Assembly: GCA_903813345.2 (NCBI GenBank)
Contig: CAIIXF020000002.1
Span: 30,932,926 to 30,996,925, forward strand
Length of the DNA: 64,000 bases
Direction: 5' to 3'
Source: Owenia fusiformis
Taxonomy: Eukaryota; Annelida; Polychaeta; Sabellida; Oweniidae
Below, one piece after another: positions 1 through 64,000 of this stretch. The notes under the pieces were generated by a model that saw only the letters and a list, made by a program, of their open reading frames with translations, was not told the DNA's origin and ran no database searches. Each line of letters starts with the position of its first letter. The first letter of the stretch is position 1. A program made the position numbers and the translations under genes.

Positions 1-2072
1 TAGCTTTTCTAGGCTACCGCGTTTCAGATCGAGGCATCAAGCCCGATCCAGACAAAGTTGAAGCTATTTTGCAAATGGAAGCGCCTGCGAATGTCGAGCA
101 ATTGCGCCGGTTTTTAGGCATGGTGAACTGGCTTTGCCGCTTTGTACCAAACTTGTCAACCATTCTAAGTCCATTGAATATGCTTCTCCGGAAAGAGTCA
201 GCCTGGACTTGGGATGAAGCTCAGAGGAGTGCTTTCAACTTGATAAAGGAGAAAGTAAGTAGCTCACCAACTTTGAAATTTTACGATATCTCCAAAGAAA
301 CGAGAGTCTCTGCAGATTCTAGTTCCTTTGGACTCGGAGGTGTTTTGGAACAGAAACATAAAGATGAGTGGTTTCCTGTACATTATTGTTCCCGGACACT
401 CAATAATGCAGAGAAACACTATGCCCAAATTGAAAAAGAATTATTGGCTAGTACGTGGGCCTGTGAAAAGTTTAGTCAGTATCTAGTCGGGTTAGAGTCA
501 TTTAGGCTAATAACTGATCATAAACCTCTAGTTCCCTTGATAAACCAAAAGAGTCTTGATCAAGCCCCCATTAGATGCCAGCGTTTACTCATTCGCTTGA
601 TGAGATTCAACTGCAAAGCTGAGTATAGACCAGGGAAGACTCTTATCATATCTGATACACTGTCCAGAGCCCCAGTAACATCCACCATAAATGAAACAGT
701 GGATAGCGTAGCCCAACATGAAGATTTTGTCATTGAAAATTTGCCTGTTTCAAAGTCACGCTTAGACAAAATACGCGATGCTTCACAGGTAGATAAACAA
801 ATCTCAACAGTCATAGAATATGTTATTGAGGGTTGGCCAACATACTACAAAGATGTTGACAAAGTAGCAAAGCAATTTTATGACTTAAAAGGAAGTCTCA
901 GTGTTGTGAATGGTATTTTAATGTATGAAAATCGTATCGTGATTCCGATGTCAATGAGAAATAACATACTCGATACCATACATGAAGGTCATTTTGGTGT
1001 AGAGAAATGTCGCGAGCGAGCGAATACATCCGTATTTTGGCCCGGCATTACCAAACAGATCAAAGAATTAGTAGAAAATTGTTCTCACTGCCAAGAGAAG
1101 AAAGCTACAAATCGTTCTGAACCGATGATTAGTTCCATATTACCAGATAGACCTTGGCATAAAATAGCGACAGACCTATTTGAAGCAGCAAAGAAGCATT
1201 ATATGGTAGTCGTAGATTATTATTTTCGTTATTTAGAGATAGCACATCTTGCCCAAAATACCACCTGCGAGCAAGTTATAAAGAAATTGAAAGAAATCTT
1301 TTCCCGCAATGGAATACCCGAGGTAGTATATTCTGACAACGGTCCTCAATTCTCATCGAAGCTTTTCAAAGATTTTGCGCGAGAATATGATTTCCATCAT
1401 GTAACCTCGAGTCCTAGATATCCTCAGTCAAACGGTCTTGCGGAGAAATTTGTCCAAACAGCAAAGCGTATGTTGTTAACGGAAGATCCGTTGTCAGCGA
1501 TTATGAACTATCGTGCAACTCCTACTTCCATGACCGGATCAAGTCCTTCTCAATTATTGTTCGGTAGACAGATTAGAACAAAGTTGCCAACAAGTCCTGA
1601 AAACTTAAAGCCTAACTGGCCCAGTGAAGGTAAAACCAAGTCTAATGATTTGAATGCCAAAGTTAAACAGGAAAGGTATTTCAATAAATCCCATGGGGCC
1701 AGAAACCTGAGTAAGTTAGCACCAGGCCAGTCGGTGAGAGTTAAGCTTGATAATGATAAATCTTGGAGTGATCCTTATCTTGTTATGGGAAGTAGTGATT
1801 CTCCAAGATCATATCTTATCAGATCCAGAAAAGGGTCTATCTTCCGCAGGAATAGGAAGCATTTGTCCTCAACTAATGACAAACCTATGCCTGTAGAAAG
1901 ACCTCTTTTGTATGTTCCAAGTGAAAATGTGAAACTAGTAGATAAACCCCAGTTGTCAGTTCCGTTACCAGGGTTAATTAGTCCTCAACCCAGTACTGTA
2001 GAACAGATTCCTTCTCTGAGGAGATCTGCTAGGGTTACAAAGAAGCCAGAGAGGCTTATAACAACTATGTAG
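1..2072 (+). CDS. pol: Ty3/gypsy retrotransposon Pol, 3' part (RT end, RNase H, integrase)
   Basis: This is the downstream half of a Ty3/gypsy Pol polyprotein. The frame is already open at the left edge (codons from base 3, reading FLGYRVSDRGIKPD, the end of a gypsy reverse transcriptase), so the start lies outside the window. The RT thumb follows to about 250. RNase H spans about 290-700, with Asp in VSADSSSFG near 314, Glu in IEKELLA, Asp in ITDHKPL near 511 and Asp in ISDTLSR near 648. The integrase HHCC zinc finger spans about 980-1110 (HEGHFG, CSHCQ). The integrase core spans about 1150-1480 with Asp in ATDLFE, Asp in YSDNGPQF and Glu in NGLAEKF, so the catalytic triad is complete. The stop at 2070-2072 is followed by a polypurine tract and LTR. 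Motif style is closest to the mag/SURL lineage (moderate confidence). The visible frame has no disabling break, so the copy is fairly young. Confidence 0.96.
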   Translation, partial: AFLGYRVSDRGIKPDPDKVEAILQMEAPANVEQLRRFLGMVNWLCRFVPNLSTILSPLNMLLRKESAWTWDEAQRSAFNLIKEKVSSSPTLKFYDISKETRVSADSSSFGLGGVLEQKHKDEWFPVHYCSRTLNNAEKHYAQIEKELLASTWACEKFSQYLVGLESFRLITDHKPLVPLINQKSLDQAPIRCQRLLIRLMRFNCKAEYRPGKTLIISDTLSRAPVTSTINETVDSVAQHEDFVIENLPVSKSRLDKIRDASQVDKQISTVIEYVIEGWPTYYKDVDKVAKQFYDLKGSLSVVNGILMYENRIVIPMSMRNNILDTIHEGHFGVEKCRERANTSVFWPGITKQIKELVENCSHCQEKKATNRSEPMISSILPDRPWHKIATDLFEAAKKHYMVVVDYYFRYLEIAHLAQNTTCEQVIKKLKEIFSRNGIPEVVYSDNGPQFSSKLFKDFAREYDFHHVTSSPRYPQSNGLAEKFVQTAKRMLLTEDPLSAIMNYRATPTSMTGSSPSQLLFGRQIRTKLPTSPENLKPNWPSEGKTKSNDLNAKVKQERYFNKSHGARNLSKLAPGQSVRVKLDNDKSWSDPYLVMGSSDSPRSYLIRSRKGSIFRRNRKHLSSTNDKPMPVERPLLYVPSENVKLVDKPQLSVPLPGLISPQPSTVEQIPSLRRSARVTKKPERLITTM

Positions 2073-2248
2073 TGTTTTGATATTAGTGGATTACCATATT
2101 CATTGTAAAAGAGACAATGACTTTTTGTTCAGAGAAATTATTAGTACCATATTCATGGTAAAGAATGCAAGACATTATTTTGTGATATGTTTGTTAAAAT
2201 GAACTCTTGAGATACATATGATATTTTATTTGTTTGTTAACATAGACT

Positions 2249-2259
2249 AAAAAGGGAGA
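2249..2259 (+). promoter_or_regulatory. Polypurine tract of the gypsy element
   Basis: An all-purine run, AAAAAGGGAGA, sits directly before the TGTAATG that opens the 3' LTR. Plus-strand DNA synthesis of LTR elements is primed at such tracts. The position between the Pol stop and the LTR is as expected. Confidence 0.8.
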
Positions 2260-2280
2260 TGTAATGATATACATGTAATA
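2260..2280 (+). mobile_element. Gypsy 3' LTR, left piece (21 bp before the insertion)
   Basis: The LTR begins TGTAATG at 2260, right after the polypurine tract. The matching LTR end, CATTACA, is found 6.6 kb away at 8885-8891. TGTAATG and CATTACA are exact inverted complements, as expected of LTR termini. The rest of the LTR is displaced by the element at 2281-8786. Without the insertion and the duplicated TA, the LTR would be about 124 bp, short but seen in mag-like elements. Confidence 0.8.
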
Positions 2281-2584
2281 GTTAGAAACCCATGCCTCTC
2301 TATCGTTTCAAAAAATTTACCCAACGTGGCGGTCTCTGTTAATTTATGGCATCCTTACTTTTTTGAAAGGTAACACTTTGAGGCTCAATTTTTTGCTGTA
2401 TGCCCTTGCAAACTCTCATTGGTTGCTCTGTATTGTAGCATTCTGTTACCATGGTTACGCATCTATAGACATCTTACCTTGGAATCTTAAATCATTTGTA
2501 ACTTTGTCATTATTTGGTCTATAGAGATGATATTGGTATCAAATTAAACCTAATTAATTTTTTCATAAAGTAATGATATTCAAT

Positions 2585-2621
2585 TATGCAAATTAGATAA
2601 TTTGCATAAATTGTGACGTCA
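2585..2621. promoter_or_regulatory. Octamer palindrome plus CRE-like site, copy 1
   Basis: ATGCAAAT and ATTTGCAT face each other across 6 bp (one imperfect central base), followed by TGACGTCA at 2614-2621. ATGCAAAT is the POU-domain octamer and TGACGTCA the CREB/ATF site. Function is inferred only from the motifs. Confidence 0.45.
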
Positions 2622-2959
2622 TCAATCAATTTTTGTTTCAGAAATTTCGAGAATAGCAACATATCTATTAGAACTGAGGCCGTATGTCAGAATTTCGGCA
2701 AAGTTTGGTCATTTAGACTATAAGAAGAATGTATAAGCAACATAAAAGTGAAAACAGATTCAAAATTGGATCAGTATCGCCAAAGTTATTAAACTTTCGA
2801 GGCAGCTACTGTGAATGTCATTATTTGACAATTTTATTCAGACATCTGTAACCATGGACGTTTAAAGTGTTTCTAGCTTTGTCATTATTTGGTCTATAGA
2901 TATGATATTGGTATCAAATTAAACCTTATAAAATTTCCTGTACGATAACAATATTCAAT

Positions 2960-2996
2960 TATGCAAATTAGCTAATTTGCATAAATTGTGACGTCA
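2960..2996. promoter_or_regulatory. Octamer palindrome plus CRE-like site, copy 2
   Basis: A perfect 22-bp palindrome (2961-2982) made of two facing octamers is followed by TGACGTCA at 2989-2996, with the same spacing as copy 1. Confidence 0.45.
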
Positions 2997-3299
2997 TCAA
3001 TCTATTTTTGTTCAGAATATTCCAGTTAGCAACATACATATTAGAATGAATGACAGAGTGTGTGCATAGTTTTGACCTTTATTTGATGAGTGGGAGATAG
3101 AGACAACATTCAAGAGACAACAGATTCAAAATTGGGTCAGAATTAGCAAAGTTTTTCAGGTTTTGGGGCAGCTACTATGAACGTCATTGTTTGACAATTA
3201 TAAAAATATTACAATAACAAAAAAGAAACAAACATACATGTAGTTGTTTCAATCTTATTGAGTAAAAATGTACATGACTTGTTCATATTTTTCCATTGA

Positions 3300-4384
3300 A
3301 CTGTACATGAAAGTATGTGGAAATGTTACATGTATTTTGAATATCATTCACAGGGGTCAAAATCATGTGATCTTGATCTTGTATTTTAAAATCTAATTTT
3401 ATAATTTGCCATACACTGTCAATGATCCATATGAATACATAGTAATGCTTTAATTATGCTATTTTGACATATGCTGACTAATAAACATATCAATGTTAAT
3501 CTATATGGAAGAGTATTCCTGGTTTCATTTGATTTCTAGCATGTGAAAAAGCTGAAAACAAAATTTTGTTGATATTTGGACATAAACTAAATAAATCTTA
3601 ACTACCATTTTATATTTAAAATACAGATAGAGTGTCAACTTTAGAACTTATATGTAAACATTTCCAAAAATCAATGCCCAAAATAAGTCAATCGGTGGCA
3701 AATGGCGAGCCCATACAGCTAATGTGATAACTACTTTAGGGGAATTTTTCAACCTTCAAAATCCTTGGTGATTCAACCTTAGAATGATTTCTGTTATAGC
3801 TTTTCTGAAAATGGACTATAAGCAGATAGTAGGTACTTAAAGAAGCAAAATGAAGAGTAGTTTTTATATAATTTTACATAATATAACCTCTTCGATATGC
3901 AATGAAAAATGATGACAAAATCCATACAAGAGCTCAGTAGTAGTACCAGTAATCCTGAAATTAAAGTCTATTGATCAAAATAGTCATGACGAAAAAATGC
4001 CATTTAAAATATTTTTGAAAGAATTGATTTTTGTAGGACTTTAACTAACCCTTCCTACATCTACATATAGGTTTCCTACATCTATCTCTTATGTCCCAAA
4101 GTATGCATAGTATAGGACTTGTAATCTGAACTTGTTTTAAAAGGTTTCCAAAATATGAAATACCAAAAATCGATGAAAAATATGAGTCTGAAATGGATGG
4201 ATTTCAGGTATATCCCCATTGACTATGGATACCATTCAAAACTGAGAACCGTAACAACAGGAGATTTAAGTGCAAAATAAGTTAATTACGTAGTATGATT
4301 GACAGAGGTTGAATCTAAACTATTTTAATTTACACTTTTTATAGTTTAGAAGCTTTAATATGGAATGATCTAATCTAATCAATA
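3300..4384. other. Interior of the foldback element, no gene seen
   Basis: AT-rich sequence with no open frame of note, no splice-bounded exon I can defend and no clear repeat beyond short A/T runs. Confidence 0.6.
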
Positions 4385-5365
4385 CAGTGTGTATCAAAAA
4401 AAACGCAACAGATTGTTATCTCGGAAAAGCACAAAACCAGTGATAACATCATTGATTTCATTCAATGCACCATGAAGCCATGTGTCTCCTCTTTACAATG
4501 ATATATCATTCATTGATATTTGGTCATGGTTGGGCGAGTAATCATTCTATTTGCAAAGTGGGCCAAAATTAGCTTGGGGCCAAGTTATAAACATCGCAAA
4601 AGTCAGTGTACAGACCCCGATGCAATATTGGAAGAAAACATAAAACCTATGCTGACTGTATCCTTTTCATTCAATGTACCGAAAAGCCAAATTACTCCTC
4701 TTTGCCAATGGAATATCATTCATTCACAGGGAGTCATGGCTGGCCGAATAATCATTAATTTTGCAAATTAGGGCAAAATTCAGTTCGGACTCAAGTTTCA
4801 AACATTGCAAAAGTCACTACAGGGGGCATAGGGGCGATTGGAAGAAGGTGTGACAGGTGTGGCATAGACAGTAAAGTGTTCATACTCTTGCAAGAATACA
4901 TCCTATACCTCTCCAAATTGCCACCACTTCCTTGCACATAAAGATGCGCTCATTTGTCCACGTCATGCATGGGTCAGCCTGGAGTCATCTGTGGGTTAAA
5001 GCAGAGAAAAGCAGCCCATGGGCAATTCTTTCTCAAGGTTTCGCAATATCTGGTGAAGGAATTGTGAGCACAGATGCTCCTGAGATAGCTCCAAAAGAAA
5101 AAGTCACAGCATTTCAAGTCAGGGGAACTTCCATAGGTACTTAGCGCTTGCACTGATTTTTGCAATATCTAAAACTTGGTCCAGAGCCAATTTTGACCCA
5201 CTGTGCAAATAGAAGGATTTCTCACCCAACCTTTACCACATGTGGATGAAGAGGAGGGATGTGGCTTTATGGTATATTGAATGGAATTGATGTAGTCATC
5301 ACTAGTTTTGTGATTTTACGAGATAACTACCTGTTACTGTGTAACAGATTTTATCAAAAAGTGTC
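4385..5365 (-). mobile_element. Decayed mariner-like element nested in the foldback element
   Basis: The left arm (about 4385-4620) and right arm (about 5140-5365) are imperfect inverted repeats of about 220 bp. Shared blocks include a TATCTCG...AAAATCACAAAAC type segment and a TTTGCAAAGTGGGCCAAAATT type segment. Between them, 4974-5165 on the minus strand gives a broken C-terminal transposase with SSPDLKCCDFFFWSYL, the counterpart of the SPDLxPxDFFLWGYL block of Tc1/mariner transposases. The left side also has an internal duplication (about 4430-4640 and 4650-4830). It is dead: no full transposase frame remains. Confidence 0.7.
4960..5165 (-). pseudogene. Mariner-like transposase C-terminal remnant
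   Basis: About 60 residues on the minus strand contain SSPDLKCCDFFFWSYLRS, then a stretch resembling the Arg/Leu-rich tail that follows the third catalytic Asp/Glu in mariner transposases. The catalytic N-terminal half is absent. It lies between the inverted arms of the surrounding element, which fits its origin. Confidence 0.65.
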
Positions 5366-5929
5366 AGATGTACATGTAGGCCTGGACGCTGGGGCAAAAG
5401 TCATCACAATAAGATGTGCTGAGAGGAGCTGAATCAATGTCACACCTATAGATGATGTTAACAAGGAGATTAATGTCACACAGATGATATTTGGGAGTCA
5501 AATCACACTGGTGAGGTGAACATGGAGATGTGACAAAGATGATGGAAACATTAAGAATAAAAAGCATCCCTGTCATGAAAGTCACCACTGAAATAGATTA
5601 ACAAAAGAAAAATTCAACCACTACCATGTGGGTCCTTGACATGGGTAATGGGTAATATAGATTTTACATATATGTACATTTAGATGGCTATAACATGAAT
5701 GAATGCCATAGAGGTGATGTTAACGCGAATATCAATGTCACATGGATGACATGGTGATAAAACGTTAATTTGTTCAAAGTTACACTATTAAGGTGTTGTT
5801 AGTCACATGGAAATAAATGTCACATGGATGTAGGAACTCTTGGGTTTAAGTCCTCGCTTCATCAACACTTAATATAAAAATGCAATGCTATTCATGAACT
5901 ATAATAGTTTGGTATGATAAATAATACAA
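5366..5929. repeat. Diffuse repeats with GATGTTAAC / AATGTCACA motifs
   Basis: Short segments of the type GATGTTAAC..AATGTCACA..GATGA recur about five times between 5440 and 5830, suggesting an old minisatellite. No gene is seen here. Confidence 0.4.
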
Positions 5930-6890
5930 GGTGTCTCAAAAATGTACCCAAAAGTATATTACCACCACGGTTTAACCAATCAATATTTTCAGATATTTTT
6001 GCATGGTCATGTTGCTAAAGCATGTAAGTTTCCTCCCCAATACAAAGTTTTCAGTTCAGTCTTGCATTTTGATGATTTAACCCTTTACTTTTTACTTCAT
6101 ATTTCGATGACAGCCTGTATCTTTGTGCTACTGTTAATCACATTTGATAATGTTTCAGGTGGAACGTTTTGAATTTCTTTTTGGGTGTTGGCTTTATGTT
6201 GTACTAGGTCTTTCGGCTTGGGATTAGCTTAACATGCTCCTTCAAATAGCCCCAGAGAAAGAAGTTCCAAGGTTGAAGATGGCAGAACAATCACAGAGAA
6301 CCAGCTCAATTATCATCAAATGATTTAGCAGTTAATTGATAATGGAGTTCCATCTGCCAGAGTTACAGAGACTGAATGATATCCAAATGAGAACTCTGTG
6401 GTTCCAGACAGTTTGAGCCCCTCCATGTACAGCAAGGGCCACACAAAAATTCCCATGAAAGCAGTTTCTTCTCTCTATATGAAGACAGTGTGAAGGCCTC
6501 CCTATTCAACAGATTTGACACCCCAAACATTTTCTCTGGAATGACTTCAAGAACCATGTTTATGTTTATCCCAAAGCCAAGGGACATAGAACAATTTGAG
6601 GTCAACATGTGAAAGGAAATTCAAAACATTCCACCAGAAACATTGTCATATATCTGTATATGATAAACAATGTAGTAGTAAGAATGCAGGCTTTTATCGA
6701 AATGTAAGGAGGTGAAATTAAACACTTGGTATAAAAAGGGTTAAAGCATCAAAAAGGCAAGACTGAACTAAAAAATTAGTATTAGAGAGAAAACTTACCT
6801 GCTTTTCCTAAATGACCATGCAAAAATATCTGAAAATATTGATTGTTTATCTTTGCTGTTGATATACCTTTGGTTCATTTTTTGAGACAC
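5930..6890 (+). mobile_element. Second decayed mariner-like element in the foldback element
   Basis: The ends are inverted repeats of about 150 bp: 5930-6080 begins GGTGTCTCAAAAATG and 6740-6890 ends with its reverse complement. Both carry an AATCAATATTTTCAGATATT segment followed by TTTGCATGGTCAT. The interior 6300-6650 holds a broken plus-strand transposase. Orientation is opposite to the neighbouring mariner remnant. Confidence 0.75.
6320..6650 (+). pseudogene. Mariner-like transposase remnant, C-terminal part
   Basis: Plus-strand translation of about 6480-6650 gives RPPYSTDLTPQTFSLE, matching the WPxRSPDLTPxDFFLWG block, then LQEPCLCL and a degraded EIQNIPPETL-like helix. Upstream (about 6325-6350) a QLIDNGVPSAR stretch resembles the FQQDGAPxH block around the second catalytic Asp. 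Several stops and frameshifts are present, so it is a dead copy. Confidence 0.65.
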
Positions 6891-7386
6891 TCTAGATTAT
6901 AAAAATTGTCTCTTTAATGTCACTGCCGGTAATCTGACAAAATGAGTGAAGGGAGTCGATTTCTGCTAGAAAATTCAACAAATAAGATTTCTTTCTTCAA
7001 AAAGCATATAGTATGGTAAAATCAGTTAGGTTTTAAGTGTAACAATGGCGCAACGTCACCAGCATGCAAAAAGTCAATCTTTGAATCCTCTTCAATGCAA
7101 TAAATCAAAATGAATGTTCTTGCTGTTTTTTAAATGAGGCTTTTAGAAATATATTATTTTGATATTTTTTATAACATTTTGTAAATAATTCAAACAAGGC
7201 ATAAACATGCAAAATGTCTCAACCTGCCATTTGTTACAGATGCCAAAGGCCAGACACCAGATGTCAAACGCCGTCTCAAAAATGGAGACAAATTGAGAAC
7301 AATATGTCACCGCTTTTGGTGGTGACATAAAAAACAGCAATGACATACATTTTGTGATATAACCTCATCAATTTGTATTAACAGGT

Positions 7387-7610
7387 CATGTAGATGATTA
7401 CTGCTTGAATCGCAGCACAAATATTAATGTTTGACCAGTCATGATGTTTCGTCCTTTTAAATAGATTGACGCCTATGAAGCAAATCAGTTTAAAAATTCA
7501 TGTAGATGTTCACTGCTTGAATTGCAGCACAAATATTGATGTTTCACCAGTCACAATGTTTCGCATTTTTAAATAGATTGACGCCTATGAAGCAAATCAT
7601 TTCAATGATT
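7387..7610. repeat. Two-copy 112-bp tandem duplication
   Basis: The block beginning CATGTAGATG at 7387 recurs at 7499. Each copy includes GCAGCACAAATATT and ends near ATAGATTGACGCCTATGAAG. The copies differ at several bases. Confidence 0.75.
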
Positions 7611-8073
7611 TATAGATTACATCACAGATTTCACCATACTGATTTACCCATTCACTAACTGATTAATCCATAACTTTCTCACAAACAATAAATCATGTTA
7701 CAAAATAAAAAAAACAGTTTTGACCCCTGTCAATGATAGTCAAAATTATGAATACCCATATCATTTCTATACACCAACTACTTCAGTGACATGTAAAATA
7801 TATATTTTTCACTCAATAAGCTTGAATCGGTTTTGTTCATTTTTGTTATTTCAGTGTTTTATTTATGATTGTCAAATAGTAATGTTCATAGCAGCTGCCT
7901 CAAAAGCTGAATTACTTTACTAATACTCATTCAATTTTAAATATTTCTTGATGTTGCTCATACCTCTTCCACTCATAGAATAAATGACGAACTATGCAGA
8001 AACTACACCATCCAACCTCGGATCTAATAAATTTGTTGCTATACTTGGAAGTTCTGAGCCAAAAATAGATCGA

Positions 8074-8109
8074 TGACATCATAATTTATGCAAATTAGCT
8101 AATTTGCAT
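8074..8109. promoter_or_regulatory. Octamer palindrome plus degenerate CRE, copy 3 (right arm)
   Basis: This is the inverted-arm counterpart: TGACATCA at 8074-8081 (one mismatch to CRE), then the perfect octamer palindrome at 8088-8109. Confidence 0.4.
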
Positions 8110-8445
8110 AATTGAATATCGTTACCATACCGTTTATTCAATTAGGATCAATTCAATACCAAGACCTCCTCTATAAACCAAATAATGACAAAGCTACCAA
8201 ACATTTCAATTCTAAGGTAAGATGTTTAAAGTTAATTGTTCAATGATAACGTTCATGGTAGCTGCCCAGAAAGCTTAATAACTTTGTTAGTTCTGATCCA
8301 ATTTTGAATCTGTTTTCACTTTTATGTTGCTTAAACCTTCTGCTCATAGAATAGAAGTCATCACATTGAAGAAATTCTACCATACGGCTTCATTTCTTAA
8401 AGATACATTGCTATACTTGAAACTTCTGAACCAAAAATAGATTTA

Positions 8446-8481
8446 TGACGTCACAATTTATGCAAATTAGCTCATTTGCAT
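8446..8481. promoter_or_regulatory. Octamer palindrome plus CRE-like site, copy 4 (right arm)
   Basis: TGACGTCA at 8446-8453 is followed by facing octamers at 8460-8481 with one central mismatch. It is the inverted-arm partner of the outer left copy. Confidence 0.45.
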
Positions 8482-8786
8482 AATTGAATATTTTAATTAT
8501 ATGAGAAATTTAATTAGGTTTAATTTGATACCAATATCATATCTATAGACAAAATAAAGACAAAGCTACAAATGATTTAAGATTCCAAGGTAAGATGCCA
8601 ATAGATGCGTAACCATGGTAACGGAATGCTACAATACAGAGCAACCAATGAGAGTTTGCAAGGGCATCCGGCAAAAAATTGAACCTCAAAGTGTTACCTT
8701 TCAGAAAAGTATGGATGCCATAAATTAACAGAGACCGCCACGTTGGGTAAATTTTTTGAAACGATAGAGAGGCATGGGTTTCTAAC

Positions 8787-8891
8787 TATAATGTGTGAAC
8801 AATCCCCGGGATTGTCATGATTGTCATTTGATAAACGTTTCGTCCAGTACATACATCCGGGTTATAGAGAGTGAGAATAAACGCCATTACA
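8787..8891 (+). mobile_element. Gypsy 3' LTR, right piece
   Basis: After the right end of the foldback element the LTR resumes with TATAATGTGTG and ends with CATTACA at 8885-8891, the complement of the LTR start at 2260. An AATAAA lies at about 8876-8881, close to the end. The 5' LTR and its flank are outside the window, so the gypsy target duplication cannot be checked. Confidence 0.75.
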
Positions 8892-9114
8892 AATGAACCC
8901 AAAGTTTTATGTCTGATTGTTATTGAACCAAATGATCAGTTCGCAGTGTGAGATGCATTCATTACCTCTGACAATACGGCATTGTAATGGAATTTAACAT
9001 TAGTGCTACGACAGTTCATAAAATAACCAACCAATGGATATCATTAATGTGGTTCCAATTAAATTAAATAAAGTGACTGAGTTCAAATGTCATTGAACTA
9101 GTGTATGTGCAACA

Positions 9115-9407
9115 TTCATTACTTACAAAAATAAGAACTATTTCAAAACTATGGTTAGTTGACTCTGAGGGGAGTTGTTTCATATCTCAGTGATTCATAT
9201 GGTGGTTCCGCAAGTGACAGACAAATCATTGAGCATTCAACACTTATCTTATCCATCAATGTTGACAAAGGGGACAAATTGATGGCAGATAGAGGGATTA
9301 TGGTCCAAGACCTTTTCTCAGCTTAATGGGTGCAAGTGAATACTCCGACTATGTTGAGAGGTAAGACCCAACTTGATCCATCTGAGATGATACATTGTGA
9401 TGACCCG
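9115..9407 (+). pseudogene. Fragment of a DDE transposase (DDE_Tnp_4 type, Harbinger/ISL2EU-like)
   Basis: Three neighbouring reading frames give consecutive pieces of one protein: TYKNKNYFKTMV (from 9121), VVSYLSDSYGGSASDRQIIE followed by a KLMADRG block (9177-9323), and NTPTMLRGKTQLDPSEM (9339-9389). In DDE_Tnp_4 transposases these correspond to the TYSxYKxxNT block, the VSFVSDxYGGxxSD block with the second catalytic Asp, the ADRGF motif, and the proline-containing tail. Two frameshifts and several stops make it a fossil. No inverted repeats assignable to it were found. Confidence 0.75.
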
Positions 9408-9681
9408 TGATCAAAGGTGGTATACCCTTGTTTTCTGATCACTGGTCATCGTGTTAAATCATTTTTAATATCATTGTATTATATTTAGTTTTAATTATAG
9501 CAATGTTATTTCCATGTTTTAATATTGAAAGTTACATTTTCGTTTCACATTTTTTCTTTCACAAATTTTGCATTGTACTTTGTGACCCTTTGACCTGTTC
9601 ATTCAGTGCAGTCTATATGCTGCTCCTATAGCAGAGCTTTAGTCTGAACCAAGTGAACTCTATTCAAACTTTGTGAATAGA

Positions 9682-10157
9682 CAATTTTCTCGCATATACG
9701 CCCCCCTTAATTTAGGCCCATGGGCCAAAAATCGAATGTAGTATGCTTATACGCCCATGGGCCTATAAAAAATGACTATTTATTGATTTTTTCAATAAAT
9801 TCAAGAGTATTTTGTCACTGGCAGATCGTTCTGTTGTTACTTTGTTTCAACATTAAGTTCAACGCTGTGCCGTAAGTGGCAGTGGTGGATCGTTCTGTTG
9901 TTACTTTGTTTCAACATTAAGTCCAAGGTTGTAGGTGACATTTCCTTTATAATTCTTACAAAACATGCGGTAGGACTACAACCGTAGGTACGGTAGTCCA
10001 TTGTATTCATCAGCTCTTCTCACCTTTACGCCCACTGGGCCAAAAATCGAAAGTAGTACACTTATACACCCATGGGCGAAAAATAAGAGGTAAAATAACA
10101 GACGAAATTACCCCTTCTTTCAGTTATACGCCCAGGGCTTATATGCGAGAAAATCTG
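9682..10157. mobile_element. MITE with TTTTCTCGCATATA terminal repeats
   Basis: The left end CAATTTTCTCGCATATACGCC and the right end (reversed) CAGATTTTCTCGCATATAAG form terminal inverted repeats. The interior has several GCCCATGGGC-type palindromes and a direct duplication (about 9822-9865 and 9885-9925, sharing GATCGTTCTGTTGTTACTTT). No clear target duplication and no coding capacity are seen. The superfamily is not assigned. Confidence 0.65.
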
Positions 10158-10556
10158 GTACATATGGATCTTGACAGAGACACATACTTAGTTTCTACAC
10201 ATTTTTGGACATAAGCTTTTCACAAGATGATCTTATATCAAACATTTTGGATATCATATCTTGGTCAAAGGAAACAACAGTGACATGGGTAAGCCACTTA
10301 ATGTATTCTGGTGTGTTTTTGTAATATTGTATTTGTACTGATATTCTTTATTTGTGCTAGTGTTTTTGAGTATTATTTTGATTACAATAGATTTATTAAA
10401 CTCTACTCTATTTGTTTCTTAATTTATTTCATATTATACACTTTAGTGCCCTTTTATATAAGTTGAACATTCACTTTAATTTAACTATTTTAACTTCAAC
10501 ACTACCAATAATTTAAACTCACTTATTCCAATTTGCTTTCAAAATTTCCACAGTGC
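10158..10556. other. AT-rich interval, no gene seen
   Basis: No open frame, inverted repeat or array of note between the MITE and the next LTR. Confidence 0.5.
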
Positions 10557-10969
10557 TATCACGAGGGGATTTTATTGTTTATTTGATGTTTACTTTTTGT
10601 TTCACTTTTGCGAAAATAATGTCAATTAAGTTTTGTATTTAGAGATGTACTCATTAACCCAGCAATTAGATTGAGGTCATTAAAATATTCTCAGACTTCT
10701 TCCTAAATATCTGTTTAAATTCAAGTGGTCATTTGTATTGTAGTTAGTTTTATGTAATCAGAAATATGAATGTATAATTTGTCACATGGTGTCTGGGAAA
10801 CCAGCTGACTTGTATTGTTGGGCAGTTTCGGCCTAACCTTCAAAATTATAACATGGAAAATAAAGACCTCTCACCAAATTCTAAAAAATTAAGAGTTAGT
10901 AATTAATTAACAAGAAAGAACAATGAACAAAATAAATATACAGAACACATATAAAAACGCCCCGTCATA
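10557..10969 (+). repeat. 5' LTR
   Basis: It starts TATCACGAGG and ends CCCCGTCATA. It holds an AATAAA near 10858 that could serve polyadenylation. It matches 15445-15811 and 16553-16641. Confidence 0.82.
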
Positions 10970-10971
10970 TT

Positions 10972-10994
10972 TGGTGGAGCTGCGGTTTCGATCC
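10972..10994 (+). promoter_or_regulatory. Primer-binding site
   Basis: It begins TGGTGGAGC two bases after the LTR. Its reverse complement ends in ...CCACCA and includes a GGATCGAAACC segment, which looks like the T-arm and acceptor 3' end of a tRNA. The AUCGAAA T-loop is typical of eukaryotic initiator tRNA-Met; the exact tRNA is not identified. Confidence 0.65.
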
Positions 10995-12535
10995 TTGGAA
11001 CTTTTAGGAAATTAAATAGGATTCTAAAGACTTGAAAACAACGAAGGATGAAGACAAAGGATTTCTGGAATTTTTGGACACTGCATGCTTAGACTTGGAA
11101 TGGAGTCAATATTTGGAAGAAGAGCAAAATTCAAGAAAAATGTATAAAATTATAATCTAATATTTTGGACTTTCTATCAGTTATGTTTCCTGATGTTTGG
11201 AATAGAAATGAAGATGGGATACTTAGACAAAAATATGTAAGCTACAAGAGACAATAGATTGTTTCAATTTTTCAAATGGATTTAAAGCTACAATCAACAT
11301 AGATTCAATATTTGGACAAATTTAAGAAGAAGAATGAAATCATCAATGAAGAAGAACTTGATCGAAAAGTGAAAAATGGAGATATTTACTAAAATTCAAG
11401 AACTTAACTAGAAACTAATGTACTGGCAGTTTAAATTCGAAATTAATTATGCAAGAAAAGCAGAGATGGGAGCCCAGAAGAGCAGGATGATGATAAACTG
11501 ATGTTACCTCAATTATTTACAAGCAGCTTGGAACTTTTATGGTGTGTTTCGGCTATTTCTACAATGCTACTGATATAATTTTGATAAAGAATATTCTACT
11601 ATGATACAATGTTTGAACCGATGAGCGCTACCCTTATATATCGATAGTGTTTATTGCTGTTGTGTCGATCCTATGTTCCAATCTCCGTAATGATGTATCA
11701 ACACTATGGGACAGGGAGAATTTGACAATCGAGCCCTGGAAGATGCCATGCAGAAATTGTGATTTACAAAAATATGGAAAGTGATGATGTCATTTGGTGG
11801 GTGAGTAAAGGCAAACTTTTTATATCTGAGGTGCAAGTTAAGACAGAGTATCATTGTGGCTTAAATTTTAGTTTTGGAAAGTTGTAAATGTCTAAAGTAA
11901 CATGAGTATAAAACTAAGAAATCATAAAAATAGCAAAATCTATATCAAATAAAAAAAATGGAGCAAGTTGGTCAAGTAGAATAAGAGAAAGTTTGAAAAT
12001 TTAAAGTTTATATAATTAAAATTAAAAAGGATGAGTCTTTGTGAAGCATATCAGTTAAAGTGTAGGTGAAAATGAATTAATTTTGTAAAAGGAAAATAGC
12101 ATGTCATTTGATAATATACAAGTTCAAGAGTATGATACAGATGAAGTAAGTGAATTAAGTAAAGGCTATCTAAAAAGTGAAAATATAAGTAATTAAAGGA
12201 TATAAAGTGATATTATAAGTAAGTAAAGTGAGAATATAAGTATTGTAAAGTGAAAATATAAGTAAGTGAAAGGATATTAATGAAGATATAGTAAAGGTAT
12301 TTAAAGTGATTAAAGTGTATCAAGGACAACCAATTACAAAGGAAAGTATCCCGATCTCATTCAAGAGGAATAGAAATACAGGTCTACTTAGTGTACAGGT
12401 AGATCTGCTGATCTCAGGAAGGTTAAACCTTAATGAAAAGGTTAATCTAGGACGACGTGCGAACTAGTCTCAGTTAACCTATGGCTTGAACCCCACAGTA
12501 CAAAATCAGGTGTAAGACGTTACTATTTGTTTATG
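10995..12535. other. LTR element interior, non-coding
   Basis: A-rich sequence without a usable frame. A purine-rich zone at 12150-12300 repeats GTGAAAATATAAGTAA-like units. This is where gag-pol would lie in an autonomous element. Confidence 0.6.
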
Positions 12536-12537
12536 TA

Positions 12538-13633
12538 CAGGGTGGGCCAAAAAATTTTGCAACTTTTTTAAAAGGCTAGAAAAGTATCATAACATGAAGG
12601 TATTGACATAAAAATTGATATACAGAAAGTTTAGGATAGGCATATTTTACCATTCAAATATCTAAGCTTATACTGACTTCTAATTTTTTGGACAGTTCTT
12701 TGAATATCAATGGTAAATTGTTCATGTGTCCAAGATTTACTGTTTTTCCAAGAAAATGTGACTTTTTATGATTTTATGTGATCAACAATAACACATTCAT
12801 TATGTTCACTGAATCTGCTACAATCTTGGATAACTGTTTATTCAGTATCTAAGACAGTTTCATATTAGTATTTACTCACAATGGTATTATGTTATACTAT
12901 ATCTATAAAACTATTATTAATCATATGTTCTTACATCCACCTTTCACCTTCACTATCGCTCCCAGCCATCGGTCAAGGGTCACTTTTGAATACCTGGAGG
13001 ATGATACATCTAGATTTATTAGTCCTGATGAATTGCTGCCCAATACACCAGATGCCAACCTCTGTGACTATCACACATAGAGGCACCTGGAGCAGTTTAT
13101 TGCAATTAATGGTAATCCACACACAAACTATTGATCAACTAAAAGAAGTTCTGCAGGAGAAATGGAAACTACCGCAAGAATCGCTGAATGGCGCCATTGC
13201 AGTTCCGCCCTCGTGTCTGTGTGAAAGTGAAGATGAAAGGCGGATGCATGGAACATTTTTAAATATATAATTAATAGATACATAATACCTTAGTAAGTAG
13301 ATACTAATATAAAACTGCACTAGCCATTGGTTAAACAAATATCAAAGATTGTAGCAGATTTAGTGAACATAATGAATGTGTTATTGTTGATCACATAATA
13401 TCATGAAAAGTCACATTTTCTTGGAAAAACAGTAAATCTCGGACACATGAACAATTTACCATTGATATTCAAAGAACTGTCAAAAAAATTAGAAGTCAGT
13501 ATTAGCTTAGATATTTGAATGATAAAATATGCCTATCCTAAACTTTCTGTAAATAAATTTTTATGTCAATACCTTCATGTTATGATACTTTCTAGCCTTT
13601 TAAAAAAGTTGCAAAATTTTTTGGCCCACCCTG
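12538..13633 (+). mobile_element. Mariner-like element with about 330-bp inverted repeats, TA target site
   Basis: It starts CAGGGTGGGCCAAAAAATTT and ends with the reverse complement. The long arms (about 12538-12880 and 13300-13633) match almost base for base. TA lies on both sides (12536-12537, 13634-13635). The interior keeps a transposase tail (13020-13270). It is inserted within the LTR element and therefore younger than it. Confidence 0.9.
13020..13270 (+). pseudogene. Mariner-like transposase C-terminal remnant
   Basis: Frames between 13020 and 13270 give LPNTPDANLCDYHT (compare SPDLNPCDYFLWG), then TIDQLKEVLQEKWKLPQESL, which matches the helix after the third catalytic residue (TIxxLKxxIxEEWxxIPQExL), and a degraded arginine-rich end. 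The catalytic core is missing. Confidence 0.65.
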
Positions 13634-13635
13634 TA

Positions 13636-15427
13636 TTTGTGTATAGCCAGTGTCATAACGTATAATTAGAGGGGCAGTTAGTGGCTTACAAATATGGCAA
13701 CCCCGCCTTGTTGACCTATGTACAGTAAGGTAAGTCCAAGTTTTGACATTAAGCACGTAGTACACATAGTTGTCAGTAGAAGAGTTAGTTAGTAAAGTGA
13801 ATTAAGTGAAATAAACCAAGTGAAATCCTAATGAAAGGATAAGAGATAGTCCAAGTGAAATCCTAATGAAAGGATAAGAGATAGTCCAAGTGAAATCCTA
13901 ATGAAAGGATAAGATAGTGAGCCAACAATAAAAAGTGTCACAGTTGCACGGCCAACCCTGCTGATATTTTAAAAGTCATAACCTAATACATTGTATAGTG
14001 TTAAGATCATTTTCTAATATTTAGTATAGTGCCTTCTGGTATATATAGATACTGGGTGCAAATTACTTCCTGGGAGATAGACACTAAATGGGATCGTTTG
14101 GTATAATTCAAAATTATTTTATTGTTTTAATTTAATCAATTGCAAGATTTCACTTACTAATATTATAATTATTGAAATGTGTGTTTCACTTTATTATAAT
14201 GTTCCAGACAAAGGTCATATTTTGGTTTATGTAAAGTTTGCACAGACAATTATGTGGTGCATCATTAGCAGTGTTTGTAAACAAATGTAGTAGAAGTGTA
14301 GGATTCAAGGCAAGTTAGTTTTTTGTCACAGTGATTTTCACGCATTTTAAAACTGTTAAAGAATGATGTAATTTGTTATGTCTTAATTGGAAATGTTGTT
14401 CAGTGCATTAATTAATTTTTCAAAGGTATAGTATAGTGTAACTAAGGTAGAGAACTGCAAGAAGTGCAAAAAGCAAACTACATTTAGAGTGCATCTGTCA
14501 TTAGAGCGTCAAGATAGAATAAATATAAATACCTTGTCAAAGAATTTCAAATAAGTTTTAAGAGTTAAAGTATGTATTATGAACATGTGTATTTTGTAAA
14601 CAATAAAAAGGTGAAATAGAGATGGTATATTTATCATAAATGATGTACAGGTGTTTGTGTATCTAGCTAATATAAAGCAATTTGTTTAATGTTATTAAAA
14701 ATGTATATCAACACTAAGAGTAAAAATGAATGCTTCTAATTCTTGAAATGCCTTCAATGTTTGGCAAGGAATGAAGTGGAATGGTGCCTAGGTGTGGTGT
14801 CCAATGGTGCTACTCTAGTAATAGGCTACTATTGTAAGACTTGGTGCACACATTCTTTATTTAGTGGAAAGAACCAAATATTATCTTAACTGATTGTATA
14901 AGGTAGCAAAGTGTACATGTATATGAAATGTTATAAACAAATGGCGTTAGCTTTTTGAGAAATAAGAGATGTAGATTGTGATGTAGAAACAAAGAGAGTA
15001 AAATAGTGAAATTAGAAACTGTATTTTAAAACAGATAGAGAGAAGTTTTTGTTTCAAATGTAAAAGCCACAATGGTAATTAACCTGTCTAATGTTAATTG
15101 TTTTGCATATCAGAGAAAAAGGTTGTCTTACTCAGACTCACAAGTTGTCTACATAATAAATCAAAATATGAATGAAATTCAAGTGCATATTATTGAGCAA
15201 AATATAGTGACATACATTGTGAAAGTGAAAGACATTTGAATGAAAATTAAATATGCTACTGTAAATTGGATGACAACCCAAAGAATGACTTGAACTATTA
15301 AAGAGTAACTTCAAGTATGCTGAACAAAAATTTATGGACAAAAACATTAACTTTTGTATCCAGTGAAATTCAGACTTTAACATTTCATTTAAACAAGGGG
15401 ATTTTATTGAGAATGCGGGACGCATTC
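13636..15427. repeat. LTR element interior with triplicated 35-bp unit
   Basis: At 13818-13920 the unit CCAAGTGAAATCCTAATGAA...GGATAAGA(GA)TAGT occurs three times in tandem. The rest to 15427 is AT-rich with no coding frame. Confidence 0.7.
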
Positions 15428-15444
15428 TTTGGAGGAGGAGCAAA
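15428..15444 (+). promoter_or_regulatory. Polypurine tract
   Basis: TTTGGAGGAGGAGCAAA lies immediately before the 3' LTR. It is nearly all purine with one C, consistent with a plus-strand priming site. Confidence 0.6.
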
Positions 15445-16641
15445 TATCACGAGGGGATTTTATTGTTTATTTGATGTTTACTTTTTGTTTCACTTTTGCA
15501 AAAATAATGTCAATTAAGTTTTGTATTTAGAGATGTACTCATTAACCCAGCAATTAGATTGAGGTCATTAAAATATTCTCAGACTTCTTCCTAAATATCT
15601 GTTTAAATTCAAGTGGTCATTTGTATTGTAGTAAGTTTTATGTAATCAGAAATATGAATGTATAATTTGTCACATGGTGTCTGGGAAACCAGCTGACTTG
15701 TATTGTTGGGCAGTTTCGGCCTAACCTTCAAAATTATAACATGGAAAATAAAGACCTAACCTTCAAAATTATAACATGGAAAATAAAGACCTCTCACCAA
15801 ATTCTAAATTCTATCTCACCATATTACGCAATCAGCGAGACTATATGAGATGATGACCATCATCTGACCAGCACTTGTTGACCGACATCTAGGCCATGCA
15901 CAGCTAGCTACTTAGATAAGGATTATCAAGTACCTTGAACTTTTAACAATACTTCCAGGAATTGGATATTATAATTACGCATTTACCTCATAGTTTTAGA
16001 TATATTACAAACATTTGAGGAAAAATGTCAGAAATGAATGAAAAAATGGAAAAATAACTTTTAGATGAAGATGAAGAATGCCAACAATCAGTCCAGGGTG
16101 ACATAAGTGGAGATAAACAATCAGTCCAGAAAAATTTCATGGATGCTCTTATGGAACGATTGGATCGAATAGAGAAAAGGCAGGCTGAGACGCAGCCTTC
16201 TACTTCAAAGCGTTTGAAGCGCACAATGGATTACCAATCTCCCCTGACTAACCTGTACCCCACAGCTTCGGATCCAGAAACATCCCCTGATGAGGAATCA
16301 GACGACTTGGATGATGATCAAAAATCCCTTTTAGAGAAATTGAGAACTACCCAGAGACCCAATAGAGAATCTGGGAGTGGTTCTGCTGGGATAGATTTCT
16401 CAGCATTAGAACTAGAGTTTGGGGATTCAGAGCCTCTTGGCCCACCCCTGCCTGAAGAATGGGCAAAGTTTGTAAACAAACGATTCAGTACAAAATTATC
16501 TACTGATACACTGAAGGCAAGAATGAAAGAGATCAAAAAGCCTGAAAATGTGGAAAAAAATTAAGAGTTAGTAATTAATTAACAAGAAAGAACAATGAAC
16601 AAAATAAATATACAGAACACATATAAAAACGCCCCGTCATA
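15445..16641 (+). repeat. 3' LTR, interrupted by a DIRS fragment
   Basis: 15445-15811 and 16553-16641 together match the 5' LTR. This copy has a 37-bp tandem duplication (CTAACCTTCAAAATTATAAC... twice, 15720-15795) absent from the 5' LTR. The middle, about 15812-16552, is foreign sequence with a DIRS-like gag frame. Confidence 0.8.
16025..16564 (+). pseudogene. DIRS-type retrotransposon Gag (ORF1) fragment
   Basis: The frame from 16139 encodes 141 residues: a helix with Arg/Glu repeats (MERLDRIEKRQAETQ), an acidic Ser/Asp-rich linker, then LGPPLPEEWAKFVNKRFST and LKARMKEIKKPENVE. The GPPLxExLAKxVNxRxSxKLS...KxxxRPENCE pattern is characteristic of DIRS ORF1 proteins. Upstream in the same frame, ATG at 16025 (MSEMNEKME) is followed by a TAA at about 16054. 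The frame ends where the flanking LTR sequence resumes, so the downstream part of the DIRS element is missing. The insertion boundary gives no clear target duplication, which suits DIRS (they integrate by a tyrosine recombinase). Confidence 0.75.
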
Positions 16642-17200
16642 GTACCATTCATTGTTGTTGTATCTATTTCATTTACCCCCATATTTACTTGTCACGCTAC
16701 AAACTGTTAATTATTTATTTTCCCCCATTAAATGAAGGCCCTGATTTTATTTTTAGTTAAACTTATTTCCCCTTTGATCATTATTGTTTAACTATTGCCC
16801 CAGGAATATCACAAATGGTGCCAAGGGGTGGTATATAATACTTTGAAAGTGTTGACACAGGCCTCAAACTTTATTTTCATTTAGTGTTAACATTTAGCTT
16901 TGTTTATTGGTTTCTAATATTACCAATTTTCAGTACAAATACATGCCAAATTACAAAACAGTCACTATGAGTATTTCCTCTTGTGCCCAACAAGCTCAAT
17001 TGCCCATGTCTAGGTCAGACTGTTCATTTGATGACCCTGATATTGTCAAAGGTCATCGTGCCCTTGATGACCAGGACATGAAATTTGCCATTGGCAGACA
17101 CTTTATCCTTACCTATATGAAAAACTTTAAAATTGAACCTGATCAAACGCTTTGGCAAAGTCCTTCAAAGTATTCCCCCTATTCATTCAGTGTATAATCC
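16642..17200. other. Interval after the LTR element, no recognised gene
   Basis: 16907-17197 has a 96-codon open stretch with a plausible protein composition (SRSDCSFDDPDIVKG, ALDDQDMKFAIG) but no domain I recognise and no convincing splice context. Treat it as unassigned. Confidence 0.3.
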
Positions 17201-17209
17201 TTTCTCTAC

Positions 17210-18350
17210 ACCTGCTTGGGAAAAATTCAGCATGGAGAGAGCCTTCCCAAGCTCCTCCTTCAACGCTGACTAAGCCAGGGAAGGACTATGCAAGGGGTGA
17301 GCTTTCCCGAGCTGCCCCAAGCCCACATCATGGGGAAAAACATTCCAGGGGAAAAAAATTCCAGGGATGAACTTTCGCCAGCTTCTCCCTGCGAATTATA
17401 CCCTGGGGAAGAAAATGCAAGGGGTGAGCTCTCGAGAGCTCCCTCTAGCCAAAGGCACTCTGTTTTGGAATTTGCAAGGGATGAGCTTTCCTGAGCTCCC
17501 CAAAGCCCATTACATCGTGGACAAATACATTCCAGGGATGAACTTTCGCCAGCTTCTCCCCGCCTATCCTACCCTGGGGAAGACAACACCAGGGGTGAGC
17601 TCTTGAGAGCTCCCTCTAGCCAAAGGCACTCTAATGGGGAATTTGAAAGGAGTGTGCTTTCCCGAGCTCCCCCAATTTTTTTTTTTTTCAATTTCTCATT
17701 TATTCCATATATAACATAAAATACATTACAATATTATTGCCTACATTTTTCAACATTGTCGGCAATATACAAAACATATAAAAATGGAAACAATGAAAAT
17801 ACAATAGATAAGGTACATAATATTAATGGCAGGGAATGTTAGAGGCTTTCGGGGGGGGGGGGGTTAATCTAAAATAATAAAAATTGAATTTTTTCATAAG
17901 AGTTTAAATTTTGGAAACGATTGAAAAATCCTAAGGTTTTTAGTCCTAAAATATTCATGGAGGGAATTCCATGGAGCTCCCCTGCATCCAAGGCACACAT
18001 GGAGGGAACCTGCAAAGAAGGAGCTCTCACGAGTTCCCCTTTGTCCATTGCATCCTGGGAAAAATTATCCCAGGGGTGAGCTCTTTGGGAGTTCCTCCTA
18101 CCCAAAAGACAAACTGGGAGTATTAAGGAGTGAGCTCTTTGGAGCTCCCCTCAGTCCAATGCACACTGGGAGGGAATATGCAAAGGGTGAACTCTCACGA
18201 GCTTCCCCAATCCCAGTGCATCATTGGGAAATCTTTCCTAGGGATGAACTCTCTGAAGGTCCAAGTCCAAGGCACTCTTTTTGGGAAAAAATCCAGAGTG
18301 AGCTCTCCGGAGCTCCCCTCAGTCCAATGCACACTGGGAGGGAATATGCA
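17210..18350. repeat. Degenerate minisatellite with GAGCTC units
   Basis: Units of roughly 60-75 bp recur with GGGTGAGCTCTC(A/G)(A/C)GAGCTCCC, then AAGxCxCAxxxCATxxTGGGxAA and a GxAAxxTGCAAGG element. About a dozen diverged units are visible at 17210-17675 and 17950-18350. A retroposed sequence at 17676-17880 interrupts the array. Open frames here are products of the repeat. Confidence 0.75.
17676..17880 (-). mobile_element. 5'-truncated poly(A) retroposon
   Basis: Read on the minus strand, the sequence ends GGAATAAATGAGAAATTG then a long A run: a polyadenylation signal about 12 bases before a poly(A) tail. The other end is a C run (a plus-strand G tract at about 17852). This is the form of a truncated LINE 3' end or other reverse-transcribed RNA inserted antisense in the minisatellite. 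The source is not identified. Confidence 0.6.
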
Positions 18351-18630
18351 AATGTCATGGGTATCTGATCAACAGTCCAGACCTTGTATAAGTCCAAGAT
18401 CTAAGGGGCATCTTAAGTCTCGCCCTATGCCCTGCAATCACCATTCCCCCATTTCTCGCATCAAAGCGCTAGTTGTACAAAGAGTTATTGGCCTTGGAAA
18501 GCACATGAAAATCTTGGGACATGAACTTCATCATGGAAAGAGAGATGTGGGTTTTAGAAATGAATGCTTCCCTTATTAGCAACTTCAGAGATTCTATAGT
18601 TCCTTATTAGCAACTTCAGAGATTCTATAG

Positions 18631-19540
18631 TTAACAAATTGGGCATGAAAACTGGGCAATGATGACTGCACAATATATCTACAAGTATTTCTACGGTATT
18701 GGTTTAAGGTTTATGTTACAAAAGAGTTCTCTGCATAGTATTGTTATTATTACTTGACATTCCTTTCCAATTTCTGATACTCCAAACTAAATGTTGTATG
18801 CATAACTAGCTTGCCATGATCTTATGCATTTTTTGTTGTCTTGCAAAAATGGAACCACATAGACATAGGAGCATTACTAGCTGACATATATATAGAATTA
18901 TCTCCACAGATCTACCAGTTCTTGTCATTTAATTGTTTTGTTCCACGTAACCCTTGCTTAAATTAGCTCCAATGGTATTTTGAGCTACATATGACACTAA
19001 ACAGTATAAATATACTTTAAAGGGCTATTTTCTCATTGGTGCTGCCCCATACACGCCAAGGAGCTGTGTTAATGATGGAAGAATGTTAACAAATTGGGCA
19101 TGAAAACTGGGCAATGATGACTGCACAATATAGCTACAAGTATTTCTACGGTATTGGTTTAAGGTTTATGTTACAAAAGAGTTCTCTGCATAGTATTGTT
19201 ATTATTACTTGACATTCCTTTCCAATTTCTGATACTCCAAACTAAATGTTGTATGCATAACTAGCTTGCCATGATCTTATGCATTTTTTGTTGTCTTGCA
19301 AAAATGGAACCACATAGACATAGGAGCATTACTAGTTGACATATATATAGAATTATCTCCACAGATCTACCAGTTCTTGTCATTTAATTGTTTTGTTCCA
19401 CGTAACCCTTGCTTAAATTAGCTCCAATGGTATTTTGAGCTACATATGACACTAAACAGTATAAATATACTTTAAAGGGCTATTTTCTCATTGGTGCTGC
19501 CCCATACACGCCAAGGAGCTGCGTTAATGATGGAAGAATG
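18631..19540. repeat. 455-bp tandem duplication, two near-identical copies
   Basis: 18631-19085 and 19086-19540 start TTAACAAATTGGGCATGAAA and end GATGGAAGAATG. I count about three differences in 455 bp, so the duplication is recent. Just before it, CTTATTAGCAACTTCAGAG occurs twice 30 bp apart (18571-18630). Confidence 0.92.
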
Positions 19541-20559
19541 TCTAAGTTGTGCTTCTGGGCTTGAAAATTACAATATCATGGCTATAAGCAACGATCTTTA
19601 ACAAACACGCCTGAGAGAGGTGAGTTGACTACCCCCGCTTGGAAGTAAACATGTACCAATAGTTATCTCTACTCCTACATCCCTTCACAGCGCCACACCA
19701 AGAAGACAAGATCATGCATATATAAAGTCTATCAAGACACTCCCATCACATAGAAGTAAAAAAAGATCAACAAACTCTCCATTAAAATTCATGAGAAATT
19801 ACTCAACACTTTATATGACAAATCAATTAAATTTAGAAAAATAGCTCCCTCAAATTATTTTTAAAAAAAACGAAACGAAATATCCAATATTTCCAAAAAG
19901 AGAAAAGAAGTTCAACTGCAAGAAAATGATTTTCTGGAATTAGTCATTCTGGTAAATGTTATCAAGGAGGTATGACGAAAAAAGAAAACACAATCTGATG
20001 TGACTCTGAAAAAAGTTCATAAGAGGACAAAACTCATATTGTCTGCGATAGCTACTTCTTAATCTGCCCATGTCACTGTCTATCAAAGGGCATGTCCCCA
20101 CAACTGCTTTTGGCCAAGTTCTCAGTTCCCCTTGCAAAATACTGGATTTGATAATACTTTTATATATGTAGAGTGGAGAAGTCTTAGAAAGTACTTCCTT
20201 GAGACAGTCAATATCAGGCGTTTACATCCATTGTAAATATGGAAAGAATGTAGTATTTCAATTTAGAAAGACAATGCTGTGGAAAGGGCATGCTCTACAT
20301 TGAAAAGGATCAAAACAGATTTTAAAAATGATAAATTAAAGTGATATTAAATAAATGAAGCTTTCTAAACTATTGGTTGACTGTAAACATGAAACAACCT
20401 TAGGACACTAAGAAGATAGCTACATGTATAACAGCTGAACTGGCCAAGAAACTTGTTGCAAATCAACCAGGTATTCAAAACAAAGGAGGTAGTATACTGT
20501 AGTGATAGACACAACTAGAAGATTGCAAGCAATCTTACGGAGGCCCCGTAGGCATTGCC
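19541..20559. other. No gene seen
   Basis: AT-rich non-coding sequence; I see no array, inverted repeat or exon here. Confidence 0.5.
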
Positions 20560-21140
20560 AATTAGAAGGTCAACTAAAGGTTAAATATCAAATTTAAGAT
20601 CATATATGAACTCCTTGCCACTTGGTGATAATATGCAAAAAGTTGTTCATTTTGAAGCGTTGAAATTTCACCTTGAAAAATTTCGAACTTTGACCTTTTT
20701 CAGTTTTTAACTGTTGTATCTCAAAACTGGTGCACAATTTAATAGATACGGTCCATTTCACCTGTCTACTAACTCAGTAAAAAATATAAGAAATCAAAAC
20801 ACAACTGTGCAATAATATATGGAAAATTGTATTTAAATTGTATATAAATGTCAGTTGTAAACCACATTATGGGCAAAAAATTAAATTTAAGGCAAGGAGC
20901 AGCTGCCTTGGTTTAAACACTGACCTTGAAAGAAGAGGTCAAGGCAATGGCATGGTTGCTCATGTTAAATGAATGTTAAAGACAACATAGGACACCATTT
21001 ATTGATGTGCCCTTCAACATTAGATTAAAGAATTGTTAAAGGAAATGTAGGCCTAACATCGAGGTTTCATTAGAATTTTCATTCTCAAGCCCTGAAAATG
21101 ATTTGTAGTCTTAAACTTAGAAACTTAGATAAAATAGTAG
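20560..21140. repeat. Dispersed, interrupted monomer of the 37-39.6 kb satellite
   Basis: AAGGTCAACTAAAGGTTAA, the TTGAAAAATTTCGAACTTTG block, TCTCAAAACTGGTGCA and (21095-21135) TTGTAGTCTTAAACTTAGAA all have counterparts in the same order in the satellite at 37,080-39,620. About 190 bp of other sequence interrupts it. Confidence 0.6.
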
Positions 21141-21544
21141 TTTGTGATTTACAGGGTGTCCAAAAAACAGGACCGAAGAAAAGTTATTAACTTGGTCAAT
21201 CCTGCATATATTGCCTCAAAATTTCAGAATTATTTAGTTCATTCAATGTTAATTTAGTTGTGAAAGTTTGATGATAATCTGCCTATGGAGTCAAAAACTA
21301 CAGCACTTTACAACACATGCCCCATTTTGCCACTTTTCCTCTAAATGCATAATCAAATCTGGGAAAGGTTGTTCAATTGTCCATGGCATGACTAAAAATC
21401 TATCTAGATAAGTAAAACTAGTGTCAGACAAGTTCTTAACATTTTAAAATGAGTTGTAAACCATAGATCTACATGTATTTTTAAATGTTAAGGTTTTAAA
21501 TTATATTCTATTCAAATTATATCACTTTTAAATTAGGCTATATC

Positions 21545-22130
21545 ACAGGGTGTCATCGCCTGATTTGGTCAATGTAAGGGAGCAGGTCGTTTTCACAAGA
21601 AATTTCAAGATTTCCACAATATATTTTTTAACTGAAAAGTTGCTAATTCGTAGAGAAAATGAACCAGCACATGCAATGACAATGTCAATCATGCTTCTGT
21701 GTGAAATTCTGCGGAAGTATTTTATGATCTATTACGAAGTTACTAAAGAAGGCGCGAACGTTCTGCACTCGAAATAATCGTTTTTCCATTATAACTTTTT
21801 GACGTATTTTAACGAAGGCTTCTAATTGCTATCCAAGGTAGTCTAAATACCGATTAAAATATTTTTTACTTCAAATAGATAGATACGCCGTCCTTTATTT
21901 AATTTTTAAAAAAAAAAAATGAAATAAATCTTGTCAATGTTAGGTGTAGTTCTGGTGAAATCATTTTGCTCCCTAACATTGACTAACATTGTCATTGCAT
22001 GTGCTGGTTCATTTTCTCTGCAAATGAGCAGCTTCTCAGTTAAAAAATATATTGTGGGCAAAATTTGAAATTTCTTTTGAAAACGACCTGCTCCCTAACA
22101 TTGACCAAATCAGACGATGACATCCCGTGT
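21545..22130. mobile_element. MITE with about 150-bp inverted repeats
   Basis: The left arm 21545-21700 (ACAGGGTGTCATCGCCTGAT, TTTGGTCAATG) matches the right arm 21960-22130 in reverse. Arms include the GGGAGCAGGTCGTTTTC and ATGAACCAGCACATGCAATG blocks. The open frame at 21550-21777 lies within the arm and is not a gene. Confidence 0.75.
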
Positions 22131-22805
22131 ATTTATCTGCTTAAATAGGTCAAAGGCGTCAAAACTGAGATTTGAACTTTTGAGTACACTAGACTATAGC
22201 CTGTAGCCATGTAGATAATATTTTTTTATACATTTAGCAAAAAATATGTTCTCTAGTCTTTTCTACTAGGTACATTAGTGCACTCTTTGTGCAAAATTGC
22301 CTGAATAATTGAAAGATGAAGACATTGTGATGAAGCATGACTATGATTGTAGCTTCACTCTAGAATCAACATATTTAAAGTTGAAGACAGAAAAAGACAA
22401 TGTGAGGAAGGAGACATACCGTGATCTATATTTTGAAGAATAACATGTGAGTTTTGCATATGGTAAAGTTCTATGAACTGTGGACCCCGGGATTTGAATA
22501 GAGCAATATGTACGTTGTCATTCTTTTACCATTTCGTTCAGAGCAAATTTCGCGCATTCACATTCTTAAAAGTTTAGAATGATCTCATAGATTTAATATT
22601 TTGTATTTGTCTTTATTGTTCCATTATGTAAGTCAAACTTTATTAAATATATCTATACTAGACATTTGAAATGATCAGTGATCTTCAACAGGTCTATAAC
22701 TTTTCATGTGTCATTTTTGGAATGTGTATTCCCATGTGTTTAGCTGCTAGCTAAAAGAAGAGCTCAGTAGATGTCAAGTTGAAGTTGTCAACCATGGAAC
22801 CAATA
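22131..22805. other. No gene seen
   Basis: AT-rich sequence without supported features. Confidence 0.5.
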
Positions 22806-23018
22806 ATATTATAAACACTGAATAAACCAGCCATTGGTTACAAATACTTCAAGTGTGATGCCATTCTTGAGGATGGGAGAAGTGTACTCCTGTCATTGGC
22901 AGAGGAGAACGTTCAGTTTGTCACAGAAAAGAAGTTTTATGCAATAACCAGGCCAGGAAAATTTCAGACATCTGATGACTCAGTGTGTGGCGAGAAAAAA
23001 TTAGATTCTAATGGCAAG
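22806..23018 (+). CDS. Candidate coding exon, OB-fold-like
   Basis: The frame through 22896 extends upstream and reads YKYFKCDAILEDGRSVLLSL, then AEENVQFVTEKKFYAI. The pattern YxKCxAILEDGT..VxL...xENxxFVxxxKxYxIxxxRxxxF resembles an RPA-like OB-fold strand order. A possible donor AAG|GTAATC lies at about 23019. No partner exons were found and there is no start codon context, so this may be an orphan exon or a repeat-derived piece. The family is not firmly recognised. Confidence 0.3.
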
Positions 23019-23413
23019 GTAATCAACTTGTTAAATATTCATCCACATTCACATGCAGGCTACACCCGGGCTGGGGTTCACTCTAATAATTTGGATATCA
23101 GTCATTGATCTCCGGGGTGATTTTGTTATAGCTAGGTTCATCCTAGGTTAGACCATGGCCCATGGTTAGACTATAGCGGGGGGGGGGAGTTGATCAGGTT
23201 TCGCCCACACTAGCAATGACTTATCTTGTTCCAAGCCCATCCTCTTGGTTTGTGAGATAGTCTTGGAGTGAGATAGTCTTGGAATGAGATAAGCAATGAC
23301 CACGACCTAGGTGGCGTGTTTTGGCACGAAAAAAAAATTGTTCTGAATAGTGACCCCTAGGGTGTTTCTCGAATCAATGGGCATCAGAAAATGTGGTAGG
23401 GGCCTAGGGGGAG

Positions 23414-24344
23414 CAGGCCCGTAGCCAGGATTTGCCAAGGGGGGTTCACTTTTCAAAGACAAATTTGGCCTAAAATCACATGAAAATTGCTTAAGGTGCT
23501 ATGGAAGTTAACAGGAAATGACAAAACAGGAAGTGACAATTTTTTTTGCATTTTTAGATATTTTTTGAATAAAAATAACAGAGTTCTGGTTTGACCTCCA
23601 GTCAATTTAACTATTTCCACATATCATTTACATGACCAGGATCACAATGTGCATGGTCAGAATGACCCTAAACATGATGAAATAACCTTTTTAGCCCTTT
23701 GAAAGTGTGACTGAAAAAAAGCTAAAAGTAGGAGCGTAGGGATAGTCACTGAACAGAATCTTTTGAATTTTTCAGAAAATGTGCCCAATATAATGCTCTA
23801 ACTAGTACAATCTTTGAAATTTTAGAAAATTGTCTTAAACAAAAATGGCAGTCATAAAAAGGAAAATAGATCGCTTTTCAAATCACTTTTTTCATTTTTC
23901 TTTTCTTTTTCTATGAATGATATCAAATTTTCAAAGATTGTATCATTTAGAGCAATATATTGGGCACATTTTCTGAAAAATTCAAAAGATTCTGTTCAGT
24001 GACCTTCCCTACGCTCCTACTTTTAGCTTTTTTTCAGTCACAGTTTCAAAGGACTAAAAAGGTTATTTCATCATGTTTAGGGTCATTCTGACCATGCACA
24101 TTGTGATCCTGGTCATGTAAATGATATGTGGAAATAGTTAAATTGACTGGAGGTCAAACCAGAACTCTGTTATCTTTATTCAAAAAATATCTAAAAATGC
24201 AAAAAAATTGTCACTTCCTGTTTTGTCATTTCCTGTTAAGTTCCATAGCACCTTAAAATGGTGAAAAACTGAATGATTTTGAAAGAATTTTTGGCCAGGG
24301 GGGTTCGCCCGAACCCTCCGAACCCCCCCCTGGCTACGGGCCTG
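23414..24344. mobile_element. Large palindromic MITE, terminal repeat CAGGCCCGTAGCCAGG
   Basis: The element is almost entirely two inverted arms of about 330 bp (23500-23835 and 23920-24255) around a short centre near 23,880. Both ends read CAGGCCCGTAGCCAGG inwards. GGGAG directly flanks both sides (23409-23413, 24345-24349), a probable target duplication. Termini of this kind are shared with the copies at 33.9 kb and 58.0 kb. A hAT-like origin is suspected but the short duplication does not prove it. Confidence 0.8.
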
Positions 24345-24539
24345 GGGAGGTCTAAACTTCAACGGATTTGTTTGAAATTTTTTGTGCTTGCTTTCCTTTA
24401 TCAGGAGGCCAACTGGGCAAAACCATCTTGATCTGAAAAAAAAGTCGAAAAGTGAAACACCCTAGCACCTACTTTTGCGCGCCAGTTTTAACCCTGATAA
24501 TAATGATCAGTCCCTAATTTTATGTGAATGTGAAACACA

Positions 24540-24611
24540 TAGGCCAAGGGGAAAGTATATGTAAACCCAATACAAGATTTAGGTTTACGTATACTTTCCC
24601 CTTGGCCTATG
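24540..24611. repeat. Short perfect hairpin (30-bp stem)
   Basis: ATAGGCCAAGGGGAAAGTAT continuing to TGTAAACC is followed, after about 12 bp, by its reverse complement ending CTTTCCCCTTGGCCTAT, with one mismatch. It lies just left of the 24,685 transposon. Confidence 0.8.
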
Positions 24612-25138
24612 GTGAAACATGCCGCAAATTGCCTCAAAACTGAAACTGAGAAGCTCAATATAGGATAGCAATAATATCAATCTACAGTCTTCCAAACAAT
24701 TTTTTGAAGCAATCGAAGGATCAGCGCAGTGAATGAACGTGAGAATAAGGGGATTGAACATCATTTCTGTTTGTTGCATTCTGACCAATTGCAGAGTGGG
24801 AATAGTGGGGTCTGGGGTTCTCCCCCAGAAAATTTCAAAATTTGAACATCATTTGGTGCATTTGGACCAATTTCAGAGCATAAGTCCAATTCCCAGGTCT
24901 GAATTCAGTGTTTGTAATGTGTTGTTGACAATCCATCCATAACTATCTATTTTGATTGCTAGTTAAAATTCTGACTTTTTAAGGGGGTGTGCACCCCCCA
25001 TGCCACCCTCTAGATCTGCAAGTGCATGATAGCCAAACTACCAAAATATACAAAAGTTAGGTCTTTTACATATCGTCCCCTCAGTGTTATAATGTTCTAT
25101 GTCCATTTCGGCAAAAAGTAATATAATGTTAGATATAT

Positions 25139-28100
25139 CAGTTGGACGGCACATTGCCTTAACCCATCAGCTTTATGACGTGCACTTCCGCGTGGGACTA
25201 TATCTTTACAACGGGAATTTCAAGTTTTTGTCAGTGTAGACATAAAAAGTTGCGGTCCTCTCACTCGCGCAGTTTTTAATATTTTCATTTGAAACTTGCA
25301 GGAACGGTGCTTTGAATCTAGCTCTCTACTCTTTGAAAACGTCATGTAGAATCGAAACAGTTGAACTATTTATTTTTGGAAAAAATGTAACAAATTTTTA
25401 TTTCTTGTCATATTTATCCGATATTTTGTCATCATGAAATTCGAGATTCCTTTTAATGATGGTGCAAATTCCATAACAATTGATGAATTTTTATTATCAG
25501 AGTTATGTTTTCCAAAAACGGTGTAACACTGTGCATGTTTCTTTAATTGACGGCACAATTGCCTTTAATTGGGCGAATGTACAGGTCCCGACGCAATAAG
25601 CTTTATTTGATTAATACACTCAAAAATAAAGTTTGCTATCAAATTGGAATGTTCATAAAACATAAACCTTGCCTTTGTTTTCCCAATTCTAAAAGCAGGC
25701 CAAATAAACTATGAAAATCGTTTGACTCTCGAGACTACAGAACTTGAACATACTAAAATCGAAGTTACCTATAGTCACGCTTGTAAAGTTAATTATATGT
25801 TTAACGGCGTGCTGAGTGAATGTATCTAATCAAATTTGTGACATACCCATAAGATCGTAGATCACGATTCTAAGTTTAAAATGTAATTTGGATTCGTAAG
25901 AAGTATTTCTGTTTTAAACTTACCTTTGCTGTCTGAAAAAGATCAATATTCATAGACGGGAATGTTGAAACCTATATTTCCTTTGAATGACCTGCATTAA
26001 ATTGTACTACGAAATGATCCTGTGGAGAAAAGTTGATGAATTCCAAACAGCTAGTTCTAGCAAATCTACTAGTATAAGCTTACTTTCTTTCTTATTTCAA
26101 TGTTAAAAATATCTATTCAAATGTTTCATTTTTAAAATGATCTTGGCTTCCCTTAACTTAAATGTGTGACAAATGAAGAATGCTTTTTACCACATCAAAC
26201 TTAAGACGTGAATTTGACAATTACTCGTGTTATAACGCGATTTTCTTTCATTTTCTACAAAAATGGTATGTTTTCTAAAGGTCACTTATGTTAATCTATC
26301 ACCGTGGTATGATTGAAAATGAAAGAACTGAACCAAGTATTGTCGACTTGTTTGAATTATAAGATTTATTTTGATTGATTTAATCTCTTCTTGAATTTTA
26401 AAACTTTTGTCCGAATTACATCTGCTATGGAATTAAAGTTCAAATATACCTCAGAATTGCTTATTGAATTAACCTAGCAATTAATTTGAAAATAATTCTC
26501 TACATAGGTTATATATCATAGATCATAGATATGTAAAAAATAAAAATGTGTTTTGAAAGATGAATTGGTAACAAACGTTTTCGTACACGTGCCATTCTTC
26601 ACCTTCAGCCCACTTAAAGCACGAAATCCCGTATGACGTAATATAACGAAAATGCGCAGATAATTGATATTTTTTTGAATTTTAATTCAACTCACATTGA
26701 CCTTTCTTATTTAGAACGTGTTTAAAGTTCTCATGTTAAGAAAATAAATATGTGGAAAGGCAATGGTTTAAAGCTTATGAAAATGTCAAAATCATAATTC
26801 AGTTTTTAAAATAAGATATTGACATGCATTCACGCACATGTGACATTATCTCTTTTTGTGCGATTCAAACATAAAAATCTCATTACAGTTATACATATGA
26901 ACCAATCTTAGCCATGCCTTTCTAATAGAAGGAACTAAATTTGAATCAAAAAATAATTCTGTGTAAAGATGATTCCCCATAGATATAATAAATGTCAAAA
27001 ATGTCAAAAAAATATCAAAAATTAAATACTCACACGCTTTTAAGCACACATGACCTTTTCCAGTTTTGCTCATTTTATTTACCTTGAAAACCAAGGAGAC
27101 CGAACGCAATTGCTATATACAACCTTGATACGTGTACCAGGTCTATAATTGCATTTTCTCATTGAAGGAACCAAGCAAAAATTATAAAAATAATTCTGCG
27201 TAGAGGTGATGCTTCACAAATAATATTAATGTCAAAAAATTAATTCATTTCTTCAAAATTAAATACTGACACGCATTTACGCACACATGACCTTTTCCAG
27301 TTTTGCTTATTTCATTTACCTTGAAAATTAGACAGACTGGACGCAATTGCCCAATACTTCTTTGATACGTGTGCCAGGTTTATAATTGCATTTTCTCATG
27401 GAAGGAACCAAGCAAAAATTATAAAAATAATTCTATGTTAAGGTGATGCTTCACAAATAATATTAATGTCAAAACTTTTATTCATTTCTTCAAATCCAAA
27501 TACTGACACGCTTTTACGCACACGTGACCTTTTCTCCTTTTGCTCATTTTATTTATCCTAAAAATCAGTGAGCCTTAATACATTGTCCGATACTTCTTTA
27601 ATACGTGTCGGGTCTAAAATTGCAGTTTATCATGAAAGAAATCGAACAATTATTATAAAATAATTATGTGTAAAGGTGATGTTCTTCAGATTTTATAAAC
27701 ATCAAAATTGTAATTCATTTATTGAAATAACCACATGCTTTACGCACACATAACCTTTTCCCTTTTGTTCATTTTATCTATCTTTAAAATCAGTGAGCCT
27801 GAACTCATTGCTAAATACTTTTTGATACGAGTCAGCTCCAGGTTTAAAATTACATTTTATCATGGAACAAATCGAGCAATCATTATTAAAATAATTCTGT
27901 GTAAAGGTGATGTTCCACAGACAATATATATGTCAATTTGATAATTCAGTTACTCAAAATGAAATATCCACTACTTTTTGGATTCAACCATGCATATAAC
28001 GTCGTAAAATACACATTTCTACCGAAATTATGTCCAACCGTTTTCGCAGAAAATGTAACAAATGAAGGCATTTTATCGGAACTGATTGATATTTGGTACT

Positions 28101-28472
28101 TATAAAATATCGTATTTACTTTAACTTTTAAGCGATTTAGACATTTAAAAAAATGATGTTTAATCAATGTTAATTTCGCACGAATATAGGGTACAAAATG
28201 AGTGAAAGTCTCACGTGTTTGATTGCATTTTACTCCCATTTATGTGCATATTTCTAAAATCAAAATGAGATCGTTGGAAAGAAGAGATCAGTAGAATTCT
28301 ATCCGTCACTTTCATTTTCAAATGTTCAAATGTTTACCGTTTCAATGGACCTCATAAAGATGGTAGCCAACGGACCAGAAACAAGTAGTGCGATGACGTC
28401 ATATATCGCTACACCACTTTGATATAAAGTTTGGTAAACAACAATGGTTTTTTTCAATGTGCCGTCCTACTG
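25139..28472. mobile_element. Nested 3.3-kb non-autonomous element, TIR CAGTNGGACGGCACATTG
   Basis: Both termini read CAGT(T/A)GGACGGCACATTG inwards (18 bp, one mismatch) and TAT flanks both sides (25136-25138, 28473-28475). No coding frame is seen inside. It contains a five-copy tandem array. An internal GACGGCACAATTGCC at about 25,548 echoes the terminus. The superfamily is unknown. Confidence 0.7.
26690..27950. repeat. Tandem array, about 230-bp unit, five copies
   Basis: The marker GCACACATGACCTTTTCC recurs at 26,834 (variant), 27,044, 27,281, 27,518 and 27,743, giving periods of 210, 237, 237 and 225 bp. Each copy also has a GATACGTGT..CAGGT segment and a CATGGAAGGAACCAAGCAAA-like segment. 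The CACGTG/CACATG boxes are E-box-like. Confidence 0.8.
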
Positions 28473-28656
28473 TATGGTTCTGAGACATACTTCTTGTGAA
28501 GTTAAATGTTAAAATGTCCTATCTCTATTTTAATAAATATATAACAAGTGGCAAACTGTTCTATTTCCACTTTTCTGATAATCTGCTCCATACTATGTTA
28601 CCCTATGTCCTTGACCAATGAAATCTGTTGAATTTGTCATGTGACCAAAAGTTAAG

Positions 28657-28681
28657 ATGGTGGCAAAAAGAAAACAACAAA
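28657..28681 (+). other. Possible short first exon with GTAAGT donor
   Basis: ATGGTGGCAAAAAGAAAACA begins a basic eight-codon peptide that runs into a consensus donor (A|GTAAGT, GT at 28682). An acceptor TTTTCCAG ends at 28,929, right before the F-box-like frame. The phases do not join cleanly to that frame as it stands, so this is only a possibility. Confidence 0.25.
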
Positions 28682-28930
28682 GTAAGTTTGAAAACGTTTT
28701 TGTCATATTAATGAACCTTTATATATTTGATTCACCATAGTTTACATTCCTAGTATCATCTTCTATCATAAAGATCATTTTGATACTATAAACTTCTCCA
28801 TGTTGTGTCTGTATGTAGACAGATTGAAGATTTTACAAAAAACATGTTGGAAATAGAACAATATGACATTTAATCATTTTACTGAATGATATTGTTAGTT
28901 TAAAATTAGACCGATGCTTTGTTTTCCAGG

Positions 28931-29620
28931 ATGTTAGAATTCTTACCCAATGAACTCTTGATCGATTCAAAGAAGTTACAAAAATTATAGACTGGAGCAT
29001 TATCAATATAAGTAACACATCTTTAGATGAGGACGACTTAAAGTTGATCAAAGAAAAGTGTAGAGACTCAGATGAATTTTCCATTCTAGGAACAAACACT
29101 TCATTCGATAGAGAAGTTGTATTTGACTTTGATTTTTACATATTTGATACCTTAACAAATGGGGAGAATATTACATGGTTATCATTAGACTTTTGCCCAG
29201 TGTCAACGTTGATAGTACTGCGACATTTGCCAAATATTGAGATTTTAAGTCTTTTGCACTGCAATAATCTTGTACCAGACGACATAACCGCAATACAACA
29301 TTGCAATAGAATTGAACAGTTATATATATCGCATACAGGTATAACGGCTATATCACTTCTGGACGTGTTATGTCGTGGACGTGTTATGTCGTGGACGTGT
29401 TATGTCGTGAACGCTTTGAGAATCTATTCTGTATCGATTGCCAGGGAATCGAATTTACATTTTTAGAGATACTTGCAACAACTCAGGTTGTGGGCAAGCT
29501 GTACTACTTTGGCCTAAGTTTGTTTCCAACACTGACATTGCCGATGTTCAATATGCACTTCAGAGACCGATATACCCACATAGACTGGAGATTGTTCTAA
29601 TTGTAGTAATCATGAGTTGA
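28931..29620 (+). pseudogene. Broken F-box / leucine-rich-repeat-like gene
   Basis: ATG at 28931 gives MLEFLPNELL, an F-box start. A frame change near 28,960 leads to DRFKEVTKIIDWSIINIS and the frame holding 29,044-29,466, with LRR-like segments (WLSLDFC, LPNIEILSLLHCNNL, DDITAIQHC, IEQLYISHTGI). A third frame from 29,406 (RFENLFCIDCQGIEFTFLEI) continues in the same style to 29,600. The second break is explained by 2.9 tandem copies of a 16-bp unit at 29,359-29,406: removing two copies (32 bp) restores the frame. F-box/LRR proteins are substrate receptors of SCF ubiquitin ligases. Here the gene looks dead. It lies 85 bp upstream of the transposase-like gene on the same strand and within the same transposon. 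Confidence 0.55.
29359..29406 (+). repeat. 16-bp tandem repeat that shifts the reading frame
   Basis: GTGGACGTGTTATGTC is present about 2.9 times. Sixteen is not a multiple of three, so expansion from one to three copies moves the frame by two bases. Confidence 0.9.
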
Positions 29621-29704
29621 TAAACATCATGGCAAAGAGCTTGTAGTGTACATGGATCAAGACAGCAGATTAAGACTATACTCACTGAAATTAAATTAAT
29701 CTAA

Positions 29705-31486
29705 ATGCCTGATGAAAAGGATGTACCACCTGTTAGGGCCAGGAAAAGACAAAGGGATATTGAAAATTGGAAGTGTAATATAAGAAAAAGATTAAGACAA
29801 TCAGGTCACGAATATGTTGATTCCAAAGGTAGATTTAGGTTGAGGAAATCAGTAAAAAACAGAAAAGATTGTCTTAGGTGTAAATATGAGTGCAGTCTTA
29901 ATATTTCCTCGAAAGAAAGACAAGAAATACATAGTGACTTTTGGAAGTTGAATGACAATGAGAAATGTAATTTTTACAACAAAACTACGAAGAAAACATT
30001 GAAAACTAGAACAAGAACAAATAAACAAAAATCTAGGAGAAACTTTACATTAAGATATTTTTTCATCGTGAAAGATGAAAGTGTTCGAGTTTGCAAAGAC
30101 TTCTATTTAAGTACCCTGGACATTTTGGCTAGAAGAGTTTCATATTTCCATGAAAATAAACCAGAAAGTGGTATCCCAAAAAGATCTGCCTCAGGTAGAC
30201 ATCGAAAAAGATTTATCCCTGAAGCAAAACGTAATGAAGTGAGAAAACACATCAAGTCTTTCCCTGTTGTTGAATCCCATTATTGCAGGGCCAAGACAAA
30301 ACGTCAATACCTAGATTCTTCCCTCAGTCTCTCAAAAATGTATCGCCTCTACTCCCAAGAAACACTTGATCCAGTCAAAATCCATGTATATCGTGATATC
30401 TTTAACTCTGAATTTAATTTTGGATTTCACCAACCACGAAAAGACTTATGTGACCTATGTGAGGAGTACAACGCATGTAAAAAAAGAAATGATACCATAG
30501 GAGATGAACTTCTCGAAAAATATACAAACCATAAAGCAAGTAAGGATGCGACCAAAGCAGAGAGAGATAAAGATAGGTTGATAAATGAGGAAACACATGC
30601 AGTTATATGTGTTGATCTGGAGAATGTCATTACAGTCCCAAAAGCCAACATTGGATGTTTTTACTACAAAAGAAAACTAGCTACATATAACCTCACAGGT
30701 CACGTCAAAATAAATGGTAGAAAATCCGGAATATGTTGTGTATGGAATGAATCAGAAGGTGGGCGTGGGAGCAATGAGATAGCAAGTGCTATAGTATGCA
30801 TATTGAATGAAGTCATTGAAAAGAACCAGGAAATTCGACATATAACGCTATGGTCAGATTCATGTGTCTGCCAAAACAGAAACTCTGTATTAAGTATGGC
30901 AATCAAGAATGTACTTAAAAAGTACATGCAAGACAATCCAAACAAAGCACTAACTATTACACAGAAATACTGTGAACCAGGACATTCTAGTATTCAAGAA
31001 GTGGACAGCATGCACAGTATTATTGAAAATGCCCTAAGTAATAAGGACATATTTAGTCCGCAGACTGTATACGCCCTACTTCCTTACGAAGTCATTAATA
31101 TGGCAGAAAGGGGCTTCTATGACTTTAAAAAGCCAGCAAAAAACTGGCGATTTAACATGATACCATATACCAAAGTTAAACATGTAAAGTACATGTCAAA
31201 CTCACCATATAGCATGGAATACAAAACATCCTTCATTCAGGAATATAGTGAAGATGTATCCATCAGACCAACAACAAGAAAACATGATGCAGGAACGCCA
31301 ACAAAGCTTTCCAAGATTGAATGGCCCAGAGTGGAAAGGATAAAACAAAAACCAGAGCTATCTTTAGATAAGATACATGACATCACATCTATGCTAAAAT
31401 ACATGCCAACAAGTGACATGATTTACATGAAAAACATTACTTCAAAATACAAAGTAATGCCTAAGAGGGGAAGGAAGAAAAATTAG
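29705..31486 (+). CDS. 593-residue transposase-like protein (DUF7869-like, RNase H fold suspected)
   Basis: This is an intact single-exon gene. Residues 1-50 are very basic. A Cys cluster lies at 56-63 (CLRCKYEC). Residues 170-215 carry HIKSFPVVESHYCR and LSLSKMYRLY, typical of a large invertebrate family of unnamed proteins. A second Cys pair is at 249-252 (CDLC). The core has CVDLE (Asp304), then FYYKRKLATYNLTGH, WNESEGGRGSNEI, WSDSC (Asp385) with CQNRN, and EPGHS followed by EVDSMHSIIE (Asp434, Glu441). Acidic residues spaced like this suggest a DDE/D-type RNase H fold; this is inference, and the DUF7869 label is from memory. The C terminus is basic (KRGRKKN), possibly a nuclear signal. 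The ATG at 29705 is the first Met of the frame. AATAAA signals lie downstream (31,676 onward). It lies inside inverted repeats with TA flanks, so it is the likely transposase of that element; a domesticated host gene is the alternative. Confidence 0.72.
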   Translation: MPDEKDVPPVRARKRQRDIENWKCNIRKRLRQSGHEYVDSKGRFRLRKSVKNRKDCLRCKYECSLNISSKERQEIHSDFWKLNDNEKCNFYNKTTKKTLKTRTRTNKQKSRRNFTLRYFFIVKDESVRVCKDFYLSTLDILARRVSYFHENKPESGIPKRSASGRHRKRFIPEAKRNEVRKHIKSFPVVESHYCRAKTKRQYLDSSLSLSKMYRLYSQETLDPVKIHVYRDIFNSEFNFGFHQPRKDLCDLCEEYNACKKRNDTIGDELLEKYTNHKASKDATKAERDKDRLINEETHAVICVDLENVITVPKANIGCFYYKRKLATYNLTGHVKINGRKSGICCVWNESEGGRGSNEIASAIVCILNEVIEKNQEIRHITLWSDSCVCQNRNSVLSMAIKNVLKKYMQDNPNKALTITQKYCEPGHSSIQEVDSMHSIIENALSNKDIFSPQTVYALLPYEVINMAERGFYDFKKPAKNWRFNMIPYTKVKHVKYMSNSPYSMEYKTSFIQEYSEDVSIRPTTRKHDAGTPTKLSKIEWPRVERIKQKPELSLDKIHDITSMLKYMPTSDMIYMKNITSKYKVMPKRGRKKN

Positions 31487-31675
31487 GTACAAGAAAGCAT
31501 GGGTAAAGGAGATATAAGATGATAATTGAGAGACTTACTAATAGCGCTTTTTTATCTATATACAAGTATATTGCAGTTACTTGTGTTGTAGACACATTGA
31601 TCTAAGATTTCTTCATCCTAGCATTGATGTGCGATTTGAATTTTCATTTGATCAATAGTGATTAGTTGTTTTATA

Positions 31676-32315
31676 ATAAATGCAAAATGCATTGCAAAAT
31701 AAAAATTTGTAGAATGAGTTCTAAATACTAGATAGTAGAAGTTTTATTGTGTTGAAGACACATGGACTTTATTTGAACAATGATGAGCGGTTTTATTCTA
31801 ATTTCCAATCATGGGTAAACATGACTGTTATATAGGGCTATAGGTTATGTAGGCTAAGTAAATAAGTAAATAAAGTAAGTAAATGCAAAATGTATTGCAA
31901 AATAAATAAAAATTTGTAGAATGAGTTCTAAATACTAGATAGTAGAAGTTTTATTGTGTTGAAGACACATGGACTTTATTTGAACAATGATGAGCGGTTT
32001 TATTCTAATTTCCAATCATGGGTAAACATGACTGTTATATAGGGCTATAGGTTATGTAGGCTAAGTAAATAAGTAAATAAAGTAAGTAAATGCAAAATGT
32101 ATTGCAAAATAAATAAAAATTTGTAGAATGAGTTCTAAATACTAGATAGTAGAAGTTTTATTGTGTTGAAGACATGGACTTTATTTGAACAATGATGAGC
32201 GGTTTTATTCTAATTTCCAATCATGGGTAAACATGACTGTTATATAGGGCTATAGGCTATGTAGGCTAAGTAAATAAGTAAATAAAGTAAGTAAATGCAA
32301 AATGTATTACAAAAT
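31676..32315. repeat. 207-bp tandem triplication
   Basis: The marker AGAATGAGTTCTAAATACTA occurs at 31,711, 31,918 and 32,125, a period of exactly 207 bp. Copies are nearly identical; the third lacks two bases in GACACATGG. Each copy contains AATAAA motifs, so it may supply repeated polyadenylation signals to the upstream gene. Confidence 0.92.
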
Positions 32316-32876
32316 GAAAGTTGCGGAATGGAATAGCAGCTATTTTGTGTAATTTATGAGTTCATATTTGAAACTCCATTTAAACAGTGATGTCAGAAGA
32401 GATTCATATTTTTGTATAGTTTATTTTTGTAATAAAATGCATCACCAAGAAAAATGTTCTGTTGATAAACTATCAATGAAAATCCATGCTTTAAATTTGA
32501 CTTTAAATTTTATTGATTCATATTGTTCTATATCCATGAACCAAAGGTTCATTTAAACTACTTTGTTCTATCTCCATTTTCAAAGTTTTAAAAAAAAACA
32601 TATGAACACTTGACATACCCATTTAATGGAAAAACACACTCATATTTAAGACAGTTAAAATATCCTGTTGAGAAATAGCTTGAAACATTTGTCATTTCTT
32701 ATAATTCCTAAATATAAATGCTGGTTTTTCTCACTTCACACATTTTGTGATTTAGAACACTATAACACTGAGGGCACGATATGTTTGTATTTCTTCATAT
32801 ACTGTTGCAATTTGATCCTTCGATTGCTTATTTTTTAGAATCAAATTCTTCAAAAAAAATTGTTTGGAAGACTGTA

Positions 32877-33910
32877 TGAGTAATATTTTACATATATAAT
32901 AATATTATGTGTTCTGTTGGCTTTTTGTGGTATAAATCTGCTTTTAAAGTTATGGAATTCCCCACTGGCTAAGGGAATTCCGTGATGTGATGTCAGACGA
33001 GTATCAGCTTGGAGATTGTAGAATTACATGTTAAAAATAATGCAGTAATGATGCAAGGAGGTTTGTATATTCCTCCTCTGTTCTGGTAAACCAAATCAAT
33101 CATGAGCTGTTCAGCATATTCTTTGAGGGAGGGGGGTGGGGGGTAATCACAATTGTTTTGTGTGAATATTGCCTTGTACCTGCTAATGTAAGGTAGCAGA
33201 TCCGTGCCTGATTTGAGTTGGGTCTAATTGTGTTTTGTAATCAGTGGTGTTTTAGGTTGTGCCTCATTTGAAGGAGGTCGTGTATGTTATAATGCATGGT
33301 TTCATTGGTCTGATGATTGTATTTTTTGTTTGATTGTGTTTCTGTAGCTGGTTGTGCCACATTGTGCTGTTTCAATTAGACAGTATTTTGTGTTTGTTAA
33401 GTGATTGGCTATGGTGATTGGCTATGGCAAATTAGTAGGTTGTGCCAGGCTGGAGAGACCAGTTGGGATGTGCTTAAAGTGTTTGATTGTGTCCTATTGT
33501 TGGTTGAGCCGATTGTGTTGTGCCTTATTGTACTTTGGTTAATATGAGTGGTTATGGGTGTTGTTTTGTTCATGAATAGATGTAGAAGGGATCAACAGGT
33601 ATAATGTGCACATTCTTATGAGTATGTTATAAGTCTTTTTGCCAGGCTGGAGAGAAGAATGAGGATGTGATCTTGATGGACAATCTCTTCGTGAGATGTG
33701 CTACCTGTAACTGATATGCTTCATGTTCTAAGGTTTTGTAATGAGTTAGTTGTGCTGCTGTTAGAATCTGAGATCAGTCTCATAAAGACAACTAGTTAGA
33801 TATTCAGCTATACAGTTTTATTTTTTATTTAGTTTGATAAACAGATCACATTGTTTTTCTTAGGTTCTAAAGCAATCATCAATAACTACATGAATGTTGA
33901 TCAGACATGA
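32877..33910. other. GT-rich low-complexity interval, no gene
   Basis: 33,180-33,560 is rich in TTGTG, GGTTGTGCC and GATTGTG motifs, a diffuse low-complexity stretch. GTGATTGGCTATGG is tandemly duplicated near 33,400. No coding feature is seen. Confidence 0.5.
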
Positions 33911-33911
33911 C

Positions 33912-34042
33912 TGTAGCCGGGGGGGGGGGGGCTGCATGGTTTGAGGGAGCCCTCGCCCACCCCCGGCCAAAAATTCTTTCAAAATCATGCAGTTTTTGAC
34001 AGATGTGAACCCCCCTTTGGCAAATCATGGCTAAGGGCCTAT
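33912..34042. mobile_element. Remnant of the CCGTAGCC-type MITE family
   Basis: GACTGTAGCCGGGGGG at the left and GGCTAAGGGCC at the right, with GGCCAAAAATTCTTTCAAAA and CATGCAGTTTTTGAC inside, match the subterminal parts of the 23.4-24.3 kb palindrome. It is short and internally deleted. Confidence 0.6.
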
Positions 34043-35829
34043 TGATATATGAAAAATCTAAGTGCTTTTGATGTCATTAACAATAATATAGGTTAGAATT
34101 GTTTGCCTGATGAAAAAATATAATCCTGTAAAATTTATATATCCTTTATGATATAAGTTTGACAATGTACATTTTGTTATTTTCTGTCAAATTGGTGCAA
34201 AACATGTGGGGCGGCTAGCTATATGTTGATATATCTTTTCATCTATTAGAGATAGAGTATTAGAGTCTTACTTTAAAAGTGAATTGAAGGGATGACATTG
34301 CTCTATTGAATAAGTTGTTTAACAAAGCTATAGATGTAATAGTAATGACAATGCACCTTTAACCCTTGCAGTTTAGGTTTGTGGCCTAGTTTATGGTTTA
34401 GAAATAGTAGATAGGGGTGTTGAGTTTCAATTGATATTCCTTTGAAAACTATTAAGAAGGTTTTAATGATTAAAGTATTACATATGTAAGTTTTAGGTTT
34501 TGATACAGAAGTTTGCAGAAAAATTATAAAAACTTAGTTTGAAAATCATATCAATGACTGGAATTAACACAATCAATGTACTGTCACTCCTTTTTTCAAA
34601 AATAGAGCTGCTCAGTCTGTGCATGTATCACAAATTAAATGCACTGTAAAATTATTTTCGTGCATATATCAATAAATTAACAAACCAAAATACTCTAAGC
34701 TGATTGGCTGAGAAATACTTGGTATGTTTGAATATTGTGTAGAGTAGAGGTCCTATAAAAGAATGTTATCCGAGCAGGCAAATGATTCTAAAGCTTCTGG
34801 AAAGATTTCCCAAATTTAGCAACAGATGTTTATGCACTGATCTCCCCAACATTAAAGCAAGAGGGCGCTGAACCCACCTGAGATTTGAAAAAGCAGTCTT
34901 ACACCCACCTGAAAAGCCATTTGCACCCACTTGAAAATGAAAAAATAATGAAAAATGGGCATATTTTGCAATATTAACTGCATTCACATAATGAATAGTG
35001 TATAAAATATACATAATGCATTTGTTGTGCACAGTTGCTAAGTGATTGAGCTTGAAATTGAGTTGTCCAATACCTGACCCTCGCAAAAAGTTTCATTGAA
35101 AATATGTTCTTTTTTTGATTTTTGTATGTTTTAAGCGACATGGTAGAAAATATTTTGCAATGTGTGATGAGAATTTAAGCATTGGACTCAAGTAACACAT
35201 TACTGTTAAAAACTTGAGTTTTGCTCACGTTAAGTATGCAACATGAGTGTTTGGAAAATAGATATGACAAGGAATGACATGAGCTTAAACATTCTAAAAT
35301 TGAGACAATTTTTGGAAATGTTGCTTGATACTCCCCTCACATACAATTTGGCAAACTAATAATCTTGACATTTCACTTCAAATTAGTCATATGTATCCCA
35401 TCAACTAATTTATAATAATGTCATTTAAGTCTACTTAAAAACTCCCTCAGGATTCTAGTAATCTGACTTTGAAGTTGGGTATTATACGTTTTTGTGGACG
35501 CCCTGTATAACAATATGAATATTCCATTGCCACACAATTCTATACATGATGACTTGATACATAACATATACACATCTCAGAGGGCACTGGATTGAAAAGA
35601 ATATGCTATCAATATGTTCATGTCAGAACATTAAGTATCAGTTCTTAAATATAATATGATATGATATGACATGGACTCCAATCCTTTACCTCATTAGTAT
35701 ATCCCAATGAAACGTTCTTTATTCGTAACTTAAACAAACTTTGATTTTACCTAGATTTTGACATTGGTTGGTTGGTTTGGGTTACTTGGTATTGGATTGG
35801 GTTGGTTGGTGTTGGTTTGAGTAGCAGTG
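34043..35829. other. No gene seen
   Basis: Non-coding AT-rich sequence. The 106-codon minus-strand frame near 34.8-35.1 kb has no recognisable domain. Confidence 0.45.
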
Positions 35830-35835
35830 TTGGCT

Positions 35836-36839
35836 TGGGTGAGTTGGGTAGGTTGGGTGAGTTGGGTAGGTTGGGTGAGTTGGGTAGGTTGGGTGAGTTG
35901 GGTAGGTTGGGTGAGTTGGGTAGGTTGGGTGAGTTGGGTAGGTTGGGTGAGTTGGGTAGGTTGGGTGAGTTGGGTAGGTTGGGTGAGTTGGGTAGGTTGG
36001 GTGAGTTGGGTAGGTTGGGTGAGTTGGGTAGGTTGGGTGAGTTGGGTAGGTTGGGTGAGTTGGGTAGGTTGGGTGAGTTGGGTAGGTTGGGTGAGTTGGG
36101 TAGGTTGGGTGAGTTGGGTAGGTTGGGTGAGTTGGGTAGGTTGGGTAGGTTGGGTAGGTTGGGTAGGTTGGGTGAGTTGGGTAGGTTGGGTGAGTTGGGT
36201 AGGTTGGGTGAGTTGGGTAGGTTGGGTGAGTTGGGTAGGTTGGGTGAGTTGGGTAGGTTGGGTGAGTTGGGTAGGTTGGGTGAGTTGGGTAGGTTGGGTG
36301 AGTTGGGTAGGTTGGGTGAGTTGGGTAGGTTGGGTGAGTTGGGTAGGTTGGGTGAGTTGGGTAGGTTGGGTGAGTTGGGTAGGTTGGGTGAGTTGGGTAG
36401 GTTGGGTGAGTTGGGTAGGTTGGGTGAGTTGGGTAGGTTGGGTGAGTTGGGTAGGTTGGGTGAGTTGGGTAGGTTGGGTGAGTTGGGTAGGTTGGGTGAG
36501 TTGGGTAGGTTGGGTGAGTTGGGTAGGTTGGGTGAGTTGGGTAGGTTGGGTAGGTTGGGTGAGTTGGGTAGGTTGGGTAGGTTGGGTGAGTTGGGTAGGT
36601 TGGGTGAGTTGGGTAGGTTGGGTAGGTTGGGTGAGTTGGGTAGGTTGGGTGAGTTGGGTAGGTTGGGTAGGTTGGGTGAGTTGGGTAGGTTGGGTAGGTT
36701 GGGTGAGTTGGGTAGGTTGGGTGAGTTGGGTAGGTTGGGTGAGTTGGGTAGGTTGGGTGAGTTGGGTAGGTTGGGTGAGTTGGGTAGGTTGGGTGAGTTG
36801 GGTAGGTTGGGTGAGTTGGGTAGGTTGGGTGAGTTGGTT
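35836..36839. repeat. 18-bp G-rich minisatellite, about 56 units
   Basis: The unit is GGGTAGGTTGGGTGAGTT, two 9-bp halves GGGTAGGTT and GGGTGAGTT that mostly alternate. At several places (about 36,145-36,165 and 36,550-36,720) the TAGG half is repeated without its partner. The period is a multiple of three, so five of six frames stay open for over 340 codons; these are not genes. GGG tracts every 9 bp make the plus strand a candidate for G-quadruplex formation. Confidence 0.97.
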
Positions 36840-36848
36840 GGTCGGTGA

Positions 36849-37062
36849 CATTGACTAATTGACATTGACTAATTGACATTGACTAATTGACATTGACTAA
36901 TTGACATTGACTAATTGACATTGACTAATTGACATTGACTAATTGACATTGACTAATTGACATTGACTAATTGACATTGACTAATTGACATTGACTAATT
37001 GACATTGACTAATTGACATTGACTAATTGACATTGACTAATTGACATTGACTAATTGACATC
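36849..37062. repeat. 14-bp minisatellite, about 15 units
   Basis: The unit CATTGACTAATTGA is repeated almost perfectly. It begins directly after the 18-bp array (GTCGGTGACATTGACT junction) and ends at CATCGACTACTATG. Confidence 0.97.
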
Positions 37063-37074
37063 GACTACTATGTG

Positions 37075-39620
37075 AAGACACTTTAAAGGAATATATATCC
37101 TGACTTTCAATCAAAAATATTAATTTGTAGTCTCGTACTTTAGAAACTTAGATAGCATAGATTGTGACCTAATTCGATGACCTTCACAATTGACCCTAAA
37201 ACTTGAACAGACCTCAGAACGTCTTTTATAATTGAGCTGACCTAAATTTGAAGGTCAAATGCCAAAATTAAGGCCAGATTTTAACTCCTAAGGACATTAA
37301 ATTATTTAAGATGAATTTAAAGCGAGTTGAAATTTGGTCTCGAAAAATTTCGAAATTGAACTCTCAAAACTGGTACAAAATTATAATAGACAGTCAATAG
37401 CTAATATGTGTAGAACCTTTGGGGAAATATATAATCATACTTTCAATCTAAAATATTGATTTGTAGTCTCAAACTTTGAGAAACTTAGATAACACTGTCT
37501 GTGATATAGTTTGATGACGTTGACCTTTGACCTTGCAAATTAGATTAGATCTCAGTAGGTCTTTTGTTATAAAATATTCTTGGATTTAAATCCAGAAAAT
37601 CAATTTGAAAAATCAACTTTTTGACCTTTTGAAGGTCACTAAAGGTCAAAACCAAGGTCAGATTTGAAATTTAACTTGATCTTGAAAAAAATGTTTGGTC
37701 AATTTGAAGCAAGGTGAAATTTGGTCTTGAAAAATTTCGAAATTTGACCTTTTTAGTTTTTGAGCCCTTATTTCTCAAAACTGGTGCAATCTTTTAATAT
37801 ATAGCCAATAATATGCCAATGATAGCTAATATGTGAAAAGCCTTTAAACAACTATATATCCTGATTGTTATTTAAAAATATTGATTGGTAGTCACCAACT
37901 TTGAGAAACTTAAAAAATCACAGTTTGTGGTTTAGTTTGATGACCTTGACATTTTACCTTGCAAATTTTACTTTTTATGACCTCAGTAGGTCTTTTGTGA
38001 TTAAATATACCTAAATTTGGATCCAGAAAATCAAGTTAAAAAATCAACTTTTTTGACCTTTCGAAGGTCACTGAAGGTCAACAAACGGTCAAAGGTCAAA
38101 AGTAAGGTCAGATATGAAATCCTGAGAACTTGTAAATGGTTTTAAAAAAAGGTTTAGTCAATTTAGAGCAAGTTGAAATTTAGTCTTGAAAAATATAGAA
38201 ATTTGACATTTTTCAATTTTTGAGCTCTTATATCTCAAAACTGGTGCAAAATTTAAATAGATAAGCAATAGCTAATATATGTAAAACTTTTAGAGGAATA
38301 TGTATCCTGACTTTCATGAAAAAATATTGATTTGTAGTCACCAATTCTGAGAAACTTAGAAAACACAGTTCGTGATTTAGCTTGAAGACCTTGACCTTTG
38401 ACCTTGCGAATTTCACTTTTTTAGACCTCAGTATGTCTTTTGTGACTAAATATACCTAAATTTTGAATCCAGAAAATTGATTTGAAAAATCAACTTTTTG
38501 ACCTTTTGGAGGTCACTGAAGGTCACCTAAAGGTCAAAAGTAAGGTCAGATTTGGAATCCTGAGAACTTGTAGATGAGTTTTAAAAAAAAGTTTGGTCAA
38601 TTTAGATCAAGTTGGAACTTGTAGATGAGTTTTAAAAAAAAGTTTGGTCAATTTAGATCAAGTTGAAACTTGACCTTGAAAAATTTCAAAATTTGACTTT
38701 TTTCAGTTTTTGAGCTCTAAAATCTCAAAACTGGTGCAAAATTTTAATAGATAATCAATTGTTAATATGTGTAGAACCTTTACTGGAATATATATCCTGA
38801 CTTTCATTAAAAAATATTGATTTGTAGTCACCAATTCTGAGAAAATTAGAAAACACAGTTCGTGATTAAGCTTGATGACCTTGACCTTTTGATCTGCAAA
38901 TTTTACTTTTTTAGGCCTCAGTAGGTCGTTTGTGATTGAATATACCTAAATTTAAATCCAGAAAATCGATTTGAAAAATCGACTTTTTTACATTTCGGAG
39001 GTCACTGAAGGTCAACCAAAGGTCAAAGGTTAAAAGTAAGGTCAGATTTGGAATCCTGGGAATTTGAAGATGTTTTTTAAAAAAAAGTTTGGTCAATTTA
39101 GATCAAGTTGAAATTTGAACTTGAAAAATTTTGAAATTTGAACTTGAAAAATTTTGAAATTTGAGCTTTTTCAGTTTTTGAGCTCCAATATCTCAAAACT
39201 GATGCAAAATTTTAATACATATTCAATGGCTAATATGTGTAGAACCTTTACAGAAATATATATCCGGACTTTCATTAAAAAATATTGATTTGTATTCACC
39301 AATTTTGAGAAACTTAGAAAAGTTTGAAATTCAGTTCAATGACCTTGACCTTTGACCTTGCAAATTTTACCTTTTTAGGCCTTAGGAGGTCTTTTGTGAT
39401 TAAATATACCTAAATTTAAATCCAGAAAATCGATTTGAAGGTCACTGAAGTTCAACCAAAGGTCAAAGGTCAAAAGTAAGGTCCAATTTGGAATCCTGAC
39501 AGCTTGTAGATGAGTTTAAAAAAAAAATTGGTCAATTTGAAGCAAGTTGAAAAAAGACCTTTTTTGACCTTCAATATCTCAAAATCTGGGCAAAATTTCT
39601 CTAGACGGCAAAAGGCTAAC
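37075..39620. repeat. Satellite with 345-490-bp monomers rich in AGGTCA hexamers
   Basis: About six diverged monomers are visible. The marker GACCTTGACCTTTGACC or a variant occurs near 37,170, 37,515, 37,942, 38,386, 38,876 and 39,343. Every monomer carries TCTCAAAACTGGTGCAAAAT, a TTGATTTGTAGTC block and clusters such as AAAGGTCAAAGGTCAAAAG. The clusters are AGGTCA hexamers spaced by one base (DR1) or nested, resembling nuclear-receptor response elements. Local duplications occur (for example 38,560-38,660, 33-bp-scale repeats). No gene is present. Confidence 0.9.
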
Positions 39621-41222
39621 ACTAATAGAATATTAATATCTATCTGTATGCAAAAATTCAGGCAAATATATTGAAATGTAGTGTCAGGATTTGAGAAACG
39701 GGAAAAAAGCTTTGAGTTGACCTAGATTTTGACCTTTGACCTTTGATGTTGGGAAGGCGTGATCGATATTTGAAAAATAACATGTGGCTCTATGGAGGAT
39801 TGCAACAAAATTTCTATCATACAGAGTTACCTTAACCTTATTCGAGAAACCCTAAAGTTTGACATTCAAAGTTCTAATTGCATTACAGTTTCCAATCAAC
39901 CATTAACATAAATTGATTCGACCAATCATAACCATCGATCAGTGGCAGCGTTGCCAATGCATCTGAATCTGTCATAAGAAAGACATGCACCTGGAATGAC
40001 TATGTTTCCCCTCTAATAGTAATAGCGCAAAGATGATTGGAAGTCGTTACATGGAGCGCTAAGAAAGTATTTCACCTATTATCGCCCAACAAAAAAATAA
40101 AGTAGAGCTTACTTAGCTATAGTATTGACAGAGAATTACATACAGACTGTTATAATGATCAAACCCTTGAACTAGATGACTCTCTCCTTCGGCTCTAAGT
40201 GTCTGGAGCCTAAAACAATTTTTGGAGGCTTGTCGTCTTGACCGGAAGTCGGTTTTAAAGAATTCAGGTTCATATTTAAATGACAAATAATGAAATAAAT
40301 TTGTCTACTTACATGCCCCGTGTATATCAACAAGATGCAACTGGACATTTCTTTTGGATGAAAGCTCTTTTTGACAGATTAGGCACACAAATTTACCACT
40401 TTCCTTATGTTGAAAGCAGTCTGATTTTGCACGCCCATCCATTTTTGTGTTGGCGATAAATCGTAGTCTGGAGATGTTACATGTATTCGTTCAGTGCTTG
40501 ATGTATTAATCTGAACGGTAAACTTTGTTTTGAAGACTGTTTATTAATTCATAATTTATAAGACTATAAATCAATGCATTTGTGAGTTTTCAGACTGGGA
40601 ATATTTTCAAAGGAAGTTAAGAATGATCGGGATTATTCCTCGGGAATATTACCTCGGTGAGTTATCAGACTACGATATGCCACCGACTTAATTCAGTTAT
40701 CAATACGCACGACTTCTAAAGTAAAAGAAACATTTTCGTTCAATATACTTCTGGAAATCTAATTTAAATTCAGTTATCGATGATTACACAATAATTAATA
40801 CATTATTTACACTGCGATTGATTGAAAAAGTATTGAGACAAGGGATATTTGTGTTGGAATTACATTCTTATGGGCAATATTTTTATGGCGTGAACTCTTG
40901 GCGGGAAGTTTAATAAGGGGTGGTAACATTTAAATTTTAACAATTTTTCTTTTCAACAGTCAACAATATTATTTGTTCATGTTGTCATGTATATATTAGT
41001 GATATTAAAAACATGCATTGCCTTTCGATGCGACTTATTGCGAATATTTACATTAATATATCAATGAAACATCGCAAAAGTAGTGCTATCACCCCCGATA
41101 ATCAATATGGACGAGTTCAATACTGACGTTGTTCAACATAGACACAAGTTTGAAACGCGCCATTTTCAATTTCGTAGCAGCAGGTTTACAGGTTTATGCG
41201 AATTTGATTTAAATTTTAAATC
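39621..41222. other. Upstream region of the BEN-domain gene
   Basis: Non-repetitive AT-rich sequence containing whatever promoter serves the BEN-domain gene. No CpG-rich block or clear TATA can be assigned. A short frame beginning MDEFNTDVV at 41107 lies just upstream in a different phase; it could be a 5' exon or chance. Confidence 0.35.
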
Positions 41223-42803
41223 ATGTTTTACATTATTCTGTGGAAAGAGACTAGAGAATTATCAATCATCAGTCATATAAGTTTAGTTAGAATATGCGAC
41301 GAAAGCATTAGGAGGGAAGGGCCCTTAAGCTTACAAGAAGGAACAATACTCAATCTGAAACATGATAAAAAACTGTTCCAAGCAGTCGTCATCAAAATCG
41401 TGAAAAGTAAGTTAATTCTGAATTTCTTGTCTCAACTCACTGTGCTCAATATGGGCTGTGTTATTGTGAAAAATCACTAGTTTCACACGATATATAGTGT
41501 TATCTGAGGTTGTCTGTAACTAGACGTCTAACTGAAAGCAGAGTCACACATCTCCAAATGCAGATATGTCTCTGCTGAAATTGAACTGTTGTGTCACTGT
41601 TCTGGATCTGTAACGGAATAGTTTTAAAGTTGATGGAACTGATATTGAATTCACAATTTCCAGAGATTCATTCCACAAAATTTGAACTGAAAGCATGTCT
41701 TTAGTTGCAACATGTGCTTTTTGTTAGAATAACTTTAATTTTGATCAATGTATGTTTTATTCTATTCATAATATTAATAGGCCTAATGATGTATATTTTT
41801 CTTATATTTCAGAAAAGAAAGATGCAGAAGACATTTGCAATGAGAAACTCAGAAAGAGTGCTCTAGCAACCTATATGACAGATACAGACAGGCAAGACAG
41901 CACAGACACGGGTGCAGACACCACAGATGATGATGATGATCGCCGTGAGACGCCCAAGAAATCCACAGATGATGATCATCATGAAGATCCTGAGACACCC
42001 CAGCACTCCAAGGAGACCAAAAAATCCAGCACTAAGGATAGGTATGGTATTATCTATAACATTAAATTTTTTATTCCACTTATTAGTCTATGTTCTTTAA
42101 ACTACTAGTATTTCAATCCTTCCCCCTAAAAATAACATACTTATTAGTACCCAATTTCATCCGACTGTTTATTTATTTCCATTTTTATTTTATTTTATCA
42201 AAGAAAATAGCTGCAATATTTGATATTACTAGTGATGTCGAATTCACTAATACTTTTTATGATTTGGGGATCAAAATTGGCATAATTCATTAGGATTTTG
42301 ATGTGATAAATAATGAAAAGGTAATGTGAATTTTCATGAGCTAAAAAACAAGGGGAGGGGGGTATAACGGATTCATAAACTTTATTAAAGAGTACTTAGC
42401 AAATAATTGTTTTTTTTATTCCAGGGTAGCAGTGCTTGAAAAGCGTTACCAATCACTTAAAAGAAAACTAAACGCTTTGGAAGACAGGTTATTGGATATG
42501 GAAGAAAAACCTCGAGAACAAAATGATGCTGAATCCAACTTGATAGAAAAGGTGAAACACCTTCAATCTACCGATGTTCAAGACGTTATCGTAACGCTCT
42601 CACAACAAGTCTTCACAAAAGAGGAACTCATAAATCGTAGTGTAACAGGCAAGAAGTCCCATCTCGGCCAAAAGCCCCCACTTAAAACTGAACTCTACAA
42701 TGAGTTGCAACGAGTTTGCATGCTAAAGACGGGTTGCTCGAAGGATGTTTTCAGGTCAAAGTTCAGAAATCTGCAGAAGGTATTAAGACGAAAACCAATG
42801 TAA
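41223..42803 (+). CDS. BEN-domain protein, three exons, 263 residues
   Basis: Exons are 41223-41406, 41813-42041 and 42425-42803. Donors GTAAGT (41407) and GTATGG (42042), acceptors TATATTTCAG and TTATTCCAG. Phases 1 and 2 match exactly, giving 264 codons including the stop. Exon 1 starts MFYIILWKETRELSIISHIS, resembling the small beta-rich N-terminal module of invertebrate BEN proteins. Exon 2 encodes an acidic, Asp/Thr/Ser-rich linker. Exon 3 encodes a short coiled coil (VAVLEKRYQSLKRKLNALED) followed by a BEN domain: VIVTLSQQVFTKEELINRSV, TGKK, PPLKTELYNELQRVC and DVFRSKFRNLQKVLRRK. BEN domains bind DNA and mediate chromatin or transcription contacts, typically in the nucleus. The exact gene is not recognised; a transposon-associated BEN protein is possible. 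Confidence 0.82.
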
Positions 42804-42989
42804 GACAATAATTTAACAGTTGAGACATTGAACATTTTAACATTAAAATTTAAGTGGTTAAAGTAATAAAGATGCTTTAAAGTTCTATTTGATTACTACT
42901 AGTAATAAAGTTATCACTTTCTTTGCAATACTCTTGTTTTGTATTAAATTAGCTCAAAAATTGCACAAATATGAAAATTAACTTCTACA

Positions 42990-43695
42990 TTCTAATTCCA
43001 TATTAGTTCCAATGCTAAGGAAAAAATTAATGATAGAACTGTTATAGAATCGTTTTTATTTTGTGTATTTCTGAATTTGAAAACATTGAGTTAAAGAACA
43101 ATTCTAGAATTTAGATGAAAGAAACGTGTCATTACAGTTCTATAGCTAAACCATAAAAGGGTTCTTTAAATATTCCACCTGAATTCTAATAGCCCTAAAA
43201 GAAAAATATTAGAATCATTCTTTCATTTTTTCCAATTTGTTGTAAATAGAGCTAAAGAACAGTTCTAGAATTAAAATGAAAGAAATATGTCATTACAGTT
43301 CTATAACTAAAGCTAAAATTGTTCTTCTGATATTCCACTTGAGTTCAAATGCCCATAAAAGGGAATTATAGAACTATTACAGAATTATTCTTTCATTTTG
43401 TCCAGTTTGTTGTTAATAGGGCTAAAGAACAATTCTAAAACCAAAATGACAGATTAATGACATTACAGTTCTATAACAGAAACAATTAAATGTTCTTTAT
43501 ATATTCTACCAGAATTCCAATGCTCATAGGTTAAAATTACAGAACTATTACAGAATAAGTATTTCATTTTGTCCAATTTGTTGTAAATAGGGCTAAAGAA
43601 CAGTTCTAGAATATCAAAATCAGTTGGATGAACACTTATGGAACTGTTCAGTTTTCCATTCTGTAACATTTCAAGAACAGTTCTTGAACAATTCC
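42990..43695. repeat. About 165-bp tandem array with GAACAGTTC palindromes
   Basis: The marker GCTAAAGAACAGTTCTAGAA (or a close variant) occurs near 43,091, 43,250, 43,420 and 43,592. Other shared blocks are GTCATTACAGTTCTATA and TTTCATTTTGTCCAATTTGT. It lies between the BEN gene and the next exon. Confidence 0.8.
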
Positions 43696-43711
43696 ATTCT
43701 TTTTCACCAAG

Positions 43712-43972
43712 GTACTAGATCATCCACGATATGCAGGGGAGTGGCCTCAAGTGGCTAAGCTGATCAGGATAAATGATAAGAAAGGAACATACAAGATCCA
43801 ATGGTATGTTCTGCACAAGGGTCACTATAAAGAATACAGAAAGAATAACCCTGTGGTAGAAGAAGTCAACAAAAACTACATTATAAAACATTCATTTTCT
43901 TTGACTCCAATGGCAATCATACCCCAAAAATATGTGACTGGGCAGAAAATTACAAAGAGGAGTTTTATTTAA
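43712..43972 (+). CDS. Orphan terminal exon, Tudor/chromo-like small domain
   Basis: The frame from 43712 reads LDHPRYAGEWPQVAKLIRIN, then TYKIQWYVLHKGHYKEYR, and ends with SFSLTPMAIIPQK and a stop. The pattern EWPxVAKLxxIN...YxIxWY...xxII..FxLTPxxxxP recurs, as I recall it, in unnamed invertebrate proteins and looks like a small barrel domain. A possible acceptor, CTTTTTCACCAAG, ends at 43,711. No upstream partner exon was identified; it could be an alternative 3' exon of the BEN gene or the tail of a decayed gene. Confidence 0.35.
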   Translation, partial: VLDHPRYAGEWPQVAKLIRINDKKGTYKIQWYVLHKGHYKEYRKNNPVVEEVNKNYIIKHSFSLTPMAIIPQKYVTGQKITKRSFI

Positions 43973-44402
43973 GACACAAAATATAGTTTTTAGCATTTAG
44001 ACAATTACGGTAAATGTTGTCTTATTGAGCACCTCTCATGAACACCTGCATTTAGTGAACACTAATTCCAGACAATTTTTACATTGACTCCTGTATAAAA
44101 AAAACTCCCTGTAGTAGTAGACACGTCACCTAAAATACATTTTTGTGACTACTATATAAAGATTATAATGTATTGAATAGTTAAGGCTATTATCAATTTT
44201 GTAAGTGGTGAACATTTGCAGTTGAATGTTGTTGAATCAATCAAGCTGATTCATTTGTGAAAGTATATACGTTATATATTTAGAACTACAGCAACACATT
44301 GTAAAACACTCAAAAAACTCATTTAAATATGAATATTACCCGCAGTGCCCATTATTTGCCAGCACTCGCCTCAAAAGTAATTAGCTGACCAAAATAACAA
44401 TA

Positions 44403-44522
44403 ATGGATAGTAAAGCAGCAACACCGACTATCGAAGTGTTCGAAATTGTAAATAGTGGAAGTACATCTGGTGCAGGCGAAAAACACATTTTAAGTATGTT
44501 CGCTCATGTGGAAATGGCATAG
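44403..44522 (+). other. Possible first coding exon (39 codons)
   Basis: ATG in good context (AACAATAATGG) opens MDSKAATPTIEVFEIVNSGS, continuing to GAGEKHIL before GTATGT, a usable donor. Without a splice the frame stops at 44522. No downstream exon was found, so it is weak. Confidence 0.25.
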
Positions 44523-46272
44523 TAGAAAGTCATGTGATCGCTGTTAGTCTACAAATGGATTGTTCGTAAATTACAACTTCAAACTGACAGGTTAATTAAT
44601 GCAAACTAATAGATTAATAGGGTAGCCTTTAGTGGCTAAGGCTAATTTATCAAAGTTGCAATTGAATGTTGTGAGTGAATCAATCGAGCTAAATAATTTG
44701 TGAAAGCATATAAGTTACAGAGTTATACACTGTACATGTATTATTAGAAGAAGAATTATTTGGAGGAGAGTGTAAGTTACATGTCCAAAGTGCATTACAT
44801 TACAAAGTATTTTAACAATAATAGCAAAATTCATGATGTTGAATGAATTAAGAATTTGAAAATAATAGTTAGATAATATAACATATACATTTTCAATAAA
44901 TCAATTCTGACCCCTTTTTGATAGATTTATGATGTAAGGTAAACTAAATTGTAAGTTTATGAAAATTACAAATAGGTTAATCATCTCCTTCATTCAAAGA
45001 ACTTAAATTATTCATCAATTTTGGAAATACACACCAAGAATAAATCATACATTTAAACTGAAGAATGACATCAAAACCAATAGATGGCACACTTTACTTG
45101 ATTGGTCTTTTGAAGATCAATGTTGAAATGGCATGAATGGTGAGATTGGAGATATATTGATAACTGTTAATAGAAGCATGTATTGTCAGATTGTAGCATT
45201 TGTTTTTTGTGCAGTTCAAATATTGTTCAGAGAGATACTGTACTCTTGGTATATTCCTGTGCTATCAGTTTTAACAAAATTGGATATGGTTATAAAATCA
45301 CAAAAAGTGATCCTAGCAAAATTTGCAAACTGTAGAGTGATACTTTCTTGGGGTCTAGGGAGGGTTAAAGTATAGTTTATAGTAGAGCAGTAGTGTCAAG
45401 AGCACAAAAGGTTATGTTTCCTCCACCGAGAGTAGGGTTTGTAGCAGTGTCTAGAAGCCAAGCACAGTTCTAATGCATGCTAACTAATAGGCCCAAGTGG
45501 CTGTGTACAATGATACTGACAGATGGGTGAGGGTGAGAGTTCACTACAAGGGCTCTAGTTGATAAGCAGGGTTAGGAAAGACACAGCACAAACTTGGAAA
45601 TACAAAAATATGAAATTTCACATGCATTGTTATTAAAAGATTTTAAATTCGAGATAAATTATGTGATTAATAGATAAATAGTTATTATTAGAGCTAGTTA
45701 TAATATTAGATCAATAGTTAAGCTTCAATGCACTACATGTAACAGGAAAGATTTAGATTTCTTTTGTGTTAAATATTCTATAATTGAATGGATGAATAGG
45801 GTTCTTAGTTCAGCTTTAATGAACTGCTTGACAGTCAATTGTCTTTTGGGTTACAATAGTTTCGGGAAGTGTCAACTCTTTAAAGTAACAATAGTATATT
45901 CTTTAAAATATTAAAAATGTGATTCTATTGTGTTGTAAAGAAGTGTTTAAAAAACTCAAATGTTGCCAATGGCCAAATGTTATAACAAAATTGGCATGAC
46001 TGAAAATAAAATATTATATCAATTGTAATGTAAGGTATTTTGTTAAATGATCTACATAAATCTGCATGTTTTTATCCATGACTCTACTCTTGATCATTAT
46101 TATATTTTACCAAGCATAAAGAAAGATCTCATCTTAGGCAGAGATAAGATTTTCTCTTAAGCTGGGCATAAGAAGAGATCTACTCTTATGCCGGGCATAA
46201 GAACAGATCTACTCTTATGCTAGGGGCCAGTACAACCAGGCACACAAACTACTGTCAAAACTTACAATAACG
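44523..46272. other. No gene seen; short imperfect palindromes at the end
   Basis: AT-rich and non-coding. At 46,160-46,225 GGGCATAAGAASAGATCTAC followed by TCTTATGC occurs twice, each near-palindromic. Confidence 0.4.
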
Positions 46273-46273
46273 C

Positions 46274-46728
46274 TTGTTAAAAGTATACGATGTAGCCCAA
46301 AATAATATCAAAATATCAAGTGATATGCAGAAACGTCATTACGACCATAAGGCATTTTCTCCCCAATTCCAAAAATGTGACCTTGTCTGGATCTTTGACC
46401 CGGTTGTCCCCAGAAATGTAAGCCCAAAACTTCATAGAAAGTGGAAATTAAAATTAAAGACAAAATTTCTGATCTGGTGGTGGCAATTGGCAGTGAAAAC
46501 ACAAAAACAAAAGTCGTACATGTTAACAGACTTAAAAAATTCTACAGGGAGAAACTGCCTGTCAAGTTAAACAATACTGATAGTGAAAGTGGAAAAGTAT
46601 CTGAAGAAAATGGTTTATTGTCAGAAGCTGATATGATAGGTCCATCAATTGAACCAGATGGTATTGATACTTCTGGAAAGGGCAGAGTTAGAAGAAAACC
46701 TAGTTGGATGAATGATTATATTGCCTAA
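46274..46728 (+). pseudogene. Gypsy Pol tail (integrase C-terminus), truncated
   Basis: The first frame reads MQKRHYDHKAFSPQFQKCDL and VWIFDPV...SPKLHRKW, the GDLVWLxxPxxxxxxSPKLxxxWxGPY block that follows the integrase core. A one-base-scale shift near 46,440-46,460 leads to the second frame with VVHVNRLKKFY and the terminal GRVRRKPSWMNDYIA. The integrase core, RNase H and RT are missing to the left and no LTR is seen to the right. The family differs from the gypsy element at the left edge. Confidence 0.8.
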
Positions 46729-47285
46729 TTAGATTAATTTGGTTATGTTTTTCATAAATAGTCTGAGTTCATTCTGTATCAAGTACAGTACAGTGTAGCT
46801 TTAATATCTTGACAAAAGATTTAGAAATACAGAATCATGCTTAAATGGCATTGTATATACAAATATATATAGTTATATAGGTTACAATTAGTCCTTAGAT
46901 TATTGTTTTTTAGTTTCTAATCACCATGCTAGAGTGATAATAATTAGTAATAAATACAGCAGCTCCACGTTCAGGTCAGAGTGGTCATTTGATAAGTCAA
47001 TAATGCTGGCTAAAATCCAGGCCATGTTTATTGACATAGAGTCACAACTAAAACGATTAATATTCATTAGGGTGACATCTATATTTAGACAATTCAGTCT
47101 CTATTAGTCCAGCTTCAGGACAGGAGGTGTTATAGAAATGGCTTCAGAAGAATAAGTTTTTGAGAAGATAACAAAAATTAGAACATTAACAGAAAAATAT
47201 AATCACTACACAACAGGAGGAATGAGCAAAAGTTGCATTCATGAACCAATATCACAATATATATATACAAGAACACAAATGTGTA
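46729..47285. other. Downstream of the gypsy remnant, no gene
   Basis: This may include the remnant's 3' untranslated sequence. No LTR terminus or polypurine tract could be defended. Confidence 0.4.
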
Positions 47286-47287
47286 CA

Positions 47288-48773
47288 AAATGTCCCCACC
47301 AAGTGGTGATCCCATGAAATGGTTATCCTGAAAATGAGTAGACAAGACTTTACCAACACAATTTGAGGACGGAAAATCCAAAGTGGCCACCTTAAAATTT
47401 ACCCAGAATGCCAAAAATTTAGTCAGTTCTAGATTTTCATAGTAAGAACCACCCCTGAAAATTTGAAATTGATCCGTCACACAGTTAACCAGAAAACATG
47501 TAAACAAGACTTTACAGACAAGATTTCAGGATGGAAAATCCAAAATGGCTGCCTTGACATTTACCAAGAATGTCAAAAAACTAATCTGTTTGTAGATTTT
47601 CATACTAAGAATCATCCCTGAAAATATGAAATTGATCTACCAAACGGTTTACCTGAAAACGGGTAGACAAGACTTTACAGACAAGATTTTAGGACAGAAA
47701 ATCCAAAATTGCTGCCTTAACATTTACGCAGAATGCAAAAAAAGTAATCAGATGTAGATTTTCATACAAAGAATCATCCCTGAAAATTTGAAATTGATCT
47801 ATCAAACCATTCACCTAAAAACGCGTAGACAAGACTTTACAGGCAAGATTTTAAGACGGAAAATCCAAAATGGCTGCCTTGACATTTACCCAGAATGCAA
47901 AAAAACTAATCAGTTCTAGATTTTCATACTAAGAATCATTCCTGAAAATTTGAAATTGATCTACCAAACAGTTCACCTGAAAACGAGTAGACAAGACTTT
48001 ACAGACAAGATTTTAGGATGGAAAATCCAAAATGGCTGCCTTGACATTTACCGAGAATGCCAAAAAACTAATGAGATCTAGATTTTTATACTAAGAATCA
48101 TCCCTGAAAATTTGAAATTGATCCACCAAACGGTTCACCTGAAAACGCGCAGACAAGACTTCACAGACAAGATTTTAGGACCGAAAAATCCAAAATGGCC
48201 GACAATAAAAAAGTCCTTATGAGTTTTTGCTGATTTCTTTTTACAAAATTATCACATATAGCTACTGTTAACAATAAAGTAGGCTTTTACAGCAAAGTAC
48301 ATCTGAAATTATTTATAAAGCTACTAAATAGTTAAAGTATGAAAACTCAAAAACACCATTCAATATGATACAAAGTATTATCGCGCGCTAACTTTTCTTA
48401 AGACATTCAAAATGGCTGACATGACTGAGCTAGCAGGTCCAAAACCTAATCAGATCTAGAATGAAGTGAGCTGAACAAGATGTTAAAGTTTTAAAAGCAA
48501 CTGTGAAGCAGTTTTTCTTAAAGTTTGCAGACAAGGATTTTAGCATTTGACTTCAAAATGGCCGACAGGAAGTAGGTTTCGAGTTAAATTTTTTTCATCC
48601 ACATCTATAGGCACTCATAAGTTATTCCTGAAAATTAGAAGGTGATACCTGTAGCGGTTTTAGAGAAAACTGCCGGACGTACGGACGGACAGACAGACAA
48701 CCAGACAGACAGACAGACGGACGGACGCGCCTAGGACGACAATATGGCCCCACACTATGTGGTGGGGACATAA
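47288..48773. mobile_element. Repeat element with 162-bp tandem core and inverted ends
   Basis: Six copies of a 162-bp unit (marker GACAAGACTTTACAGACAAG at 47,341, 47,502, 47,666, 47,828, 47,990 and 48,152) carry AAAATCCAAAATGGCTGCC. A diverged tail to 48,640 is followed by GGACGGACAGACAGACA-type sequence. The left TGTCCCCACCAAGTGGTG and the right end (reversed TGTCCCCACCACATAGTG) are inverted, suggesting element ends. No coding capacity. Confidence 0.7.
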
Positions 48774-48940
48774 AAAGGTGCAGAACAAATTCTGATGTAT
48801 CGGTTATAAGTCTGTAACATACTTCTTAACATACTTTCAAGATTCAAGTTTCAAGATTACAAACTTGATTCCATAATTCATGGAAAACACATTTTATTAC
48901 AGAACTGTCCAATGTGCTGTAAACATGTACAGATGTATAC

Positions 48941-49447
48941 TTGCTGGTAGATCATTATGAGCTTGATCACTCTCCTTGCTTTAAATTCTTATATTGGTCC
49001 TGTAGATTCAAAATGCCAAAAACAGTGCCCCAGAAGTTTGTCTTACACATGAAGTCAAGCCACATAGTACCTCAATATCATAAACAAAGGATAAAGTCCC
49101 TTTGGGGCAAAAGGTATAGCAAGAACATCAAATGCAACTTCCCAGATGAGGAAATAATGAGACAAATGGCCGAAACATCTTCCATGTTTTACAGGCAAGC
49201 TGAAGAAAGTGAAGGCAGCAATACTGAAAACACATCCAAGTCTCCCCCCCATAAAATCCCAAAATTATTTGATATTGATTCAAGTGAATTTGTGAATAAG
49301 GAGAAAGAAAGTGAAAGCAGCACTACTAAAACCACCAAGTCTCCCCTCATTAGCCCTTGGCTTAATCAACCTGAATATTACAATAAGCCAATATTTCAGG
49401 CCCCCTCTCCTGATTGGAAATCTGAAAACATCCACGGTAAAGTCTAG
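48941..49447 (+). CDS. Candidate Gag-like / zinc-finger ORF of the DIRS-type element
   Basis: The 168-codon frame begins with a C2H2-like segment (CFKFLYWSCRF...QKFVLHMKSSH), then basic and Ser/Lys-rich sequence. It lies 250 bp upstream of the RNase H frame on the same strand, the usual place of Gag in DIRS elements. No strong family match is claimed; the first in-frame ATG may not be the true start. Confidence 0.4.
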   Translation: MLVDHYELDHSPCFKFLYWSCRFKMPKTVPQKFVLHMKSSHIVPQYHKQRIKSLWGKRYSKNIKCNFPDEEIMRQMAETSSMFYRQAEESEGSNTENTSKSPPHKIPKLFDIDSSEFVNKEKESESSTTKTTKSPLISPWLNQPEYYNKPIFQAPSPDWKSENIHGKV

Positions 49448-49703
49448 AATGCCATGTACAAAGACAGGCTAATGCCTTCTTCAATTAAACAAGTGGTACA
49501 TGTACCAAAAAGGCGTCCAAGGCAAAGTAACTACCCCGGATGATGATTCGAAATCTGTAACTAGGAGCCCACCTGCGCCAGAGATCAAGAATGAACCAGA
49601 AGCCAGTTCAGCAAGGGAGGAGCCAGAGAACCCCTGGAGACAATGGTGAAAGAGACAGATTCATTAATGATAAGTTAATAATGTCATCATTACTACACTT
49701 GCA

Positions 49704-51172
49704 ATGATACGGTTAAAATATTTCCTTACAAATTGGGATGGAATATCCTTATTCTATGACCGGAATCTTACTACCGCAAACGACATCAAGATATGGACTG
49801 ATAGTAGTTCTACTATTGGTTTTGGTGGATATTTCGAATCACACGGGCGGTGGTTTGCAGCAAAATGGGACGACTTCACATGGGATGATATAAACCCTCA
49901 AGATTTATCTATGGCTTTCATGGAACTATATCCCATTGTTGTTGCCATTATACTCTGGGGTTCACTACTGTCACAAAAACGAATTGTATTTTATTGTGAC
50001 AATTTAGCAACTGTTATAGCTATTAGGAAAGGGGGGTCAATATCATGAAATTAATGAGAATGTTAACGTATCAATTGTGTAAGAACAATTGTTTGATTAC
50101 CTCTCGTCACATTGAAGGGGTCAGGAACAGATGGGCTAATTTTTTATCACGTGATATGTTACAGCATTTTCTGGGAGAAGTGGGTATGGAGAACAATCTA
50201 CGACGAGAGACATGCCCTCAGCCCAAGGAAGTTTTGTGGACTTTTAACGCCAGTGACCAGTGGCTTGATTCGGTAGCACCATCAAAAAGAAAATTATGTA
50301 TCTGCATTCAAGAAATATTGTACTTTAATGGCTGGATGTGGTTTCGTTTGGACGACTAATCTACCTCCACTGGGCGAATCATCGCTACTTAATTTTATAA
50401 CTTACTGCAGTAAACAAAATGTTAGGACAACTACCATAGAAATGTATATTAGTGGTATCAAATATCACTACATGAGTTGTAATGGTGATTGCACGGTTTT
50501 TGCAGATACAATGTCTCTGACAAAAATCACTCAATTGCTGAAAGCAGTGAAACGTAACCAAAATAATGTAATTAATCAGAAACTACCCTTAACTTTTGAT
50601 AATCTTAGTAAAATATGTGTAGTTTTAGAATCTGATTTATTAGACCAACACACAGATGCACTTATGAAGTGTGCTTGCATTGTGGGATGGTTTGGATTTA
50701 TGAGGGCATCTGAGTTCACGGCACCTGGAATCTTTCAATTCGACCCTAGTAGTAATCTATCCAGGTGTGATGTGAAATTATTTCCTGATAAAGTGTCTAT
50801 TACTCTTAAAAATTTAAAACAGATCCCTTCAGGGAAGGTGTTACTTTTGACCTTTTCCGCACTGAATCTACCGATTGCCCTCATGAATGTGTTCTATCTT
50901 ATTTAGAAATGTTACAGGAAAGAGGACTTCATAGTTCCAATATGAACTGTGCCTTTTTTGTGGAACGCACTGGTCTGCCTTTAACAAGATGGTCGTTTGT
51001 TGAAAACTTACTGGCAATTCTATGGCACTTAAAAATACCAAATGTTGACAAATATAGTGGTCATTCATTAAGACAAGGTGCTAGTTGCACAGCCAGTGTG
51101 TGCCATGTCAATGAGCATGTTATCAAACGACTAGGGAGATGGCGTTCAAACTGTTTTGAAAGATACATCTAG
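49704..51172 (+). pseudogene. DIRS-type RNase H plus tyrosine recombinase, frameshifted, RT mostly missing
   Basis: It begins with a residue of the RT end (LKYFLTNWDGISLFY), then RNase H (WTDSSSTIGFGGYFE, FMELYPIVVA, FYCDNLATV, RHIEGVRNRWANFLSRD) to about 50,150. The recombinase N-domain follows (SVAPSKRKL, TTTIEMYISGIKYHY), then the catalytic part with Arg in GFMRASEF, HSLRQGAS, and the GRWRSNCFERYI box with the nucleophile Tyr. Three frame changes are present: near a G6 run at about 50,033, near 50,350, and near 50,815. The RT fingers and palm are not found between 49,447 and 49,704. DIRS elements integrate through the recombinase instead of an integrase. This copy cannot be autonomous as it stands. 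Confidence 0.85.
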
Positions 51173-51676
51173 GTTGATCAAAATACTATCCAAGTTGCCC
51201 AGAAAGCAATGTCAAATACTTATTGTTTTTTAAGCACATAATATTATATTATTTATTTTTTTATATTTTTTACTTTAGTTTCTTCATAAACATTAAACTT
51301 GCGATGTTTGGTAAAGTAGGCTGCATGGTATACTGACTCGTATCTCATGCATTACAATGACATACTCGTTTTTTTTTGACGAAATGCTGAGGCAGGTCGC
51401 TCCGCTCAGCATAGTGTCAAGATTGCTTTATAGATGCCAGTTTTACCATACTGTTATTGGAAGCCTATTCATACACGAATAGGCTCATAGCATATGAGAA
51501 TCGCTAAGTTGCCAAATATTATTTCATGTATTTTATGTACAGGATATAAGTAATTATATACAAAAATATATTCTTATTATATTATATTGTAATAAAACGT
51601 GTATTGTCATTTTCATAAAATAATGGCAATATTGATACGTTTTAGTTAGTCAGTTTGTTTATTTGTTATTATTTAG
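51173..51676. other. Downstream flank of the DIRS element
   Basis: AT-rich. A GCTGAGGCAGGTCGCTCCGC segment ending CTCAGCA near 51,390 forms a small hairpin and could belong to the element end; inverted or split direct terminal repeats could not be paired. Confidence 0.35.
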
Positions 51677-52107
51677 CTACAAACCCTGCTGTAAAGGTGG
51701 ATAATGTGATGGCGAGGAGGTTAGCCGATGATGAGGAAGTTGTGTGGGATGGTGGTGACATTGCTTCGTTCATCTTAGGTGTGTTATCGTTTCTTGGTAC
51801 AGGAGAGCCCATGTGTAAGTATAATATCCATCAAATCGAGTAGGCTATCTGTATGAGTACGACATTTATTTTTTAATCAAAGTTAATTGTATGTTGAACA
51901 TAACTTACACTTTCCACTATACAATGGTATCTAGTAATTTTCATAAAACAATCAAAGATTTTAGATATGACAATGATATGTTAACTATCAATAATCTTTT
52001 ATCAATGATTGTTGTTTTTTATGTTTTCAGTCCTCGTCTTCAAGCTTAAGTTAAGGATTCATGGTTGGTGTGCAGTTAGCCTCCAGGGATCAGGAGCCAG
52101 CCTCTAG
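51677..52107 (+). CDS. Possible two-exon small gene or gene end
   Basis: Exons 51677-51814 and 52031-52107: acceptor ATTATTTAG, donor T|GTAAGT, acceptor TTATGTTTTCAG, with matching phase 1. An ATG lies at 51709 (MARRLADDEEVVWDGGDIAS); a hydrophobic FILGVLSFLGTG segment follows, and exon 2 gives FLVFKLKLRIHGWCAVSLQG to a TAG. Not recognised. The matching splice phases are the main support; it could equally be 3' exons of a longer gene. Confidence 0.35.
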
Positions 52108-53893
52108 GGTTGATAGTCACTTAAGTGATACAATAGGGACAATGGAAGATGGACTCCAAAATGAACAGAGTCAGATATATCGTCTTTAAAGTCCCCGATA
52201 AATTGGGCTACGTATACCGTGTTTACATTAGGGGATTAGAAGAGTATTTTTTATTTAGGTATGCAAGCTATATCAATATTAGGCCTTCATGCATGTACAA
52301 TCAGCATGCCCTTCAATATTATATAAACCAGGCTATTCGAGTACTACATAATGTACACTATTTATGTGTATACTACATCGGAATACAATTCCCTGAGAAA
52401 CAAAACACAAATACTTTTTTATATGTTCAAAATTAGCGATTGATGCATACACTTAATAGCTTACTAAATAATATCTACAAAGTATATCTAATAGTAATTT
52501 TCAATTTCAATGGTGAAACTTGCCTGGTTACAATAATACGGGAAATCAACACGGGGCGAAGATTGTTCACCTCTCTGGCTTACCTCTGAAGCCTGTACCT
52601 TGTAATCTCTTTATATAGGTTAGCGAGAGCGCTGTGCCTGCGCAGTTATAAACTTTGGCGCACACTTTAAGGTTTAGTACCGAGGGAGGCGTTACTATCA
52701 AGCGAGGCCCAGTGACATTTGTATATGCTGTAAATATGTATTCTTTTAGCTCTTTTCAAAAGCTTAAATAAAGAATCATGTGAACTCTTAGATCTATATT
52801 TTGTTTACCTAATTATATATTAAGACATGCGTATCATATAATAATCAGGTAAATAGGTGTGAAAATCCAGTCACAAAGCATCCACTGATGAGAAATTAGA
52901 ATTTGATTTTTGGCAACATTGATTATAGGTTAGTAACTTTTGAAATTATTCAGATACAAACTATGATCTTAATACTAGTATTTGAATTTTAAGAGTTATG
53001 GAACATGGAAGTGGTACCCTTTATTAGCTATAATACAATATTTGCAGTTTACCATGTGATTTTGAATTATTTTTCAGTGTTCTTATTGAAGAAGGCATTA
53101 TGCAACTATCCCTGGCGACACAGGAATCTTATTTCGGATGTATCACTAGAAAGTGTGGGAAGGCAGGGACATGAGGATGATGAGAGATGTGATATACACT
53201 CGTGATCCCCCTGTACTTGTATCATACAAGTGTCACTTTTTTGACAGGGATTGTCATTCCAGAATTGGGACTTTTTAGCCATCTCAATACACATGAAGTT
53301 GTTACCAGTGTGTTGTAGATAAACACTTCAGACACATGGATTATACATATACTACTTTTGACATGAGATAAACCTGGATGCACTTACATCTTTCATACCT
53401 GTATGTTTTTATAATATAGAATATTCAAGGTAAATAAAACAAAGATCTGAGACAACAGTTCAGGCACAGATTATTTACTTAATCTATTTACTAACATCAC
53501 AATATTTATCTCTATTATTTACCTACGTCGGCAACAGGTCTATCGAAACATTTGAAAGGAGGAATGGATTCAGCAGATCTTGATACAGGGTGAAACAAGA
53601 TATATGACATCCACCTTACATTATATTTCTCTTTCTATTAACATATAGACTTGTCCTATATAACATACATTTTTACTGTCTATTACATATAGACTTGTCC
53701 TATATGACATCCATTCTGCGTTACCAGTTTATAACGTAACATAAATCAATGCCGAGTCAAAACAACCTGCTGAGAAAATCACTGTTTTGACATTTTTTGT
53801 GTCACCCTGTACCTCAGCAAAAAATTTTCCCTCAGCATTTCCTTCTTTGTTTTTTTAGATAGTGATAGCGCCCTAATCATAACTACTCACGAG
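52108..53893. other. Interval before the YqaJ exon, no recognised gene
   Basis: 52,149-52,436 is open for 95 codons but has no known motif. 53,640-53,720 holds a short duplication of CATATAGACTTGTCCTATAT. A GC-richer patch at 52,560-52,720 (GCGCTGTGCCTGCGCAG) could be promoter-like, but I cannot support it further. Confidence 0.3.
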
Positions 53894-54052
53894 ATGCCAA
53901 TCAAACAGCACATGGTACAGTCATCGAGCGGGAAGGGTGACAGCATCAATATTTAAACAGGCTGCCCGTACCAACCCAGACTGCCCTGCAATGTCATTGA
54001 TCAAGCAGGTGTGCTACCCTGAGAAGATGAAGTTTATTTCTAAGGCCACGAG
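53894..54052 (+). CDS. YqaJ-like nuclease gene, upstream exon
   Basis: The frame reads [20 protein letters not shown], then [20 protein letters not shown] and KATR, and ends in codon phase 2 at a GTGAGA donor (54,053). HRAGRVTAS and the spaced SLIKxxCYP...KATRWGCEHE block are hallmarks of the YqaJ (lambda exonuclease-like, PD-(D/E)XK) family. The Arg codon is split and completed exactly by the exon at 63,364. The 5' limit is uncertain: the frame has a TAA at 53,880-53,882, and the nearest AG is at 53,892-53,893. YqaJ-type nucleases in animals are often unnamed and transposon-associated. Further 5' exons are expected but not found. Confidence 0.75.
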
Positions 54053-54904
54053 GTGAGACCATTTGAAATCTTACTTGAATGTAAATAAAATTAACGTGTT
54101 TCTAAGGATTGATGAATTGTATCCCATATATTCCATAAGTTCTTGTTTAACCCTTTGAGTGCCGTGGGGTTTTGGAATTGTTATGACGTCAAAATGCCAC
54201 GGAAATGACTATAATATTGATGAACAAATCGATTTTTATGGTTTTTCCACTCCATGATATTTCTTCCACTGGTATCTATCTTGATGATATTGCAAGTGTT
54301 AAAATGCTTTATTTTCACTTTTAGTTACTATGGTAACATGTTGAACGTCACTTAATTAATACATATTTCAGTTCTTAGAGGGGTTTTATAGCTAAAATTA
54401 ACATTGGAAATATCGCACAGTTGAAAGAAAAAAACTTTGAAAACTAAACTTTTAGTAATGCGCCCGTTCTTGCGCAACACATTTGGCGTAGCTTATTAAA
54501 TATTTTAAAACAATAATTCAAATTAAAATATGATACAAATATTTATCCTCTTTCTTTTATAATTCCTTCTTTCAAATTAAAGAAATTCAGCATATACGAA
54601 CAATATACATGCTATGTACAAAAATAATGAATAAATATACAATATCAGGATAATTCAAATTCATACAAATTCAGGCTAACTTTAATTGGCAGAACATATT
54701 GTGTGATGTGTATAATGAACCATGGTTTAATTGTGAAAGACTACTTGTACTTGTTAGTATAGATCGTAAACGTGAAGCTAGTAACATGCGAAACAAGTGA
54801 CCAACAAAATAGTATGTACAATGTATAAGCCACATCTTATCCATTACGTTATATTATAATGAATGAATCATGTCAATATGCTAGTCTGTTAGTATTTTCA
54901 GCAC

Positions 54905-55095
54905 ACGTGGTGTCTACAACAGTCCAAGTGAAGACCCTTGGCACACTTGGCGCATGCATTACGGAATTTAGTCCTCCTGCCTGCATCTCTATCACTACAA
55001 ATACAAACGCAGCAGTCCTTTTCCCGCCTTCCAGGAACTTTCCGAACCCTCAAGATCGGCTGGTCATTAGGGAGGCGATGAAGGCCATGTGAAAG
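54905..55095 (-). pseudogene. piggyBac transposase C-terminal zinc-finger remnant
   Basis: The minus strand reads HRLPNDQPILRVRKVPGRRE then KDCCVCICSDRDAGRRTK and CAKCAKGLHLDCCRHHVC before a stop. The spacing CxxC...CxxC...LHLxCC..H fits the cysteine-rich C-terminal domain of piggyBac transposases, which binds the element ends. The catalytic domain is not found upstream on that strand; tandem sequence begins instead (a 131-bp-scale duplication at 55,070-55,270). Confidence 0.75.
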
Positions 55096-55319
55096 TCTAA
55101 CCTTGAAAGCAGAGCTGCATTGTTCTCATTATAAATTATATTAGCATTGAGCAACCATCTCTGTATGATGTTAAAATGCACTTTTTTCATGCTGGATATC
55201 TAGGGAGGCGATGACGGCCTGGTGAAAGTCTAACCTTACAAGCGGGGATGGTTTTTTCCTTATAAATTAAAAAATAATCAATACTGCTCTAATCCATTTT
55301 TATTTTCTATTGAAAGTAT

Positions 55320-55760
55320 ACTGTTTGAAATCTTAAACGTACTCAGACAACCAATTTTATATTTTTATATTCCAAATTAGCCTATAGCATTAAATGATTT
55401 AAATGACTGATATCTCAAACGTCCTCAGTCAACCAATTATACTTTTGATATATGATTTAAATGACTGATTTGTTAATTGCGAAAATAGACCGAACATGGT
55501 CTGATTCCATCCATCACCTGGTATAAATGAAAAAGTCATTTTTATATCGCCCAGGCTTCAACGTAGTGTAATGCGCTAAACGCCGATCTCAAACGTACGG
55601 AAAGCTATAGGGGACATGCGCATAATTCAAAATCGAATGGAGTTTTAACATGGGAGTGATATCACACACCGCGGCCCAGTCAGATAGATTTCATCGCGCA
55701 CTGAATGAATTACAGGGGCCGCGTTGTGCAAAGTTAATTAAAATAAAGTGCGCAGAAATT
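55320..55760. repeat. Left member of a repeat pair flanking the pentanucleotide array
   Basis: Two kinds of match to 58.56-58.97 kb occur. AACGTACTCAGACAACCAAT, GCATAAAATGATT and GACCGAACATxGTCTGATTC are direct. GGAGTTTTAACATGGGAGTG and ATCACACACCGCGGCCCAGT are inverted. GCGCACTGAATGAATTACAG plus AAAGTGCGCAGAAAT is direct. The mixed orientation implies rearrangement. Confidence 0.75.
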
Positions 55761-56209
55761 CCGGCATTCAGTGCGCGATGAAAAAATGATTATCTGTGAA
55801 TAAATAAGGAATAAAAATGCGTGGCACCACGAATTTGATTTTTTTCGAAAGACTGCGGAGTGAACCAGCGAAATGACAATTTTGGATAATATTGATGGCT
55901 CTAACGAGGAGAACTTTGAGAATTCCTGATTCTAGCGCGCAGCACATCCAGGACCATGATGCGCACTTTTATCAGATTCGATTCTAATATGGTTTCAAAG
56001 ATGTTTAATGTTCATTAAAAGAGGGCGTATGCATACAGATTGCACGTGGCGTTATGTTGAAGTGACCCTTGCAAAGGGTTCCATTGAAAATATATTATTT
56101 TGGGCCATTTCATATCTTTTAATTGATATTGTATAAAATATTTTCAATGTTTGAAAATTATAATCTTATAAATAACATTTGATGTAATAAAACTGTAACG
56201 AAATGGTAA
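55761..56209. other. No gene seen
   Basis: Short interval between the flanking repeat and the pentanucleotide array, without supported features. Confidence 0.4.
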
Positions 56210-56211
56210 AT

Positions 56212-57845
56212 ACGGAATATGATGCAATACAATGCAGTGCAATATGATGTTATACAATGCAGTGCAATATGATGCAATACAATGTGGTGCAATATGATGT
56301 AATACAATGCGGTGCAATATGATGCAATATAATGCAGAGCAATGTGATGCAATACAATGCAGTGCAATATGATGCAATACAATGTAGTGTAATATGATGC
56401 AATACAAAGCAGTGTTATATGATGCAAAAAATGCAGTGCAATATGATACAATACAATGTAGTGCAATATAATACAATAAAATGCAGTGCAGTACGATGCA
56501 ATACAATACAGTGCAATATAATGCAATACAATGCAGTGCAATGCAATACAATGCAAAACAATGCCGTGCAGTGCAATACAATGTAGTTCATTTCAATACA
56601 ATGCAGTGCAATACAATGTGGTACAGTGCAATACAATGCAGTGCAATACAATACATCGCAGTTCAATACAGTACAATACAATATAGTGCAATGCAGTGCA
56701 ATAAAATACAATACAGTACAATTCAATGCAATGCAATACAACACAGTGCAATACAACACAGTGCAATACAATACAATGCTGTGCAATACAATACATTACA
56801 CTGCAATAAAATACAATGCAGTGTAACAAAATGCAGTGTAATTCAAGACAATGCAATACAATACTGTGCAATACAATACAGTGCAATATAATACAATGCA
56901 GTACATTGCAATGCAGTGCAATACAATATGGTGCAGTGCAATATATTGCTGTGCAATACAAAGCAATGCAGTGTAATACAATACAGTGCAACACAATGTG
57001 GTACAGTGCAATACAATGCAGTGCAATACAATACATCACAGTTCAATACAGTGTAATACAATGTAGTGCAATGCAGTGCAATAAAATACAATACAGTTAC
57101 AATGTAGTTCATTTCAATACAATGCAGTGCAATACAATGTGGTACAGTGCAATACAATGTGGTACAGTGCAATACAATGCAGTGCAATACAATACATCGC
57201 AGTTCAATACAGTGCAGTGCAATACAATACAGTGCAATACAATACATCGCAGTTCAGTGCAGTGCAATACAATACAGTGCAATACAATACATCGCAGTTC
57301 AATACAGTGCAATACAATGTAGTGCAATGCAGTGCAATAAAATACAATACAGTGCAATTCAATACAGTGCAATACAAAACAATGCTGTGCAATAGAATAC
57401 AGTACACTGCAGTACAATACAATGCAGTGCAATAAAATACAATGCAGTGTAATTCAAGACAATGCAATACAATACTGTGCAATACAATACAGTGCAATAT
57501 AATACAATGCAGTGCACTGCAATGCAATGCAATACAATATGGTGCAGTGCAATATATTGCAGTGCAATTCAAAACAATGCAGTGCAACACAATGTGGTAC
57601 AGTGCAATACATTATAATGCAGTGCAATACAATACAATGCAGCGCAATACAATGTAGTACACTGCAGTACAATACAATGCAGTGCAATAAAGTACAATGC
57701 AGTGCAATATAATATAATACAGTGCAATACAGTACAATATAATGCAATAGAATACAATGCAGTGCAATACAATAAAATGCAGTACAATACAATACAATGG
57801 TGTGCTATACAATACAATACAATGCAATGAAATGCAATTCAATGC
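56212..57845. repeat. 1.6-kb degenerate pentanucleotide satellite
   Basis: Five-base units of the form RCART (GCAAT, ACAAT, GCAGT, GTAGT and similar) run for about 325 units. Higher-order copies of 100-400 bp are visible (for example CAATGTGGTACAGTGCAATA at 56,615, 56,995 and 57,137). Open frames on both strands here are products of the repeat: every five-codon cycle uses the same residues. Confidence 0.97.
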
Positions 57846-58044
57846 TATGAATGTACACCTTCTACAGTCAAATAAACACAGATAAAATTGTAATAGTATG
57901 TTAGTGTATGGAGTTTGAAGTGGGTGGGGGATACAATTACCAGTCTGCTGATTGATGACTTAATAACTTAGAAAAGATCTCCTAGCTTTTAACAGGTGGC
58001 ACTTATGTCTACCTTATGTTCTTGAACAATCTCGTATAAGAATA

Positions 58045-58240
58045 CAGACCCGTATCCTGGATTAACCTGGGGGAGTGGTTTTACCAAGGGGGAGATTTTG
58101 CCAAGAGGGGGGAGCTTTTTGACAGTTATGGCAAAAAAATCATGCGAAAAGTGCTAAGAATGGTGAAAAACTGCATGATTTTGAACGAATATTTGGCAAG
58201 GGGGAGGGGGGTGAGGCCCCCTGGCTACGGCCATGGAATA
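58045..58240. mobile_element. Third copy of the CCGTAGCC MITE family
   Basis: The left GACCCGTATCCTGG and right CCTGGCTACGGCCATG ends are inverted, and GAATACA flanks both sides (7 bp). Interior GTGAAAAACTGCATGATTTT matches the family. It is internally deleted relative to the palindromic copy. Confidence 0.7.
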
Positions 58241-58559
58241 CATATAGGAACTTTCCTTCTCACAGAAGAAATGGTATACAGGTATTACATCAATCATTCT
58301 GGTATTTTGTATACGAAGGTCTGTAGTTACTTTATTGAAAGATGGCAGTGTACACTGTGTACTACCATTTTGAGGTCAGTTTGACTTTATAATTCTGCGC
58401 ACTATAATCTGTAATTCTCATAGATATCCTCTCTCGAGGCATCACTGTGATCCAAAATTACAATTTCGCAGGTCAAGTCTGCAGTCTTTCGAAAAAAATT
58501 GAATTCGTTGTGCTACCCTTTCTTGTTGGGCATTTATTAACAGAAAACTATATTTACAT

Positions 58560-58975
58560 CGCGCCAGCATATACAAGCTTCAGCGCGATATTTTGAGTGT
58601 GTTAATAAATAAAGTGCGCAGAAATCGATCTTACTGGGCCGCGTTGTGCGATATCACTCATAAACAATTTTTAATTGCGCACTGAATGAATTACAGGGGG
58701 CGCATTGTGCAAAGTGAATTAAATAAATAAAGTGCGCAGAAATATATCTGACTGGGCCGCGGTGTGTGATATCACTCCCATGTTAAAACTCCATTGAATT
58801 TTAAATTCTGCGGTATATCCCCTTTCGCTTTCCGTACAAACGTACTCAGACAACCAATTTTACTTTGGATAAACAATATTTAAAGCCCATAGCATAAAAT
58901 GATTGAAATGACTGATTGTTTAAATTATGACAATAGGCCGAACATAGTCTGATTCCATCGTTTATCAACAAGATG
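58560..58975. repeat. Right member of the repeat pair flanking the pentanucleotide array
   Basis: It contains the inverted and direct counterparts of 55,320-55,760. GCGCACTGAATGAATTACAG at 58,677 and AAAGTGCGCAGAAAT twice (58,610 and 58,728) show further local duplication. Confidence 0.75.
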
Positions 58976-60461
58976 TATTAATTATTAGTCAGTTAGTATG
59001 GCCAAAAGCATTGTCAACTATATTTCGAGATAATGTTTGCGATATGAAATCTGTGAAAGATTCAGTTTTCCTTCGGAGATAATACGGAAAATAGTAGAAT
59101 ATTTGTCATTATCCACAAAAAACTATAGTCCTAAAAAATGGTTTCTGCATGGAGGTACATACAGGCATGCAGTTGATTATGCAAGTATTATAGAACCAAA
59201 TACATGAAATAAAGTCTTCTTGTCTTTGCGTGCAACTGCAACAGAGGTTTCAAGAATTATAATAATATATGAGTTTATTTCATGTATTTGAATGAAGTTT
59301 GTTTGATGTACAAATCTTTCCCCAACCAATGTTGAAGTACATTTGTACATTTTCAGATGGAAAAAAGAATATCCCCGCTATTCTATCATTCGAATTAAGG
59401 TGTAATAAATAGAAATGACCAAATATGTCAGCATTTTTCAATCTACGTGGATTCCGTGAAAGAACACGTAAGGTACGGTTTCAAAGTATGCTGAAATGGA
59501 TATTTGCTTATGCATTGATACATGCGCGGCCTTGACAGAACAAACCTACTAACCCACATACGTGGGCTACTAACCTAGATACGTCTAGCTAATTTGCATA
59601 AGGTTGTAGCAGTCTGAATCCACATTTTTGCTCTAAACTGGCTGTATAAAAATGGAATTTATTAGTCTTTAACTCTGCTGTTGATTGATAGACTTCGAAA
59701 TAAATAAGACCATGGTTTTGCTCGGAACAATAGCTTTCCGATGGTTCCACTTTTGTAATGACCAAATTACGAGAAAATGGGGGAAATAGAGAGTAGAGGT
59801 GATTTCTCGAATGCCAAGTTTCACTGAAGAAATGCTGCGTTCTGATTGGCCGACTTTCTTGCAGTCCCAATCCACTTTAGCTCCCCAAACTCACGTTTTA
59901 CAGAAATTACACTTTTCGGTCTTTTTCTCCGCCATTTCTCGATCGATTTCTAAAAGCATAATGTCATAGTGAAGCTTACATTGTCAGTTTCCCGATGGTA
60001 TCACTTTTGAAGCCATCCACGTGCGATAAGAAGGTGAAATTAGAACGTGAAAAAGTTTCTCGATAATCGAAGATTCACTTTAAAAATACTGAGGAATCTG
60101 GCATTCTGATTGGTCAGTTTTCCTGCATTCTAAAGCCACTTTTCCGACTCCAAACTGAGTTGTAAGAAATGGCACTTATTACATACATCTCTCGATTTTG
60201 TTTCACATAATGACTAAAATCTGAAACTGATATACTTGAAGCGTCAGTGTAAAGGATGAATCAAATCCAAAATTATTCAAGAAGACGAGGTTATATATAA
60301 AAACGATGAAATAAAACTAAAAACCTGTATGGTTTTATGTAATTCTCACCTCTAGAATGTCTGAAGAGTACCTAAACCCCAAAGTATTTTGCTCAAAATA
60401 AGTGAAACTAAAAATATTATTATTAACTTAGAACCCACGGGAGTAATTGTATAGTTTCTAA
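58976..60461. repeat. Mostly unique DNA with a diverged 0.3-kb duplication
   Basis: 59,720-59,920 and 60,000-60,185 share CCGATGGT..CACTTTTG, the TTCTGATTGG(C/T)C segment and CTCCAAACT-like ends at low identity. GCTAATTTGCAT near 59,590 echoes the octamer half-site of the 2-9 kb element. No gene seen. Confidence 0.5.
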
Positions 60462-60920
60462 CACCCCAGTCACATTTGTCGTACGGAGGCCGTGCGTCGA
60501 CCGCAGATCAATTAAATCAGTGTATTTCTTCGGCGAGCGTACGGCGTATCCAGTTTTTTACAGGCCGCAGGGTCCCCGTAGAAATTATAACTCGGAGTTA
60601 TAATATTTGTTCATTTCTGAGGTCCCCGTAGAAATCAACTGGCTCAACAAGATTGAATCATTATTTGTCAATGATTCACGATCACTTTTCATTTGATATT
60701 ACATCCTAGCACTATGAATAACATTTATAAATTGTCCCGATGTAAATAAAATGAAAAAAGTATTATTTATCAACAGAAATTTAAAATTCACCGTGCGGCT
60801 GCCGTGGGAAATGTGACTGCAAAAGTATGAGAGCGCAGAAATTCCACGGCGAGCGTAGAAATGTTACTGGCCGCAGAAATGATAGACCGCAAGGTCGCCG
60901 TAGGAAATGTGACTGGGGTG
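60462..60920. mobile_element. PIF/Harbinger-like MITE (459 bp, TAA target site)
   Basis: Inverted termini CACCCCAGTCACATTT (perfect 16 bp) are flanked by TAA on both sides (60,459-60,461 and 60,921-60,923). A 3-bp TWA duplication is the Harbinger signature. The interior repeats the terminal motif (AAATGTGACTGC at about 60,808). No transposase. Confidence 0.8.
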
Positions 60921-60923
60921 TAA

Positions 60924-63087
60924 ATAGCTGAATAACGCTGACATAATAAATGTCACTTTTGTTTGTCTTTGACTTTACTTGGGCCAGACCTCCATTCACT
61001 TCAATGCTAGAAACGTGCAATAGTCAATTAATTTCATGATTTATCAAAAAGTGTTGGTTGAATCTGTCTGAAACTCGAATGACATACTATTGGATGGCCC
61101 TGTCAATATTGTCAATACAAGATGGTTGTCATACAAATTAGCCAAGTTTTGAATGAATTTTAGCACTGCACCAATGGAGATTTGGTTTTTTCAAATGTCA
61201 TAGAAAATGATTTAAATGACATAACTGTGTAAATCAAAGCTATTATTGGGAAAAACGTGTCACTAAATTCAATTATGCTATCAAAATTAGAGATAAAAAG
61301 TGCAAATCTCTTGAAATCGCGACATGAAAAAACGAGAGTTAGCAAGATTTCAAAGCTATCTAGAAACTCTAGATCTTCTATTGCACGCAGTAGAATTTAA
61401 ATGCACGCAAGCAAATTGTTATTTTATATATGTTCTTCTGATGCCATCTCTATATTTAACATTGCCGAAATTATGTACAAGGGAGGTAGTGTATATTGTT
61501 GCAATTCACAATTTCAGGTAAAATGGGCGGTAATCGGCCCTTGTGCCCTGTAGTATAAATAAACGATATCGAGGACAAAATATTTCATATTATTAAATTT
61601 AAACCCCTTTTTTATGTAAAATACTTTAACATTGTACTTACTGCAATATGATACTGCAATTGAGCCCATCGTCTCCACTGGTAGGGTAAAACAGGTTAAT
61701 TGTATTTAATAAACACAAAAATAAATAGTGGATTCTTTATATTTATAATCATTCAAACACTGTTTATTACTCGTGCATTTAATCATCTTAGCGTTTGCAT
61801 ATTCTGTGGCAATATTGTCTGTAAATCCAGATCCCCTAAACGTATACGTATTGCTTGCTATACTCATGAAGGAACAAATAATTTACCCAACGAAATATAC
61901 ATATTGTATCGCCTTTTATAATGTTCATGGACGACGTTAAAATCAGATAAACTAAGGAAATGGTACGTTAACTCATTTAATGTTTGATTTGTTTAATACA
62001 TGTAATAAGGCATAATGTAGGCCTACTTAGCTACCGCAGCGTCCATCGTACAAACACGAAAACGGACGCTCTTTATCAATGATCAGTTCGCATTTCTACA
62101 TCCAAAAGTATTTTATTTTTATTTTCAGTTTATGCATAATGTGTAATGTCATTTCTATATATTCACATGGATTATATTTATAAATACATGTTTTACATTC
62201 TTACAGTTAATTTCATGTTTCAAAAACGTTAATACGCTACAATTTCAAGACAACAGTAAGCGTTCTAAAATGCTGAAAATCATATGCGTTCAAAGTATAA
62301 TAAGAAATACACTCATTTACAAATAAGTGACTTTGGTATATTTGCGACGAATTACTTACAAATCAACGTTTATAGGGACAACATTTTGGGCCAATATTAA
62401 CGAAATCCTTGAATGCCAAGCTTGTTAATAAGCATTAATTTTTCGATATTGTAAGATGCCCAGCGTTCGTAAAATATAACTACATTGTATACTGTATATG
62501 AGGAATAGATCAGGTCGAATTATTTTTAATGAACAAAATAAACATTACGTTTCATTCATATCCATGCATATTTTATTTCCAATACACGAATTTCAAGTAT
62601 TTACTTCATTTGTACACTAAATTACGTTGACAGATACAATCTAACAAACATCAGCGTTGCAAAAATACGAAAATTACGTGCGTTCATAGCATAAAATAAG
62701 TTACCTCAGTTAGTTTGCAACACAATTTGTTTAATTACTTGACCAGTAACGTATTATTCACCATTTATGGGGACATTATTGAATCTACTATATTCGGGCC
62801 GATATTCCATTAAACCTTGCCAACTTGGTTAAAACGCATTTACTATACGATGTTGTAAGATACCCAGCGTCTGTTAAATTAACTTAAATCAAACTGAGTC
62901 CGGGTCGATTTATTAAGACCGATCTAAACAAACATAAATAAATAAGAATAGATTATTCATTCTCAGTTGATGACATGTTTCCCTGTGTATATAAACTCGT
63001 TATTTTGGGCCGATTTTGGGCCGATCTTGGCACTTTAGCGACATACATTTTCCCATCGGCCGAATCGGCCCAATGGCACTCAAAGGG
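60924..63087. other. Right part of the piggyBac element, non-coding
   Basis: AT-rich. It holds two diverged roughly 0.4-kb direct copies (62,140-62,480 and 62,560-62,890, sharing ATTGTAAGATGCCCAGCGT-like and TTxGGGCCxATATT segments). Near the end there are repeated GGGCCGAT and GGCCGAATCGGCC motifs just inside the right terminus. No transposase frame. Confidence 0.55.
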
Positions 63088-63363
63088 TTAATACACAATG
63101 TATTAGAGACATTTAGCAGCTCCATGCTTTAACAGACAAATACATGTAATATTTAACCTTAAATCATGCACCTGTGTAGAGAATCATTTCTAAATCAATA
63201 AATAAACAATAAAATCAAGTTAGCTAAAATATCAGATAGGATATATGTATTGATTCATGCAGATAAAACTTCGCCAATATTTGTCATTTGAGAATCGTAA
63301 GAAAAATTCAATGAAACATCACCAAATTAAGTGAAATGAAAATGCTATCTTCATCTCTTCCAG

Positions 63364-63736
63364 GTGGGGGTGTGAGCACGATGAAACAGCGAGGCAACAG
63401 TTCATCAATCATGCTAAGCCCTTACACAAGGACTTCAGCGTGTTACAATCTGGATTTGTGATCAATCATGAGTTCCCATATATGGGTGCCTCACCTGACG
63501 GTGTCATTAGCTGCAATTGCTGTGGGAGGGGAGTGTTGGAGATCAAATGTCCATATTGTTCTCGCCATGGTACTTTGTCAGATGAAGCTGACAGGGACTC
63601 TAGCTGCTTAGTTCGAAATGCAAATGGTGAGATTATTGGATTAAAAACAGATCACCAGTACTACTTCCAGTTGCAACTCCAGATATTTTCATGTAAAGCT
63701 AGCTATGGAGACATAGTTATGTGGACTGAAAAATAA
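63364..63736 (+). CDS. YqaJ-like nuclease gene, catalytic exon
   Basis: The acceptor CATCTCTTCCAG ends at 63,363; its first base completes the Arg codon from the exon at 54,052, then WGCEHDETARQQFINH follows. The catalytic PD-(D/E)XK core is intact: the Glu of CEHE, GASPDGVISC (Asp), and VLEIKCPY (E-x-K). HQYYFQLQLQIFSCKASYGD matches the motif downstream in YqaJ proteins. The frame stops at TAA (63,734-63,736), earlier than the family usually ends. The family digests DNA ends 5' to 3'; in animals most members are uncharacterised. Placement in the nucleus or in a transposon life cycle is inference. Confidence 0.88.
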
Positions 63737-64000
63737 TTTTATTATCAGAGATTGCTTCCAGACCTTAAATTTTATGAGGAAAACACTATCAAAGTCAAGC
63801 ATGTGTACCTCACTTCGATAATGCCTGAATTATGCTGCAAATGGTTCACCAGAGACACCACTCAACAGTATTTATGAAATGATCTAAGCTTAACCCTTGA
63901 TGCCATTTGCATGTGCAGGCAAGAAACTGGAAATGGCGAGATAATTATTTGCAAGAATAATAATAACTAGATTTTGGAAATTGAACGAGTTCAATTTCAG
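63737..64000 (+). pseudogene. YqaJ gene continuation past stops: C-terminal helix and PHD-like finger
   Basis: The same frame stays family-like after the TAA: YQRLLPDLKFYEENTIKVKH and TSIMPELCCKWF, to a TGA at 63,875-63,877. Then it reads ICMCRQETGNGEIIICKN (a CxC...C start of a PHD-like zinc finger often C-terminal to YqaJ) to a TAG at about 63,959. No frameshift separates these parts. The window ends there. Either the gene is a nonsense-hit pseudogene or the C terminus has been shed. Confidence 0.6.

What the first reader, a model, noticed from the sequence alone, without database searches (positions are those of the whole stretch)
24685..32874. Candidate undescribed DNA transposon: 593-codon gene between TA-flanked inverted repeats, with a possible captured F-box/LRR gene
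Terminal repeats CAGTCTTCCAAACAATTT... and a second inverted block (CCCTCAGTGTTATA) bracket an intact gene whose Asp304, Asp385 and Asp434/Glu441 look like a DDE/D centre. Such proteins are common in invertebrate databases as unnamed families; seeing one between TIRs with a TA duplication would show it to be a transposase. The F-box/LRR-like gene on the same strand could be a captured host gene or a second element gene.
Basis: partly seen in the sequence, partly recalled or inferred. Interest (0 to 1): 0.78.

Follow-up and report, generated by a model that had tools for sequence, protein, structure and literature searches.

The report
Nested transposons, inner one perhaps Sola2-like
An intact protein gene probably belongs to an inner jumping gene with its own ends that landed inside a small unrelated one, so the outer ends first noticed are probably not the ends of the gene-bearing element.

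Summary
The inverted repeats and the intact 593-codon gene are real. Their assembly into one element is probably wrong; the evidence fits nesting. The outer TA-flanked pair (24685-32874, CAGT ends) looks like a ~0.48-kb non-coding element (MITE). The gene-bearing element lies inside the second inverted block: 25074-32778, 26-bp TIRs CGTSCCCTCAGTGTTATARTGTTCTA, 4-bp ATAT duplication. The motif GTTCTATNTCCA occurs 5 times in the 64 kb: 5 of 5 are in the two end regions of the inner element and 0 in the outer arms. A third pair (25139-28472, TAT flanks) probably marks a later insertion. The predicted secondary-structure order of the protein core fits an RNase H-type DDD/DDE domain, but the models are weak and no fold-library match was significant. 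The closest described kind is Sola2: 4-bp AWWT duplications (PMC3627910) and a DDD transposase (PMC10741241). Protein homology to Sola2 could not be tested. The upstream LRR-like gene is broken and no F-box was detected. No host genome is held, so further copies and empty sites are untested.

The parts
24683..24684 (.). TA flank, left (target duplication of the outer element)
   Evidence: the only direct flank match among 10 cuts tried for this pair
24685..25073 (.). left arm of the outer TA-flanked element; TIR at 24685-24723
25070..25073 (.). ATAT, left copy of the proposed target duplication of the inner element
25074..25099 (+). inner element, left TIR (CGTCCCCTCAGTGTTATAATGTTCTA)
25094..25105 (+). 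subterminal motif GTTCTATNTCCA, copy 1 (overlaps the left TIR)
25139..28472 (.). probable nested 3.3-kb TIR element (CAGTWGGACGGCACATTG ends) with a 237-bp tandem array at 26949-27936; TAT flanks at 25136-25138 and 28473-28475
   Evidence: its inverted pair alone is within chance
28558..28569 (+). subterminal motif GTTCTATNTCCA, copy 2
28848..28859 (-). subterminal motif GTTCTATNTCCA, copy 3
28931..29600 (+). broken LRR-like gene spread over three frames; longest open piece 28954-29466
29705..31486 (+). 593-aa putative DDD/DDE transposase; D304 at 30614-30616, D385 at 30857-30859, D434 at 31004-31006, E441 at 31025-31027
   Evidence: no Pfam hit for the whole protein, none above cut-off for four sub-segments, no PDB sequence hit
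31677..32315 (.). 207-bp tandem repeat, 3.1 copies, 97% matches, inside the inner element
32525..32536 (+). subterminal motif GTTCTATNTCCA, copy 4
32565..32576 (+). subterminal motif GTTCTATNTCCA, copy 5
32753..32778 (-). inner element, right TIR
32779..32782 (.). ATAT, right copy of the proposed target duplication of the inner element
32779..32874 (.). right arm of the outer element; TIR at 32813-32874, with 23 bp more than the left TIR
32875..32876 (.). TA flank, right

Best explanation
Three nested layers. Layer 1: a ~0.48-kb TA-flanked TIR element with CAGT ends and no gene (outer arms 24685-25073 and 32779-32874). Layer 2: inside it, a cut-and-paste DNA transposon, 25074-32778 (7.7 kb; about 4.4 kb without layer 3), with 26-bp TIRs, an ATAT duplication and one intact 593-aa protein that is its own transposase. 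Inferred mechanism: the protein binds the TIRs and the GTTCTATNTCCA repeats at both ends, cuts with an Asp-Asp-Asp (or Glu) RNase H-type centre, and inserts at short AT-rich 4-bp targets; it most resembles Sola2 transposons. Layer 3: a 3.3-kb TIR element with TAT flanks that later inserted 65 bp inside the left end of layer 2. Shown by sequence: the inverted repeats, the flank matches, the motif distribution and the intact ORF. Inferred: the nesting and its order, the transposase activity, the Sola2 kinship.
For: Inner pair 30 of 32 nt, score 26, above each of 200 shuffles. The cut at 25074/32778 gives a 4-bp direct flank repeat, ATAT, the longest of the 10 cuts tried for that pair. A search for 12-mer clusters (one mismatch, at least 4 G/C) in 1,959 nt of the inner element outside the transposase ORF, the 207-bp array and the nested block has TGTTCTATNTCC as its top cluster with 5 copies; 60 shuffled sets gave 2 or 3. 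The exact motif GTTCTATNTCCA occurs 5 times in 64 kb: 5 in layer 2, 0 in layer 3, 0 in the outer arms; mean 0.007 (maximum 1) in 300 simulations. Copies lie near both inner ends and one overlaps the inner left TIR. The arms outside the inner pair are unequal (389 and 96 bp), as expected for an insertion target. The core prediction has the order b-b-b-a-b-a-b-a with D304, D385 and D434/E441 at RNase H positions; the whole-protein prediction gives the same order without the second strand. Sola2 elements are described with 4-bp AWWT duplications including ATAT (PMC3627910, section 11 read); Sola as DDD, mostly 2-9 kb, 4-bp duplication, TIRs 11-1124 bp (PMC10741241, passage).
Against: No second copy of any layer in the window and no host genome, so no empty site is shown. 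ATAT is a palindrome and cannot be told apart from a longer TIR (the inverted match runs on through ACATAT, where a 2-bp TT also matches) or from a 2-bp TA or AT duplication. Fold models are poor (pLDDT 31.7 and 49.2). Foldseek's first three PDB rows are isocitrate dehydrogenases (E 0.018-0.084); RNase H-like rows (Piwi/Argonaute, RNase HII) come at E 0.16 and above. Layer 3's inverted pair scores 15, within chance. With one mismatch the motif also occurs twice elsewhere in the window (7 in all). I noticed the motif by eye before the unbiased search.
Confidence: 0.68

Rival explanations
1. One reading: one 8.2-kb transposon with the outer TIRs and a TA duplication. The second inverted block is an internal transposase-binding site and the 593-aa protein moves the whole.
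For: Outer pair 23/23 plus 17/17 collinear, TA on both sides; the intact ORF lies between.
Against: Arms outside the second block are 389 and 96 bp; the outer arms hold 0 of the 5 motif copies; a separate 4-bp flank repeat fits the inner block.
Confidence: 0.17
2. The 593-aa protein is not the transposase of either pair of ends: a host or passenger gene caught between repeats, with the elements moved by enzymes encoded elsewhere.
For: No sequence relative was found in any collection searched and catalysis is not shown.
Against: RNase H-like order of predicted elements with acids at the expected places; the gene is intact beside a decayed neighbour; binding-site-like repeats flank it on both sides.
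Confidence: 0.08

Closest known systems
Sola2 group of the Sola superfamily (PMC3627910: passages and section 11 read; PMC10741241: passages read; original description by Bao et al. 2009 recalled, not held)
   Same: 4-bp AT-rich (AWWT, e.g. ATAT) duplication; single putative transposase with an inferred DDD centre; element length within the described 2-9 kb; TIR length within the described 11-1124 bp.
   Different: 26-bp TIRs against 12-13 and 21 bp in the amoebozoan Sola2 examples; 593 aa against 888 aa in DFa-2; no Sola2 protein was at hand to align.
Tc1/mariner-type MITEs (for the outer pair only)
   Same: TA flank and CAGT ends (the ends as a family trait are recalled), short, no gene in the arms.
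   Different: No autonomous partner and no second copy seen; the family of the outer ends is unknown.
KolobokP (PMC9587614, abstract and section 9 read)
   Same: DDD/E animal transposon with more than one set of terminal structures.
   Different: KolobokP has long direct terminal repeats and, in most families, a His-Me finger nuclease; here the two end blocks are different inverted repeats and the only other gene-like stretch is LRR-like.

Membership tests
Sola2 | 4-bp AWWT target duplication | tested here: inconclusive
   ATAT at 25070-25073 and 32779-32782, but palindromic and from one copy
Sola2 | transposase homologous to Sola2 transposases | not testable with these tools
   no Sola2 sequence is held; Pfam has no match to the protein
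Sola2 | DDD catalytic centre in an RNase H fold | tested here: inconclusive
   element order and acid positions fit (one search lacks the second strand); low pLDDT; no significant fold match
Sola (superfamily) | TIRs of 11-1124 bp and length mostly 2-9 kb (PMC10741241) | tested here: met
   26-bp TIRs, 7.7 kb with and about 4.4 kb without the nested block (lengths from coordinates)
   no host genome held; no second copy in the window
DUF7869 (PF25273) | match to the Pfam model | tested here: not met
   likeness recalled by me; hmmscan listed no PF25273 row at E <= 10 for the protein or its four sub-segments (HMMER's filters drop most matches above about 0.1)
F-box/LRR gene | F-box plus LRRs in one open frame | tested here: not met
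   three frames needed; LRR_4 below cut-off and no F-box

The most novel reading that the evidence does not exclude
The 593-aa protein is the transposase of a DDD/E superfamily that has no name yet, carried by elements with CGTSCCCTCAG... ends, a 4-bp (or TA) duplication and GTTCTATNTCCA subterminal repeats; it would give the unnamed invertebrate proteins of this kind (recalled) a mobile-element identity.
Probability: 0.25. Interest if true: 0.65.

Novelty: new member of a known kind. Interest (0 to 1): 0.36.

Why it matters
If right, it ties a 593-aa protein without a Pfam family to definite transposon ends, and it corrects which ends those are. A search with the outer ends would recover a small unrelated element; a search with the inner ends should recover the real family.

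Tried and rejected
Homolog searches that found nothing: viral contigs with the protein (2 pattern stretches, neither a relative) and with four degenerate motif patterns (0 stretches each); phages by tblastn (no match). One genome contigs pattern scan gave 2 loci; tblastn of the protein against them gave one alignment, E 0.69, in L002 (and the same, whose row labels are misleading because its script read one file that holds all loci). Pfam DUF7869 was looked up through the genome search with phage lambda as a mere handle: the model exists, 0 of 1 records matched, and it rang in 0 of 14 control genomes, so that search shows nothing about absence. Fold searches gave no match at E <= 0.001 in PDB or BFVD.

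Literature: DUF7869 is in 0 papers of the library. Three searches for new transposon superfamilies listed 17, 15 and 4 papers; no title or abstract start in those lists names this protein family, and the papers were not read for it beyond those cited. Sola papers were sought (25 of 437 listed; 22; 8). Bao 2009 and Yuan & Wessler 2011 are not held.

Considered and rejected: the outer pair as ends of the gene-bearing element (see rivals); KolobokP architecture; a 5' exon from the ATG at 28657 for the LRR-like stretch (by eye on the frames it does not join; no gene finder was run).
Full report
What is there. The window has 34.5% G+C. No whole genome is held for it, and tRNA and Rfam (gathering threshold) scans give 0 hits. 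It looks eukaryotic, probably invertebrate (inference). The second block is 30 of 32 nt (25068-25099 / 32753-32784). On an ungapped inverted-repeat score the two reach 23 and 26; best scores in 200 Markov-1 shuffles of the 8.8-kb region were median 16, 95% 18, maximum 24. So the inner pair beats every shuffle, and the outer 23-nt stretch beats 95% of them before its 17-nt continuation is counted. The 593-codon ORF is far beyond chance: the longest in 200 shuffles was 148.

Why two elements rather than one. First, flanks. Of 10 cut positions tried for the inner pair, the cut at 25074/32778 gives the longest direct repeat, ATAT (4 bp); for the outer pair only TA fits. Second, a repeated motif. 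A search for 12-mers within one mismatch (words with at least 4 G/C), in 1,959 nt of the inner element outside the transposase ORF, the 207-bp array and the nested block (the LRR-like stretch included), has TGTTCTATNTCC as its top cluster with 5 copies; 60 shuffled sets gave 2 or 3. In the whole window the exact motif GTTCTATNTCCA occurs 5 times: 5 in the inner element, 0 in the outer arms, 0 in the nested block; the simulated mean for the inner element is 0.007, maximum 1 of 300 runs. With one mismatch there are 7 in the window, 5 in the inner element and 0 in the outer arms. One copy overlaps the inner left TIR. With the nested block discounted, the copies lie within about 0.45 kb of the inner ends (from coordinates). 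Subterminal repeats of this sort bind transposase in several superfamilies (recalled), so they tie the inner TIRs to the gene between them. I noticed the motif by eye first; the unbiased search came afterwards. Third, the arms outside the inner pair measure 389 and 96 bp, natural for an insertion target and odd for one element. Together they would make a ~0.48-kb TA-flanked element with 39-bp TIRs, i.e. a MITE.

A third layer. CAGTTGGACGGCACATTG at 25139 and the complement of CAGTAGGACGGCACATTG ending at 28472 bound 3.3 kb without any ORF of 100 aa or more, but with a 237-bp tandem array. TAT stands on both sides exactly at these ends. The inverted pair alone is within chance (score 15 against a shuffle median of 16), so this layer is likely but not certain. 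It would have landed 65 bp inside the left inner end. Without it the inner element is about 4.4 kb.

The protein. It has no Pfam match at E <= 10; four sub-segments gave three weak rows (DNA gyrase B twice, a phage zinc-binding domain), all 12-14 bits against a cut-off of 27. It has no PDB sequence match at E <= 10. No relative was found in viral contigs, phages or the two pattern-matched genome-contig loci; none of these collections is meant to hold animal genomes. Single-sequence AlphaFold gives mean pLDDT 31.7 for the whole and 49.2 for residues 290-472, too low to trust as models. The core prediction orders its elements as strands 297-305, 316-321, 341-348, helix 355-372, strand 379-384, helix 395-410, strand 417-421, helix 433-444; the whole-protein prediction has the same order without the second strand. 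That is the RNase H order, with D304 near the end of the first strand, D385 just after the fourth, and D434 and E441 in the last helix. Foldseek found no match at E <= 0.001 in PDB (587 matches at E <= 10) or BFVD (671). The first three PDB rows are isocitrate dehydrogenases (E 0.018 to 0.084); Piwi/Argonaute rows, which are RNase H-like, come at E 0.16 and above with the highest probability of the 50 rows shown (0.54), and RNase HII at E 0.30. The catalytic reading is plausible, not shown.

The LRR-like gene. Between 28931 and 29600 an LRR-like coding stretch is split over three frames, with a 16-bp tandem repeat at 29360-29413. LRR_4 scores 20.3 to 24.1 bits against a cut-off of 27. A read-through query matches 29 distinct PDB sequences at E <= 1, nearly all LRR proteins, the best at E 4.5e-06 and mostly bacterial internalins; the first row named as an animal protein, Lysine-specific demethylase 2A, is at E 0.056. 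No F-box was detected. It is a broken gene, perhaps captured, and not a second working gene of this copy.

Comparison with known kinds. PMC3627910 (section 11 read) describes Sola2 elements with 4-bp AWWT duplications such as ATAT, TIRs of 12-13 or 21 bp and an 888-aa transposase. PMC10741241 (passage) describes Sola as DDD transposases with 4-bp duplications, mostly 2-9 kb, TIRs 11-1124 bp. PMC10294476 (passages and section 12 read) counts 14 Sola2 transposons in its curated bivalve library. The inner element agrees with the Sola traits that I could look at, apart from longer TIRs and a shorter protein than the amoebozoan examples. The decisive trait, homology to a Sola2 transposase, could not be tested, and a palindromic duplication seen in one copy is soft. 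I file it as probably Sola2-like, not as a proven member. The likeness of the protein to DUF7869-type proteins is recalled and was not borne out by hmmscan.

Verdict. The most likely content is one small TA-flanked element, hit by a gene-bearing transposon with other ends, itself probably hit again.

Noticed in passing
63335-63736 (+): ORF with a YqaJ-type nuclease domain (Pfam PF09588, E 1.5e-12) near the window end; such nucleases occur in some DNA transposons and viruses (recalled).
   Followed up: partly
10557-10969, 15445-15808 and 16555-16641: Split direct repeats at 99-100% identity with ORF 16058-16564 between the last two; the layout recalls DIRS/PAT-type retrotransposons (recalled, not tested).
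   Followed up: no
50277-50906 (+): ORF that by eye looks like part of a tyrosine recombinase (DIRS/Crypton type); no Pfam hit at E <= 0.01.
   Followed up: partly
24538-24611: 33-nt near-perfect hairpin (94%, 8 nt between the arms) just outside the outer left end; the highest-scoring inverted repeat of the region (score 27).
   Followed up: no
2278-3362 and 7718-8789: Inverted ~1.1-kb copies at 79% identity, possibly long terminal inverted repeats of another element.
   Followed up: no
35745-36882, 37065-39552, 56144-57881: Large tandem or simple repeat arrays; the first and last are open in several frames on both strands.
   Followed up: no
42345-42803 (+): ORF with a weak DUF4806 match (E 0.0021, 18.8 bits against a cut-off of 25).
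   Followed up: no
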